Made by a program: the position numbers and the translations under genes. Below the pieces are notes generated by a model. The model made no database searches and was not told where the DNA came from. It saw nothing but the letters and a program-made list of their open reading frames with translations. Positions 1 through 49,548 of a stretch of DNA of 49,548 nucleotides are shown here, piece by piece (positions within the stretch are counted from its first letter, which is position 1; the number at the start of each line of letters is the position of its first letter). The stretch lies in contig JASMDC010000026.1 in assembly GCA_030753015.1 (NCBI GenBank), forward strand, positions 1 to 49,548. The letters are read 5' to 3'. Source of the DNA: Candidatus Undinarchaeales archaeon (GTDB lineage Archaea; SpSt-1190; JASMDC01).

Positions 1-62
1 TATGCCCGGGCAGGGGCGGGAGCGTAGTGATGGGGTAGGGAGAGGGGGCAAACGTCGAGGTT

Positions 63-1259
63 ATGCAACAAAGCACTCCAGAAGGCAAACTGTTCTCGTC
101 CGTCTCGTTCACATACTCCTGTAATTACGACAACAATGTCATCTATCTCGAGCTCGTCGACGACGGTGGTAAGACACTCTGGGGGAACAACATACCCGGA
201 CGATCGTCAGGTACGAAGGAGATCACGGACCTGAACACATCATCAGTCACGTTCCGCCTCATCGCACTCAAGGGAGGTCGGAGCCCCAAGGAACCGAAAG
301 CGTGGTATGCGACAGTTCAGGATATAAAGATGGAGACCGGGGTGGCGAAATCAATCACTGAGCCCTCTACACCTAGCACCAGTGATGATTCAAACTCCCT
401 GGGGAAGGTCCGAGCGTATGCGCCCTATCTCCTAGTAATCGCTTTGATCGGCGCAATCATCGTCAAGCGTGATGAGATCAAGGAGCGTATAGAGGAAATG
501 AAGGGGCGCATGGTCAAGAAGAATGAGGAAGAGGCGAATTCCGAGGGGACAGGCTCTGAGGGGGAGGTCATACTTGGACCTGAACCGACGCTAACTGAAG
601 GTGATGATCTGCTCGGTGGTGAGGGGGACCTATTAGCGGGCGAAGGCGACATTCTCGGGGACGAGAGTGCGTTGCCCGGGACGGAGCCCGCGCCGGCCGT
701 TGAAGCGACTGCTGCCACAGCTCCGGCAGGTGAAGACCCACTTGGCGGAGGGGATGACCTGTTCGGTAGTGATGACGACCTTCTTGGTGGTGAAGAGGGG
801 GATATATTTGGTGGTGATGACGACCTTCTCGGTGGTGAGGAGGATGATATCTTCGGTGGAGAGGTAGAGGAGGCACCGCTGGAGGAGGAGCAGCCACCCG
901 CACTCACGGGAATCCTGGGCAACGTCATGGCTTCAGCCTCTACGGAGATCATGGCTGACGATATCGGTTCGAAAGACATAACGCTCGGATTCGAGCATCG
1001 TGACCGAGTAGCCAAGATGCAGGAACATGCTGAGTCTCTTGATCTGTTCATCGAATCGAAGAAGAAGTTCGCTGATGGTAAGAGGCTCCAATCCCTTGAA
1101 GCTCTACAAGCACGCATCAAGAATATTTCTAACGAGAGCGCTAACAGTCTGACCGCAGTTCAACAGGGGAGCATGGAACGCGCAGACCTGGAAGGTGTCC
1201 TTACTAATGTGGAGCAGGAGCTCAAGAAGGTCGTTGATTTCTTCGGTATCGAGCTGTAA
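63..1259 (+). CDS. Single-pass membrane protein with repetitive acidic tail (hypothetical, possibly 5'-truncated)
   Basis: The 398-residue product is not a family I recognise. Residues 1-110 look like a beta-rich extracellular domain, followed by a Ser/Thr/Pro linker and one membrane segment at about 118-135, then a basic/acidic helix. Residues 165-275 are an acidic low-complexity region built from repeats of the type DDLLGGEGD / DDIFGGE. The last 110 residues are predicted helical. There is no signal peptide, and the frame is closed by TAG at 36-38, so ATG 63 is the only ATG before the ectodomain. An N-terminal signal would be expected for this topology, so the true start may have been lost through a frameshift or lie outside this window. 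No neighbour gives a functional hint. Confidence 0.6.
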   Translation: MQQSTPEGKLFSSVSFTYSCNYDNNVIYLELVDDGGKTLWGNNIPGRSSGTKEITDLNTSSVTFRLIALKGGRSPKEPKAWYATVQDIKMETGVAKSITEPSTPSTSDDSNSLGKVRAYAPYLLVIALIGAIIVKRDEIKERIEEMKGRMVKKNEEEANSEGTGSEGEVILGPEPTLTEGDDLLGGEGDLLAGEGDILGDESALPGTEPAPAVEATAATAPAGEDPLGGGDDLFGSDDDLLGGEEGDIFGGDDDLLGGEEDDIFGGEVEEAPLEEEQPPALTGILGNVMASASTEIMADDIGSKDITLGFEHRDRVAKMQEHAESLDLFIESKKKFADGKRLQSLEALQARIKNISNESANSLTAVQQGSMERADLEGVLTNVEQELKKVVDFFGIEL

Positions 1260-1303
1260 GGAGCCTTCAGATAAGCCGAGAGCATGTAATTATTGGACTA
1301 CCA

Positions 1304-1324
1304 CTAGGACTATTTGCATCCTAG
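1304..1324 (+). other. Short hairpin just after the first gene
   Basis: CTAGGA (1304-1309) and TCCTAG (1319-1324) form a perfect 6-bp stem with a 9-nt loop, 45 nt after the stop codon at 1259. No T-run follows directly, so it is at best a weak 3'-end processing or termination element. Confidence 0.25.
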
Positions 1325-1369
1325 ACCTGATTGTATAGAAAATATGGAGAATCATTACAAAAGTATTTT

Positions 1370-1471
1370 GTACGTGCACGGTCATAGAGTCTGTTGCGAC
1401 GTACGAGAAGGGGCGGTGTGAGCGGAACCCCGGTGGGTCTCCTTCCTCCCCCAAGTGTCACCCGCCCCTTC
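1370..1471 (+). ncRNA. Candidate structured non-coding RNA (two hairpins)
   Basis: This lies in the 300-bp gap between two genes and has no credible ORF. Hairpin 1 pairs GTACGTGC (1370-1377) with GC(G)ACGTAC (1396-1404), with one bulged G. Hairpin 2 pairs GAAGGGGCGG(T)GTGA (1407-1421) with TCACCCGCCCCTTC (about 1458-1471), about 14 bp with one bulged T. Inside hairpin 2 is a small ACCC-CGGT-GGGT stem-loop (1426-1437). A pyrimidine-rich stretch with TTTT follows at 1472-1490, and a TATA-like AT-rich element (about 1332-1345) lies about 25-30 nt before the first stem. It does not fold as a tRNA: the span is too short and there is no T-arm. No known family is recognised. A GC-rich terminator or leader is the alternative. 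Confidence 0.4.
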
Positions 1472-1530
1472 ATTCCCCCCTTCTTTTATCATCCTTCAAT
1501 GACAGGATATTGGACCTGCCTGTGAAAAGG

Positions 1531-1538
1531 TTTTTATG
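1531..1538 (+). promoter_or_regulatory. TATA box of larE operon
   Basis: TTTTTATG is preceded by purines (GAAAAGG, BRE-like). Its centre is 24 nt before ATG 1559, so transcription would start at or next to the start codon (leaderless). Confidence 0.55.
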
Positions 1539-1558
1539 CGGCAGCCTTACATCCACTG

Positions 1559-2452
1559 ATGGCCGTCTCTATGGGTGGGAGAGCATTGAAGTTGAACGAA
1601 TCCAAAGTGGGTCCGGCTCAGGACCGTGATCTAAAGCAGAAGCTTGAGGCTTTACGTGAATACCTTGAAGGATGTGGTTCTGTGCTAGTGGCACTATCAG
1701 GTGGAGTGGACTCCTCCGTCTTGGCAGCAGTGGCATTCGATGTGCTCGGTAAGGACGCTGTGGCGGCGACGGCATTATCGGAGACATTGCCTTTACGTGA
1801 CCGGGAGGACGCCCGGACTATTGTGGGCCTACTTGGTATTCGGCACGTGACCAGGAAGACACAGGAACTTGACATCCCTGGTTATGCCGAGAACGGTCCT
1901 GATCGATGCTACCTATGCAAACGGTCATTAGCATTCCAGCTTAAGGATATCGCTCGCGAAGAGGGTCTGGACAGTGTGCTGGAGGCGACCACCATCACCG
2001 AAGCCGAGAGCGAGGACCGACCGGGTCTACGGGCTATTCGAGAGGCAGGTGTGCGCAGTCCGTTCTTGGAGCTCGGTATCGGGAAGGCCGATGTGCGTGA
2101 GCTCGCGCGGACCTACAGGCTCCCTGTGGCCGATAAACCATCATCAGCTTGCCTGTCCTCCCGTTTCCCCCATGGTGAACTGATCACTGTCGAGGGGCTT
2201 CAGCGTGTATCACAAGCAGAATGTATCGTGAGGGACCGGCTGGGAGCTATTCAGGCGCGGGTCAGATCACAAGGCCGTGGTGCCCGCATAGAGCTCGATA
2301 CGAGAACACTCGAGCGCATCATGTCTGAAGACTACGACACAGCCCTCACCGAAACAGTTAAAGAACTGAAGTCACTGGGTTTCTCCCATGTCGCCATCGA
2401 CCTCGAGGGATACCGGCCCGGAGGGGCTGACGACCCCCGAGGAGGTCCTTGA
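1559..2452 (+). CDS. larE: LarE-type ATP-dependent sulfur transferase, nickel-pincer cofactor synthesis
   Basis: LarE adenylates pyridinium dicarboxylate mononucleotide and inserts sulfur to build the nickel-pincer nucleotide used by lactate racemase-type enzymes. The PP-loop SGGVDSS is at residues 47-53, and the conserved DKPSSACLSSRFPHGE segment is at 192-207. Besides C198, which aligns with the sacrificial cysteine of Lactobacillus LarE, there is a CYLC pair at C117/C120. Three cysteines in these positions are the pattern of LarE enzymes that carry a [4Fe-4S] cluster and use it for sulfur transfer. The length of 297 aa fits the family. The start is set by a TATA box 24 nt upstream. The gene heads an operon with larB, a LarC2 domain and a PfkB kinase. 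Confidence 0.88.
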   Translation: MAVSMGGRALKLNESKVGPAQDRDLKQKLEALREYLEGCGSVLVALSGGVDSSVLAAVAFDVLGKDAVAATALSETLPLRDREDARTIVGLLGIRHVTRKTQELDIPGYAENGPDRCYLCKRSLAFQLKDIAREEGLDSVLEATTITEAESEDRPGLRAIREAGVRSPFLELGIGKADVRELARTYRLPVADKPSSACLSSRFPHGELITVEGLQRVSQAECIVRDRLGAIQARVRSQGRGARIELDTRTLERIMSEDYDTALTETVKELKSLGFSHVAIDLEGYRPGGADDPRGGP

Positions 2453-3215
2453 TTCCTACCGTAATGGCTCCATATCCCGAGAGGAGGCAGTCGATGCCAT
2501 GCAGGAACTGAGCGTGCTCTCCGTCGGTTCGCTTGCTCGTATCGATCTGAACAGGGAAGCAAGATGTGGAGTGCCGGAGGTCGTGTACGGTGAGGGAAAG
2601 AGGCTCCATGAGCTTGGAGATATCGTGACAGCTATGCTCGGACAGCGGGGTAAGGTCATAATTACCCGTCTTTCTCCTGAGTCTCGTGACGCCCTCTTGC
2701 CCCTACTCAAGGACGCTGATGTCGAGTACGACGATGATGCACGGGCTCTTGTGGCCCGTCGTAAAGGGCTCATGCGTAACGAGACCATGGAGGGGACCGT
2801 AGCGGTCCTCACTGCGGGCACCTCGGACATCCCTATCGCAGCAGAATGTGCATTCATTGCTCGGGAGCTCGGTTTGAAGGTTGTCATGTTCAACGATGTT
2901 GGTGTTGCGGGAGTGCACAGACTTGTGCCTTGCATCAAGTCGATGGTGGATGAGAAGGTCGATTGTATCGTGGTCGTGGCCGGGATGGAGGGTGCACTCC
3001 CCTCGCTCGTGGCCGGGCTCGTTGACGTTCCCGTCATCGGTGTTCCTACATCGATCGGGTACGGTGCCAACCTCGGTGGCATGACCACTCTGCTATCGAT
3101 GCTCTCTTCATGTGCGCCAGGCCTTGCTGTTGTCAACGTAGATAATGGTTTCGGGGCAGCAGTGTTCGCACGCAAGGTCTGCATCGCACACCGAAGAAGG
3201 GAGGGTTCGCCATGA
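2388..3215 (+). CDS. larB: LarB, pyridinium-3,5-biscarboxylic acid mononucleotide synthase
   Basis: LarB carboxylates and hydrolyses nicotinic acid adenine dinucleotide in the first step of nickel-pincer nucleotide synthesis. The C-terminal PurE-like half shows the family blocks GTSDIP, NDVGVAGVHRL, VAGMEGALPSLVAGL, GVPTSIGYGA and VNVDNGFGAA. The N-terminal part, with ARIDLNREARCGVPEVVYGEGK, is also typical. ATG 2388 overlaps the end of larE by 65 bp with no clear ribosome-binding site. The conserved core begins only around residue 17, so a non-ATG start nearer to 2440 is possible. The stop TGA (3213-3215) overlaps the next start as ATGA. Confidence 0.88.
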   Translation: MSPSTSRDTGPEGLTTPEEVLDSYRNGSISREEAVDAMQELSVLSVGSLARIDLNREARCGVPEVVYGEGKRLHELGDIVTAMLGQRGKVIITRLSPESRDALLPLLKDADVEYDDDARALVARRKGLMRNETMEGTVAVLTAGTSDIPIAAECAFIARELGLKVVMFNDVGVAGVHRLVPCIKSMVDEKVDCIVVVAGMEGALPSLVAGLVDVPVIGVPTSIGYGANLGGMTTLLSMLSSCAPGLAVVNVDNGFGAAVFARKVCIAHRRREGSP

Positions 3216-3664
3216 GCGTCGAATCGGAGAATAAAGCCGATGGGGGACATGATGTCCAGGTACAGACGACCGTGGACGATGTCACGGGCGAAGTGCTCGG
3301 GTATACAATGGACCGTCTCCTTGAGGCAGGATCCTCCGACGTGACGTTCACACCGGTCACCATGAAGAAGGGCCGCCCCGGTGTCACCGTCACCGTGCTC
3401 TGTGCGGGCTCGCTCCTTGACCGGGTTTGTGACATCCTCATTGCCGAGCTCGGGACACTTGGGGTACGCTGGTGGCCCGTCCACCGCAGAAAGGTCGAGC
3501 GTCGGTTCGAAGAGGTTTCTGTGATGGGGGAACGCATCACACTGAAGACCGGGATCGAGAATGGTCGAGAGGTCATTAGCAAGCTTGAATATGAGGACGC
3601 CTGTAAGGTGGCCAGAAAGCTCAATATCCCTTTGAGGCAGGTCCTTAAGGAGGGAATGCTATGA
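3212..3664 (+). CDS. larC2: LarC C-terminal domain protein (LarC2), nickel insertion into the pincer cofactor
   Basis: LarC is the CTP-dependent nickel insertase of the nickel-pincer pathway. This 150-residue protein corresponds only to the C-terminal domain: it has the VDDVTGEVLGY block near residue 20 and the MKKGRPGV motif, then a cysteine, a TLGVRWW segment and ERRFEEV. The N-terminal LarC1 (DUF111) domain is neither fused to it nor upstream, where larB lies instead. In Lactobacillus the two parts are joined by programmed frameshifting; that cannot be happening here. Both ends overlap neighbours by ATGA (3212 and 3661), which implies translational coupling. Confidence 0.8.
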   Translation: MSVESENKADGGHDVQVQTTVDDVTGEVLGYTMDRLLEAGSSDVTFTPVTMKKGRPGVTVTVLCAGSLLDRVCDILIAELGTLGVRWWPVHRRKVERRFEEVSVMGERITLKTGIENGREVISKLEYEDACKVARKLNIPLRQVLKEGML

Positions 3665-4563
3665 GCATTCTCGTTGTTGGTGATATCGCCGTGGACTCCC
3701 TCGGTATCGTCAGCCATTTCCCGGAGGTCAGCACCAACGCAGAGGTCAATAACTTCACGAAGGCCTTTGGTGGCAGTGCCGCGAACACAGCAGTGGTCGC
3801 TCGCATGCTGGGGGACAATGTCGGTTTCGCATCTGTGATAGGTCATGATTTCCCCGAAGGGTACATGGACCGGCTGAAGAAGATGAAACTTGACCTCACC
3901 TACCTTGGTAAGAGCGAGTTGAACACGACCTCTGTGTTCATATTCAGCAAGGGAAACGACCAGGTCTCATTCTTCTATCCGGGTTCAAGCCGGGAGCTCG
4001 ATGGGATGCGCATCCCGCGAGACTACTTATCCAAGTTCGACATAGTCCACATGTGCCGTAACTTCCCGACCCTTCAGTACCGCATCGTACGAGAATGTCG
4101 AGATCTACGTACGAAGGTATCCTACAATCCTGGTTACGGCATCGACGAGATGGACAAGCTCCACCTCAGGCGCATCCTCAAGGGGACGGATATACTCTTC
4201 CTCAACGAGGCAGAACTCGAGTACATGCTGGAGCTCTTCGGGCTCGAAGCCCCTCAGGACGTGCAGGGATGGGCGGACCTCGACATTCTTGTCCTCACAC
4301 TGGGAAAGGACGGATCACGCGTTATAACACGGGAAGGGGAGGATGTTATAGTCCCGGCCATCGAGCTGCAGGTCGTGGATCCCACCGGTGCAGGGGACTC
4401 GTTCACAGCCGGCTTCCTCACATCTCTCGTGCGGTCCGGGGACCCTGTCGAAGCGGCCAAGATCGGTTCGGCGACCGCTAGCTATGTCATCACCAGCACG
4501 GAGACACAGCCGACCATCACGGTAGATAATGTGATGGAGAAACGAAGACGACAGTATATCTAA
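3661..4563 (+). CDS. PfkB-family carbohydrate/nucleoside kinase
   Basis: This is a ribokinase-fold kinase of 300 aa, the usual length. It has the substrate-side motif GGSAAN (37-42), the Mg/phosphate motif NEAE (182-185) and the ATP/anion-hole signature DPTGAGDSF (240-248), with D246 as the likely catalytic base. It starts inside the stop codon of the LarC2 gene (ATGA), so it belongs to the lar operon. The substrate cannot be read from the sequence: archaeal relatives include nucleoside kinases and ribose- or fructose-type kinases. A link to the pincer-cofactor or lactate pathway is suggested only by context. Confidence 0.8.
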   Translation: MSILVVGDIAVDSLGIVSHFPEVSTNAEVNNFTKAFGGSAANTAVVARMLGDNVGFASVIGHDFPEGYMDRLKKMKLDLTYLGKSELNTTSVFIFSKGNDQVSFFYPGSSRELDGMRIPRDYLSKFDIVHMCRNFPTLQYRIVRECRDLRTKVSYNPGYGIDEMDKLHLRRILKGTDILFLNEAELEYMLELFGLEAPQDVQGWADLDILVLTLGKDGSRVITREGEDVIVPAIELQVVDPTGAGDSFTAGFLTSLVRSGDPVEAAKIGSATASYVITSTETQPTITVDNVMEKRRRQYI

Positions 4564-4624
4564 GAGCTGAACCGGAATGATGCTCCGCCATGCTCGAACA
4601 GGAACGGACCGCGCGTGATGTGCT

Positions 4625-5338
4625 ATGGGGATTGATGTTCTCGGTGATCGGCAGGCCATCTCCCGGTTCAGGGTTCTGTTCGAGTCGATGATGAAAGGCA
4701 AGCTAATCCGACTCGGTAACGCGGTCCCTGGTGCAGGGAGATACGATCCATCGGCTCTCTACGCTCATCTGATCACAGCTCTGTCACCGCTCGCCCAGAG
4801 AGGCCTCATCAGACCTAATGCGTTCGCAAAGGAGCGACGTCTCCACGCAGATGCTGGAACTGGGCCGATCTTCGACATCGCGGACGAACTCCTTGAAAGA
4901 CTCCTCGATTACGCCGCGGTCCATGGTGATAAGGACCTGCACAACGAACTGAAGTCCGTTCAATGGAGCGATATCCCACGGCGCTTGGATTTTGAGAGCG
5001 AGATCGCGGCCTTGACAACCGACCTTGAACCCGGATCATTCCTCTACTCTTGGGATCGGGCAGTAAAGGGCTTCTTCCATAAGTATACTCGCGTCTTCAC
5101 TCACGATGAGCTATGGTATACGATCTATCTTCGCGAGCTGGAGGACTGCGCATTCCTCGTTCTCTCAGTGAAGGACGAAGAGCTCGAGCAAGAGCTCAAC
5201 CGCTTTTTGTCCTTGCTTTTCATCGTATACCCGTCAACATGGCGAAGCAGGAAGGGTGTGCTCGATGTCCTTTGGTCTCGTGCAGTGAGCTTCTATAACA
5301 GGCGCTTTGGAAGAAACGATGAAGAGCAATTGGAGTGA
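4625..5338 (+). CDS. Hypothetical soluble protein
   Basis: The 237-residue protein has no signal peptide, no membrane segment and only one cysteine (C152). It is predicted mostly helical, with many aromatic and acidic residues and an Asp/Glu-rich end. I recognise no motif or family. It lies 61 bp after the kinase on the same strand with no obvious own TATA box, so it may be the last gene of the lar operon. The ATG is preceded by a purine-poor stretch (gtgctatgggg), so the start is only moderately supported. Confidence 0.6.
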   Translation: MGIDVLGDRQAISRFRVLFESMMKGKLIRLGNAVPGAGRYDPSALYAHLITALSPLAQRGLIRPNAFAKERRLHADAGTGPIFDIADELLERLLDYAAVHGDKDLHNELKSVQWSDIPRRLDFESEIAALTTDLEPGSFLYSWDRAVKGFFHKYTRVFTHDELWYTIYLRELEDCAFLVLSVKDEELEQELNRFLSLLFIVYPSTWRSRKGVLDVLWSRAVSFYNRRFGRNDEEQLE

Positions 5339-5356
5339 ACCTGCTCCTCATATACA

Positions 5357-5368
5357 ACTTATAATTAT
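5357..5368 (+). promoter_or_regulatory. TATA-like element before first antiporter
   Basis: ACTTATAATTAT predicts transcription starting near 5390, leaving a leader of about 40 nt before ATG 5433. A purine-rich GGAGAAGAGAG within the leader could serve as ribosome-binding site. Confidence 0.4.
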
Positions 5369-5432
5369 GATGGACGTCCCAAAGTTCACACCCGAGTGAA
5401 GAGTATTCAAACCGGAGAAGAGAGCGAGCCCG

Positions 5433-6641
5433 ATGGACGTACTTATCGAACTCATCCTCATCCTTGGTCTGGCTAGGGTGGGCGGAAGTCTCGTAGAACG
5501 ACTTGGCCAGCCCCGCGTCGTTGGTGAGCTCCTCACTGGTTTCGTCCTGGGCAAGGCTTGGTTGGACATAATCCAACCGGATGCGGCACTGGACATTCTA
5601 TCGAACCTAGGGATAATCTTCCTGATGTACCTCGCTGGCCTCCACATGAAGCCACAGGAGCTTCTGGACGTCTCAATACCGGCCTTCCTCATTGCCATTT
5701 TCGGAGCGTTCGTACCGATGGTCCTCGGATACGAGGTGACCATCTGGTTCGGATTCGATCCCGTCCACGCGTTGTTCGTCGGCGTTGGGCTCTCTATAAC
5801 CGCAGTCGCGGTCAAGGCGCGTATCCTCATGGACCTCGGAGGTCTAGAGTCGAGGGTCGGGAAGGTCATCATGGGAGCGGCCGTGTTGGACGATGTCATC
5901 GGATTGGTGTTCTTCGCTATCCTGTCGTCACTTGCTGTCGATGGCGTGCTCCCGACTGGAGGGGCGCTCCTCAACATTCTCGTCCATGTCATGTTCTTCT
6001 TCGGATTCGCCGTGTTGGCAGGATACTTTCTGCCTTATCTATCACCAAGGATACGAGAGATCGCCGATACAAAGGACGCCCTGTTCACATTCTGTCTGGT
6101 CGTGAGCTTCTCCTTTGCGTACGCCGCCGAAGAGTTCGGACTTCACCCCATGATCGGTGCCTATATCGCAGGTCTTCTCGTGAAGTCGCTCGGGATGCGG
6201 GGTATCGATACCAAACAGGTCCTTGATATGTTCACTCCCGTAGCTTTCGGGTTCCTGGGACCGCTCTTCTTCGTGAGGATCGCGCTTGATGTAGATGCGA
6301 GCGCCATATTCCAAAATGCATCCTTCGTCCTAGCGATCATCGCGGTAGCTATCATCGGAAAAGTGATAGGCTGTGGCGTGGCAGCGCTCCTAACGGGGAG
6401 CTCCAGACGCGAAGCAGTCGTGATCGGTCTTGGAATGAACGGACGTGGTGCCGTGGAGCTCGTGATCGCCCAGTTCGGCAGACAGTTGGCGACCAATCCT
6501 CTACCCGATGTCATCTTCTCGACACTGGTGATAATGGCGTTCACAACGACCCTGCTCACTCCGATCACCCTGAAACGGGCGTTGCCCTGGTATAATGAGG
6601 AGCGGTTCGCCCACACCGAGCCCGCATGGCATGAGAGCTAG
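5433..6641 (+). CDS. CPA2-family Na+/H+ antiporter (copy 1)
   Basis: The 402-residue integral membrane protein with about 12 hydrophobic segments matches the KefB/NapA (CPA2) family. An aspartate pair in the ion-binding helix (VLDDVIGLV, D153/D154) is typical of electrogenic members that move sodium out against protons. Other family marks are LGQPRVVGEL near residue 25, MYLAGLHM (65-72), IGAYIAGLLV and GMNGRGAVELV near the C-terminus. There is no C-terminal TrkA-N/RCK regulatory domain, which KefB/KefC proteins carry. It is followed by a close paralogue with its own promoter. Ion specificity cannot be assigned by eye. Confidence 0.85.
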   Translation: MDVLIELILILGLARVGGSLVERLGQPRVVGELLTGFVLGKAWLDIIQPDAALDILSNLGIIFLMYLAGLHMKPQELLDVSIPAFLIAIFGAFVPMVLGYEVTIWFGFDPVHALFVGVGLSITAVAVKARILMDLGGLESRVGKVIMGAAVLDDVIGLVFFAILSSLAVDGVLPTGGALLNILVHVMFFFGFAVLAGYFLPYLSPRIREIADTKDALFTFCLVVSFSFAYAAEEFGLHPMIGAYIAGLLVKSLGMRGIDTKQVLDMFTPVAFGFLGPLFFVRIALDVDASAIFQNASFVLAIIAVAIIGKVIGCGVAALLTGSSRREAVVIGLGMNGRGAVELVIAQFGRQLATNPLPDVIFSTLVIMAFTTTLLTPITLKRALPWYNEERFAHTEPAWHES

Positions 6642-6670
6642 AAGCACCTTATCAACGCACGGTCTGGGTA

Positions 6671-6680
6671 AGTATTAAAA
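6671..6680 (+). promoter_or_regulatory. TATA-like element before second antiporter
   Basis: AGTATTAAAA lies about 70-80 nt before the start codon; transcription would begin near 6700. It separates the two paralogous antiporter genes into independent units. Confidence 0.4.
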
Positions 6681-6752
6681 CATTGAACAGGGTCCAACCT
6701 ACTGGGACAACAAGCGGACGATTATTCGCTATGTGGTCCGGAAGTGCATGTA

Positions 6753-7985
6753 ATGCAGGCAATCCTCTTCGAGCTCATAGTGGTGCTGGGATTCGCACGA
6801 CTTGGCGGGAGCATCGCCCAGAGGTTGGGCCAGCCACGGATCGTCGGCGAGCTCATGGTAGGATTCTTCATCGGGAAGGCCTTCCTCAACCTGATCGAAG
6901 TATCGGATGCGTTGGATGCGTTCGCTGATGTAGGTATAATCTTCCTGATGTACCTCGCAGGGCTTCACATGAAACCGGAGGACCTCTTGGATGTATCTAT
7001 CCCCGCATTCATTGTCGCGATCTTCGGAGCATTCATCCCCATGTTCATGGGATTCCAGGTGACCATTTGGTTCGGTTTTCATCCGGTACACGCGCTCTTC
7101 GTTGGTGTGGCTTTGTCCATAACCGCAGTGGCAGTGAAGGCTCGCATTCTCATCGATCAAGGGGAAATTGAGACACGTGCCGGTCGCATAGGCATGGGTG
7201 CGGCAGTTCTCGACGATGTTATCGGCCTCGTGTTCTTCAGCATCCTTTCCACGATGGTGGCCGTAGGGACGCTCCCGGACGGTATCGAGCTGCTGTTCAT
7301 ACTCGCTCGCGTCATGTTCTTCTTCGGATTCGCCATACTCGCCGGATTCCTACTTCCGCCGCTCACGAAGCGGTTGGGAAATCTTAGTGAATCGCCTGAC
7401 AATCTCCTGACGTTCTGCCTTATCGTAAGTTTCTCCTTCGCGTACGTCGCTGAACACTTCGGGGTCCATCCCATCATCGGAGCCTATGTCGCAGGCCTCC
7501 TGGTGAACTCTATCGGCCTGCAGGGCATCGATACCCGTAGGCTCGAGGAGATAGTCCATCCCCTCGCCTTCGGATTCCTCGTCCCCCTCTTCTTCGTACG
7601 CATCGCCCTCGAAGTGGAAGGGTCCGCGCTCTTCCAGAATCCCGCCTTCACGCTCGCGATCATCGCTGTCGCTGTGTTCGGCAAGGTCGTTGGATGTGGC
7701 ATCGCCGCTCGGATTTCTGGAAGCTCGTGGCGTGAGGCGCTAGTGATAGGGCTGGGTATGAACGGACGAGGCGCAGTAGAACTGGTCATTGCCGAACTGG
7801 GCAGACAGCTCACGACGAACCCTCTTCCGGATATTATATTCTCAACCCTTGTGTTCATGGCGTTCACCACGACCATCCTCACGCCCATCACGCTCAAGAT
7901 AGCCATGCCTTGGTACCGCAAAGAGTTGATGACGTTCACTGGGCCGGACTGGCGTGACAGCTCGGAACCCGTCGGTAGACTGTAA
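6753..7985 (+). CDS. CPA2-family Na+/H+ antiporter (copy 2)
   Basis: This paralogue of the preceding gene shows strong similarity over its whole length and the same motifs: LGQPRIVGEL, MYLAGLHMKPEDLLD, VLDDVIGLV (D154/D155) and GMNGRGAVELV. I chose ATG 6753 over GTG 6744 because it aligns with the start of copy 1 (both begin M-x-x-L/I-L-F/I-E-L-I). Like copy 1 it lacks a cytoplasmic regulatory domain. Two tandem copies with separate promoters suggest specialised ion affinity or expression, but the sequence does not say which. The next gene begins 14 nt downstream. Confidence 0.85.
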   Translation: MQAILFELIVVLGFARLGGSIAQRLGQPRIVGELMVGFFIGKAFLNLIEVSDALDAFADVGIIFLMYLAGLHMKPEDLLDVSIPAFIVAIFGAFIPMFMGFQVTIWFGFHPVHALFVGVALSITAVAVKARILIDQGEIETRAGRIGMGAAVLDDVIGLVFFSILSTMVAVGTLPDGIELLFILARVMFFFGFAILAGFLLPPLTKRLGNLSESPDNLLTFCLIVSFSFAYVAEHFGVHPIIGAYVAGLLVNSIGLQGIDTRRLEEIVHPLAFGFLVPLFFVRIALEVEGSALFQNPAFTLAIIAVAVFGKVVGCGIAARISGSSWREALVIGLGMNGRGAVELVIAELGRQLTTNPLPDIIFSTLVFMAFTTTILTPITLKIAMPWYRKELMTFTGPDWRDSSEPVGRL

Positions 7986-7999
7986 GCAGGTGTTTGACC

Positions 8000-8401
8000 A
8001 TGGGGAAAAAACGACATCATCGGCTCCCGAAGGTGATCGAAGAGAATGAAGAAAAGAGCGATCCTGTTATAGTCGAGGTGTTCTCGTCACCGACATGTCC
8101 TCATTGTCCCCGTGCCGTACGAACGGCAAAGAGGGTTGCCCGGAAGTTCGGTACCAAGGTACGTTTCATCCATACTGACATCGGTATTGGGGCCGGATCA
8201 CGGAGAGCGAAATCGTTCAAGGTCATGAGCGTTCCTACGATCCTCATCCACTGCCCTGAAGGGGAGGTCCTTGGACACAGGGGGAATCCTGAGGACGCCA
8301 CACTTGAGAGAATGGTACGCCAGGCACTTGGTGAGGCCGCTCCGGTAAGAGCATCAGAGGGCCTCCTGACCCGTATAAAACGCACAATAGTCGGCGACTA
8401 G
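8000..8401 (+). CDS. Thioredoxin/glutaredoxin-fold protein
   Basis: The 133-residue cytoplasmic protein (no signal peptide) is a thiol-disulfide oxidoreductase. The CPHC active site is at C33-C36 in the context SSPTCPHCPRA, and the cis-proline loop VMSVPT (P79) is correctly placed. The C-terminus carries an extra helix and a basic tail. ATG 8000 is preferred over TTG 7994 because the CPHC distance fits and ATG is stronger. It lies 14 nt after the antiporter and is probably cotranscribed. It converges on speD, whose stop is 7 nt away. Being cytoplasmic, it is not an obvious oxidase for the secreted Cys-rich proteins further along. Confidence 0.78.
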   Translation: MGKKRHHRLPKVIEENEEKSDPVIVEVFSSPTCPHCPRAVRTAKRVARKFGTKVRFIHTDIGIGAGSRRAKSFKVMSVPTILIHCPEGEVLGHRGNPEDATLERMVRQALGEAAPVRASEGLLTRIKRTIVGD

Positions 8402-8408
8402 CTTGCTC

Positions 8409-8750
8409 CTATACCCGGATGCCCCTCTTGACCTCCATGATCTCCACATGGTCCGGTTCGAAGGCCGCCTTTATCGCCGGGAGCGCACGGTATGGATCGA
8501 GACCACGGCACGTGAATATATCGATGGCAGCATAATCGTGCTCGGGCCAGGTGTGGATCGACATGTGGGATTCCGCTATGATCGCGACCGCGGTCACACC
8601 TTGCGGTGAGTACTTACGTGTCGTTAAGTCCATGAGCGTAGCGCCACAATCGTCCACGGCCTGACGGAGGGTCTGCTCGACATGTTCCATTGTATCCAGG
8701 TGCTTGCATCCCCAGAGCTCGATGAGAACATGTATGGCCAGTGCTTCCAC
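8409..8750 (-). CDS. speD: S-adenosylmethionine decarboxylase proenzyme (SpeD)
   Basis: SpeD makes decarboxylated SAM, the aminopropyl donor for spermidine and related polyamines. The protein cleaves itself to create a pyruvoyl group. The key residues have the spacing of the short bacterial/archaeal class: cleavage site E60-S61 in AESHMSIHTWPE, H66 and C81 in IDIFTCRG (compare Ser63/His68/Cys83 in Thermotoga maritima). The frame is open further upstream, but GTG 8750 gives the normal length (113 aa), begins just before the conserved IHVLIELWGC strand, and lies about 25 nt after a minus-strand TATA box. It is convergent with the thioredoxin-like gene. Confidence 0.88.
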   Translation of the reverse strand: MEALAIHVLIELWGCKHLDTMEHVEQTLRQAVDDCGATLMDLTTRKYSPQGVTAVAIIAESHMSIHTWPEHDYAAIDIFTCRGLDPYRALPAIKAAFEPDHVEIMEVKRGIRV

Positions 8751-8760
8751 GGGAGCGTGA

Positions 8761-9057
8761 ATGACCGTAAAGGATAAAAACAAGCTCGTGGACTTTAATC
8801 CCGTGCTTACCGGAACCTTCGTGGACGAGCTTGTCATAATCATACTAGTACTGGCCATAGTGTTCGGGCTGTCCACGGGTCAGATCCTTGTCATACTGGA
8901 GATAACGCTCAAGTTCTTTGCTGTCTTTGCCGTGATCTGGCTGACCTATTCGTTCTTCGTCCTCGGGAGCTCCGATGGTGATGAGGACGAAGAGGGCTGG
9001 TGGGGCAAGCGGCGTCAGAACGAGCAGGATCAAGGGGGAGTGGAGCACGTCAACTGA
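8761..9057 (+). CDS. Small membrane protein (hypothetical)
   Basis: From ATG 8761 the product is 98 residues; from GTG 8803 it would be 84. It has two closely spaced hydrophobic segments (about 24-42 and 48-67) followed by an acidic, then basic, cytoplasmic tail. No family is recognised. ATG 8761 places the start only 11 bp from the speD start on the other strand, whereas GTG 8803 fits a leaderless transcript from the TATA at 8772-8780. The 3' end overlaps the following zinc-ribbon gene, suggesting coupling. Confidence 0.55.
   Translation: MTVKDKNKLVDFNPVLTGTFVDELVIIILVLAIVFGLSTGQILVILEITLKFFAVFAVIWLTYSFFVLGSSDGDEDEEGWWGKRRQNEQDQGGVEHVN
8772..8780 (-). promoter_or_regulatory. TATA box for speD, possibly shared by the divergent gene
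   Basis: Read on the minus strand the element is TTTTTATCC, about 25 nt before the proposed GTG start of speD. Read on the plus strand (GGATAAAAA) it would place a start site near 8802, next to GTG 8803 of the divergent membrane-protein gene. One element may serve both directions. Confidence 0.45.
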
Positions 9058-9235
9058 GACCTGTGCCGTCTGTAGTGCCCCCGTAAAAGAGCGCCGGGGA
9101 AAGGTGCAGGGTACCCATGTCAAACTCCCAGGTAAGAGGACGTTCTTTATAGTCTGCTCCGGATGTCAATCCCGGTTGCGCTCGCGTGTGGGTGACCGGC
9201 ACATAAAGGACGAGGTACTCAGAGACCTCGAGTAA
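8975..9235 (+). CDS. Small zinc-ribbon protein (hypothetical)
   Basis: The conserved-looking part is a four-cysteine zinc ribbon: CAVC near residue 30 and CSGC near residue 61, spaced by about 27 residues with a basic linker, then a basic helix and an acidic end. The frame has no ATG/GTG/TTG between the cluster at 8975-8983 and the first Cys pair, so the start must lie within the preceding gene (about 80 bp overlap in another frame), or an unusual start is used. A nucleic-acid or protein-binding role is plausible for this fold but not shown. Confidence 0.5.
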   Translation: MVMRTKRAGGASGVRTSRIKGEWSTSTETCAVCSAPVKERRGKVQGTHVKLPGKRTFFIVCSGCQSRLRSRVGDRHIKDEVLRDLE

Positions 9236-9342
9236 GGTCACCGTTCCCTGTGATAGGTCTTATTGGAACCGATAATGGAAAGGATTTGTCATCTATATCC
9301 GTGACTATCAGAAGGATTGGGTCCGGGTCAGCAAGGGGGCCT

Positions 9343-9386
9343 GTCGACCTTCCGACATGCTTAAAACCTTGAGCATGTAGGTCGAC
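9343..9386 (+). promoter_or_regulatory. Long inverted repeat with a TATA element in its loop
   Basis: GTCGACCT (9343-9350) pairs with AGGTCGAC (9379-9386), and ACATGCT (9355-9361) pairs with AGCATGT (9372-9378). The result is 15 perfect bp interrupted by a 4-nt bulge (TCCG, 9351-9354). The loop TAAAACCTTG, with the preceding CTT, supplies the only TATA-like element for the gene starting at 9405/9411. The geometry suggests an operator that flanks the TATA box, so that a bound dimer would compete with TBP. Confidence 0.5.
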
Positions 9387-9404
9387 GATGACGTTCGGGG
9401 AGAG

Positions 9405-10169
9405 ATGACTATGGGTTTGGTAGAAGGCGTGATCCAGGGAGAAACAGTCACGTATGAGATCGCCCGCAAGATCACATCACGGAACTGGTCACGTTTCTTC
9501 CTCTTTCTCTTCATCGGGCTCATCTTTCTGGGCGCGCGCGGTGTCCCCCAGCTCATCGGACTTGTATTTATCCTCCATTCCTTCACAAACCTATGGGGCA
9601 CCCGTCGGGTACCGATGGTAGTATGTACGGACCGCGCCTTCTACCTTCGCAACCGTGTCGAGGACGATAAGATGCGGCGCATGTCCTACAAGCATCTGGC
9701 CGATTCCTTCCTCATCTCGCAACAAAAGAACAACAAGATCGTCCAGGTGGTCAATATCGTGACGGATTCAGGTGACCGCCTGTCCTTCACAAGCAACAAG
9801 ACCGAAACTGCGGCCGACGTAGTCTCATGCCTCAAAGCGAACATAAAGGCTGCCACGGGCCACCGGGTGGTTGAAAAGACGATCATAGAGCGTGAGCGTA
9901 TCATCGAGAAGGCGGCCTCGACCCCCAAGGCAGGAGCGGGTAAGGGATCCAACCGATGCTCCTACTGCGGTGCCACGTTCGTGCGCAAGATGTCCTCATG
10001 CCCACATTGTGGAGCGGACCTCACGAGCGAGGAGGACAGTAAGGCCGGAGAGAAGGGAAAGGACGATGTCGAAGCGAAGTTGACCAAGCTGCGGAAGCTC
10101 CATGATAAGGGTCTTGTGAGCGACGAGAGCTTCAAGAAGAAGGAACAGCAACTTCTGGACAAGCTCTAG
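9405..10169 (+). CDS. Membrane protein with PH-like region, zinc ribbon and C-terminal SHOCT motif
   Basis: Numbering is from ATG 9405. Two hydrophobic segments (about 28-44 and 48-64) form a hairpin. Next comes a PH-like beta region (65-155; cf. RRVPMVVCTDRAFYLRN) of the kind found in bacterial and archaeal membrane-associated PH proteins, then a charged helix. A zinc ribbon has CSYC (185-188) and CPHC (199-202). A SHOCT-type helical hairpin (224-254, LTKLRKLHDKGLVSDESF) ends the protein. ATG 9411 is better spaced from GGGGAG (9397-9402) and may be the real start. The function is unknown; such architectures are usually stress- or envelope-associated. The gene is preceded by the inverted repeat at 9343-9386. 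Confidence 0.7.
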   Translation: MTMGLVEGVIQGETVTYEIARKITSRNWSRFFLFLFIGLIFLGARGVPQLIGLVFILHSFTNLWGTRRVPMVVCTDRAFYLRNRVEDDKMRRMSYKHLADSFLISQQKNNKIVQVVNIVTDSGDRLSFTSNKTETAADVVSCLKANIKAATGHRVVEKTIIERERIIEKAASTPKAGAGKGSNRCSYCGATFVRKMSSCPHCGADLTSEEDSKAGEKGKDDVEAKLTKLRKLHDKGLVSDESFKKKEQQLLDKL

Positions 10170-10220
10170 GTCAGATTACGCCGTCGCGGATAATCGGCCC
10201 CCATCACCCTCACACCATTG

Positions 10221-10230
10221 GTTTATATCT
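10221..10230 (+). promoter_or_regulatory. TATA box of the ectodomain-pair operon
   Basis: GTTTATATCT is a near-consensus archaeal TATA box. Transcription would begin near 10251, ten nt before GTG 10261. Confidence 0.6.
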
Positions 10231-10260
10231 CTGCACCGTGATACGTTAAAGGGATAATCC

Positions 10261-12213
10261 GTGACCCGGAGCATGGTCGCACCACTTTCGTGGGGGGATC
10301 CACATCCTGTCAAATGGACCCTCTCGCTACACCGGCTCTTGTTCCTAGCTATAATACTCCTGCTCACGTTATCATCAGCCGCTCGTCCAGAGACAGTACG
10401 GACGGACTGGGGATTCGAGCTCGCGGGCAACAAGATTGTCCATGTGGTCCAGGTCGTGAACATCACTTCTCCGGAGCGCTCAGGCTTCTTGGACGTCGCC
10501 GACATAACCGTCCCGTTCCCTATGGAGGAGGCAACGCTCGTCGCCTACGATCTGGAGGGTGTTCTCAATGCGACGGTCGAACCATTCCTCGAGGGATATA
10601 CGACATCCCTTGTGCTTCGTGAACCTCTCTTTCCTGATCACTATCTGGTGATGGCCACTGAGTATGATGTGCCCATCGAGCTCGAGGACGAGAGCGGAGG
10701 ATGGTTGTTCAGCGGCCTTGTCGCGACGGGATCCCTTGGAGAGGTCCGATTCGACATGCCCTCAGGTGTTCCTGACGATTTCGCGACCTTCGATGACCGT
10801 GTCATCGTTGATTATAATGCTTCCTCCCTATTGCTCATCCATCCGATAGGCATAGAGCCCAACATAACCCTTGGGACGGGATTGCGCATCACTTTCGTGG
10901 GAATCGAACGCGAACTGGCATTCCATCTCAAATGGACGCCTCCTGTCGGGAGCGTGGTAGTTCCTGTAGCAACATCGACGCCTTCACCCCCGTCAGCGAC
11001 CTGTTCGATCGAGGACGGAGCAACGTGCGAGACGTCAGATGCCTGCGCATGTGGTGTGGGTGGTACATGCGATATCGGGGATTCCCGAGCGGACTCACGT
11101 GGATGTGTTCTCACCGACGATGGCTGCGATCCTACCAAAGGCCAGAGCTGCATGAACTCGACCATGTGTGCATGCCCTGAAGGATACTCTTGTGAATCGA
11201 ACGATACACGTGCCGATCCTCGGGGCTGTTTCGAGCGCAGGTGTGATGATGCGGTTTGTGACGTCGCACTTCACGAATGCGAGCTCGGATGTTCGGAGTG
11301 TACCTGGCTTGACTGTCATGAGGACACCCGATGCAACCTTGCAGCCAAAGAGAATTGTACTAACACACCAGAGCAGTGCGCCTGTCCGGAAGGATGGACC
11401 TGTGATCCAGGGAACGTGTTTGCAACCGACAAGGGTTGTTTCAGTGGGGAATGTGGCGATGGTTCATGTGACAAGGATGGGGGAGAGTGCGCGGCCGGCT
11501 GCCCTGACTGTTCCGCCGATGACTGTCGGGGTGACGGAGACTGCTCCAAGGGGGTCGGGGAGGACTGCAAGAACTCGGTGGACTGTCGTTGCCCTGAAGG
11601 GATGACCTGTGACTCTGAGAAAAGGGCGTGCATAGCATCAATCAGGGCGCGCGGATGGCTCACGACAGACCTCAATGATATCACGGTGAGCGTTCTCAAA
11701 GGCGATAGTGAGCGTATCTCGTTCGATCTTAAGAACACGGGCGATGAAGCGGTGAGCGCGTCCATCTTGCTTTCGGGAGATGTTCGTGGGATGGTGTCAT
11801 TGGAGAACGCAGCGATAGAGGTTCCTCCCGGTGAGAGCGTGACGGTGGAGATGGTGGTCGAGGCAGGTGAAAATGCTACCACAGGAGTGGTCAAGGGAGC
11901 CGTGAACGTTCGGGCGACCTACGGAGCGAGGTCGCTTGTACTATCGTTCACCATCACTGTCCTCGATGAGAGCGCAACAGGTGATACAGGAGCAGGTATG
12001 ATGAGCGGAGTACCGCTTGTTGCCATCATCGTGGTCAGCGCTTTACTTATACTGGGAGTCGCTGCACGACGTATGCATGCGACGGGTAAGGGACGATCGA
12101 GCACGGCCGCAGCAGTTTCCATGCCTGGAGCGACCTACGAAGCACAACGTCCTGCCTATTACTACCCGAGACAGTCATACTACTCCAACTATCGCATGTA
12201 TCAGGGGCGGTGA
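10261..12213 (+). CDS. Secreted Cys-rich surface protein with C-terminal anchor
   Basis: From GTG 10261 (ATG 10273 is the alternative) the product is 650 residues. It has a signal peptide (hydrophobic core around 24-38), a beta-rich ectodomain (about 40-240) and a Cys-rich segment (about 243-457) with repeated CPEGxxC and CGDGSCDKDGGEC units resembling small EGF-like or calcium-binding knots. A beta-sandwich follows (about 465-575, resembling CARDB/NEW3-type domains), then a membrane helix (about 582-603) and a short cytoplasmic tail full of tyrosine (YYYPRQSYYSNYRMY). The ectodomain has the same ETVxxxW start and VHVxQVxNxT block as the next gene, with which it overlaps by GTGA. I infer an extracellular recognition or structural protein paired with that regulator. 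Confidence 0.7.
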   Translation: MTRSMVAPLSWGDPHPVKWTLSLHRLLFLAIILLLTLSSAARPETVRTDWGFELAGNKIVHVVQVVNITSPERSGFLDVADITVPFPMEEATLVAYDLEGVLNATVEPFLEGYTTSLVLREPLFPDHYLVMATEYDVPIELEDESGGWLFSGLVATGSLGEVRFDMPSGVPDDFATFDDRVIVDYNASSLLLIHPIGIEPNITLGTGLRITFVGIERELAFHLKWTPPVGSVVVPVATSTPSPPSATCSIEDGATCETSDACACGVGGTCDIGDSRADSRGCVLTDDGCDPTKGQSCMNSTMCACPEGYSCESNDTRADPRGCFERRCDDAVCDVALHECELGCSECTWLDCHEDTRCNLAAKENCTNTPEQCACPEGWTCDPGNVFATDKGCFSGECGDGSCDKDGGECAAGCPDCSADDCRGDGDCSKGVGEDCKNSVDCRCPEGMTCDSEKRACIASIRARGWLTTDLNDITVSVLKGDSERISFDLKNTGDEAVSASILLSGDVRGMVSLENAAIEVPPGESVTVEMVVEAGENATTGVVKGAVNVRATYGARSLVLSFTITVLDESATGDTGAGMMSGVPLVAIIVVSALLILGVAARRMHATGKGRSSTAAAVSMPGATYEAQRPAYYYPRQSYYSNYRMYQGR

Positions 12214-12260
12214 CGTGGCCGGGGGAAAAGCTGATAATGATGATGCGTAAAGGAGAGCCG

Positions 12261-13307
12261 ATGGCGGTGATTGTGGGCATTGTGGATTATTTTCGTGCCA
12301 TGTGCCTTGTCACCGTATTGGGTCTTCTGTTGGCGACTCCTGTCCTTGCGAGCGAGACCGTCGTCCGCATGGACTGGGAGCTCATTATCCATCCCGACGG
12401 CATGGTGCATGTCATACAGGTCGCGAACGTCACAGTGGCCGCTCCGGACGAAATACTTTCGGACATAATCTTCACCGTCCCGTGGGATGTGGATGATGAG
12501 GGTCTCATTGCATTCGATCATACCGCTGCCTCGGCCGTGCCAGTGGTCATCGAACCCCTTCCATCCGGGAATGTGGCCATACTCTCACTGGACTCACCTT
12601 TGGTTTACGGCGAGCACCGTGTGCTCTGGATCGAGTATGACACTGTTCAACCGACCACGAAACAGGGCGCGTCCTGGACGTTCTCCACTACCATCCCCGT
12701 GGTAGGGGGTTCGACTGTCGTAGTTTCGCTCCCCGAGGGTGCCGCTATGGAGAGCGTGACGAGTGATACTCCACCAACGCGCATATCGGACATCAACGGT
12801 TCATTGAGCGTTCGGTGGGACGAGCTTGAAGGCGACCGTTTCGCGATAGGGCTTGGGTACATGACACGTGTTCGTGATGAACCATTAGTGCCAGTACCTT
12901 CGAATACACCCACAACTCCGCACGCGACGACGCCCCCGACCGGGACCTCACGTCCTGTAGCATCATCCGCTGCGGTCCCGTCGATTACCTCTTGGACACC
13001 GGTACCCTACGAACTGGTCCTTTTTGTGGCAGCGTTGTTCATTCTAATCATAGTACCCCGTGTATGGCGCGCCGGCGGTCCGTTACAACGGGTGTACTCG
13101 ATACTCAATGAACGAGAGCGGCTCATCGTCGACCTTCTATGGGAGGAGACGGGTCCGCTTAGCCAAGTCACCATCGGACGTAGGACAGGGCTCTCCACAT
13201 CCACGGTATCGAACATCGCCAGAGAGCTCGAGATACGGGGCATACTTGAGCGGATAAAAGAAGGGAAGCACGTCAGGGTGACCCTCGCTAGGGAATATCG
13301 TCGGTGA
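12261..13307 (+). CDS. Membrane-bound winged-helix regulator with ectodomain
   Basis: ATG 12261 is chosen because AGGAG lies at 12251-12255, five nt upstream, and the signal sequence follows directly; the frame is open back to GTG 12210. The 348-residue product has a signal peptide (1-30), an ectodomain (31-215) paralogous to that of the previous gene, a Thr/Pro-rich stalk (216-245) and a membrane helix (about 250-268). A cytoplasmic winged helix-turn-helix at about 280-340 contains LLWEETGPLSQVTIGRR and LSTSTVSNIARELEIRG, with the wing GKHVRVTL. It is therefore a one-component sensor: an outside signal or partner could control DNA binding inside. Likely targets are the neighbouring surface genes (inference). 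Confidence 0.75.
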   Translation: MAVIVGIVDYFRAMCLVTVLGLLLATPVLASETVVRMDWELIIHPDGMVHVIQVANVTVAAPDEILSDIIFTVPWDVDDEGLIAFDHTAASAVPVVIEPLPSGNVAILSLDSPLVYGEHRVLWIEYDTVQPTTKQGASWTFSTTIPVVGGSTVVVSLPEGAAMESVTSDTPPTRISDINGSLSVRWDELEGDRFAIGLGYMTRVRDEPLVPVPSNTPTTPHATTPPTGTSRPVASSAAVPSITSWTPVPYELVLFVAALFILIIVPRVWRAGGPLQRVYSILNERERLIVDLLWEETGPLSQVTIGRRTGLSTSTVSNIARELEIRGILERIKEGKHVRVTLAREYRR

Positions 13308-13407
13308 AACCAGCGAACGGATCGCTCCGCACCGTCCAATCCACTTCTCGTACCGTCCACACCAATCTACTTGAACCGGAACGGTCATACCATATTGGGG
13401 ACTGGTA

Positions 13408-16400
13408 ATGGTTGGTATAATCACCACTAGAGTAAGAGCTGTAATTCTAGCGCTGGTGTTGTGCACTACACTCACGAGCGCAGTGAGCCTCTTGGATGTC
13501 ATTGAGCCGGTTCGGAGCACAGTGGTCGCACGAGATGTATCATTCGGGCTCATGAACGATTCCGATGAGGCAGCACTCCTGGACAATGTAGGCCAGAACT
13601 CGCTCGTGCAGGCGTTCTTCGAGGGTCTTGGCTCCCAGGGTATCCCGGTCGATGACCTGAAGCCCCGGGTATCGCGGACCATATCACGACGGACGTCTAC
13701 CGGAGAACAGCGTACAGTCAACGTATACTATCGACTTCGAATGGATGGGGACGTCCACGTGTTCATCCGGATCACGGTGGCCATCCATCAAGATACGATC
13801 GAGGTCCTGACCCTCTCCTTCAGGAAGCAACGCAGCTCTCTCCTAGAGAAGGCACCTCTCGATCTCCCAAAGGTATCGAAGGTGGACGAGGCACTCATGC
13901 AGAACATCACTACAACTGCCTTAGGCCATCCGAAGCTTGGACCGATCGCTGACAACCTCCTCGATGCGGAGCTGTATAAGGTCTATGCGCCCCCGTTCGT
14001 CAAAGATGGAACCGTCTCTCTCGGATTCATACCCATCGAGGGCCGATGCCGTCTTCCAGTGAAAAAGGATGAGCTCAAAGGATTGTTCTCCAAGAGGATG
14101 AGAATCTGTGATGATTGCTTGTGTCCCACAGATGAGAAACCAGTATGTGGCGAGGACTGGATCACATACGCGAATCCATGCCTCGCAAGATGCGCAGGTG
14201 TTGATGTGAGGTATGGTGGACGGTGCAAGAGCGATTGTGGGATCTACGGGACGATTCTTGTGGACATGGATATTGAGACGATGAAGGTCACACGTGTACG
14301 TATCAAGGATGTCAAGGCCATACCCTTCGGACCGGTACTCAAGTGCAAAGCGCAGGAATGCAGCGACACCCTCGTACGGTACACGAAGACCGCAAAGACA
14401 GTCGTAGGGGACCTTCATGTGGTCAGGGACGGGCTCGACCGGCTCGGGCAGGAGAAGCTGAGCAATATTATCGGGGACGACATCTCAGTGCTATCGAGGA
14501 CGTTTAACATTGACCTTGAATGCACAGAGGATTCGGAGTGCGGATTCTCTGCATGCGGCTGTAAGTGTAGTTCACGCCCCAAGGACACGGACCCGTTACG
14601 TCCATTGATGGAATGTGCACAGTTCTGCCCCGTGCGCTACTCCTGTGCCTGCATACAAGGGAAGTGCGTCAACCAGAACAAGATTTGCGTGTGTCCCAAG
14701 ATCTACAAACCCGTTTGCGGTGTCAATGGGAAGACGTATTCGAACGAGTGCAACGCTGATTGCGCTGGAGTAAAGATTGCACACGATGGGAAGTGTAGCC
14801 AGGACGTGTGCATAGGCAATATCGGGCTTGTGCAGGGTATCGAATCATTAGAGGGAGCTGTTACCAAGCATGTCATTACCTGTAAGAACTCGGATGGGAA
14901 CGCTGAGCAAGCGTACACATCGCTCATCAAGCTCGGTGACGACGATGCATTCCTCAAGACGACGTACTTCGATCCACGATCCGATGTCAAGTCCTCTATT
15001 GGTGGCGCTGCGAAGCTAGTGACGATCGTCACATGTCTCAGCCAGGTCCGCATCGAGCGGCTGAACAGAGCTGTCGCGGCGAACCAGACGAAAGATGGGA
15101 TCCAGTACGCTGACGTTGAATTCATCTCACCACAAGTACTGGGGCTCATCGACGTGCACGTGACTTCGGTCACGTGTTCATCGAACCTCATCGACGCCCA
15201 GTTCATCGAACCTTCCTTCTGCGAGGTGAACGATCAGTGCGTCAGGCAGCGGTCCTGCTGTGAGTGTGGGAAACCGACTTATGTGAACAAGTATCACTTG
15301 CAGGACAGGTTCTGCCTCCTGCAGTGCGACTGCATATCCCCACCCAATGAACGCTATGTTGGAGTCTGCAGGGAGAACCAGTGCGAGACCCTCGTCGTGC
15401 AGGACGAGCGGTTCTGTTCGACCCAATCGGACTGCCATCTACAGACGGACTGCTGTGGTCTGCAGGCGAAGTGCATCAACCGACAACTGTTCATCGGGAG
15501 GCCTGACTGTAGCGGAATACTCTGTCCTGCAATATACATGGAACCGCAGAAATGCGTATGCCGGGATAACACTTGTTCCATCACCGAGCTCAACGCATGC
15601 ATAAATGACGACGAGTGCCGTCATCTAAAATGCCCCGATCCCCTATGTGAGGACGGTGTGTGTGAGTGCGCCGGTCCCGGTACTACTGAGTGTGGGAACA
15701 AGAAATGTGAGAAGGGGGAGGAGCTGGATTGCAAGGACTGCGCAGGTCAGCTCTTTGTAACACTCCTCAACCGTGACAGGGCGACGCTCAACGAGCGGAT
15801 TGACATCGCAGCCTATTACAGCACTATTTTCAACGAGACGCTCGCGCGTGGGACCTGCTCCATGAACGTGGAAGTACTTGTACCTCTTCTTAAGGTACAG
15901 GAGGCGGACACACCACGAGAGGTGTTCTCCACATCGATCGCTGAGCTGGATACGATGGGGATCAAAGCGGCCGCATCTCCCGAGATGGTGGACCGTTCGC
16001 TCTTGCAAGGTATCCCCATGGTCTTCGATAAAGAACGCAAGGCGTTCATCGGCACGTACATCCCGGATCGATACGGCGTCCACTACATTACGGTGACATG
16101 CTTCCTCGATCCTCGAGCACCGATGATTGAAAAGGAAAAGTTGCTCGTAGAGATGAACCAATGCCAGCAGGAAGGTGGCCACTGCATCAATTTCCAGTCC
16201 TCGTGTAAGTTTGGGTACGGCGATGCCGATTTCCAGGGGTGTGCTTCGAAGTCGGAGAAATGCTGTGTCCCACGCATTGTGAAGACCTGTAACGAGGAGT
16301 GTACCGAGGAGGGATATACAGGCGGTAAATGTCGGACATGGCCGGTCATCCCCGATGTGGAGGCCTGTCTTGATGGTGAGACCCTGATCAAGTCAGAAGA

Positions 16401-17775
16401 GTGTCGGATTACGGAGGGACTCGTAGGCTTTGGCACAGGCTGTTGCTGCAAAGAGAAGGGCGAGCCTTGCATATGCCCGTCGTTATACGCCCCTATATGC
16501 GGGACCGATGGAAAGACCTACGCGAACAACTGCACCCTGTTCTGCGAGGGTGTTGGCATCCTTCACCCGGGCCCCTGTGCGGAGGACTGCATAGATGAGT
16601 GCGGAAATGACGAGCTGTGCATCCGGAAGTGCAAATGTGGTGTCGAGTGTCGGGACCGTATCCAGTGTTTCAAGGCGCCCTGCCCGCTCGGTCCCATCGA
16701 TAATGGATGTATGGAGAGATGCGTCGGTGCTGAGAAGGTCAAATGTGTGTTCCGTGGATCGAGTACGCTCCAGGAATGCTATTCCATGAGAGCCTTATGC
16801 AAGGGGATAGAAACGTGCACAGTCGCGTTCCTCGGCAATCATGGAGAGAACGTCACGTGGAAGAGCTCGTGCGGTGGCTACGCTTTCTCCATCGTGGACG
16901 GCCAGCCCGATATTGTCGAGTTCGACTGTGGTCCGAGCTGTACACCTGAAGGTGAGATGAACCTCTTTGGAAAACCACCCTGCTGCGATGGATTGACTGG
17001 GATCGACAATGCGTTCCCTGTAGGCGATGATTGCCTAGCTACCGATAACGGGGCGGGATACTGCACGAAGTGCGGTGACGGGACATGTGGACCCGGTGAG
17101 AACAGGTGTAACTGCGAGAGGGACTGTTCCTGTCCACCTTGCCCCATGTACTCCCCACCACATCCTGACTGGTGCAAGGACGGGAGGGTAGAGACCACTA
17201 AGGACGATTGCGGCTGCTCGAGCTTCCGATGTGTCAAGGATGGGGACTGTGCCAAGGAAGGTGAGAAATATTCCAAAGTGTTCACGGACGACTACCCGGA
17301 CCGTTGCTGCGACGGCCTGACAGCTTGGGAGTCGGGCATGGACACACGGAAGGTCAACAACGGGAAGTGCGTGGAGACCAATCTGTTATCGGGAAGCCCC
17401 GTCGGTACGTGCATCAACTGCGGGAACGGTGAGTGCGAGGAGAACGAGAACATATGCAACTGCCCCACGGACTGCGAATGTGGACCTTGCCCCATGCTCG
17501 ATGCGCCGCTCGGCGGTTTCTGTCCGGATGGAGGGAGCGCTGTATTCAAGTATGACAAGTGCGGGTGCACGGCCGGTTATGAATGTAAGGACGTCGTCTG
17601 CACCGATACACTGGGACAGAGGGAGTGTGCTGCTGCTGGAGGACAGTATGACGGGTGTCCCATGCCACGTTGCCCCGCTGGGGTGGCGTGCACGCAAGTA
17701 TGCGGTCCACCGGTATGCCTCTGTCTAATCGTGGATGACCATGTGGTCGAGCCGTACCTTCCATCCAAGGGATAG
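13408..17775 (+). CDS. Large secreted Cys-rich protein with three Kazal-type domains
   Basis: The 1455-residue product has a signal peptide (residues 1-26) and no C-terminal membrane helix. Three Kazal-like modules are visible at about 236-277, 426-466 and 1020-1061; each has the CxCPxxYxPVCGxxGKTYxNxC core typical of serine-protease inhibitors. A beta-rich segment at about 1105-1175 contains ETCTVAFLGN and WKSSCGGYAFS. Two related Cys-rich modules near the end contain CGPCPM / CPPCPM and DDCGCSSFRC. Nothing resembles a catalytic domain. It may inhibit proteases or act as an adhesin. The promoter is unclear; only a weak CATATTG precedes the ATG. The next gene follows within 4 nt of the stop. 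Confidence 0.72.
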   Translation: MVGIITTRVRAVILALVLCTTLTSAVSLLDVIEPVRSTVVARDVSFGLMNDSDEAALLDNVGQNSLVQAFFEGLGSQGIPVDDLKPRVSRTISRRTSTGEQRTVNVYYRLRMDGDVHVFIRITVAIHQDTIEVLTLSFRKQRSSLLEKAPLDLPKVSKVDEALMQNITTTALGHPKLGPIADNLLDAELYKVYAPPFVKDGTVSLGFIPIEGRCRLPVKKDELKGLFSKRMRICDDCLCPTDEKPVCGEDWITYANPCLARCAGVDVRYGGRCKSDCGIYGTILVDMDIETMKVTRVRIKDVKAIPFGPVLKCKAQECSDTLVRYTKTAKTVVGDLHVVRDGLDRLGQEKLSNIIGDDISVLSRTFNIDLECTEDSECGFSACGCKCSSRPKDTDPLRPLMECAQFCPVRYSCACIQGKCVNQNKICVCPKIYKPVCGVNGKTYSNECNADCAGVKIAHDGKCSQDVCIGNIGLVQGIESLEGAVTKHVITCKNSDGNAEQAYTSLIKLGDDDAFLKTTYFDPRSDVKSSIGGAAKLVTIVTCLSQVRIERLNRAVAANQTKDGIQYADVEFISPQVLGLIDVHVTSVTCSSNLIDAQFIEPSFCEVNDQCVRQRSCCECGKPTYVNKYHLQDRFCLLQCDCISPPNERYVGVCRENQCETLVVQDERFCSTQSDCHLQTDCCGLQAKCINRQLFIGRPDCSGILCPAIYMEPQKCVCRDNTCSITELNACINDDECRHLKCPDPLCEDGVCECAGPGTTECGNKKCEKGEELDCKDCAGQLFVTLLNRDRATLNERIDIAAYYSTIFNETLARGTCSMNVEVLVPLLKVQEADTPREVFSTSIAELDTMGIKAAASPEMVDRSLLQGIPMVFDKERKAFIGTYIPDRYGVHYITVTCFLDPRAPMIEKEKLLVEMNQCQQEGGHCINFQSSCKFGYGDADFQGCASKSEKCCVPRIVKTCNEECTEEGYTGGKCRTWPVIPDVEACLDGETLIKSEECRITEGLVGFGTGCCCKEKGEPCICPSLYAPICGTDGKTYANNCTLFCEGVGILHPGPCAEDCIDECGNDELCIRKCKCGVECRDRIQCFKAPCPLGPIDNGCMERCVGAEKVKCVFRGSSTLQECYSMRALCKGIETCTVAFLGNHGENVTWKSSCGGYAFSIVDGQPDIVEFDCGPSCTPEGEMNLFGKPPCCDGLTGIDNAFPVGDDCLATDNGAGYCTKCGDGTCGPGENRCNCERDCSCPPCPMYSPPHPDWCKDGRVETTKDDCGCSSFRCVKDGDCAKEGEKYSKVFTDDYPDRCCDGLTAWESGMDTRKVNNGKCVETNLLSGSPVGTCINCGNGECEENENICNCPTDCECGPCPMLDAPLGGFCPDGGSAVFKYDKCGCTAGYECKDVVCTDTLGQRECAAAGGQYDGCPMPRCPAGVACTQVCGPPVCLCLIVDDHVVEPYLPSKG

Positions 17776-17823
17776 AAAGTGGCGTTGACCCGGGATGAGG
17801 GTGCCTCTTCGCCCTCCAGGTCA

Positions 17824-17835
17824 ACTATTTATATC
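17824..17835 (+). promoter_or_regulatory. TATA box inside the operon, sets the start of the next gene
   Basis: ACTATTTATATC is a strong archaeal TATA box whose centre is 27 nt before ATG 17857. It indicates an additional leaderless start and argues against translation beginning at GTG 17779. Confidence 0.6.
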
Positions 17836-17856
17836 TACGTCGGCAGGTTCGTTGCG

Positions 17857-20628
17857 ATGAGGCAGAGGTACATTATCCTGTTGTTGATAACCCTCTCGCT
17901 CCTCGCTCCGTTCGCCGGGGCGGTGGCCGCCGAGAGCATCCGTGAGGAGGTGACATTGACACGGCTCAACCGATTGGAGGCAACTGTCGAGTTCATCTTC
18001 TCCAAACGACAGATGGACACGATCCAAGAAGAACATGTGAGAATGATCTGTAATCGGGCCCACTTCTTATCATGCGATGCAGTTGTCGATAGGCTGCATA
18101 ACGCTATCACGGTTACCGCCTCGATGCGACCTTCCATCAACATAGAATCCGTAGAGGACGCGGATGGAGGTAAGCTTCGTGCGATATTCGCTCACAGGTA
18201 CGCACCCCTTCAGCATGTACTTGCCACACGAGTGAGCACCCCGAACACGCACCTCACCATCCACTATCCTACCCATACATTCTCCTTCGATAAACCCGTG
18301 ATGGAGGAGATGAGGAACACCTTCACGGTGACCTTTGAGCACCAGCCTTTCCCGTTCGATTTCGGTACGACCCTCACGAGCTCGAATGAGGATCTGATCG
18401 TTGGCGATACTATTGACATCCCGGAGATACACGGAGAGGTATGCTATGCTGCTCTCTTCTTCGGTACAACGAAGGTATCCCATGCGACGACAGTCGGCTG
18501 TCTCAAGATGTATCTGCCCAGCGGAGGAGCACCGACCGGGGTCGAACCCACCATCCATGTCCTCTCCTATTCGAAGGACAAGGTGGAGTATTCGACCTTC
18601 GGCCCGGAGGACGTTCCCATCGAGCCCTCGTCCATGGACCTCACCCTTACGCTCGAGCAACGCTTGACCAAGCTCGGCCGTCCGGTTCGCATCGGCATCA
18701 CCACCGATGAGGAAACCGAATGGTGTGAGGTGGTAATCATGGACAGCCTCCTCAATCCTCTCGGCACGGTGAGGTACGAAACGTGCGACGAGATACTCGT
18801 GGGCACTAGAACATCGTGGCTGCCCGGGCTCCATTATTTCAGGGTGACCGTTCACGCAGGTTCCAAGCATGCATCTGCGTCAGAATCCGTTACGCTCGAA
18901 CCTTCCGGCCACGAGGAAGGCCCTGGATTCGATGTGGAGAAGGATGTGTTCACAGCCGGCGAGTCCGTGACCCTGCATTCCTCTTTCCGTGGTAGGGGCC
19001 TCTACTGCACGACCCGTCTCTATGATCTCGAGTACAACCTCGTCTCGGAGGTCGACTCTTTCGGATGCGAACGCGCCACGGTTGATCTGGACGAGACACT
19101 TGCGGCAGGCAGTTATATCATAAAGACCGATATGTACGAGAGGGGACGGCTCAAGGGATTCGAGTCTACAATCATCCAGATCAAACCATGGAGCCCCCTT
19201 CCGGGGACACTCATGGAGCGGCTCTGTACTGGTTCGTTCTTCAGGTTGGAGGATGAACGCATACCGTGTCTCGTACCCGGAAGGACCTGTACACCGACCT
19301 CGCTCCAATTACCGCTGTGTTTGTGCTTCGACAAGAACGGTAACGTGAAGGACAGCTGTAACTATGCGGAGGTATGTACAAAGGACGGTTGTCGGGAGCG
19401 TGCGATCCCCCCCTATACCGTCATCATTGACGGGACCAAGTGCATCGCAAGGCGTGGGACCCACGTACTGCCATGCGTCGGACCTGGAGAGCTCTGCTCG
19501 GATTCATGCTTATGCGTGGACAGGTTCCGCTCACCCATCTCTACATGCCAGGAGAACTCGCTCTGCACACCGACAGGTTGTAGCAAACCGGAGATCGTTT
19601 TCGATGTGGAGGACGTGGAGCCGGTCTCCGCGCGCCGTTCGGATCTCGCATCTGGGATAGATTTGACATGGCGTGGTGTGCTCAAATACCATGACCGTAT
19701 TACGGCCGGAGAGGGATTCACCGTTCGCTCACGTCTCGGAGACGCAGAAGAGAGCGCGACCATCGAGCCGGTGGGTGATGGCCGTGTGACGGTCTCCACG
19801 CACTTGGCAACACCACTCAAGGAGGGAGAGACGGAGGCCTATCTCCTGTTCGAGAGGGAAGAGGCCAAGCTCTTGGTCAAACGCCAGTTCTCGGTCCAGT
19901 ACGATGATCCGGGATTGCTGTTCGAGATCGTGGACGTCGAGCCGGAGGCGCTCGACGCCGAACGGCTGCGTGGTGAGCAGTCGCTGCGTGTGCGTATGCG
20001 GGTGCTTGACGAGCAAGGTCATAAGGTCGTGTCACTCCCCATCTCGGCGTTCGATATGAGTGTCGACGGCGTGCTTGTCCGCTCGATCTCGGCGAAGTTC
20101 ATCGACGACATGTGGAACGTGGTCGGGACGCTCTGGGCAGATGACCTCCCTCCAGGACCGAGGCGGCTGACCCTGTCCGTGGACCACCTCGGACGATCAC
20201 GAAAGATCGAACGCAGCATTGATGTGATGCGGAAAGCACCCCTAGACGTGAGCATCATGAAGGTCGATCCGGGTACGAAGCAGAAGCCGCTCTTCCTCAT
20301 GATCGTCGGGATCGGGTTCGACATGGACGTCTACTTGGAGCTCCAAGGGTCCGAGGGCCTCACCAAGAACGATGTAACCATCACGCTGAACAACAAGGAC
20401 ATATCCGAGACAATAACCTACATCGTGAGTACGGCCAAGGGGCCGAAGATCCACCTCTCGAACGTCCGCCTCTGCCCCGACCATCCACCTAGACCGAACA
20501 GCGAGATACCTTTCGAGGTTCAGATACGAAAGGGGGATGAGACTGCTAGCGATAAGACCCGACTGGTCGTCCGGGGGAATCCCGGCGATTGGTCGAACCT
20601 GGGACAGACGGGGTGTGATGCCCGATGA
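17857..20628 (+). CDS. Large secreted protein with beta-rich and Cys-rich segments (hypothetical)
   Basis: The frame is open from GTG 17779, but ATG 17857 gives a clean signal peptide (MRQRYIILLLITLSLLAP, cleavage likely near AVAA) and lies 27 nt after a TATA box; the product is then 923 residues. Several beta-sandwich-like stretches of about 100 residues alternate with a short Cys-rich part (roughly 455-585) containing CLC and CTPTGC pairs. There is no terminal membrane helix. No family is recognised. The stop overlaps the next start as ATGA (20625), so it is translationally coupled to the pilin-like protein, which may anchor or export it (inference). Confidence 0.65.
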   Translation: MRQRYIILLLITLSLLAPFAGAVAAESIREEVTLTRLNRLEATVEFIFSKRQMDTIQEEHVRMICNRAHFLSCDAVVDRLHNAITVTASMRPSINIESVEDADGGKLRAIFAHRYAPLQHVLATRVSTPNTHLTIHYPTHTFSFDKPVMEEMRNTFTVTFEHQPFPFDFGTTLTSSNEDLIVGDTIDIPEIHGEVCYAALFFGTTKVSHATTVGCLKMYLPSGGAPTGVEPTIHVLSYSKDKVEYSTFGPEDVPIEPSSMDLTLTLEQRLTKLGRPVRIGITTDEETEWCEVVIMDSLLNPLGTVRYETCDEILVGTRTSWLPGLHYFRVTVHAGSKHASASESVTLEPSGHEEGPGFDVEKDVFTAGESVTLHSSFRGRGLYCTTRLYDLEYNLVSEVDSFGCERATVDLDETLAAGSYIIKTDMYERGRLKGFESTIIQIKPWSPLPGTLMERLCTGSFFRLEDERIPCLVPGRTCTPTSLQLPLCLCFDKNGNVKDSCNYAEVCTKDGCRERAIPPYTVIIDGTKCIARRGTHVLPCVGPGELCSDSCLCVDRFRSPISTCQENSLCTPTGCSKPEIVFDVEDVEPVSARRSDLASGIDLTWRGVLKYHDRITAGEGFTVRSRLGDAEESATIEPVGDGRVTVSTHLATPLKEGETEAYLLFEREEAKLLVKRQFSVQYDDPGLLFEIVDVEPEALDAERLRGEQSLRVRMRVLDEQGHKVVSLPISAFDMSVDGVLVRSISAKFIDDMWNVVGTLWADDLPPGPRRLTLSVDHLGRSRKIERSIDVMRKAPLDVSIMKVDPGTKQKPLFLMIVGIGFDMDVYLELQGSEGLTKNDVTITLNNKDISETITYIVSTAKGPKIHLSNVRLCPDHPPRPNSEIPFEVQIRKGDETASDKTRLVVRGNPGDWSNLGQTGCDAR

Positions 20629-22463
20629 GCTTAGGAGTCGGCCACCGTGGTCAGTTCACGCTCATCGGTCTTGCAGCCATAGCACTCGTCGTGCTGATGA
20701 TCGTTATGTTCACTCTCAAGGGGACCGAGGCCGATCGTGACCGACGCATCACCGAGAGCGAAGCATCGGACATATCGCGGGTCCTTGAGAAAGAGACGCG
20801 GTTCCTCGAGGGTGTTCTTGAGGATGCTGTTGCGTCCGCCGTATTCGAGATGGGGCAGAACAGCGGGTACACCCTCGAGAACAGGCCCGGGCTAAAGCAC
20901 ATGGGCATCCCCTACCTGTTCTACCAGGGCCATGTGGTGAACGTACCTACCGTCACCGTCATGGAGGACATGCTCGCAGAAGAGGTGGAGCGGAGGGTCA
21001 CCAACGCCATCGAGAAGCACAAGGTACAGCTGCGAAAGGAGAAGCGTACCTATTCATTCGGTCATCCCGTCGTAGGGGGCATCATCGAGGAGACGGGATG
21101 TCGTCTCGACCTTAGTGTACCCATCGTTGTGGAGGCCGAGGACGGAACGATGCATGCATCGTCCACAATCGAGTTCACCCACGTGAGCCCTCTGCGCATC
21201 GGCTATTTACGGAAGCTGGCCGAGCAGTACGTACAGAACTACAACCAGCTCCGCTTCATGGAGATGGGCGTTCTTGCCGGGATCCGGGAGGACGCCCGTA
21301 TCTGGGAACCCCCAGGAAGGCTCATGCACTCAGTATCATGTAAGAATCCCCCATTCAAGGGGAAGGAGGAGATGGTGACGCCCTTCAGGGAGAACAGTCA
21401 GCTGTCGGTGGCACGTGAGCTCAAGCGCATCCGAAATCTCTTCCGTGAGGACCGCTACGTCGAGTGGAACCTCGACTTCAGGCCCACCGATACCGATTTC
21501 TCCTTCGTGGCCGATAACGATAAGTACGGGTACGAGACCGAGCGCATCTATCTAGTCCCCCAGATGCTCGCCCCCTTCTCCCCACGCTCGGACGTATGCA
21601 TCTCTCACTATGAGGTGACCTACGAGCTGAGCTGGCCGGTACAAGTATCCCTTATCGACCTCCTTCCCACGGCAAAAGTAGTAGGGGGTTCGGGATCCGC
21701 CCTCATCAAACCGCTCGAGTTCCAGTTCTATCTGGAGCCGTACCTCGGGACGAACGAGGACGGATCAGTGAACACGCGTGCCGTGAACGAGTCGGTCGAC
21801 GCACCTTCAACGGTCGATAGCAAATGCGCGGGTTCATGCAAACTAGATCTGACATTCACCAACTCCAACAACGGACGGGTATGGCTCGATACATGTGCCT
21901 ACACCTACGACGGTAGCAGGCTGTACGAGGAAGAGATCACATGCGGAGTGCACACGCTGGTCGCGGCCGATGCCACAGATCCTACCCTTGGGAAGCTGAT
22001 CAAGAGGGTGAACCTCCAGAACACGCTCAAGGAGACCTACACGATCCCGCCGGCGATAACGGTGGAAGGGACAGTGTACGAGGAACAGCGGACCTACTGT
22101 GAGATGTCTGGTACCCTTACTTCACCGAACAACGTACCGATCGTGGCCCGTGGCGGTGCACCGCCTGCTTACATCGAGGTGCTCCTAGTACCATTGGAGG
22201 TCGGTCTGGGCGAGGTCATGTACGCAGCGGCCGATGATAAGGGACACTACTCGTTCCCCCAGGTGACACCTGGTGAGTACTGGCTCGTCGCCCGCTCCAC
22301 TCCTGATGCTGATGGGCATCCTCTCATCGCAATTGATCCTGAAGGTAGAATAGTCACTATAAGTGCTGACTCTCGTCGAATAGACGTCATCATGAAGCCG
22401 CTACAGATAGCGTTCGTTCATGGTAAGTACGAGAGAGTCTCGGAGGTGAGTGACGCGTGCTGA
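20625..22463 (+). CDS. Membrane-anchored protein with RGQ pilin-like N-terminus and carboxypeptidase-regulatory-like domain
   Basis: The N-terminus reads HRGQFTLIGLAAIALVVLM: a short basic leader and RGQ, then an uninterrupted hydrophobic helix. This resembles archaeal class III (pilin/archaellin-type) signal sequences and the RGQVTIF-type N-termini common in DPANN genomes. The helix is followed by a long helical and beta ectodomain (about 35-470). Near residues 480-570 is a beta-sandwich of the carboxypeptidase-regulatory-like type (VTVEGTVYEE, then DDKGHYSFPQVTPGEYWLVARS in two pieces). It is 612 residues, coupled on both sides (ATGA at 20625; the next gene starts at 22457 inside its 3' end). 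I infer a surface anchor or scaffold for the secreted proteins of the operon. Confidence 0.65.
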   Translation: MSLGVGHRGQFTLIGLAAIALVVLMIVMFTLKGTEADRDRRITESEASDISRVLEKETRFLEGVLEDAVASAVFEMGQNSGYTLENRPGLKHMGIPYLFYQGHVVNVPTVTVMEDMLAEEVERRVTNAIEKHKVQLRKEKRTYSFGHPVVGGIIEETGCRLDLSVPIVVEAEDGTMHASSTIEFTHVSPLRIGYLRKLAEQYVQNYNQLRFMEMGVLAGIREDARIWEPPGRLMHSVSCKNPPFKGKEEMVTPFRENSQLSVARELKRIRNLFREDRYVEWNLDFRPTDTDFSFVADNDKYGYETERIYLVPQMLAPFSPRSDVCISHYEVTYELSWPVQVSLIDLLPTAKVVGGSGSALIKPLEFQFYLEPYLGTNEDGSVNTRAVNESVDAPSTVDSKCAGSCKLDLTFTNSNNGRVWLDTCAYTYDGSRLYEEEITCGVHTLVAADATDPTLGKLIKRVNLQNTLKETYTIPPAITVEGTVYEEQRTYCEMSGTLTSPNNVPIVARGGAPPAYIEVLLVPLEVGLGEVMYAAADDKGHYSFPQVTPGEYWLVARSTPDADGHPLIAIDPEGRIVTISADSRRIDVIMKPLQIAFVHGKYERVSEVSDAC

Positions 22464-25400
22464 AACGGCCACACGGCCAAAAAAAGTATGCATTGGTATT
22501 CTTACTACTGTTCATCATATCGACCTCTGCCCAGGCGGGTCTCATACCAATCTCCGATAAGTACGCGGGTGGCGCAAAGAACATGTGCAAGACCTGCATC
22601 CAGTGCGTGGACACCGAGGGGGAGGAGCAAAAGAGCTGTCTGATGGGATGCCTGAAAGCAGGTGTCGACCTGCTGCTCGGACCCCTGTGCAACAAGATGT
22701 GCAAGGACAGCAAGATATGCAACGGTCTGTGCGGCAACTGTATCCCATGCGCGTTCGAGAAAGGGGATGCGGCCGAGAAGTGCCTTGTGAAGTGCGTTGG
22801 TGAAGCTCTCATAATCGGACCTATCTGTGGTAATGTGTGCAATCAGACCGTAAGCCAGGACTGGATGAACGGTGCAGAGAAGTGCGAGGGTGCATGTACA
22901 GAGTGCGCCTCGTGCGTGTTCGAGGAGGGTGGTGAAGCCCAGGAGAAGTGCGCGCTCAACTGTGTCGTGAAGAACATCCTTCTCAATCCGCTCTGTGGAA
23001 AGGCCTGCTCGAAGGCCGGTGGTGATCCCAAGGATTGGGAGATTAAGGAAAGTGACTCTGCAGATGAAAAAGCGAAGAAGAAGGAGGCTGCAAAGGAAGG
23101 CGCCAAGGATGTTGGCGCATGCGAGAAGATCTGCTCGACAGCCATCGAATGCGCTCCCTGTGCCTTTAAGACGACAGGCCGTGATAAGGCAATGTGCGGG
23201 GTCTCGTGCGTTGTCGGTAACTTCCTCTGTGAGAAATCATGCAGGAAGATATGCGACGATCCGAAGCAATATCCGACAGAGGCGGAGAAAGCAGAGGAGA
23301 AGAAGGACGACAAAGACGGTAAGAAGAAGCCGAAGATGAAGGATTGTACAAGTAATTGCCTTGACATCTGTGGTACCTGCTCACAATGTGCGAACCAGAA
23401 GACCGAGGCAGGCTTGAAAGAATGCATGATAAGGGAGTGCTTGGGCAAGAAGCTGATCAGCGCCCTGTGCAGCAACCTCTTTGTGGGCCCCATGGTGCAG
23501 AAGTGCCTCGAGTGCGGGACGTGCGCGATGGAGCCCGAGGAGAACCGAGCGGCATGCCTTAAGGACTGTGTCGGGAGGCAGCCATTGGCCTTCGACATCT
23601 GCGAGACCGTGAGCTGTGATCCCATCTGCTCGGGCCAGCGTACTGAGGAATGCCGTCAGAAGTGCGGAGGGAGCAGCACATGCATAGACGTGTGCATCCA
23701 GGACTGCAAGGTCGAGTGCCTGGACCTTTGTCACGCATGTGGTAAGTGTGGTTTCGAGAGCACGAAAGAGGCAATGCACGAGTGCACCATCCGCTACTGT
23801 ATACGCCCCTTCATGATGACACCCATCTGCGAGGACTATTGCTCTGAAGTAGTAAAGGGACTGCGGCCGGAGAACTGCAAGGCAATATGCATGACATGCG
23901 AGGATGCTATCTTCTCCGTAGATTGTGTGACCAGAAAGAGTCAGGTGCGGCCCCTTCTTGTGCAATGCATGTTCCGGGACGTGTGCGATGAGCGATGCGA
24001 CGAACATTTCGAGTCGGTACAGGAGGCGGACGAGTGCAAGGGTAACTGCGATAAATGCAAGCACTGTGCGAATGAGGATGACTATAATGTCCAGAAACAG
24101 TGCATGGAGGACTGCTTCGGTTCCCTGTCAGTGAAAGCCGAGTGTTCGGGCCTCTGCGTTGAGTGGGGAGTGACCGCGGGCGACGCGACCCTCAGGTGCC
24201 GTAGCCTGTGTGCGGCCTGCGTGCGGTGCGATGGGGAGACGGACCCGGCAAAGAAGAAGATCTGCCTCCGCAACTGCACGATGACCCAGATGGAGGATTA
24301 CTTCGGTGAGCGGTGCGACAGCGTGTGCCAGGACCAGGACGATAAGCCCACCTGTCGTGACAAGTGCATGAAATGCGATAGCTGCCCGTTCGAAGGCGAT
24401 GGACAGAACATCACGACATGCATCTTGAACAAGTGCGTCGACTCCATCTCGGTAGCACGGCCCATCTGTGAGGACGTATGCGCCAACGAGCAGAACAAAG
24501 CAGGCTGCATTCAGGGATGCGTCAAATGCCCGTCTTGCGTAGATCTCGATACACGGCGGAAACGTCTTGACTGTTTCACCGAATGCGTTGCACCGGACAT
24601 CCTCGGTAGTCAATGCGACTCGCTCTGTGTGGACAGACCCAATGCCACCGGATGCAAGCAACGGTGTCGAAATTGTCACCTGTGCATGGACAAGACCGGC
24701 CAATCACGTGGGGAGTGTCTTGAACGATGTGCAGACCGGGGACAACTTCGTTCTTCATGTGAAGGCCATTGCGAGACTGCCAAGGATCTGATCTATTGCC
24801 AGAGCGCATGTATGACCTGCCCCCAGTGCGATAAGCTCGAGGGCACGGAGCTTGATTCGTGCATACAGGAATGCACCGGCATAATCACACGGCAGATGCT
24901 CTTTGACACGTGCGATGACCTCTGTGCCTCATATAATGACCCGGAGCGCTGTAAGGCGGCATGCGATGAATGCACCGACTGCGACATGGGAGCCGGGCAG
25001 TACGAGTGCCTGCAGGACTGTGTGGATAAGACTGATTCGGGGCTGGACTTCTCCGATAAAGAGAAGGAACGTCGTGAGAAGCTGAAGAAAGGGCTGCTGT
25101 CCGGAGTCTGTGACCTCATGTTCGGCAATATCTGGGACATGTTCTCGTGTGACCTAGTATGTGCAATGGGGGGTCCTTGTCCCATCCCTGACCAAAGGTA
25201 TCTTCTCAAATGCCCCGAGACCGCACAAGAGAACCTCTACCTCTACTATTCAGACCTCATCACCTATTTCGAGAACGTTGCAGAGTTCTATGCGAATATG
25301 GAGGCGGCTCTGGATGCAATACTCTTGGGCACAGTGGGAATGTGCGGGATGTGCAATTACCAGCTGGCCATGATATCGGGTGCTTACAGCACGTGTAGCG

Positions 25401-28400
25401 GCGTCTGGAATCCGACGCCCTTCGGCGCAGCGACCATCCCATGGAACGAGTGGATGTGCGACATCGCCGGCGTAACCAACTGCCAGTCGCAGGTATGTCT
25501 CCCAGGGGGGAAGGTATCCACCTGTCCGCAACTGTGCTCCTACGGAGTGTGCCACTACAACACGTTAACGGGCACAATCGCCCCCGGAACGCCATTCTGC
25601 TGCGCACCATGCACAGCTGGTTGCTGCATGTCATCATGGATTTCAGTCCCATCGGTTACCAGTCATGTCAATCCTCCTGGAATGAAGGCATGCCACTCCT
25701 TCCTTCATGAGGCTGACGATTCGTGCACCATGGACGGACTCTGGTGGCGCAAGGTCGTCGATGCCCCTGCTCTGCGAAATCCCTGCTACGTTACTATCAA
25801 GATAACCGAGCTACGTAACTATGTCCACACCCTACGCGCAGAGATCATCCCCGACATAATCATGCAGATACGAGCGCTGCGTGCCAACGCCCGTAGGTGC
25901 ACGGTCCGAGTCACTTGCTCATCGAACATCAAGATCTACCTGGACCTGCTCGAGGAGATCTGGGACCGGGCCAACCACGTGGACGGCTGGGATACCAAGA
26001 AGTTCGAGGACGAGACCAACAAGTTCACTCTCGCCATGAAGGACTACATGGCAGATATCGGTTCCGGTGGCGGGGGCTTCTCGTTCAGCGGGGACGCCAA
26101 AGCGTGGACTAACTTCAAGAACGGGATCAGTGTGACCGCGTCCGCATACATGGACATAACCTCTGGCGGCAGCTTTGAGAAGTACATCGTATGGGTGCCA
26201 GACTACAGCCCTGCCTTGTGTCTTGTCCCAACGGGGGCAGCCACTAGCGCGGGCACAACTGCTGCCTCGAGCGTGATAGACAAGGTGAAGAAGAAGGCTA
26301 AAGATGGTGCCACTGATGCCGTGAAGAGCACTTTCGGTGTAAAGCAGATGCAGGCCATCTCCGAGTACCATACTAAGCTACTGACCATGTCAATGACCTC
26401 TGTGTTCGCCGGCGAATCAGGTGCACCAGGTGTTACATGTAACTTAGGCTTTCCTGCTCAATGCTTCCCCTCGTTCCCCATCGCATGGCACCTGGTAGAA
26501 GGGCAGAACCTCGGAGAGGATCTCGTGTTCAACTTCCCCGTGCTCCCGAAGTGCGGTGTCGAGGCCTTCGGCAAGGCGATGCCCGGTGACGCCTTCTGGC
26601 ATTCCCAAGAATGTTTTCTATATCGGTCATCCTCGTCCGATCTTGGTTCGATGGGTGAGGAAGAGGAGGAACCATGGGAGGAGGAGGAGGAAGAAGAGGA
26701 AGAAGAATGGGAAGAGGAAGAGGAAGTATGGGGCGAGGAAGAAGAAGAGATCGATGAGGAGGAGGAGATCGATTGCTACGGACTTGCCGATCTTACTCCA
26801 TGCTACAATGACCGGGGTATCTGCTGTAATGAGGTCTGCGTCCCAGGGGCGGACGAGTGCATAACAACGGAAGAGGAGTGCATCGCAAAAATCGATGGGG
26901 AGACCTGCTGGGATGGCGATGCCCTCTGCTGCTTCGAGACATGCATCCCGAACGCTACAACATGTGGTACCGGTTCGGCCGAATGTTACGGCCTACGCGA
27001 TAGGACCCCGTGCTCGGCCGGGCTCTGCTGCAACCAGCAATGTATCGCCGATGCGCTCGCTTGTAGTGGTACAACACCCGACTGCCTTGGAAAAATAGAC
27101 CAAATGTCGTGCGCCGATGGAGAGGGCATCTGCTGCCGAGAGGCGTGCATACCGGGAGCTGACTCCTGTGCTGTCGTTCTGGGGTGCGAGGAAGGCCTTG
27201 ATGGTGTCGCCTGTGCTGGAGGTACTTGTTGCGATACCTATTGTGTACAGGGTGCAACGTCATGTGGGGCCTATTTAGACGAATGTGTTGATGCGGAGGA
27301 CCTCACGCTGTGCACAGGAAATGGTCTGTGCTGCAGAGAAAGGTGCATCCCGAGTGCCACGTCTTGCGGAGGATCCGTTCATCCGCCCGTTCCGGATGAG
27401 ATAGCTGCAACCTGCGGAAAAGCATGCGAAGAGGATTATGCGAGCCCGTACTACTGTCATCCGACTGAAGGGATGTGTGCATGCAGGACGGAGACCGGGC
27501 CACGGTTCATAGAGGAGATCCTCTGCACACCGCGGGTTTCACGACGTATGGTCAGGAACCTTATGCGGTGCTGTGAGCGACATGAACTCGATGAGATGGA
27601 TATCTGCTACTCGACACAGAGCGAAACGGGCTTCTGTTGCCAGGGTGCGTTCTATGAGGTGCCCATCGACCTTTCCTGTATCGATGATGCACCCGTGATG
27701 GAGATCGCCTCCATTGCCTGGGAAGCCGATGGACGTGAAGTGCTCTCTAGGGTCGCTGGTGAACCGGTCAACCTGACCGTCGTGCTCAGGAACACTGGAA
27801 AAACGCTAGAGAACGGCGACCTGTCTTTCCGTATCGACGCAAGTGATGAAAGACTTGTGGAAGAGGACCGGCATGGCATCACTGTGGTAGGGGACAGCGT
27901 AGAGCGCTTCATACATCCCGTTATACCCGAACGTAGGCTTGCCGGTACGGCCCTCGATGGACGAGCCCTTCTTGGCTACCTCAATCTTCAGGTGAGTTCC
28001 AACTACACACGATTATACCTATTAGATGACGATACCATCGATGTGACCGAAGGTCACATCGAAAAGGAGGGCTTACGGAGCGATTATGTCCTTGCAGGTG
28101 ACACGGTTACCGGAGTAGCCTCTGTAGTGTCCACCCGTGACGAGCCCGTAGTGGTCATATTATCTGTTTCCCTGATGGCCGATGGTACGGAGATCGCGGG
28201 TACGCGGAGGAGCGAACTCATCACACTCGAAGCTGGTGCTACAGTCACTATAGGATCCATGCAACATGTCATTGGTGCGATAGATGTAGCAAAGGAGCTC
28301 GGTATCCTCGTGGAGGTCATCGGTCAGGCAGGAGAGGTTATTCAGTACAAGCGCCTCGACGAGGATGTCTACAATGATGCGGTTCGAACGGTGCTCTCAC

Positions 28401-28957
28401 CGTTCCTAAACATCAAGAAGGTCGCCTGGACGGACGCTGACGGGAGCCTGCTGGAGCGTGTGTTCGAGGGGAGACTTGTACAACCGGAAGTGACTGTCGT
28501 CAATCCGCTCGCGATGAGGTTCCGCGGGACAGTGGAGGTCATCGTGAAGGACGAATCAGATGTGAAGCTCGTTACCGGACGTATGACGCTCACGCTGGAA
28601 AAGGGACATTCGGCCGTCATCAAGTTACCGTCGTTCACGACCGATGTCGCCGAGATAATCGCGCTCGGTGAAGGAGAGACGACGGTGCAGAAGGCCAACA
28701 AGCGGTACCATGTCTACGTCAATGCAACTGATGACGAGCTCTCCTGGCTGGATCTGGAGGACACGGTCTTCGTGCTCGACTCACTTGTCCTCTCGGATAT
28801 GGATAAGGTCGATGTATCGGCCACGAGCGAGTTCCAGGACTGTAAACTTAGGGTGACGTGCACGAACTGCAACGTCGGTTGCGAGATCAAGGTACGGGAA
28901 TGCCGGCCGGTGTTCAACCTGTGCCGCTGTTATCAGTGCTCTTACTCGAACGATTGA
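22457..28957 (+). CDS. Giant secreted Cys-rich repeat protein (copy 1)
   Basis: 2166 residues, GTG start. Order: signal peptide (mature end GLIPIS); about fifteen Cys-rich repeats of about 50 residues (35-880) of the form CxxCxxCxF-x(10)-CLxxCV-x(9)-PLCxxxC; a globular, Cys-poorer domain (about 885-1398) with PWNEWMCD and GLWWRKVVDAP; a Glu/Trp acidic tract (1401-1439); six knottin-like modules (1440-1640) of pattern C-x8-C-x(3-6)-CC-x3-C-x6-C; beta-sandwich domains; and a final 8-Cys motif. Two Lys/Glu-rich linkers (about 194-220 and 271-296) interrupt the first repeats and are absent from copy 2. No enzyme motif and no membrane anchor are seen. It is probably an extracellular structural or binding protein stabilised by many disulfides; no known family recognised. 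Confidence 0.72.
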   Translation: MLKRPHGQKKYALVFLLLFIISTSAQAGLIPISDKYAGGAKNMCKTCIQCVDTEGEEQKSCLMGCLKAGVDLLLGPLCNKMCKDSKICNGLCGNCIPCAFEKGDAAEKCLVKCVGEALIIGPICGNVCNQTVSQDWMNGAEKCEGACTECASCVFEEGGEAQEKCALNCVVKNILLNPLCGKACSKAGGDPKDWEIKESDSADEKAKKKEAAKEGAKDVGACEKICSTAIECAPCAFKTTGRDKAMCGVSCVVGNFLCEKSCRKICDDPKQYPTEAEKAEEKKDDKDGKKKPKMKDCTSNCLDICGTCSQCANQKTEAGLKECMIRECLGKKLISALCSNLFVGPMVQKCLECGTCAMEPEENRAACLKDCVGRQPLAFDICETVSCDPICSGQRTEECRQKCGGSSTCIDVCIQDCKVECLDLCHACGKCGFESTKEAMHECTIRYCIRPFMMTPICEDYCSEVVKGLRPENCKAICMTCEDAIFSVDCVTRKSQVRPLLVQCMFRDVCDERCDEHFESVQEADECKGNCDKCKHCANEDDYNVQKQCMEDCFGSLSVKAECSGLCVEWGVTAGDATLRCRSLCAACVRCDGETDPAKKKICLRNCTMTQMEDYFGERCDSVCQDQDDKPTCRDKCMKCDSCPFEGDGQNITTCILNKCVDSISVARPICEDVCANEQNKAGCIQGCVKCPSCVDLDTRRKRLDCFTECVAPDILGSQCDSLCVDRPNATGCKQRCRNCHLCMDKTGQSRGECLERCADRGQLRSSCEGHCETAKDLIYCQSACMTCPQCDKLEGTELDSCIQECTGIITRQMLFDTCDDLCASYNDPERCKAACDECTDCDMGAGQYECLQDCVDKTDSGLDFSDKEKERREKLKKGLLSGVCDLMFGNIWDMFSCDLVCAMGGPCPIPDQRYLLKCPETAQENLYLYYSDLITYFENVAEFYANMEAALDAILLGTVGMCGMCNYQLAMISGAYSTCSGVWNPTPFGAATIPWNEWMCDIAGVTNCQSQVCLPGGKVSTCPQLCSYGVCHYNTLTGTIAPGTPFCCAPCTAGCCMSSWISVPSVTSHVNPPGMKACHSFLHEADDSCTMDGLWWRKVVDAPALRNPCYVTIKITELRNYVHTLRAEIIPDIIMQIRALRANARRCTVRVTCSSNIKIYLDLLEEIWDRANHVDGWDTKKFEDETNKFTLAMKDYMADIGSGGGGFSFSGDAKAWTNFKNGISVTASAYMDITSGGSFEKYIVWVPDYSPALCLVPTGAATSAGTTAASSVIDKVKKKAKDGATDAVKSTFGVKQMQAISEYHTKLLTMSMTSVFAGESGAPGVTCNLGFPAQCFPSFPIAWHLVEGQNLGEDLVFNFPVLPKCGVEAFGKAMPGDAFWHSQECFLYRSSSSDLGSMGEEEEEPWEEEEEEEEEEWEEEEEVWGEEEEEIDEEEEIDCYGLADLTPCYNDRGICCNEVCVPGADECITTEEECIAKIDGETCWDGDALCCFETCIPNATTCGTGSAECYGLRDRTPCSAGLCCNQQCIADALACSGTTPDCLGKIDQMSCADGEGICCREACIPGADSCAVVLGCEEGLDGVACAGGTCCDTYCVQGATSCGAYLDECVDAEDLTLCTGNGLCCRERCIPSATSCGGSVHPPVPDEIAATCGKACEEDYASPYYCHPTEGMCACRTETGPRFIEEILCTPRVSRRMVRNLMRCCERHELDEMDICYSTQSETGFCCQGAFYEVPIDLSCIDDAPVMEIASIAWEADGREVLSRVAGEPVNLTVVLRNTGKTLENGDLSFRIDASDERLVEEDRHGITVVGDSVERFIHPVIPERRLAGTALDGRALLGYLNLQVSSNYTRLYLLDDDTIDVTEGHIEKEGLRSDYVLAGDTVTGVASVVSTRDEPVVVILSVSLMADGTEIAGTRRSELITLEAGATVTIGSMQHVIGAIDVAKELGILVEVIGQAGEVIQYKRLDEDVYNDAVRTVLSPFLNIKKVAWTDADGSLLERVFEGRLVQPEVTVVNPLAMRFRGTVEVIVKDESDVKLVTGRMTLTLEKGHSAVIKLPSFTTDVAEIIALGEGETTVQKANKRYHVYVNATDDELSWLDLEDTVFVLDSLVLSDMDKVDVSATSEFQDCKLRVTCTNCNVGCEIKVRECRPVFNLCRCYQCSYSND

Positions 28958-28966
28958 GGTCAGGCC

Positions 28967-31900
28967 ATGGTACATCGACCTGTCGTCGGTGTGGTCGTTG
29001 TCATGCTCATTCTAACGGCGGCGACCGCGGGCCTCATCCCAATGTCACAGAAGGCATCAGCGAGCGCAAAGAACCTGTGCAAGACGTGCATCGACTGCGT
29101 CGGTACCGAAGGGGAGGAGCAGAACGCCTGTCTCATGAACTGCCTGCAGGAAGGTGTCATGACGTTCCTTGGCCCCCTGTGCCAGAAGATATGCAAGGAC
29201 AGCCAGATGTGCTCGAACCTGTGCGGCAAGTGCGTACCCTGCGCTTTCGAGAAGGGCGAGGGTGCGGAGAAATGCCTCATCAAATGCGTTGGCGAATCGG
29301 TCATTCTCGGACCGCTCTGCGGTGAGCTTTGCTCGTCAGTGACCGCGCAGTCATGGATGAAGGACGCTGATAAGTGCACAGGTAAGTGCACGGAGTGTGC
29401 CTCTTGCGTTTTCGAGGACAGCGCGGACGCTCGCAAGGAGTGCGCCCTGACCTGTGTTGTGGAGGACCTGATCCTGGGCCCTCTGTGCGAGAAGGCCTGC
29501 TCAAAAGCAAAGGATGCGGCCGGGTGCACGGAAACCTGCCTGAAGGTCGCGGACTGTGCGGAATGCGCGTTCAAGGACACTGACAAGGAAAAGGAGCTGT
29601 GCGCTCTCGCATGCGTCGGGGTCAACTTCGTGTTCGATGTCGTGTGCGAGAAGGCCTGCAACAAGACCGACAATCCCGGTAACTGCACAGCGACCTGCAT
29701 GAAGATCGCCAAGGACTGTGCCCCCTGCGCAATGAAGCCCACCCCGGACACTCGCGAGGAGTGCCTGATCAGGACGTGCGTCGGATTCGAGATCATCGGC
29801 CCCCTGTGCGAGAACCTCTTCGTCGGCGACATGATTGAAAAGTGCAAGGAATGCGGAGCGTGCGCAAGGGAACCGGAGGAGAACCGCGATGCCTGCGTAA
29901 AGGAATGCGTTGGCAGGCAGCCGGAGGCTTTCGACGTGTGCGAACAGGTCAGCTGCGATCCCATATGCGGTGGCCAGCGTACTGCCGCGTGCAGGGAGCA
30001 ATGCGGTAGCGATACTGCCTGTATCGAGAGTTGCAAGCAATCGTGCATGGACGAATGCAAGCAGCTATGCGGTAGCTGTGGACAGTGCGGGTACGAGAAG
30101 AGCCGTGAGGCAATGCATGAGTGCACCATCAAGTATTGCGTCCAGCCGTTCATGATGACACCCATATGTGAGGATTTCTGTAGCAACTCGATTATGGGTC
30201 TCCAGCCACAGGAATGCGTGGCCATATGCAACTCGTGCGAGGAATGTACAATGTCCGTGGACTGCGTCACAGGTACCGCTCAGGTCGAGCCATGCCTAAA
30301 GGAATGCATGTTCGAGGATGCATGTTCAAGTAACTGCGACCGTATGTACAGCTCGTCAAAGAACGTCGATGACTGCAAGAAGAACTGCCAGAGCTGTAAG
30401 CACTGCGCCAATGAGGACAATGTCACGATGCAGCCTTGCCTCATGGAGTGCTTTGATTCACTCGACGTGAAGGAAGAATGCTCGGGTCTCTGCCAGCTGT
30501 GGGGTGTCGCGAGCGGTGATAGTATGACACGATGCCGCTCATTGTGCTCGTCGTGTATCAAATGCGATGGCTTACCCGGAGAGGCAAAGATAGGGTGCCT
30601 ACGCAACTGCACGATGGGACAGATGGAGGACTACTTCGGCGACCAATGTGACAGTATATGCAGGGACCAGAACGACACTGCGTCGTGTCGCCAGAAATGC
30701 ATGCATTGCGACAGCTGCGTGTTCGAGGGAGATGGTCAGAACATGACCTCCTGTATCCTCGATAAATGCATCCCTCCATTGGACGTGGCTAAACCCATAT
30801 GTGATGAGATATGCTCCAACGAGCCCGACGTCGATGCATGTGTCGCGTCCTGTCTGGCGAAACCGGAGTGCGTACACCTCGACACGCGACGCAAGCGTCA
30901 GGACTGTTACACTGAACACGTCGCGCCCGCTCAGCTGGGGCCCTCGTGCGACCAGCTCTGCGAGGAGCTACCGGAACCCGACAAGTGCAAACGTCGGTGC
31001 CGGAGCTGTAATCTCTGCATGAACGACCGGGGCACTAATCGTGATGGATGCCTGGAGCGATGCGCCGACCGGGGGCGAAGAGGTGACTCGTGCGAGGACC
31101 ATTGCGCTTCGGCAAAGAATCCTCGGACATGCAGGAGCGCCTGCATGACATGTCCGATGTGCGACCGGCTCGAAGGGGAGGCACTACAGTCGTGCATCGC
31201 TGAGTGCACGGGAGAGGTCACGGCCCAGATGACGTTCGACATGTGCGACGATCTTTGTTCGACATACAACGATTTCGACCGTTGCATGGCAGCATGTGGT
31301 GACTGCGATCAATGTTCGATGGGGCCCGATCAGTACGGGTGTCTGGAAGAGTGCGTTGATGCCACCGATCCCGGCCTCGACTTCTCTGCCAAGGAGAAGG
31401 AGAAGAAGGAGAAGGCAAAGAAGGCTCTCCTCTCGGGCATGTGCGACCTCGCGTTCGGCAACTTCTGGGATGCGTTCTCCTGCGATCTGGTATGCTCCAT
31501 GGGAGGCGTGTGCCCCATCGTGGATGAGCGGTACCTTCTCAAGTGTCCGCCAATGGCGCAGGAGAACCTCTACCTCTACTACAGCGACCTCATCACCTAC
31601 TTCGAGAACGTGGCCCTGTTCTACGAGAACATGGAGAAGGCCCTGGACGGTATCATGTTGGGAACGGTGGGCCTGTGCGCCATGTGCAATTACGAGCTAA
31701 TTAATCTCCAAGCCACCTACGGCACCTGTTCGGGTATCTGGAATCCCACACCGTGGGGTGCGGCGACAATCCCCTGGAACGAGTGGATGTGCGACGTCTC
31801 CGGCATGATCAGTTGCCAACCACGTATCTGTTCGACGGTACCAGGTGTCAACCGGTGCCCGCAGCTCTGCTCCACGGCCACGTGTCACCACACGATAGCG

Positions 31901-34900
31901 CCGTACATATGCTGTTGTGGATGGCCGGGCTGCTGCCCCAGCTATTTTGCGACACCATCCACGACGCTCCATGTAAATCCTACGGCTATGAAGACCTGTC
32001 ATCGGTTCGTCCATGAGACCGATGACGCGTGTACCATGGAGGGCCTGTGGTGGCGAGGGGTCGTGGAGGCACCCGCTCTGCGCAATCCGTGCCATGTTGT
32101 GACCAAGATAGCTGAGCTCAAGAACTACGTCCACAAGTTCCGGACCGAGATCCTCCCCGACATCATCGTACAGTTGCGTGCCATGCGTGCCAACGCCCGC
32201 CGCTGCACCGTACGCGTCTCCTGCTCGTCCAACATCAAGATCTATCTCGATCTCCTCGAGGAGATATGGGACCGGGCCAACCACATAGATGGCTGGGATA
32301 CAGAGAAGTTCGAGTTCGAGACCAACAAGTTCACCCTTGCCATGCAGGACTTTAACGAAGACATCAACTCAGGCGGTTCAGGATTCGGCTTCGACTTCTC
32401 AGGCGGCGCCGGTTGGACCAACTTCAAGACCGGTCTCAGTGTGGGTGCTTCGGCCTACTTTGATAATATGCAGGGGAAGAATCCCGAGAAGTACCTTGTA
32501 TGGGTACCGGACTACAATCCCCCATATTGTGTCCCCGGTGCCACTGGCGTTGCGACGACCGCAGCCACGACTGTAGCGGTGGACAAGGTCGTCGATAAGC
32601 TGAAGAAGACCTTAAAAGAAAAGATGATGGAGGCAGTGAAGGAGACCTTCGGTGTCAGACAGATCGCGACGCTCGTTGCTTACCATACAGAGCTCATCGC
32701 AATTTCCCTGACCAACTCGTTCGCCGGTGTGGCAGGCGTCCCAGGGCCGTGGTGCACCGGAGGTTTTCCCATGACGTGCATAGACGCCTTCCCAATACGC
32801 TGGCACCTGGTCGAGGGTTCGAACCTCGGGGAGGACCTTGTGTTCAAAATGCCAGTCATCCCCAGCTGCGGAGTGGAGGCCTTCGCGAAGTCGATGCCCG
32901 GTGACGCCTTCTGGCACTACAACGAGTGCCTGCTCTACCAGGGCCATACGCCCGATCCTACGGGCGGAGATGAGGAGGAACTGGAAGAGGAACTCGAGGA
33001 AGAGGAAGAGGTAGAAGAGGAGGAGCTTGAGGAAGAGGAATGGGAAGAGGAGGAAGAAGAGTTCGAGGAAGAGGTCGACTGCTCTGACAAGGAGGACCTG
33101 GAACCTTGTTTCGAGGGTGATGGTCTCTGCTGCAACGGTGAATGCATACCTGGGGCCGAGGCATGTACCACGGAAGGTGAAGAGGAGTGCGCCGGGGCCG
33201 AGGAGGAGGCCGCTTGTGGCGGCGGAAAGGGCATTTGCTGCTTCGGGGCCTGTGTCCCCGGGGCGAGCGGATGTGGTGAGGAAGAGGATGAGTGCGCAGG
33301 TGAGAATGCAGGTGCGCCCTGTGATGGTGGTAAGTGCTGTGAAGGCCGATGCGTACCAGGGGCCACCGGTTGCAGTGGAACAGCGGACTGTATCAAGAGG
33401 CCAGATGGTGCATCCTGTGTAAACGGTACAGGCATGTGTTGCGAACAGAACTGTATCCCGGGTGCTGAAGCATGCGCCGTAGCACCCGAGTGCCAGCCCG
33501 GGTACGATGGGCTACCCTGTGCGGACGGGACATGCTGCGATGGCGTGTGCGTACCGGGAGCATTATCATGTGGCGGGTACTCGCATGAGTGTGTGGAAGG
33601 GGGCGACCTCTCGGTCTGCTCGGGTGACGGTCTCTGTTGTAGGGAACGGTGCCTCCCCGGAGCGACATCCTGTGGTGGAAGACCGGGCGGAGAGCTCCCC
33701 ACCGATATCGCGGAGGTCTGCACGAGAGCCTGCGATGAAGCCAGCGGGGGCGATCATTACTGCCATCCCACCGAACGTATGTGCACCTGTCGTACAACGA
33801 GAGGACCGGTGTACGTCGCAGAGATACCTTGCGCTCCGCGTGTCTCCGAACGTTTGGTAGCAGGACTGCGAAGGTGTTGCGAGAGCAAAGGGATGGAAGA
33901 GGTAGACGAGTGTTACAACGAGGAAAGCGAGACCGGCTTCTGCTGTCAGGGAGCGTTCACGGAAGTGCCCATTGAGATCGAGTGCGTAAAGGACGCACCG
34001 GTCGTGGAGATCGCCTCTCTTGCCTGGATGTACGGGAACAGGCAGGTCCTCTCTATGGTGGCCGGTACGACCGTTAATCTTACCGCCGTCCTCAGGAACA
34101 CCGGCAAGCGTCTCGAGGACGGTGACCTATCGTTCCGTATCGACGCTGAAGGGGAACGACATCTCTCACGCGATGAGCATCACATAGCGATCAGTGGATC
34201 GAGCGTACGTCGTGTGGGCCTTCCGATCGAGCTGGAGCCACGGCTCGCGGGTGGATCGCTCACGGCGCTCGCGATCCTTGGATACCTCAACGTCCAAGTG
34301 TCGTCCGAGCCCATACGCCTCTATGTCCTTGCCGAGGACACCGTGGACGTGGCCGATGGCTACTTCGAGTCGTCGGGTGAGCGTGATTATTACGTACTTG
34401 CCGGTGATGTGGTGGCCGCCGCTGCAGCAGTGACATCCTCGAAGAACGAGTCGATCGAAGCGGTCATCGAGGTGGTCATGACCGCTAATGGTACGGAACT
34501 GGAAGCGACAAGGACCAAAAAGGCCACGACGTTGGAGCGTAGCGCGACCGTTACCGTCAGAACTCCGACCCGGTTCATCGGTGAGGGGAACGTGGGGACA
34601 GAGCTTGGTATGATCGTACGGGTAGAGGGTATCGGGGGAGAGGTCCTCCAGTACAAACGGCTTGAGGTCGATATCTATCCTGATGCAGTGAAGATCGTCA
34701 GCTCGCCATATCTCTTCCTGCGTGATGTCGCCTGGCGGGACGATGGAGGAAGAAGGATGGAACGGACCTATGAGGGCGTCCAGACGAAGGCCGAGGTGAC
34801 GTTGCACAATCCGCTCGCTATATCTTTCGACGGTACGGTGACGGTCGAGGTCGTGGACGGTCAAGGGAATATCGTGGCGACTGGGAGCCGTCACGCGGTC

Positions 34901-35266
34901 ATCGATATGGACGCTTCGGCCATCGTCCAGACAGTACCGTTCACCGCAACCCTCACAGAGGCCTTTGCCGTTGGACCCGATGGTTCGGCAGTCCTCAAGA
35001 AGGAGGACAGCGTGTACCGCGTCAGGGTGACCGCCAGGACCGATGCCATAACCTGGGCGGACATCGACGACCATGTGTTCGTGCTCGAGACGCGTGCCCT
35101 CGGCGAGGGCGGGACCTCGGATGTCATGGCCTCGAGCGAGTTCGAGGGTTGTAGCCTCAGCGTCAGCTGCACCGCGTGCACCGAGGGATGTGAGATCACG
35201 ATCAAGGACTGCGAGCCGGTCCTCAACCTTTGCAAATGTGTGGAGTGCACATTCTCGAGAGGATGA
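28967..35266 (+). CDS. Giant secreted Cys-rich repeat protein (copy 2)
   Basis: 2099 residues, ATG nine nt after copy 1 with a purine-rich GAGGTCAGG just upstream. The architecture is the same as in copy 1, in the same order: signal peptide (mature end GLIPMS), Cys-rich repeats, globular domain (with LLKCPPMAQENLYLYYSD and GLWWRGVVEAP), Glu-rich tract (1334-1371), exactly six C-C-CC-C-C modules (1371-1570), beta domains and the 8-Cys end. The many shared blocks show a tandem duplication. Divergence is spread evenly, so both copies look maintained and functional. The stop TGA (35264-35266) overlaps ATG 35263 of a third, broken copy. Confidence 0.72.
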   Translation: MVHRPVVGVVVVMLILTAATAGLIPMSQKASASAKNLCKTCIDCVGTEGEEQNACLMNCLQEGVMTFLGPLCQKICKDSQMCSNLCGKCVPCAFEKGEGAEKCLIKCVGESVILGPLCGELCSSVTAQSWMKDADKCTGKCTECASCVFEDSADARKECALTCVVEDLILGPLCEKACSKAKDAAGCTETCLKVADCAECAFKDTDKEKELCALACVGVNFVFDVVCEKACNKTDNPGNCTATCMKIAKDCAPCAMKPTPDTREECLIRTCVGFEIIGPLCENLFVGDMIEKCKECGACAREPEENRDACVKECVGRQPEAFDVCEQVSCDPICGGQRTAACREQCGSDTACIESCKQSCMDECKQLCGSCGQCGYEKSREAMHECTIKYCVQPFMMTPICEDFCSNSIMGLQPQECVAICNSCEECTMSVDCVTGTAQVEPCLKECMFEDACSSNCDRMYSSSKNVDDCKKNCQSCKHCANEDNVTMQPCLMECFDSLDVKEECSGLCQLWGVASGDSMTRCRSLCSSCIKCDGLPGEAKIGCLRNCTMGQMEDYFGDQCDSICRDQNDTASCRQKCMHCDSCVFEGDGQNMTSCILDKCIPPLDVAKPICDEICSNEPDVDACVASCLAKPECVHLDTRRKRQDCYTEHVAPAQLGPSCDQLCEELPEPDKCKRRCRSCNLCMNDRGTNRDGCLERCADRGRRGDSCEDHCASAKNPRTCRSACMTCPMCDRLEGEALQSCIAECTGEVTAQMTFDMCDDLCSTYNDFDRCMAACGDCDQCSMGPDQYGCLEECVDATDPGLDFSAKEKEKKEKAKKALLSGMCDLAFGNFWDAFSCDLVCSMGGVCPIVDERYLLKCPPMAQENLYLYYSDLITYFENVALFYENMEKALDGIMLGTVGLCAMCNYELINLQATYGTCSGIWNPTPWGAATIPWNEWMCDVSGMISCQPRICSTVPGVNRCPQLCSTATCHHTIAPYICCCGWPGCCPSYFATPSTTLHVNPTAMKTCHRFVHETDDACTMEGLWWRGVVEAPALRNPCHVVTKIAELKNYVHKFRTEILPDIIVQLRAMRANARRCTVRVSCSSNIKIYLDLLEEIWDRANHIDGWDTEKFEFETNKFTLAMQDFNEDINSGGSGFGFDFSGGAGWTNFKTGLSVGASAYFDNMQGKNPEKYLVWVPDYNPPYCVPGATGVATTAATTVAVDKVVDKLKKTLKEKMMEAVKETFGVRQIATLVAYHTELIAISLTNSFAGVAGVPGPWCTGGFPMTCIDAFPIRWHLVEGSNLGEDLVFKMPVIPSCGVEAFAKSMPGDAFWHYNECLLYQGHTPDPTGGDEEELEEELEEEEEVEEEELEEEEWEEEEEEFEEEVDCSDKEDLEPCFEGDGLCCNGECIPGAEACTTEGEEECAGAEEEAACGGGKGICCFGACVPGASGCGEEEDECAGENAGAPCDGGKCCEGRCVPGATGCSGTADCIKRPDGASCVNGTGMCCEQNCIPGAEACAVAPECQPGYDGLPCADGTCCDGVCVPGALSCGGYSHECVEGGDLSVCSGDGLCCRERCLPGATSCGGRPGGELPTDIAEVCTRACDEASGGDHYCHPTERMCTCRTTRGPVYVAEIPCAPRVSERLVAGLRRCCESKGMEEVDECYNEESETGFCCQGAFTEVPIEIECVKDAPVVEIASLAWMYGNRQVLSMVAGTTVNLTAVLRNTGKRLEDGDLSFRIDAEGERHLSRDEHHIAISGSSVRRVGLPIELEPRLAGGSLTALAILGYLNVQVSSEPIRLYVLAEDTVDVADGYFESSGERDYYVLAGDVVAAAAAVTSSKNESIEAVIEVVMTANGTELEATRTKKATTLERSATVTVRTPTRFIGEGNVGTELGMIVRVEGIGGEVLQYKRLEVDIYPDAVKIVSSPYLFLRDVAWRDDGGRRMERTYEGVQTKAEVTLHNPLAISFDGTVTVEVVDGQGNIVATGSRHAVIDMDASAIVQTVPFTATLTEAFAVGPDGSAVLKKEDSVYRVRVTARTDAITWADIDDHVFVLETRALGEGGTSDVMASSEFEGCSLSVSCTACTEGCEITIKDCEPVLNLCKCVECTFSRG

Positions 35267-35517
35267 TGGTGAGTACTGCTAACGATTCAATTCGTCGCCG
35301 AACGGGAAGGTGGGCGATTATCGGATTGTTATCGCTCATCATCATGATGAACACAGGACTCGCGGGCCTCATACCCTTGAGCGGGCAGTGGTCCGGAGCT
35401 GCCAAGGGCATGTGCAAGAGCTGCATCCAGTGCGCTAACATGGAGGGTGAGGAGCAGAAGGCCTGCCTCATGGAATGCCTGCGTGCGGGCGTCGGTTATC
35501 TCCTTGGTCCTCTCTGC
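35263..35517 (+). pseudogene. Truncated third copy of the giant protein gene
   Basis: Starting at ATG 35263 (ATGA overlap with copy 2), the first 85 codons match copies 1 and 2: signal peptide, mature GLIPLS, MCKSCIQCANMEGEEQKACL and LLGPLC. Right after the cysteine codon at 35515-35517 the similarity stops. The frame continues for 16 foreign codons to TGA at 35563-35565; those codons are antisense to a minus-strand gene. The breakpoint is therefore near 35517/35518. A short secreted peptide might still be made, but the gene is a remnant. Confidence 0.8.
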
Positions 35518-36588
35518 GTCCTCATCGTCCTCGATCACGGGCTCCCGGTCGAAGCATGGTCCTGATGTATACTGTTCACAATGCCCTTTCCAGTCGCCCC
35601 CTCCCGTCAGACCGACACCTTCGGTCCTCTTAGGCCCCTCTCCCCGTCCGATGTCCGTGTACACGCTCGGATCGGCCAAGGTGGCGATGACAGCGCGCAT
35701 TTCGGTCTGGAAGCTGGTGATGTCGTAGTCGTCGGTGGTGAACGACGCACCGATCGTGGACTCGAGCCTCTGAAGGTCCTCTTCGATGCGCTCTGGTGTC
35801 AATCCGCTAGCCGTGGCCTCGCGCACCCGTCCGGCCATGTCGTCCATGGTATCGGCGAGCTCGGGGAGGAGAGGGACCACGGTCCCCGCAAGGTAACCGT
35901 TTAGCTCTTCCACCGTCTGGGCAAGCTCGCATACGTTGGCATTCTTGCCGAAGGTGCATACATCGTTGATCGCATGTACCATCCGGGAGCATTCCAGCAC
36001 TTTCACAGGGGCCGGAAGGCTCTTGTCATGGGAATCGCAATCATGTCCCTTGCGTTCGGGGATGTTTTCGCAGAGGACGCATGAAGAGCTACTACCACTG
36101 CAACTGGCCTGTGCAGCGATTCCGCAGACTTTAGGGTCCACGATACTGGTCGGTGCTAGTTCAAGACCGCTCCCGCAATGAGGATAATCTGCCGAGATGA
36201 ACTCATCCCTTACCTGGTTGCATACATCACACTGTATCCGCAAGGCCTGGGTAAGAAGCCCCAGGTCTTCGCTCAAAGCACCGTAGAATGAATCCGCCCG
36301 CTCGTAGAACGCTTTACCCTCTTCGAGATAGTGCACGATGTTGATGTATGGTCGGGCCGAGCAGTCCATGAGCGCAGCGTTAAGGGGAACAGCAGTTTCA
36401 TTGATGATCACTCCCCCTCTGACGGAGAAGGGCATCTGACAAGCGCTACCGGTCATGTAATCGATGGGCATTGGCGAGGGTGTCGGGGTGGCCGGGCCCT
36501 CTTCACTGCACGTGAGCGATGTGATAACGAGAATACTGAGCAACAGGACCAGAGCATGATGCCTTGTCACGCCTAATCTCAAGTCCAT
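35329..36588 (-). CDS. Secreted protein related to the giants' central domain, C-terminus replaced at a rearrangement
   Basis: A signal peptide starts at ATG 36588 (MDLRLGVTRHHALVLLL, possibly lipoprotein-like, ending SLTC); ATG 36624 is the alternative. Residues after the signal align without gaps to the central domain of the giants over about 65 positions (shared Cys, Asn, Tyr, Glu, Phe-Tyr and the CxxC pair: MCGMCN there, QCDVCN here). A second block matches too (C-x3-VH-x3-D-x-C, EL-x2-Y, PxL). It is thus a stand-alone version of that domain. The native sequence stops near EDDED at about 35518; the last 63 codons are antisense to the broken giant copy. A TATA-like element on the minus strand lies at about 36654-36665. 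Confidence 0.62.
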   Translation of the reverse strand: MDLRLGVTRHHALVLLLSILVITSLTCSEEGPATPTPSPMPIDYMTGSACQMPFSVRGGVIINETAVPLNAALMDCSARPYINIVHYLEEGKAFYERADSFYGALSEDLGLLTQALRIQCDVCNQVRDEFISADYPHCGSGLELAPTSIVDPKVCGIAAQASCSGSSSSCVLCENIPERKGHDCDSHDKSLPAPVKVLECSRMVHAINDVCTFGKNANVCELAQTVEELNGYLAGTVVPLLPELADTMDDMAGRVREATASGLTPERIEEDLQRLESTIGASFTTDDYDITSFQTEMRAVIATLADPSVYTDIGRGEGPKRTEGVGLTGGGDWKGHCEQYTSGPCFDREPVIEDDEDAERTKEITDARTQAFHEAGLLLLTLHVSALDAALAHALGSSGPLPAQGYEARESCVHHDDER

Positions 36589-36653
36589 GTCATCATCACC
36601 GTTCCACGGATTACCAGGATACATCTATCCCTTCCTGATGTTGATACTGCCCA

Positions 36654-36665
36654 CGGTAATTAATA
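36654..36665 (-). promoter_or_regulatory. TATA-like element of the minus-strand secreted protein
   Basis: Read on the minus strand, CTTATTAATTAC lies about 25-30 nt before position 36632, upstream of both candidate ATGs (36624 and 36588). Confidence 0.35.
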
Positions 36666-36717
36666 AGGCTAATCCTTGGAGATCAGATTGGACTGCCGTA
36701 AGGCCGTTTACCCTTTC

Positions 36718-36749
36718 TAAACCTGAATCCCGCGGTTTCTAGGCACTAC
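36718..36749 (+). repeat. Left terminal inverted repeat of the IS
   Basis: Outer block TAAACCTGAATCCCG (36718-36732), a 7-nt unmatched spacer, and inner block TAGGCACTAC (36740-36749). The outer block matches the right end at 14 of 15 positions, and the inner block matches at all 10. Confidence 0.75.
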
Positions 36750-36814
36750 TGCTGACTTCTCGGAGTCTGAATGTGGTCGGTCGTTCAAGTCCGCAAGGAA
36801 ATGTTTTTAAGGTG

Positions 36815-36834
36815 GTAGTGCCTATAGGCACTAC
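36815..36834 (+). promoter_or_regulatory. 20-bp perfect palindrome at the transposase start (operator-like)
   Basis: GTAGTGCCTATAGGCACTAC ends one base before ATG 36835. It consists of two head-to-head copies of the inner terminal-repeat block. A TATA-like GTTTTTAAG lies at 36803-36811. A transposase that binds its ends would also bind here and could block its own expression. Confidence 0.6.
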
Positions 36835-38496
36835 ATGACCTTCATCCGGGAGAAGCGGTTCGGCGACCGCGTCTACAAGTACAAGGTAGAGAGCTATCGT
36901 GACGAACAGGGCCGTCCCCGACAACGGGTCCTCGAGTACCTGGGACGGGAGGCCGAGGGAGCGGATGGAGAACATGAGGCCCGACCAAAACGGTCCCGCG
37001 GAACAATGGTCGAGGAGATCCTGCCCTTCGGCGACCTGGCCCTCCTGCATGACACGGCCATGCAGATCGACCTCGTCGAGACCATCGACCGGCTCGCCCC
37101 CCGGCAGAGCACGACGTCGGTCGGGAAGGCGCTGCTGCTCCTGGCCATCAACCACCACACGGGCAGGGTGGCTCTCGAGGACGTGGGCGAGTGGTACGAG
37201 CGCAGCATGCTCAGGTACTGGCTCGGCGACCCGCCCGAGAACTTCACCGAGGAACGCCTCCTGGGTGTGCTGGACACGGTGTGCAAGCAGGATGAGGATC
37301 TCCTGCGGGACAAGACGTGGATCATCAGCCAGGCCCTGCGAGAGAGAGTGGAGGTGAAGTGGAGCCCCGAGAGCCGCTACCTCTACTATGATCGGACTCA
37401 GACCCTGTACTTCGGCGAGGAGTGCTTCTACGGTGAGTTCGGGTACGATACGGAGGGCCAGCGGAAGCGCAGGAAGGTCGGCATGGCCATCGTCATCCGG
37501 AGGGGGGACAGGTTCCCCGTCCTCTACCGTGTGTTCCGCGGGGACCGCCCCGATGTCACCACCTTCACGTCCGTGGTGGACCGCCTCGATGGCGCTGGGC
37601 TCAAGGACCTCGTCCTCGTGGTCGACAGGGGCATGAAGAGCGAGGAGAACATACGGTTCGTCGCCGACACGCCGTTCTCGGTGGTGACGGGGGTGCGTGC
37701 CAACGAAAGGATTGTCGACGAGCTTCTCCAGGGTCTCAGGGACGAGGATGTCGAGAGACCGGGGAACCGCCTCCACCGGGGCGAGCGGATATTCTGCGTG
37801 GTGGAGAGGACCGTGGACACCTCGGAGGGGGAGCGGAAGTACGTCATCTACCAGGACCCGAGGAGGCGGGGAGAGGAGAAGGCCTCCCTGCTGGAGCGGA
37901 TCTCGACGGCGGAGGAGCGGCTGGGCGAGCTCGAACAGGAGATGGCGACCTCCGATGAGCGGGGCAGGGGACGCAGGCCGAACTGGGAGCGCAGGATGAA
38001 GGACATACTCAACGGGGTCGGCCGCTACTTCAAGGCGGAGATCACGGACGGAAGGCTCGAGTGGAGCCTTCTGGAGGATGTCGTCGAGGACATGCTCCCC
38101 AGGGTCGGTAGGTCGATCCTGGTGTCCACGGACGTGAACATCCCGGCGAAGGAGGTCGTCGACGTCTACCTCGACAAGGACGAGGTGGAGAAGGTGTGGC
38201 GTCTCGGAAAGGGGTCACTCGGTCTGAAGGGCATCAACCACTACAAGCGGGACAGGGTCGTTAGTTATCTCTTCGTCTGCTATCTCGCACATCTCCTGTG
38301 GGCCATCCTGCGGTACCGGCTGAGGAAGAAGAGGGTCCACACGAGCGTGGAACGGTGCCTCCGCGCCCTTCATCGCGTGGAATTCGTCCGTCTTCGGTCC
38401 GGAAAGAAGGAGTTCCTGCAGACGCCGCCCCCCGTCGGGCTCGAGAAGAAGCTGTGCGAGGCGTTCGATCTGGAGCGCTTCAAGAAGGTCACGTAG
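36835..38496 (+). CDS. IS1634-family (IS4 group) DDE transposase
   Basis: The 553-residue protein begins with the family-typical small beta domain (FIREKRFGDRVYKYKVESYR, then QRVLEYLGR). The RNase-H-like catalytic core shows D186 (LYYDRTQTLYFG), D264 (LVVDRGMKSEENI) and a glutamate in the VYLDKDEVEKVW helix (E450 or, more likely, E452). The length fits the family. A GTTTTTAAG promoter and the palindrome at 36815-36834 precede the ATG. The frame is intact, so the element is probably still active. Confidence 0.85.
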   Translation: MTFIREKRFGDRVYKYKVESYRDEQGRPRQRVLEYLGREAEGADGEHEARPKRSRGTMVEEILPFGDLALLHDTAMQIDLVETIDRLAPRQSTTSVGKALLLLAINHHTGRVALEDVGEWYERSMLRYWLGDPPENFTEERLLGVLDTVCKQDEDLLRDKTWIISQALRERVEVKWSPESRYLYYDRTQTLYFGEECFYGEFGYDTEGQRKRRKVGMAIVIRRGDRFPVLYRVFRGDRPDVTTFTSVVDRLDGAGLKDLVLVVDRGMKSEENIRFVADTPFSVVTGVRANERIVDELLQGLRDEDVERPGNRLHRGERIFCVVERTVDTSEGERKYVIYQDPRRRGEEKASLLERISTAEERLGELEQEMATSDERGRGRRPNWERRMKDILNGVGRYFKAEITDGRLEWSLLEDVVEDMLPRVGRSILVSTDVNIPAKEVVDVYLDKDEVEKVWRLGKGSLGLKGINHYKRDRVVSYLFVCYLAHLLWAILRYRLRKKRVHTSVERCLRALHRVEFVRLRSGKKEFLQTPPPVGLEKKLCEAFDLERFKKVT

Positions 38497-38497
38497 C

Positions 38498-38529
38498 GTA
38501 GTGCCTACATCTCACGGGATTCAGGTCTA
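38498..38529 (-). repeat. Right terminal inverted repeat of the IS
   Basis: Inner block GTAGTGCCTA (38498-38507), 7-nt spacer, outer block CGGGATTCAGGTCTA (38515-38529); reverse complement of the left end with identical spacing. Confidence 0.75.
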
Positions 38530-38540
38530 AACCGACATTT

Positions 38541-38807
38541 TTATTCCGGCTCTTCCCGCTTCTTCTTCTCCTTGACCTTGAGGCCTGCAGTGAGTAGCTT
38601 GGAAAGGGTCTGCATCTTCTGTGTGACGGTGCCTGACTCGACCATGAGCTTGTTGGTGAGGTCGATACCGAACTCGAGGTCCTTAGCCTCACCGCTCTTG
38701 AGCTCCTTTGTTGCAAGGGCGATCTGGATGTCGTGAATCTCGAACCTGATGTTGTCGATATCTCCGAGAATCTCGTAGCAAAGGCTCGAAGCTTCCTTGA
38801 GTTTCAT
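38541..38807 (-). CDS. Small helical protein (hypothetical)
   Basis: ATG 38807 gives 88 residues; GTG 38813 is the alternative. The TATA element at 38826-38839 is centred about 25 nt before 38807, which favours the ATG and a leaderless transcript. The protein is almost entirely helical with heptad-like spacing and a Lys/Glu-rich C-terminus (KVKEKKKREEPE), probably a coiled-coil or helical bundle. No family is recognised. The stop is 12 bp from the IS end, so the coding sequence was spared by the insertion but its 3' flank was replaced. Confidence 0.6.
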   Translation of the reverse strand: MKLKEASSLCYEILGDIDNIRFEIHDIQIALATKELKSGEAKDLEFGIDLTNKLMVESGTVTQKMQTLSKLLTAGLKVKEKKKREEPE

Positions 38808-38825
38808 GGCCACGCCCTGCCGGAT

Positions 38826-38839
38826 AATATATATAAACC
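38826..38839. promoter_or_regulatory. Bidirectional TATA element
   Basis: AATATATATAAACC reads as a TATA box on both strands. It lies about 25 nt from ATG 38807 on the minus strand and about 30 nt from GTG 38867 on the plus strand. Confidence 0.5.
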
Positions 38840-38866
38840 CTTTGACATCCGCATTACGAGGCCGCA

Positions 38867-39652
38867 GTGGACGAGGACGTTGGGTCAGGTCTCCGCCTTC
38901 TCGACCGTGCGCTCATACTCAATAATGAGGAACGGGTCCTCCTTGTTGCGGACCTCCATCTTGGATTGGACCTTGAGCTCCGTAGGAAGGGTGTCACAAT
39001 CCCTTTTCAGACGGACCGTATCAAGAAGGCCCTTCTCTCTCTCATACGCTCTGAGACTCCCGACCGCGTTGTGATCCTGGGAGATGTACGTCACGCTATA
39101 CCTGTCGCGACCCGTAGTGAGGTCGTCCATGTCCCACGCTTCCTTGAAGCTATCAAGAAGGAGGTGTCGCTTACTATCGTACCGGGAAACCACGATGCGG
39201 GTATCCGCGACATAGTACCTGCGGACGTGGATGTTGTCCCGTCACGAGGCATACGACATGGCGATGTCGGGCTATTCCACGGCCATACATGGCCGGGGAC
39301 CGAAGTCCTGTCAGCACAGACGCTGATATGTGGGCATGTCCATCCATGTGTCACACTCACGGACGAGGGAGGTCATCCATATCGTCTGACGTGCTGGGTC
39401 ACCGCCGACCTCGACAGGGAGACCCTGCTCGAACGTTACCCTGATGTGGACGTACGGTCGCGGCGACTCATCATTATGCCTGCGTTCAATCCACTTATCA
39501 CGGGACAGAGCCTCAACACTGGCAAGCGACCTCTCGGCCCGCTCCTCAGGAACAACATTGCAATCCCTGAGAGCTTATCATACACGTTGTTGGACGGTAC
39601 GCATCTGGGAAGGATGGATGACGCACCCACAGAGTATCCAGGAAAGGTATGA
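38867..39652 (+). CDS. Archaeal metallophosphoesterase (calcineurin-like)
   Basis: The 261-residue protein carries all metal-site blocks of the family: ADLHLG (D29, H31), LGDVRH (D73), PGNHD (N108, H109, D110), FHGHTWP (H138, H140) and CGHVHP (H157, H159). This subgroup (ADLHLG, GDVKH-like, GNHD, GHxWP) is common in archaea and bacteria; some members are encoded beside DNA-repair helicases, but no such gene is present here. The start is GTG 38867, shortly after a strong TATA element. Substrate unknown. The stop overlaps a possible small ORF (ATGA at 39649). Confidence 0.82.
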   Translation: MDEDVGSGLRLLDRALILNNEERVLLVADLHLGLDLELRRKGVTIPFQTDRIKKALLSLIRSETPDRVVILGDVRHAIPVATRSEVVHVPRFLEAIKKEVSLTIVPGNHDAGIRDIVPADVDVVPSRGIRHGDVGLFHGHTWPGTEVLSAQTLICGHVHPCVTLTDEGGHPYRLTCWVTADLDRETLLERYPDVDVRSRRLIIMPAFNPLITGQSLNTGKRPLGPLLRNNIAIPESLSYTLLDGTHLGRMDDAPTEYPGKV

Positions 39653-39831
39653 CTGGGGAGAAAAAGGTGGGTGTGGCGTTCACCACACCCGTTTCCACCC
39701 CCAAGGTAAGAAACTGGAATGGTAAAATTGCTTTCATGGTTTATAAAGAATTGCCCGGCATCGAACGAAGGAACGCGCTCCATTGGGCGAAAAAGAGAAG
39801 ATTCTTCCGTTATTTGATCGAGCTCTCCTGA
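39649..39831 (+). CDS. Possible small basic protein (60 aa)
   Basis: The ORF is coupled by ATGA to the metallophosphoesterase. The product is basic, with no membrane segment and no recognised motif; it ends AKKRRFFRYLIELS. The coupling and the absence of another gene in this 220-bp stretch are the only support. The alternative is a non-coding spacer. Confidence 0.3.
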   Translation: MTGEKKVGVAFTTPVSTPKVRNWNGKIAFMVYKELPGIERRNALHWAKKRRFFRYLIELS

Positions 39832-39845
39832 ACGACTGCTCATGA

Positions 39846-39852
39846 TATATAA
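39846..39852 (+). promoter_or_regulatory. TATA box of the methyltransferase gene
   Basis: TATATAA centred 25 nt before GTG 39874; implies a leaderless mRNA. Confidence 0.6.
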
Positions 39853-39873
39853 CGTTAGTCAAAGAACGAATAC

Positions 39874-40500
39874 GTGACGGTGGATCCGACCTCAAAGCTC
39901 ACCTGGAAACGGTATTATAGCGAATGGGCGATCGAGTACGACGGGGATGTGATCACGTACGGTTACCGTCCGATGGGCGTTCTCAGAAAAGCTACCGAAC
40001 ATGTGACCATCGGCCCCAAGATACTGGACATCGGCGCAGGAACATCCTTATGGCTCGTGTCCAGAAGTGAGCTCGTCAAAGGAGAACGAAGCACAGTTGT
40101 TTCACTTGATATCTCAAGAGAGATGCTCGAACGATCCCGGTGGAGAGGTGCTGAGCCCGTCCAAGGCGACGCGGAATCTCTACCCTTCGCTGGAGGGGCC
40201 TTTGATACGGTTCTAGCTCTTGAACTAATCGAGGCTCTTCCTCGACCGGCTGACTTCCTTGCTGAGGCGAGGCGAGTCCTTCGTCCTGGTGGTTCCCTTG
40301 TGCTTACCCTTGAGCTTCCTGGAGCGGAGAACGTCGGACTCCCGGGAAGAGAGATCCCGGGAGGGGACATCATCAGGTACTCTGTCGACGATATCGCTGG
40401 AATGATCGAGGACATTGGTCTGAAGCCCGTCATCAACTTCCGGACCCGAGGATTCCACGTCTACGAGATCGTCGTCTTCTGTGCCACTGCGCCCGTCTAG
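39874..40500 (+). CDS. Class I SAM-dependent methyltransferase
   Basis: The 208-residue Methyltransf_11/25-type protein has glycine motif I (KILDIGAGTSLWL, near residue 50), an acidic end of beta-2 (VVSLDISREML), the DAESLPF block before motif IV, DTVLALELIEALP, and RRVLRPGGSLVLTLE. The methyl acceptor cannot be inferred. The GTG start is supported by a TATA box 25 nt upstream. Its 3' third overlaps the antisense tail of the rhomboid-like gene by 276 bp. The methyltransferase frame is clearly the constrained one there, since the fold's final strands are recognisable. Confidence 0.8.
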   Translation: MTVDPTSKLTWKRYYSEWAIEYDGDVITYGYRPMGVLRKATEHVTIGPKILDIGAGTSLWLVSRSELVKGERSTVVSLDISREMLERSRWRGAEPVQGDAESLPFAGGAFDTVLALELIEALPRPADFLAEARRVLRPGGSLVLTLELPGAENVGLPGREIPGGDIIRYSVDDIAGMIEDIGLKPVINFRTRGFHVYEIVVFCATAPV

Positions 40501-41589
40501 GTACTTGTTCTTGAGCGCCAACCAGTGGACCATCCGTTCCTGCCATTCGTCAAGGATCGATGGCTCCATGAGAAGAATGAGAAAATAGCCATAGAAGAGC
40601 GAGAACACATGGAGTTCATCTGCTTCGCGATTGCCCATGTTTTGCACGGTCTCGCGATACGCCTGTGTCTCGTTCCATACCTGCTCGAGCTGTCTGTTTG
40701 CGTCCTCAACGCGGACAGAGAGCTCCTGTTGGCGTTGGTTGAGCTCTGAAAGGGACTGCTTGACACGTGTACGCTCGACACTGATGATCCCGAGCGTCCT
40801 ATTAACGTCCATCGTCCGCTCTACAAACTCCTCCCGGGAGATAGTACCATTTACCAATGCACGTTCCAGGATGGTCTTGTTCTTCGTGACCTCGTCCTCT
40901 AGCGTTCCGAGACGGACGTCGGTTATCGTCTTGTTCTCAACCTCGTCCTCGACGGACCTGAGCTCGTTCTGGGTGCTCTCCACCGTCGCGGTCGCGATCC
41001 ATTCGGCAGTAATACCATCGGCGAGCCGGTCGTATACACGCTCTGTGATACTGGAACGGAGGACAGGGAGAACGATGAATCCCATGACGAAGAGAGCGAT
41101 CAACGACTCACGTGGTCGTGAGACGACACAGGCTCCGATGCAACACCAAATAAGACCGGACGCACCGACGAGGATTGTGTCCGGCGAGATCGCTGCGAAA
41201 AAAACACCGGGTCCAAGAATCGATAGGAGAAAGAACACTGCGGCTCGATGGGGTCGTAGGCGGAGCTCAAGGAGGGTTCCGAAAACAACGAGTAGACCGA
41301 TGTTCATGACAAGGTGCCCGGGGTAGAGATGTATGAGAGCGTAAGTCAGGTAGGTGTAGGTCTGAGTCAGAGTGGTATCAAGGCCATAAAGTCCAACAAC
41401 TGTATCGAACGGCGGTGAAACGAGCAGACTGCCTCCCGTGAACCACACATAAAGGAATACGATGGTGGCCAAGAAAGAGAGGGTAACAACGGGCAAGATG
41501 GGCTCTTTACCTTTGACCTTCTCACGATTACCCTCGATTACCGGTCCCTCCGCTTTTCGTGATTCCGAAGGAATCTTAAGTATTTGCAC
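40225..41589 (-). CDS. Rhomboid-like intramembrane protease with long coiled-coil insertion
   Basis: Numbering is from TTG 41592; GTG 41589 is the proposed start. Rhomboid features: TM1 (33-50), TM2 with H88, H93 and N97 (HLYPGHLVMN), the catalytic serine S145 in GASGLIW, TM5 (about 163-180), and a last TM with HVFSLFYG, whose H328-x2-S-x3-G pattern fits the catalytic-histidine helix. Between TM5 and TM6 lies a 145-residue coiled-coil loop (181-325) with several NxT sequons. Residues 365-455 are a charged Ser/Asp tail that lies antisense to the methyltransferase. The conserved part ends exactly at that gene's stop, so the tail may be an artefact of a lost stop or frameshift. It diverges from mscS with overlapping promoters. 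Confidence 0.65.
   Translation of the reverse strand: MQILKIPSESRKAEGPVIEGNREKVKGKEPILPVVTLSFLATIVFLYVWFTGGSLLVSPPFDTVVGLYGLDTTLTQTYTYLTYALIHLYPGHLVMNIGLLVVFGTLLELRLRPHRAAVFFLLSILGPGVFFAAISPDTILVGASGLIWCCIGACVVSRPRESLIALFVMGFIVLPVLRSSITERVYDRLADGITAEWIATATVESTQNELRSVEDEVENKTITDVRLGTLEDEVTKNKTILERALVNGTISREEFVERTMDVNRTLGIISVERTRVKQSLSELNQRQQELSVRVEDANRQLEQVWNETQAYRETVQNMGNREADELHVFSLFYGYFLILLMEPSILDEWQERMVHWLALKNKYLDGRSGTEDDDLVDVESSGPEVDDGLQTNVLDHSSDIVDRVPDDVPSRDLSSRESDVLRSRKLKGKHKGTTRTKDSPRLSKEVSRSRKSLD
41561..41587 (+). promoter_or_regulatory. Dyad plus TATA element of mscS
   Basis: GATTCC-GAA-GGAATC (41561-41575) is a perfect inverted repeat directly upstream of the TATA-like CTTAAGTATTTGC (41575-41587), i.e. 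in the BRE position. The region also codes for the N-terminus of the divergent rhomboid-like gene. Confidence 0.4.
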
Positions 41590-41603
41590 CAATGGCAGAA
41601 GCG

Positions 41604-42704
41604 ATGGACCCTGCGTTCAATGTTACTGCTGTCACGAACACTATTACGCTCATCGAGGCTCAGTCAAATATCATACGATACATCCTCGGCGCGGTAGTGG
41701 TGGTCCTTTCTTACTTTATCTCACGGTTCGCAGGAAAAACTCTTCATAAGATCGGTTCCAAGCTCGCAGATCACACGAGCACACGAGTTGACGACGAGCT
41801 CCTTCGTGTGAGCATTAAGCCCGTAAAGGTTACGATCGTCATCATCGGTGTCCTCGGTGCCCTGTTCATTTCCGGGTGGGATGCCGATTCCCTCCGCCTG
41901 ATGGCAAATCCCCTTGTCGCCATCGCCCTGCTGGTGCTAGCGCGTATCGTCGTCCATACCAGCTGTGTGTTCATCGAGGAGTACGGCGTCCACCTCGCAG
42001 AAATGGCGGACACGAGCCTTGACAAGCGGTTCATACCGACGATACAGGCCATACTCTCCATTGTCATATACTCTGTTGCAGGTCTCATGGCCCTCTCATC
42101 GCTCGGTGTGGACGTCACTCCCCTTGTCACTCTCGGTGGGGTCGCCGGTATCGCTGTTGCTGTGGCCTCTCAGGATACTCTTGGAAATGTGGTGGCAGGG
42201 ATCATCGTCATGTACGACAAGCCTTTCGCTTCCGGGGACCTCGTTCTGATCGGAGGGCCCGAGGGTGAAGGTGGTACGGTTCTGGCGGTGGGTCTCTTCA
42301 GCACGAAGGTCAGAACGTGGGACAACAACGTGATCACGTTCCCTAATTCAGACCTGTACAAAAAGGGTGCAGTGAACTACTCGTACGGTGACGAGCGCGT
42401 CCGTGTTCGTATCCCCGTGGGTGTCGCTTATGGCACCGATATCGAAAAGGTCCGTGGGATCCTCCTCGACATCGCTAAGGAGGATGAGAGCGTGCTCGAT
42501 GAACCCGAGCCCCGAGCGCTCTTCCTTTCCTTCGGTGACTTCGCCTATGACTTTGAACTCAGGGTCTACATCAAGGACCTTATGGACATCTTCAACGTGA
42601 AGGACCGTATCAATACGAACATCAAGACGCGATTCGACGAAAAGCACATCGAGATTCCATTCCCGGTCAGGACTCTTCTAATGCCGAAGAACGCACTCAA
42701 GTGA
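41604..42704 (+). CDS. MscS-family mechanosensitive channel
   Basis: It opens under membrane tension and protects against osmotic downshock. There are four hydrophobic segments. The last is the glycine/alanine-rich pore helix (VTLGGVAGIAVAVASQDTLG), followed by the MscS beta domain (VMYDKPFASGDLVLI, TFPNSDLYKKGAVNYS) and the alpha-beta cage. ATG 41604 (366 aa) is favoured over ATG 41592 because the TATA-like element at about 41581 would start transcription near 41605. The fold is complete to the C-terminus. Confidence 0.85.
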   Translation: MDPAFNVTAVTNTITLIEAQSNIIRYILGAVVVVLSYFISRFAGKTLHKIGSKLADHTSTRVDDELLRVSIKPVKVTIVIIGVLGALFISGWDADSLRLMANPLVAIALLVLARIVVHTSCVFIEEYGVHLAEMADTSLDKRFIPTIQAILSIVIYSVAGLMALSSLGVDVTPLVTLGGVAGIAVAVASQDTLGNVVAGIIVMYDKPFASGDLVLIGGPEGEGGTVLAVGLFSTKVRTWDNNVITFPNSDLYKKGAVNYSYGDERVRVRIPVGVAYGTDIEKVRGILLDIAKEDESVLDEPEPRALFLSFGDFAYDFELRVYIKDLMDIFNVKDRINTNIKTRFDEKHIEIPFPVRTLLMPKNALK

Positions 42705-42739
42705 GCGTTCATCTGACCTTCGGAAGAACTTTATGGTCC

Positions 42740-42779
42740 GTGTCCGTTTATTGGGACACAACAGGAAACTTTATATACC
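42740..42779 (+). promoter_or_regulatory. Hairpin and TATA box upstream of the RGE-anchored protein
   Basis: GTGTCC (42740-42745) and GGACAC (42754-42759) form an inverted repeat. The TATA box CTTTATATAC follows at 42770-42779, centred 27 nt before ATG 42802. The TATA context GAAACTTTATAT is also half-duplicated upstream (GAACTTTATGG, 42726-42736). Confidence 0.5.
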
Positions 42780-42801
42780 GGTTTCCCTGCCGAGTGACAA
42801 C

Positions 42802-43311
42802 ATGTTCAGGAGCAAGAGGGGAGAAGTCACTATCCTGTTCGCTATGTTGGCCTTTGCTATGATGTACATGGCAACCACACTGGAGTACGGCAATGCGAAT
42901 CCTGGTAGCGGGACCACGGTCGTGGACCTGGCACCTGTCAAGTTCATCGGTGTGAATTATTTAGACCCGGAGGCCGGCTATTTCAGTGAAGGGTCCGAGG
43001 AGAAGGTAGTTTTGATCTCTCTCCGCAACAGCGGCGGAACCCATGATGAACTATCACTCGTGTTCATTCATTCCCCTCGTACTGAGATTCTGAGCGATGA
43101 CCTCGAGAAGGACTCAGAGGACATCAATGGCACCGTGTACGAGCGGTTCCTCCTTCCTGTGCTCTACAGTTCAGAAAAGGAGGTCTCCTTCACACCGTTC
43201 ACGCTCAACAGGACGAACAACGTGTCGGTGATCATCCAGAAAGAGGAATTAACGGTCAGGCTCGTTGACGACGAGAATGCCGTATTCGATGAACGGACCC
43301 TAGAGATCTGA
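42802..43311 (+). CDS. Small surface protein with RGE pilin-like anchor (hypothetical)
   Basis: ATG 42802 is chosen over ATG 42733 because a strong TATA box lies at 42770-42779 and the signal/anchor starts directly: MFRSKRGEVTILFAMLAFAMM. This basic leader, RGE and hydrophobic helix parallel the RGQ N-terminus of the protein at 20625. The remaining about 140 residues form one beta-rich extracellular domain with several NxT/NxS sites and no cysteine, 169 aa in all. No family is recognised. An archaeal pilin-like subunit or an Ig-like surface protein is possible. Confidence 0.6.
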   Translation: MFRSKRGEVTILFAMLAFAMMYMATTLEYGNANPGSGTTVVDLAPVKFIGVNYLDPEAGYFSEGSEEKVVLISLRNSGGTHDELSLVFIHSPRTEILSDDLEKDSEDINGTVYERFLLPVLYSSEKEVSFTPFTLNRTNNVSVIIQKEELTVRLVDDENAVFDERTLEI

Positions 43312-43387
43312 TCAACAGGGCTCCGGCCGGAATAGTTCAGATATATATGCCTTTGTCGTACTAGGTAGAACGTCGGGGTATATATCG

Positions 43388-44086
43388 TTGGTACAGGATG
43401 ACGGATTCGAATCAGAAAAGAAGCGGGTCCTCATCGTTTCCGGTGATATGGGCGAGGTGCTCCAGCTCAAAGAGCTCCTGTCGCTCTATGCCCAGGACAT
43501 GGAGCTCGACAATGCTGAGGATGGTCTCTCAGCTTTTCGCAAGCTCATCAGGACACGGTTCGACCTCATCCTTCTCGACTTCTTCCTGCCCGATGCGGAT
43601 GGCGAGGCTGTGCTCGACAAGGTCAAGGAGCTCCGACCAGGTCTGCCGGTCATCATCATGGCCGGGAAGGGCGCGGAGCAGTTCGCGGCCCATATGCTAC
43701 GGCTCGGCGCCTCCGATTATGTGCTCAAGGGCACTAACTTCCATAGCGATATGCTCCATGCTCTTAAGCGGAACCTCGAGAGGCTCGAGCAAGAGAAGCG
43801 TGTTACACTCCTTGAGGGGGTTATGGCACGGATGCCGGTGGGGGCATTGGTCATTGACGCCATGGGAACGATAGTCCTGGCCAACACGAAGGCGAAAGGG
43901 ATAATTGGTGACGTTGACCTTGAAGGAAATCCTGTAAAGGAAACATTGCCCGATGGTGATGTTATCGCTAAGGCCTGCACGAAGGCTCTTACTGGGGAGG
44001 TCGTGCAGCTCGACAGCGGTTCGGTCCAGCCAATCGAGCTCTACGGAAGCCCGTTCTGGGCAGTCGTATTCCTTAAAGACCAGTGA
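43388..44086 (+). CDS. Atypical response-regulator receiver with PAS-like domain
   Basis: Residues 12-125 form a CheY-like receiver: phosphoacceptor D64 (LILLDFFLPDADG) and the lysine K114 (SDYVLKG) are present. The usual acidic pair after beta-1 is replaced (VLIVSGDMG, S18-G19), and the conserved Thr/Ser is A92 (IIMAGKG). Residues 135-232 resemble a small PAS domain (MPVGALVIDAMGTIVLANTKA). There is no output or kinase domain. The start is TTG 43388, since the next in-frame start would remove beta-1. Two TATA-like elements (43337-43348 and 43377-43386) precede it. The partner histidine kinase is not in the window. Confidence 0.72.
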   Translation: MVQDDGFESEKKRVLIVSGDMGEVLQLKELLSLYAQDMELDNAEDGLSAFRKLIRTRFDLILLDFFLPDADGEAVLDKVKELRPGLPVIIMAGKGAEQFAAHMLRLGASDYVLKGTNFHSDMLHALKRNLERLEQEKRVTLLEGVMARMPVGALVIDAMGTIVLANTKAKGIIGDVDLEGNPVKETLPDGDVIAKACTKALTGEVVQLDSGSVQPIELYGSPFWAVVFLKDQ

Positions 44087-44104
44087 TCCAGGGGACCTGC
44101 ACTG

Positions 44105-44800
44105 TTAGTTCTGCTTTAGCAGCCAGCGCATAATATTCACCATGAGAAACTTGTTGTCCGCCTTGAGCAAGTGCTCGTTGGTGATCATGGAACCATCACC
44201 GAGCGCGATAACTCGTCCCTGACCGGACTCGGCTCCCACGATGATCGGAGGATAGCCCTCCTCCCCCTCATCCCGCGACATATCCATGTTTGCATCAGCG
44301 AAGTGGTGATCGCCGTATGCAAGGGTGAAGGCGTTGTCGCCATCGGCCCTAAGTGAACATCCTGCGAGGTAGAGGACCTCGGAAATCCCGCTCATGACAG
44401 GGTGGTCATTATCAACGACGATTGGAGTGTAGGCAGTGGGATCATCGGATTCCTCTGTGACATGGTCCGGATTGAATCCGATACCAAAAGCTGCCGCTAA
44501 AGGCGTGATATTGTCCTTATGGTTGAGGATGTTCCCGAGCTCCGCGACCAGGAGGAGCCCTCCACCGTTATCCACGAACTGTTTGAGCGTGGCGACCTCT
44601 GCCTCAGTGAATGGTTTCTGCGGTACATTGACCACTAACACTCCCGCGTTCGAGAGAGCACCAAGACTGAGTGCCGTACTTACCTCGAAGCCGTATTGTT
44701 TCAAGATATCCGCGAGGAGGGAGAGTCCCTCATCTTCCGTGTTCACGATGTGGAAATAGTCCCCATGTGACTCATCAAAAAGGATTGCCGTTCCACCCAT
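44105..44800 (-). CDS. DUF4350/GATase-like protein (hypothetical)
   Basis: ATG 44800 is preferred over ATG 44821 because a minus-strand TATA-like GATTTAAGC (44822-44832) lies about 25-30 nt upstream. The 231-residue product begins with ILFDESHGDYFHIV and later has LKQFVDNGGGLLLVAE, DHPVMSGI and GRVIALGDGSMITN, the pattern of DUF4350/glutamine-amidotransferase-like folds that often sit in ABC or surface-associated proteins. The nucleophilic cysteine of true amidotransferases is not evident, so it is probably a binding protein rather than an enzyme. No membrane segment. It converges on the receiver-PAS gene 18 nt away. Confidence 0.6.
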   Translation of the reverse strand: MGGTAILFDESHGDYFHIVNTEDEGLSLLADILKQYGFEVSTALSLGALSNAGVLVVNVPQKPFTEAEVATLKQFVDNGGGLLLVAELGNILNHKDNITPLAAAFGIGFNPDHVTEESDDPTAYTPIVVDNDHPVMSGISEVLYLAGCSLRADGDNAFTLAYGDHHFADANMDMSRDEGEEGYPPIIVGAESGQGRVIALGDGSMITNEHLLKADNKFLMVNIMRWLLKQN

Positions 44801-44881
44801 GTTGGTCCTTTTCTCGGGCAATGCTTAAATCTTGAACCACGACTGCAAGCCTTCAAATTGGGGGGGCCCTAGCTCTTAGCA

Positions 44882-45220
44882 TCACTCGTTGAACAGCATC
44901 TCTTCGGCTTCCGGAGAGATCGGTTCTTCCTCCTCAGGATCACCGAACAGGTGGGGAGCATCATCAACTCGCTTCTGGACGCCGTAATAGAGTGCAATGA
45001 GATGTGAGCAGAAGCGAGAGTGGTCCGCTATGAACTCAGGGCACGTGCAAACGAACCTGTTGAACGGTAGGGTTAGGTCCTTGATCATACAGAAGAAGTC
45101 ATCTTTGTCAACGGAACAACCACCAAAGACCGTACGGGCATGGATATCGTGTATGACGGCACAACCCGATTTGAAGAAACGATGCCCTTCGAAGACATCA
45201 TCCATCTCTACTTCCGCCAT
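44882..45220 (-). CDS. SWIM zinc-finger protein
   Basis: The 112-residue protein contains a SWIM-type zinc site: C58-T-C60 followed by C71-S-H73 (FVCTCPEF then RFCSHL), fitting CxC-x(n)-CxH. The C-terminus is acidic (DPEEEEPISPEAEE). SWIM fingers bind DNA or proteins; small archaeal ones of this size exist but their roles are mostly unknown. ATG 45220 is supported by the minus-strand TATA-like ACTTATGAATG at about 45240-45256. Confidence 0.72.
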   Translation of the reverse strand: MAEVEMDDVFEGHRFFKSGCAVIHDIHARTVFGGCSVDKDDFFCMIKDLTLPFNRFVCTCPEFIADHSRFCSHLIALYYGVQKRVDDAPHLFGDPEEEEPISPEAEEMLFNE

Positions 45221-45277
45221 GTGGGCCTCTTTCCCGTGAAGACATTCATAAGTCTTTGTGTGACGCGAGGGGGGCGC

Positions 45278-46396
45278 TCAGAGTTCTTTTACACCGAAGC
45301 TCGTCCCTACTGAGATGGCGGTATCGAGGAGGTAATGGTCCCTGGGAACGAGTCGTTGCTTCCCGATGGTGTCGGCAAGCGGTGAGGACGTTATCTCACC
45401 ACCCTTTTCCGCGACAAGACGTCCGAACTTGCCCTGCGCGACGAGGTCAATCGCCTTTCTTCCGAACAAGGTTCCGAGCACACGGTCCCGTGATGATGGA
45501 GGCCCGCCCCGTTGAAGGTGGCCGAGCACGGTGACGCGTGATTCGATCCCGGTCCTTTCCTGGATACCATCAGCAACCACCTTCCCGATCCCACCTAGCC
45601 GGATCGGGTCCGCGCTGTCCTTGACTATACGCTTGACGACCTGTGTACCACCCGCGGGCCTTGCCCCTTCTGACACAACGATGATGGAGAACCGCTTCCC
45701 GTGACGGCTCCGATGGTCCACCACCCTACAGACCTCTTCAATATCGAAGGGTATCTCGGGGATGAGCAGGACGTCGCCACCGCCGGCGATACCGGCATGG
45801 AGGGCAAGCCATCCAGCGTTCCGACCCATGACCTCTACGACCATAGCACGATGGTGTGACATTGCTGTCGTGTGGATCCGGTCCAGAGCGTCAGTGATGA
45901 TACCAACAGCGGTGTCGAAGCCGAACGTGACATCGGTCCCTGCAAGGTCGTTGTCGATGGTCTTGGGGATGCCGATGATGTTCATACCGCGTTCTGCGAG
46001 CCTGCCGGCTATGGACTGGGTACCGTCCCCGCCTATCGTGATGACGGCATCGATATCAAGGTCCCGACAAGTATCGATCAAGACTTGAGAGACATCCTCC
46101 TTGATGAGCTTCCCGCCCTTTTCGACCGCGAAGGCGAATGGATCGGCCTTGTTCGATGTGCCAAGAATGGTCCCGCCGATGGATAGGATCCCTGATACAG
46201 TATCGTACGTAAGCTGACGGGTCCTTCCCTCGATGAGACCGAGGAAGCCATCCTCGATACCGATGACATCCCAGCCGTGTTCGACGATCGCGGTCTTCGT
46301 TACGGAACGGATCACGGCATTGAGGCCCGGACAGTCACCGCCTGCAGTGAGGACACCGATCCGCTCGATGTTATTATCGACCATGATGATACCCAT
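45278..46396 (-). CDS. pfkA: 6-phosphofructokinase (PfkA superfamily)
   Basis: It phosphorylates fructose 6-phosphate in glycolysis. Motifs: GGDCPGLN (19-26), GGDGT (122-126), PKTIDND (144-150, catalytic D148), the GFDTA segment and MGR (190-192). The glycine in GGDGT points to ATP as donor (pyrophosphate enzymes have GGDDT), while the lysine in PKTIDND is shared with pyrophosphate enzymes; this mix is known from ATP-dependent group III enzymes. The length of 372 aa fits. The presence of this bacterial-type enzyme, rather than the ADP-dependent kinase usual in archaea, suggests lateral transfer. ATG 46396 or ATG 46384 could be the start; a TATA-like GAATATAAGCG on the minus strand lies at 46410-46425. 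Confidence 0.88.
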   Translation of the reverse strand: MGIIMVDNNIERIGVLTAGGDCPGLNAVIRSVTKTAIVEHGWDVIGIEDGFLGLIEGRTRQLTYDTVSGILSIGGTILGTSNKADPFAFAVEKGGKLIKEDVSQVLIDTCRDLDIDAVITIGGDGTQSIAGRLAERGMNIIGIPKTIDNDLAGTDVTFGFDTAVGIITDALDRIHTTAMSHHRAMVVEVMGRNAGWLALHAGIAGGGDVLLIPEIPFDIEEVCRVVDHRSRHGKRFSIIVVSEGARPAGGTQVVKRIVKDSADPIRLGGIGKVVADGIQERTGIESRVTVLGHLQRGGPPSSRDRVLGTLFGRKAIDLVAQGKFGRLVAEKGGEITSSPLADTIGKQRLVPRDHYLLDTAISVGTSFGVKEL

Positions 46397-46439
46397 ACGA
46401 AGGTGCGGGTGAACGCTTATATTCGTGATGGCGGGTTGC

Positions 46440-49400
46440 TCATTCCGACTGCCCGTCCAATCCCTGGGATCCCTCTGATCCGCGGGCCTCGCCCGTCATG
46501 TAACGATACCCGTAGTAGGATGCCGTTGCAGGCCTTGCCGTGTAAGGGCTGGGTGCGGTAGTACCAGAGGTGGCGGGGGATACCGTCGCGACCGTTCGTG
46601 GTGTAAGTTCCCTGAAGACTACCCTGATCCCAATCACAAGAACGATGAAGATAACAAGCCCAATGATGGCCAGACCGGGGATGTTCTTACCGGTAATGAT
46701 ATCCCACAGGAAGCTCTCCTGAATTGCCCTGAAGAGCTGGTTGCTAGAGCCAAAGGTTATCGTCACATGGCCTCCAGCAGTAGCAAGCTCGGGGAACGTC
46801 TCCGAAGTGACCACGATATCGATATCAGCAGTCCCGGCGCTTGATAGGAACGTGAGTGGGAGGAGGAATGCATGCTTGCCATTCGGCTTGATCGTCGGTA
46901 TCGGTACCTCGGTGAAACCCAGACGAGCATTGACGGTATTGATACGTACGATGTAACTGTCCGGGACATTACCAATGTTTGCGACCTGGACGGGGACGTC
47001 TATGTCAGGTGTGTCCATCACGTCATAGGTGCCCATGACATCGATGGAGACGGAACACGTGCAGTCCTCGCTCCCAGCGCAGGATTCACCGATAACCGTA
47101 TCGCACACGCCGTTAGCGCAGAAGATTGGTGCACAATCCCGCGAGCAGAAACTGCATTCGTGCGAAGCGCATATCCCGTCACCGCAGCCGGCCTTGCAGA
47201 GCTCCTCGTAGGCATCGCACACTTTTCCATCAAGGCACCCACAGTCCTGGCAACAGTTGCCCTCGTTCTCAGTGGGTCGATCACATATACTGTCCCCGCA
47301 CCGCACACCAACGCACCCCGTCGAGTCAGCGTCGGTCCTGTGTGGATCACAGACGTGGAGGGGGCCATCGCATGCACACCCGGGACCTGTCCGGCAATCC
47401 TCGATAAGGGTATTGCATCGCTTTACGGTCGGGCACCCGTCCCTCAGGTCAGGCTCACGGGGGCATTCTTCGTCGCCGTCTGGCACGCCGTCGCCATCGA
47501 TATCACGTCGGCAGGTACCCTGAGAGCATGTATAAAGTGGTCCATAGATGCTCGTGCACTCAGAGTGCGCTGTGCAAGGGACGCACAGACCGCGTTCACA
47601 CACTTGGCCTTGTTCTTGGCAGACCTTGACATTGGATACGACGCAACGCTCGCTCAAGCATGAGAATTTGAGGGCAAGAGCTCCGCGGCATGCAGCGGGG
47701 CACTCATTGTCATTCAGGCATGGGAATCCCTTTCGCTGCGGGTCCGGATCTATCTGATCCGGGATGCTGTCATGGTCAATATCGGGCACGCATCCTCCTT
47801 CGTCCGCATGATCGCTCCACGGATCGCACACGCTTCCCTCGGAACACCTACAATCGGGACACCAGAGACAGTTCTCGCCGGCATCTTTCCTGCACACTCC
47901 ATCGATACATGTCTGGACACACCGCTCCTCGATACATGTATGCCCAAGACCGTAATCGAGGATGCAGACAACATCCGAGTCACAGCCCGCGCATCCACTC
48001 GTTGTGCATATGGTACCATCCTTGCAAGTATAATCCTCTCCCTTCTTACAGAGGAAGTCGTCACACACGAATGGGACGAACACGTTGTCCTCGCACAGGT
48101 TCGGACAGTTGTCGTTGTTCGTACATTTGAGGACCCGACACGCGCCACTGACAGGTTCGCATTGTTTACCTTCTCCGTACTGGGCCGCGCAAGCCTCGGT
48201 CGATGTACACGCCATGCACCCCTCCTTCTCGCAAACGAGATAGGAATCAGAGCACTCGCGGTCACGTCTCTCGCAAGATCCGCCGATGCATGCGTACCCG
48301 ATATGCAGTGTCCCTTCACACTTGTTGAAACGGGAGCAGTCCCCGTCGTTCAGGCAAGGACCACAGGAGCCAGCACGGCAAAAGAGCATTTCCGTCGAAC
48401 AATCCCGTGTTCCTGAATCGACGCAGGCACCGTCCCTGCAATCCTTGAGCTGAGCGGTGTTTCCGTCACATGAGCCTGGGCACGGGAACATGTCGATGCA
48501 CACGCCTGTCGTGGAACACGAGCCGAGCCCACTTTCGGCACAACATGTTGTGTTCCCAGGTCCGCACCGCCATGAACCTCCGACGCAGCGCACTGTGTCG
48601 ATGCATGACTCCGAGCCACAGCTGGCGTACGGAGGGATCCCTCCGAGCCTGTCGCCGAGACTGATGCATTTACCATCACAGCAATACCCTGTCGAGTCCA
48701 GGGTATCGCAGGGTGCACCTTCGGGTCCGCACGCCTCCTTACAGAGACCGTCCGCACAGAAAGGCATATCACAATCTGCTCGGGTGATGCACGGACGAGC
48801 TGCCCGGCAGGTACCTGCAGCACAGATACCGGAAGCGCACTGGCAGTCGAGGAGGCAGGACCCACTGTCGGGAATCACTCCCGCAATGACACAGGCCTTT
48901 TCGACACAACAATCCGAAGCGCAGGTCTCAGGATTGAGACAGAATCCCGAGAGGTCCCGAAGGCAGGTCCCCTTGCGGTTATTGCACTTGAGTCCCTGTT
49001 CACATGAGCAGTCGTCCGAACAGGAACCATCAAGGCCGACTGAGCTCTTGACGGTGCACACTCCCTTCGATGCGCACCCGGATGCACACTCGGCGTGGCC
49101 GGTGGCATTGGTGCCGAGCACCCCAAGGCACGTCCCGCCGGTACATTCGAGCCCAGTGATGCAGTCGTTGTCGATTCTGCATGGCTGAGCGAGCGTTTGC
49201 TCACCGCGATCCTTACAGGTGCTTCCTTTGCAGACCCCGGAGCCGCACTGTTCACCCGAGTCGCACGCTACACCGGTCTTCTTGAGGCACTTACCTCCAG
49301 TACATTCCATGGTCAAGCTGCACTGGCAGTCATTTGAGCACGTACTGTCGAGGTCGACCGTTTCCCTTGGCACGCACGTAGCGGCTGCACAGCAGGACGT

Positions 49401-49548
49401 TGCGCAGTCCTTATCGAGGGAGCAAGTGCCACCGGTCGTTGCAAGACAAATGCCGGAATCATCGGTGATGAACTCCTTGACACACGAGTGTCCCGTACCG
49501 CACTCACAGGTCTCCCTACACAGGTCACCGGACACGACCGAATCCTTT
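46440..49548 (-). CDS. Large Cys-rich surface protein with C-terminal anchor (5' end outside the window)
   Basis: The frame is still open at the window edge (codons upstream of GTG 49535 read KDSV), so the N-terminus is missing. The visible part of about 1035 residues consists of many short Cys-rich units (DxxCATxC, CEGTLHIGYAC, GCxxC). Two thrombospondin-3-like calcium loops follow (DIDHDSIPDQIDPDP at 47724-47792 and DIDGDGVPDGDEECP at 47429-47506), then CGDGICxxxE knots. After these come a Cys-free beta-sandwich, a membrane helix (IPGLAIIGLVIFIVLVIGI) and a tail with SYYGYRY. The end architecture mirrors the protein at 10261-12213. It is probably an adhesin-like cell-surface protein. PfkA follows on the same strand with its own promoter. 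Confidence 0.7.
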   Translation of the reverse strand, partial: KDSVVSGDLCRETCECGTGHSCVKEFITDDSGICLATTGGTCSLDKDCATSCCAAATCVPRETVDLDSTCSNDCQCSLTMECTGGKCLKKTGVACDSGEQCGSGVCKGSTCKDRGEQTLAQPCRIDNDCITGLECTGGTCLGVLGTNATGHAECASGCASKGVCTVKSSVGLDGSCSDDCSCEQGLKCNNRKGTCLRDLSGFCLNPETCASDCCVEKACVIAGVIPDSGSCLLDCQCASGICAAGTCRAARPCITRADCDMPFCADGLCKEACGPEGAPCDTLDSTGYCCDGKCISLGDRLGGIPPYASCGSESCIDTVRCVGGSWRCGPGNTTCCAESGLGSCSTTGVCIDMFPCPGSCDGNTAQLKDCRDGACVDSGTRDCSTEMLFCRAGSCGPCLNDGDCSRFNKCEGTLHIGYACIGGSCERRDRECSDSYLVCEKEGCMACTSTEACAAQYGEGKQCEPVSGACRVLKCTNNDNCPNLCEDNVFVPFVCDDFLCKKGEDYTCKDGTICTTSGCAGCDSDVVCILDYGLGHTCIEERCVQTCIDGVCRKDAGENCLWCPDCRCSEGSVCDPWSDHADEGGCVPDIDHDSIPDQIDPDPQRKGFPCLNDNECPAACRGALALKFSCLSERCVVSNVKVCQEQGQVCERGLCVPCTAHSECTSIYGPLYTCSQGTCRRDIDGDGVPDGDEECPREPDLRDGCPTVKRCNTLIEDCRTGPGCACDGPLHVCDPHRTDADSTGCVGVRCGDSICDRPTENEGNCCQDCGCLDGKVCDAYEELCKAGCGDGICASHECSFCSRDCAPIFCANGVCDTVIGESCAGSEDCTCSVSIDVMGTYDVMDTPDIDVPVQVANIGNVPDSYIVRINTVNARLGFTEVPIPTIKPNGKHAFLLPLTFLSSAGTADIDIVVTSETFPELATAGGHVTITFGSSNQLFRAIQESFLWDIITGKNIPGLAIIGLVIFIVLVIGIRVVFRELTPRTVATVSPATSGTTAPSPYTARPATASYYGYRYMTGEARGSEGSQGLDGQSE

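What the first reader, a model, noticed from the sequence alone, without database searches (positions are those of the whole stretch)
22457..35266. Tandem giant secreted proteins with a unique multi-part Cys-rich architecture
Two adjacent genes of 2166 and 2099 codons share the same order of parts: signal peptide, about fifteen ~50-residue repeats with CxxCxxC and PLCxxxC pairs, a globular domain, a Glu tract, six C-C-CC-C-C modules, beta domains and an 8-Cys end. I know no characterised family with this arrangement. Even divergence with every part kept suggests selection on both copies.
Basis: partly seen in the sequence, partly recalled or inferred. Interest (0 to 1): 0.85.

Follow-up and report, generated by a model that had tools for sequence, protein, structure and literature searches.

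The report
Archaeal family of giant disulfide-rich secreted proteins
Two giant cysteine-rich secreted proteins sit side by side in an archaeal genome that carries about twenty more on the same chassis, several armed with enzymes that cut bacterial cell walls, so the pair is probably part of an outer-surface toolkit for gripping or attacking bacteria.

Summary
In detail: two tandem ORFs (2166 and 2099 aa, 57% identical) share every named part. Pfam finds nothing significant in either. Both are under purifying selection; 201 of 210 cysteine columns are kept. The architecture is not unique to this pair. The same 3.85-Mb archaeal MAG encodes 22 giants (1066-2845 aa) sharing a helical core and a C-terminal Ig-like region, 20 of them with the Cys-rich tail. 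The core also stands alone in a 431-aa protein next door. Sisters carry cargo domains: M23, NlpC/P60 and lytic-transglycosylase peptidoglycan hydrolases, C-type lectins, FG-GAP, Kazal. The window giants lie in an operon with a ~950-aa secreted protein (P5) and a ~610-aa pilin-like membrane protein (P3). About 18 P5-P3 pairs occur genome-wide with strongly correlated trees (r=0.915). P5 and the giants' C-terminal module were not found intact in 393 other archaea. P3 was: 22 of 28 distant P3 genes directly adjoin a large, mostly signal-peptide-bearing ORF, one carrying SLT and amidase domains. Best reading: disulfide-armoured, probably surface-held modules for binding bacteria, siblings of wall-degrading effectors. 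Function is inferred, and the family rests on one MAG.

The parts
22457..28957 (+). giant secreted protein 1 (P0001, 2166 aa)
   Evidence: no significant Pfam match
28967..35266 (+). giant secreted protein 2 (P0002, 2099 aa), 57% identical tandem paralogue
22457..22537 (+). P0001 signal-peptide-like N-terminus
   Evidence: hydrophobic run read from sequence; no signal-peptide predictor was available
22586..25033 (+). P0001 array of 15 Cys repeats (residues 44-859), predicted helical
   Evidence: repeat HMM with shuffle control; the helical prediction is on P0002's homologous segment
25145..26656 (+). P0001 core region (GLa/GLb, residues about 897-1400)
   Evidence: HMM match to the core of sister giants, E=2e-13 and 1e-8
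26657..26773 (+). P0001 Glu-rich tract
   Evidence: read from sequence
26774..27367 (+). P0001 six C-C-CC-C-C modules
   Evidence: regular expression, exactly six
27698..28756 (+). P0001 three Ig-like beta domains
   Evidence: AlphaFold on a 19-sequence alignment, mean pLDDT 83; beta-sandwich matches
28802..28954 (+). P0001 8-Cys tail
   Evidence: 8/8 Cys kept in P0002; conserved pattern in 19 paralogues
29078..31363 (+). P0002 array of 14 Cys repeats
31478..32968 (+). P0002 core region
   Evidence: HMM E=1e-11 for both halves; low-confidence helical model
32969..33079 (+). P0002 Glu-rich tract
33080..33673 (+). P0002 six C-C-CC-C-C modules
33899..35263 (+). P0002 Ig-like domains plus 8-Cys tail
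20625..22463 (+). P3: 612-aa protein with pilin-like (class III-like) N-terminus, first gene upstream of the giants
   Evidence: about 20 copies in the genome; distant homologues in other archaea
17779..20628 (+). P5: 949-aa secreted protein, cassette partner
   Evidence: about 20 copies in the genome
13408..17775 (+). 1455-aa Cys-rich protein with three Kazal-type domains, first gene of the apparent operon
   Evidence: Kazal_1 E=3.5e-18
35230..35565 (+). truncated third copy (signal peptide and first Cys repeat)
35329..36624 (-). stand-alone 431-aa core-domain protein (P0010)
   Evidence: GLa and GLb HMM matches; P0008 search E=1.5e-5

Best explanation
The two proteins are non-enzymatic members of a genome-wide family of modular secreted giants that act outside the cell, most likely to bind and, with their sister proteins, attack bacterial cells. 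Proposed mechanism: Sec-dependent export (inferred from the signal peptides); folding into a rod held by many disulfides, with helical Cys repeats at the outer end, six knottin-like modules, and an Ig-like base with a Cys tail (parts shown; disulfides and shape inferred); docking of the conserved Ig/Cys base onto a membrane-held P3-P5 complex made from the same operon (inferred from gene order, copy-number matching and correlated trees); presentation of the variable outer part to other cells. In sister proteins that variable part is a set of murein-cutting enzymes or lectins; in the window pair it is an array of Cys repeats, which would serve for binding or as a stalk. Shown: the family, the shared chassis, the cargo domains, the cassette. 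Inferred: surface location, complex formation, bacterial target.
For: 22 giants share the core and C-terminal region in one genome. Cargo found by Pfam: M23 in four proteins, NlpC/P60 in four, SLT in three (Pfam match in one, the other two by homology to it), three C-type lectin domains in one, FG-GAP in one, TSP3 in one, Kazal in one. Catalytic residues are intact in most. The window pair clusters with a C51 giant and, beyond it, the C20 giant carrying SLT, M23 and NlpC/P60 (no support values examined). Operon: 13408-35266, five + strand genes that overlap or are at most 9 bp apart. P5 and P3 trees r=0.915, 0 of 9999 permutations; giant C-terminus against P5 r=0.81 (21/5040) and against P3 r=0.67 (26/5040). 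One giant contains a P3-like domain. In other archaea 22 of 28 P3 homologues adjoin an ORF of >=900 aa on the same strand, against 7 of 33 control ORFs, and one such giant has SLT plus Amidase_3. Published precedents: archaeal peptidoglycan hydrolases that kill bacteria (PMC12352652) and very large murein-transglycosylase proteins in Woesearchaeota and Pacearchaeota (PMC8204110).
Against: Neither window protein has a recognisable catalytic or cell-wall-binding domain. No expression, localisation or disulfide data. P3 and P5 contacts with the giants are not shown; the C51, C20, C25, C27, C34, C46 and C53 giants are not next to a P3-P5 pair in the stretches read. The distant archaeal giants next to P3 are not detectably homologous to these giants. 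Tree correlations can partly reflect joint duplication of neighbours rather than contact.
Confidence: 0.5

Rival explanations
1. Cell-envelope or S-layer-like structural proteins: the giants are disulfide-crosslinked layers or matrix of the archaeon's own surface, and the hydrolase domains in some sisters are incidental or serve in handling scavenged debris.
For: Very high Cys content, Ig-like bases and absence of enzymes in many members; weak sequence resemblance of both P5 and the C-terminus to S-layer protein Sap (E=0.03 and 0.1, not significant).
Against: Cargo is varied and includes several distinct murein hydrolases with intact active sites; about 20 diverged copies are unlike a single lattice protein.
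Confidence: 0.2
2. Adhesins for attachment to a microbial host in a symbiosis rather than weapons: the pair anchors the archaeon to a partner cell, and hydrolase-bearing sisters thin the partner's wall locally.
For: C-type lectins, FG-GAP and Ig-like domains in sisters; P3-linked giants in other archaea mostly carry fn3/Ig-type domains; class relatives have 0.6-1.1-Mb genomes, a size usual for symbionts.
Against: This genome is 3.85 Mb, not reduced. This differs from the best explanation mainly in outcome for the partner, which sequence cannot tell.
Confidence: 0.25
3. Redundant or decaying gene-family expansion driven by duplication, with little function for this pair.
For: A truncated third copy and a neighbouring transposase gene; one NlpC/P60 domain has lost its catalytic Cys.
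Against: Both genes are open over 2,000 codons, dN is far below dS, and Cys positions are kept almost perfectly.
Confidence: 0.05

Closest known systems
[quoted passage not shown]
   Same: Very large secreted archaeal proteins; sisters here carry SLT-type transglycosylase domains; L103, next to a distant P3 gene, has SLT plus amidase and is probably of this kind (not tested against fam00969 itself).
   Different: The window proteins have no transglycosylase; the Cys-rich chassis, P5 partner and 20-fold amplification are not described for fam00969 in the passages read, and profile comparison with the L103-type core is negative.
Archaeal modular peptidoglycan hydrolases such as Woldo (PMC12352652)
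   Same: Secreted archaeal proteins with M23 or other murein-cutting domains in sister genes.
   Different: That survey required a known wall-binding domain, which Pfam did not find here; the chassis and cassette are different, and at least six giants in one genome carry such domains whereas most positive archaeal genomes there had one.
SPEARE giant proteins of Nanohaloarchaeota (PMC10266531)
   Same: Giant archaeal surface proteins with Ig-like parts, proposed for host contact.
   Different: SPEAREs reach about 9,000 aa and contain a VirB4/TraG-like ATPase domain; no such domain was found here.
Bacterial polymorphic toxin systems (PMC3482391)
   Same: Constant delivery parts with interchangeable cargo, amplified in one genome.
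   Different: Cargo here is inserted or N-terminal rather than C-terminal, and no immunity genes were recognised.
Inhibitor cystine knot (knottin) modules
   Same: The C-C-CC-C-C spacing of the six modules fits the framework (from general knowledge).
   Different: Disulfide connectivity unknown; no Pfam match.

Membership tests
fam00969 large murein transglycosylase proteins | murein-like lytic transglycosylase domain | tested here: not met
   No SLT match in P0001 or P0002; present in the C20, C21 and C41 sisters.
fam00969 large murein transglycosylase proteins | homology outside the enzyme domain | tested here: inconclusive
   Profile comparison with cores of P3-linked giants from other archaea gave no match; fam00969 itself was not available.
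Archaeal modular peptidoglycan hydrolases | murein-cutting catalytic domain | tested here: not met
   Window pair: no. Sisters: yes.
Archaeal modular peptidoglycan hydrolases | known cell-wall-binding domain | tested here: not met
   None among the Pfam matches of the pair or of the sisters.
SPEARE proteins | VirB4/TraG-like ATPase domain | tested here: not met
   No Pfam match in P0001 or P0002.
Polymorphic toxin systems | constant region with interchangeable cargo | tested here: met
   Shared core and C-terminus, varied cargo.
Polymorphic toxin systems | C-terminal toxin domain | tested here: not met
   The C-terminus is the constant part; cargo lies N-terminal or inserted.
Polymorphic toxin systems | cognate immunity gene | not tested
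   No systematic search made; neighbours include none obvious.
Inhibitor cystine knot modules | C-C-CC-C-C framework | tested here: met
   Six modules in each protein.
Inhibitor cystine knot modules | 1-4, 2-5, 3-6 disulfide connectivity | not testable with these tools
   Needs mass spectrometry or a structure.

The most novel reading that the evidence does not exclude
An archaeal counterpart of bacterial polymorphic weapon systems: a three-part cassette (pilin-like P3, secreted P5, interchangeable giant effector) amplified about twenty-fold to take up about 6% of a genome, used to grip and breach bacterial walls, with the window pair as its binding or stalk members.
Probability: 0.35. Interest if true: 0.9.

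Novelty: new variant of a known kind. Interest (0 to 1): 0.72.

Why it matters
Weapons and contact organelles of archaea against bacteria are barely known. If the reading is right, this genome devotes about 6% of its DNA to a modular, disulfide-built system whose parts can be expressed and tested one by one, and the linkage of P3 with large secreted genes gives a handle for finding such systems in many uncultured archaea.

Tried and rejected
Whole-protein matches: none significant in Pfam, none by sequence in the PDB for the Cys repeats, and only non-significant PDB matches for the profiles of the core, C-terminus and P5 (best E 0.3, 0.1, 0.03). P3's C-terminal part matches NOMO2 at E=5e-4, a common beta-sandwich. 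The vinculin matches to the core (E 0.3) were discarded as generic helix bundles. Relatives elsewhere: none in genome contigs, plasmids or viral contigs; an alignment scan of viral contigs could not be run. The core model (mean pLDDT 53) was too weak for a fold search. The C-terminal model matches transglutaminase, Wzt, glycosidase and RbmA beta-sandwiches at Z about 10-13, mostly over one or two domains; Foldseek gave low TM-scores over long alignments; both read as a common fold without functional meaning. Homology between these giants and the P3-linked giants of other archaea: not detected. Virus or plasmid origin: no support. Bacterial contamination as the source of the family: disfavoured, since one member's contig (C51) carries Orc1/Cdc6 and both DNA polymerase D subunits, a P5-P3 contig (C26) carries archaeal-type LonB, and C41 carries a TrmB-type regulator; C53 is short and carries RsgA, so its origin is less sure.

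Full report
What is there. The window is contig C36 of a 3.85-Mb, 117-contig archaeal genome (98.9% complete, 5.0% contaminated). Its nine held class relatives have 0.6-1.1 Mb. The two ORFs are real, open over more than 2,000 codons each, 57% identical and 9 bp apart. They end an apparent five-gene operon of tightly spaced + strand genes: a Kazal-domain Cys-rich protein (13408-17775), P5 (17779-20628), P3 (20625-22463) and the two giants.

Selection. Over 2,092 aligned codons dN is 0.36 and dS about 3.7, the latter near saturation and so only a rough figure. Of 210 columns with Cys in either protein, 201 have Cys in both, while other columns are 53% identical. Both copies are maintained and the disulfide plan is the most conserved property. 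Behind them lies a truncated third copy, overlapping an antisense gene for a stand-alone core-domain protein; a DDE transposase gene follows at 36835-38496.

A family, not a pair. A search of the own genome with P0001 found a 2,399-aa homologue on C51 and a distant one on C20. The C20 protein carries a lytic-transglycosylase-like region, M23 and NlpC/P60 domains, and searching with it uncovered many more. HMMs built from these define 22 giants of 1066-2845 aa with the C-terminal Ig-like region, 20 of which reach the Cys-rich tail. The helical core GLa is found in 19 giants and the stand-alone protein and more weakly but significantly in P0001 (E=2e-13), P0002 (1e-11) and the C51 giant (8e-8). 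The Cys repeats of the window are restricted to four proteins: the pair, the C51 giant and its neighbour.

Cargo. Pfam finds M23 in C20, C21, C41 and one C53 giant; NlpC/P60 in C20, C46 and two C53 giants; SLT in C21, with homologous regions in C20 and C41; three C-type lectin domains in C29; FG-GAP in C117; TSP3 in C22; Kazal in C39. Motif reading shows intact M23 ligands in C20, C41 and C53 but a doubtful first motif in C21; the NlpC/P60 Cys is intact in three of four and is Gly in one C53 protein; the SLT glutamate is present in all three. Archaea are not known to have murein, so bacteria are the natural target (general knowledge); whether this organism could make murein was not tested.

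Cassette. P5 and P3 each occur about 20 times, and 18 adjacent pairs were compared: their trees correlate at r=0.915, with 0 of 9,999 permutations as high. For seven loci with a giant, its C-terminal tree correlates with P5 (r=0.81, 21 of 5,040) and P3 (r=0.67, 26 of 5,040). This fits duplication of the cassette as a unit, and is compatible with a complex but does not show one. One giant contains a P3-like domain. Giants, P5 and P3 together span about 231 kb, 6% of the assembly. Several giants lie away from any P3-P5 pair, and several pairs have no giant alongside in the stretches read.

Outside this genome. P5 matches others only over a short Ig-like part, and the giants' C-terminus only weakly, in 393 other archaeal genomes. 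P3 is broader: an enlarged profile matches 36 of the 394 genomes including the own one. Of 28 distant P3 genes of at least 400 aa examined, 22 have a same-strand ORF of at least 900 aa within 300 bp, against 7 of 33 size-matched ORFs at the same loci (Fisher p=8e-6). These loci were chosen for strong P3 matches, several come from one genome, and the controls share the same loci, so the p-value is indicative. Most of the P3-linked giants carry fn3 or Ig-type domains where Pfam finds anything; one (L103) has SLT (E=1e-9) and Amidase_3 (E=2e-41). They are not detectably homologous to the window giants.

Structure. The C-terminal model (mean pLDDT 83) shows three beta-sandwiches and a small Cys-rich beta tail; matches are to common beta-sandwich folds. 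The core and adjoining repeats are predicted helical, with low confidence in the core.

Interpretation. The simplest account is a family of secreted, disulfide-stabilised rods with a common base and interchangeable outer parts, probably held at the surface with P3 and P5, used on bacterial cells. For the window pair, which lack enzymes, binding or a stalk role is the most likely task. Surface location, docking and target are inferred. Attachment to a partner, or an envelope role, remain serious rivals.

Relation to the literature. Castelle and colleagues reported extracellular proteins of up to 3,000 aa with a murein-like transglycosylase domain in Woesearchaeota and Pacearchaeota (PMC8204110), and archaeal hydrolases that kill bacteria are established (PMC12352652). 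Giant nanohaloarchaeal SPEARE proteins are another parallel (PMC10266531). The window proteins fail the defining features of each, so this is best called a new variant of a known kind.

Limits. One MAG with about 5% contamination, not named taxonomically; no expression data; contig GC of the fetched stretches ranges from 0.56 to 0.65, so mixing of related strains is possible; the tool returned only part of what may exist elsewhere, and metagenome collections could not be searched.

Noticed in passing
window 36835-38496: DDE transposase gene next to the truncated third copy and the antisense core-domain gene, suggesting past rearrangement at the end of the operon.
   Followed up: partly
L103:1034-8560 (G370 C20): 2508-aa archaeal giant with SLT and Amidase_3 domains directly downstream of a P3 homologue.
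   Followed up: partly
L104, L141, L144, L146, L147, L155: A second type of P3 homologue (about 690-790 aa) stands beside a conserved 1015-1110-aa secreted protein; profile comparison with P5 found no homology.
   Followed up: partly
L015:1710-6746 (C51): 1678-aa membrane-anchored Cys-rich protein next to the C51 giant, sharing three Cys repeats of the window type and CC-like modules.
   Followed up: no
L016:7591-13689 (C20): 2032-aa protein with a long array of near-identical CCGG-type Cys repeats beside the hydrolase-bearing giant; no Pfam match.
   Followed up: no
window 46440-49535 (-) and window 10261-12213 (+): Further Cys-rich secreted proteins with C-terminal membrane segments, related to one on C46.
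   Followed up: no
G000 as a whole: 3.85-Mb genome in a class whose other held members have 0.6-1.1 Mb; no archaeal 16S gene was found in the assembly.
   Followed up: no
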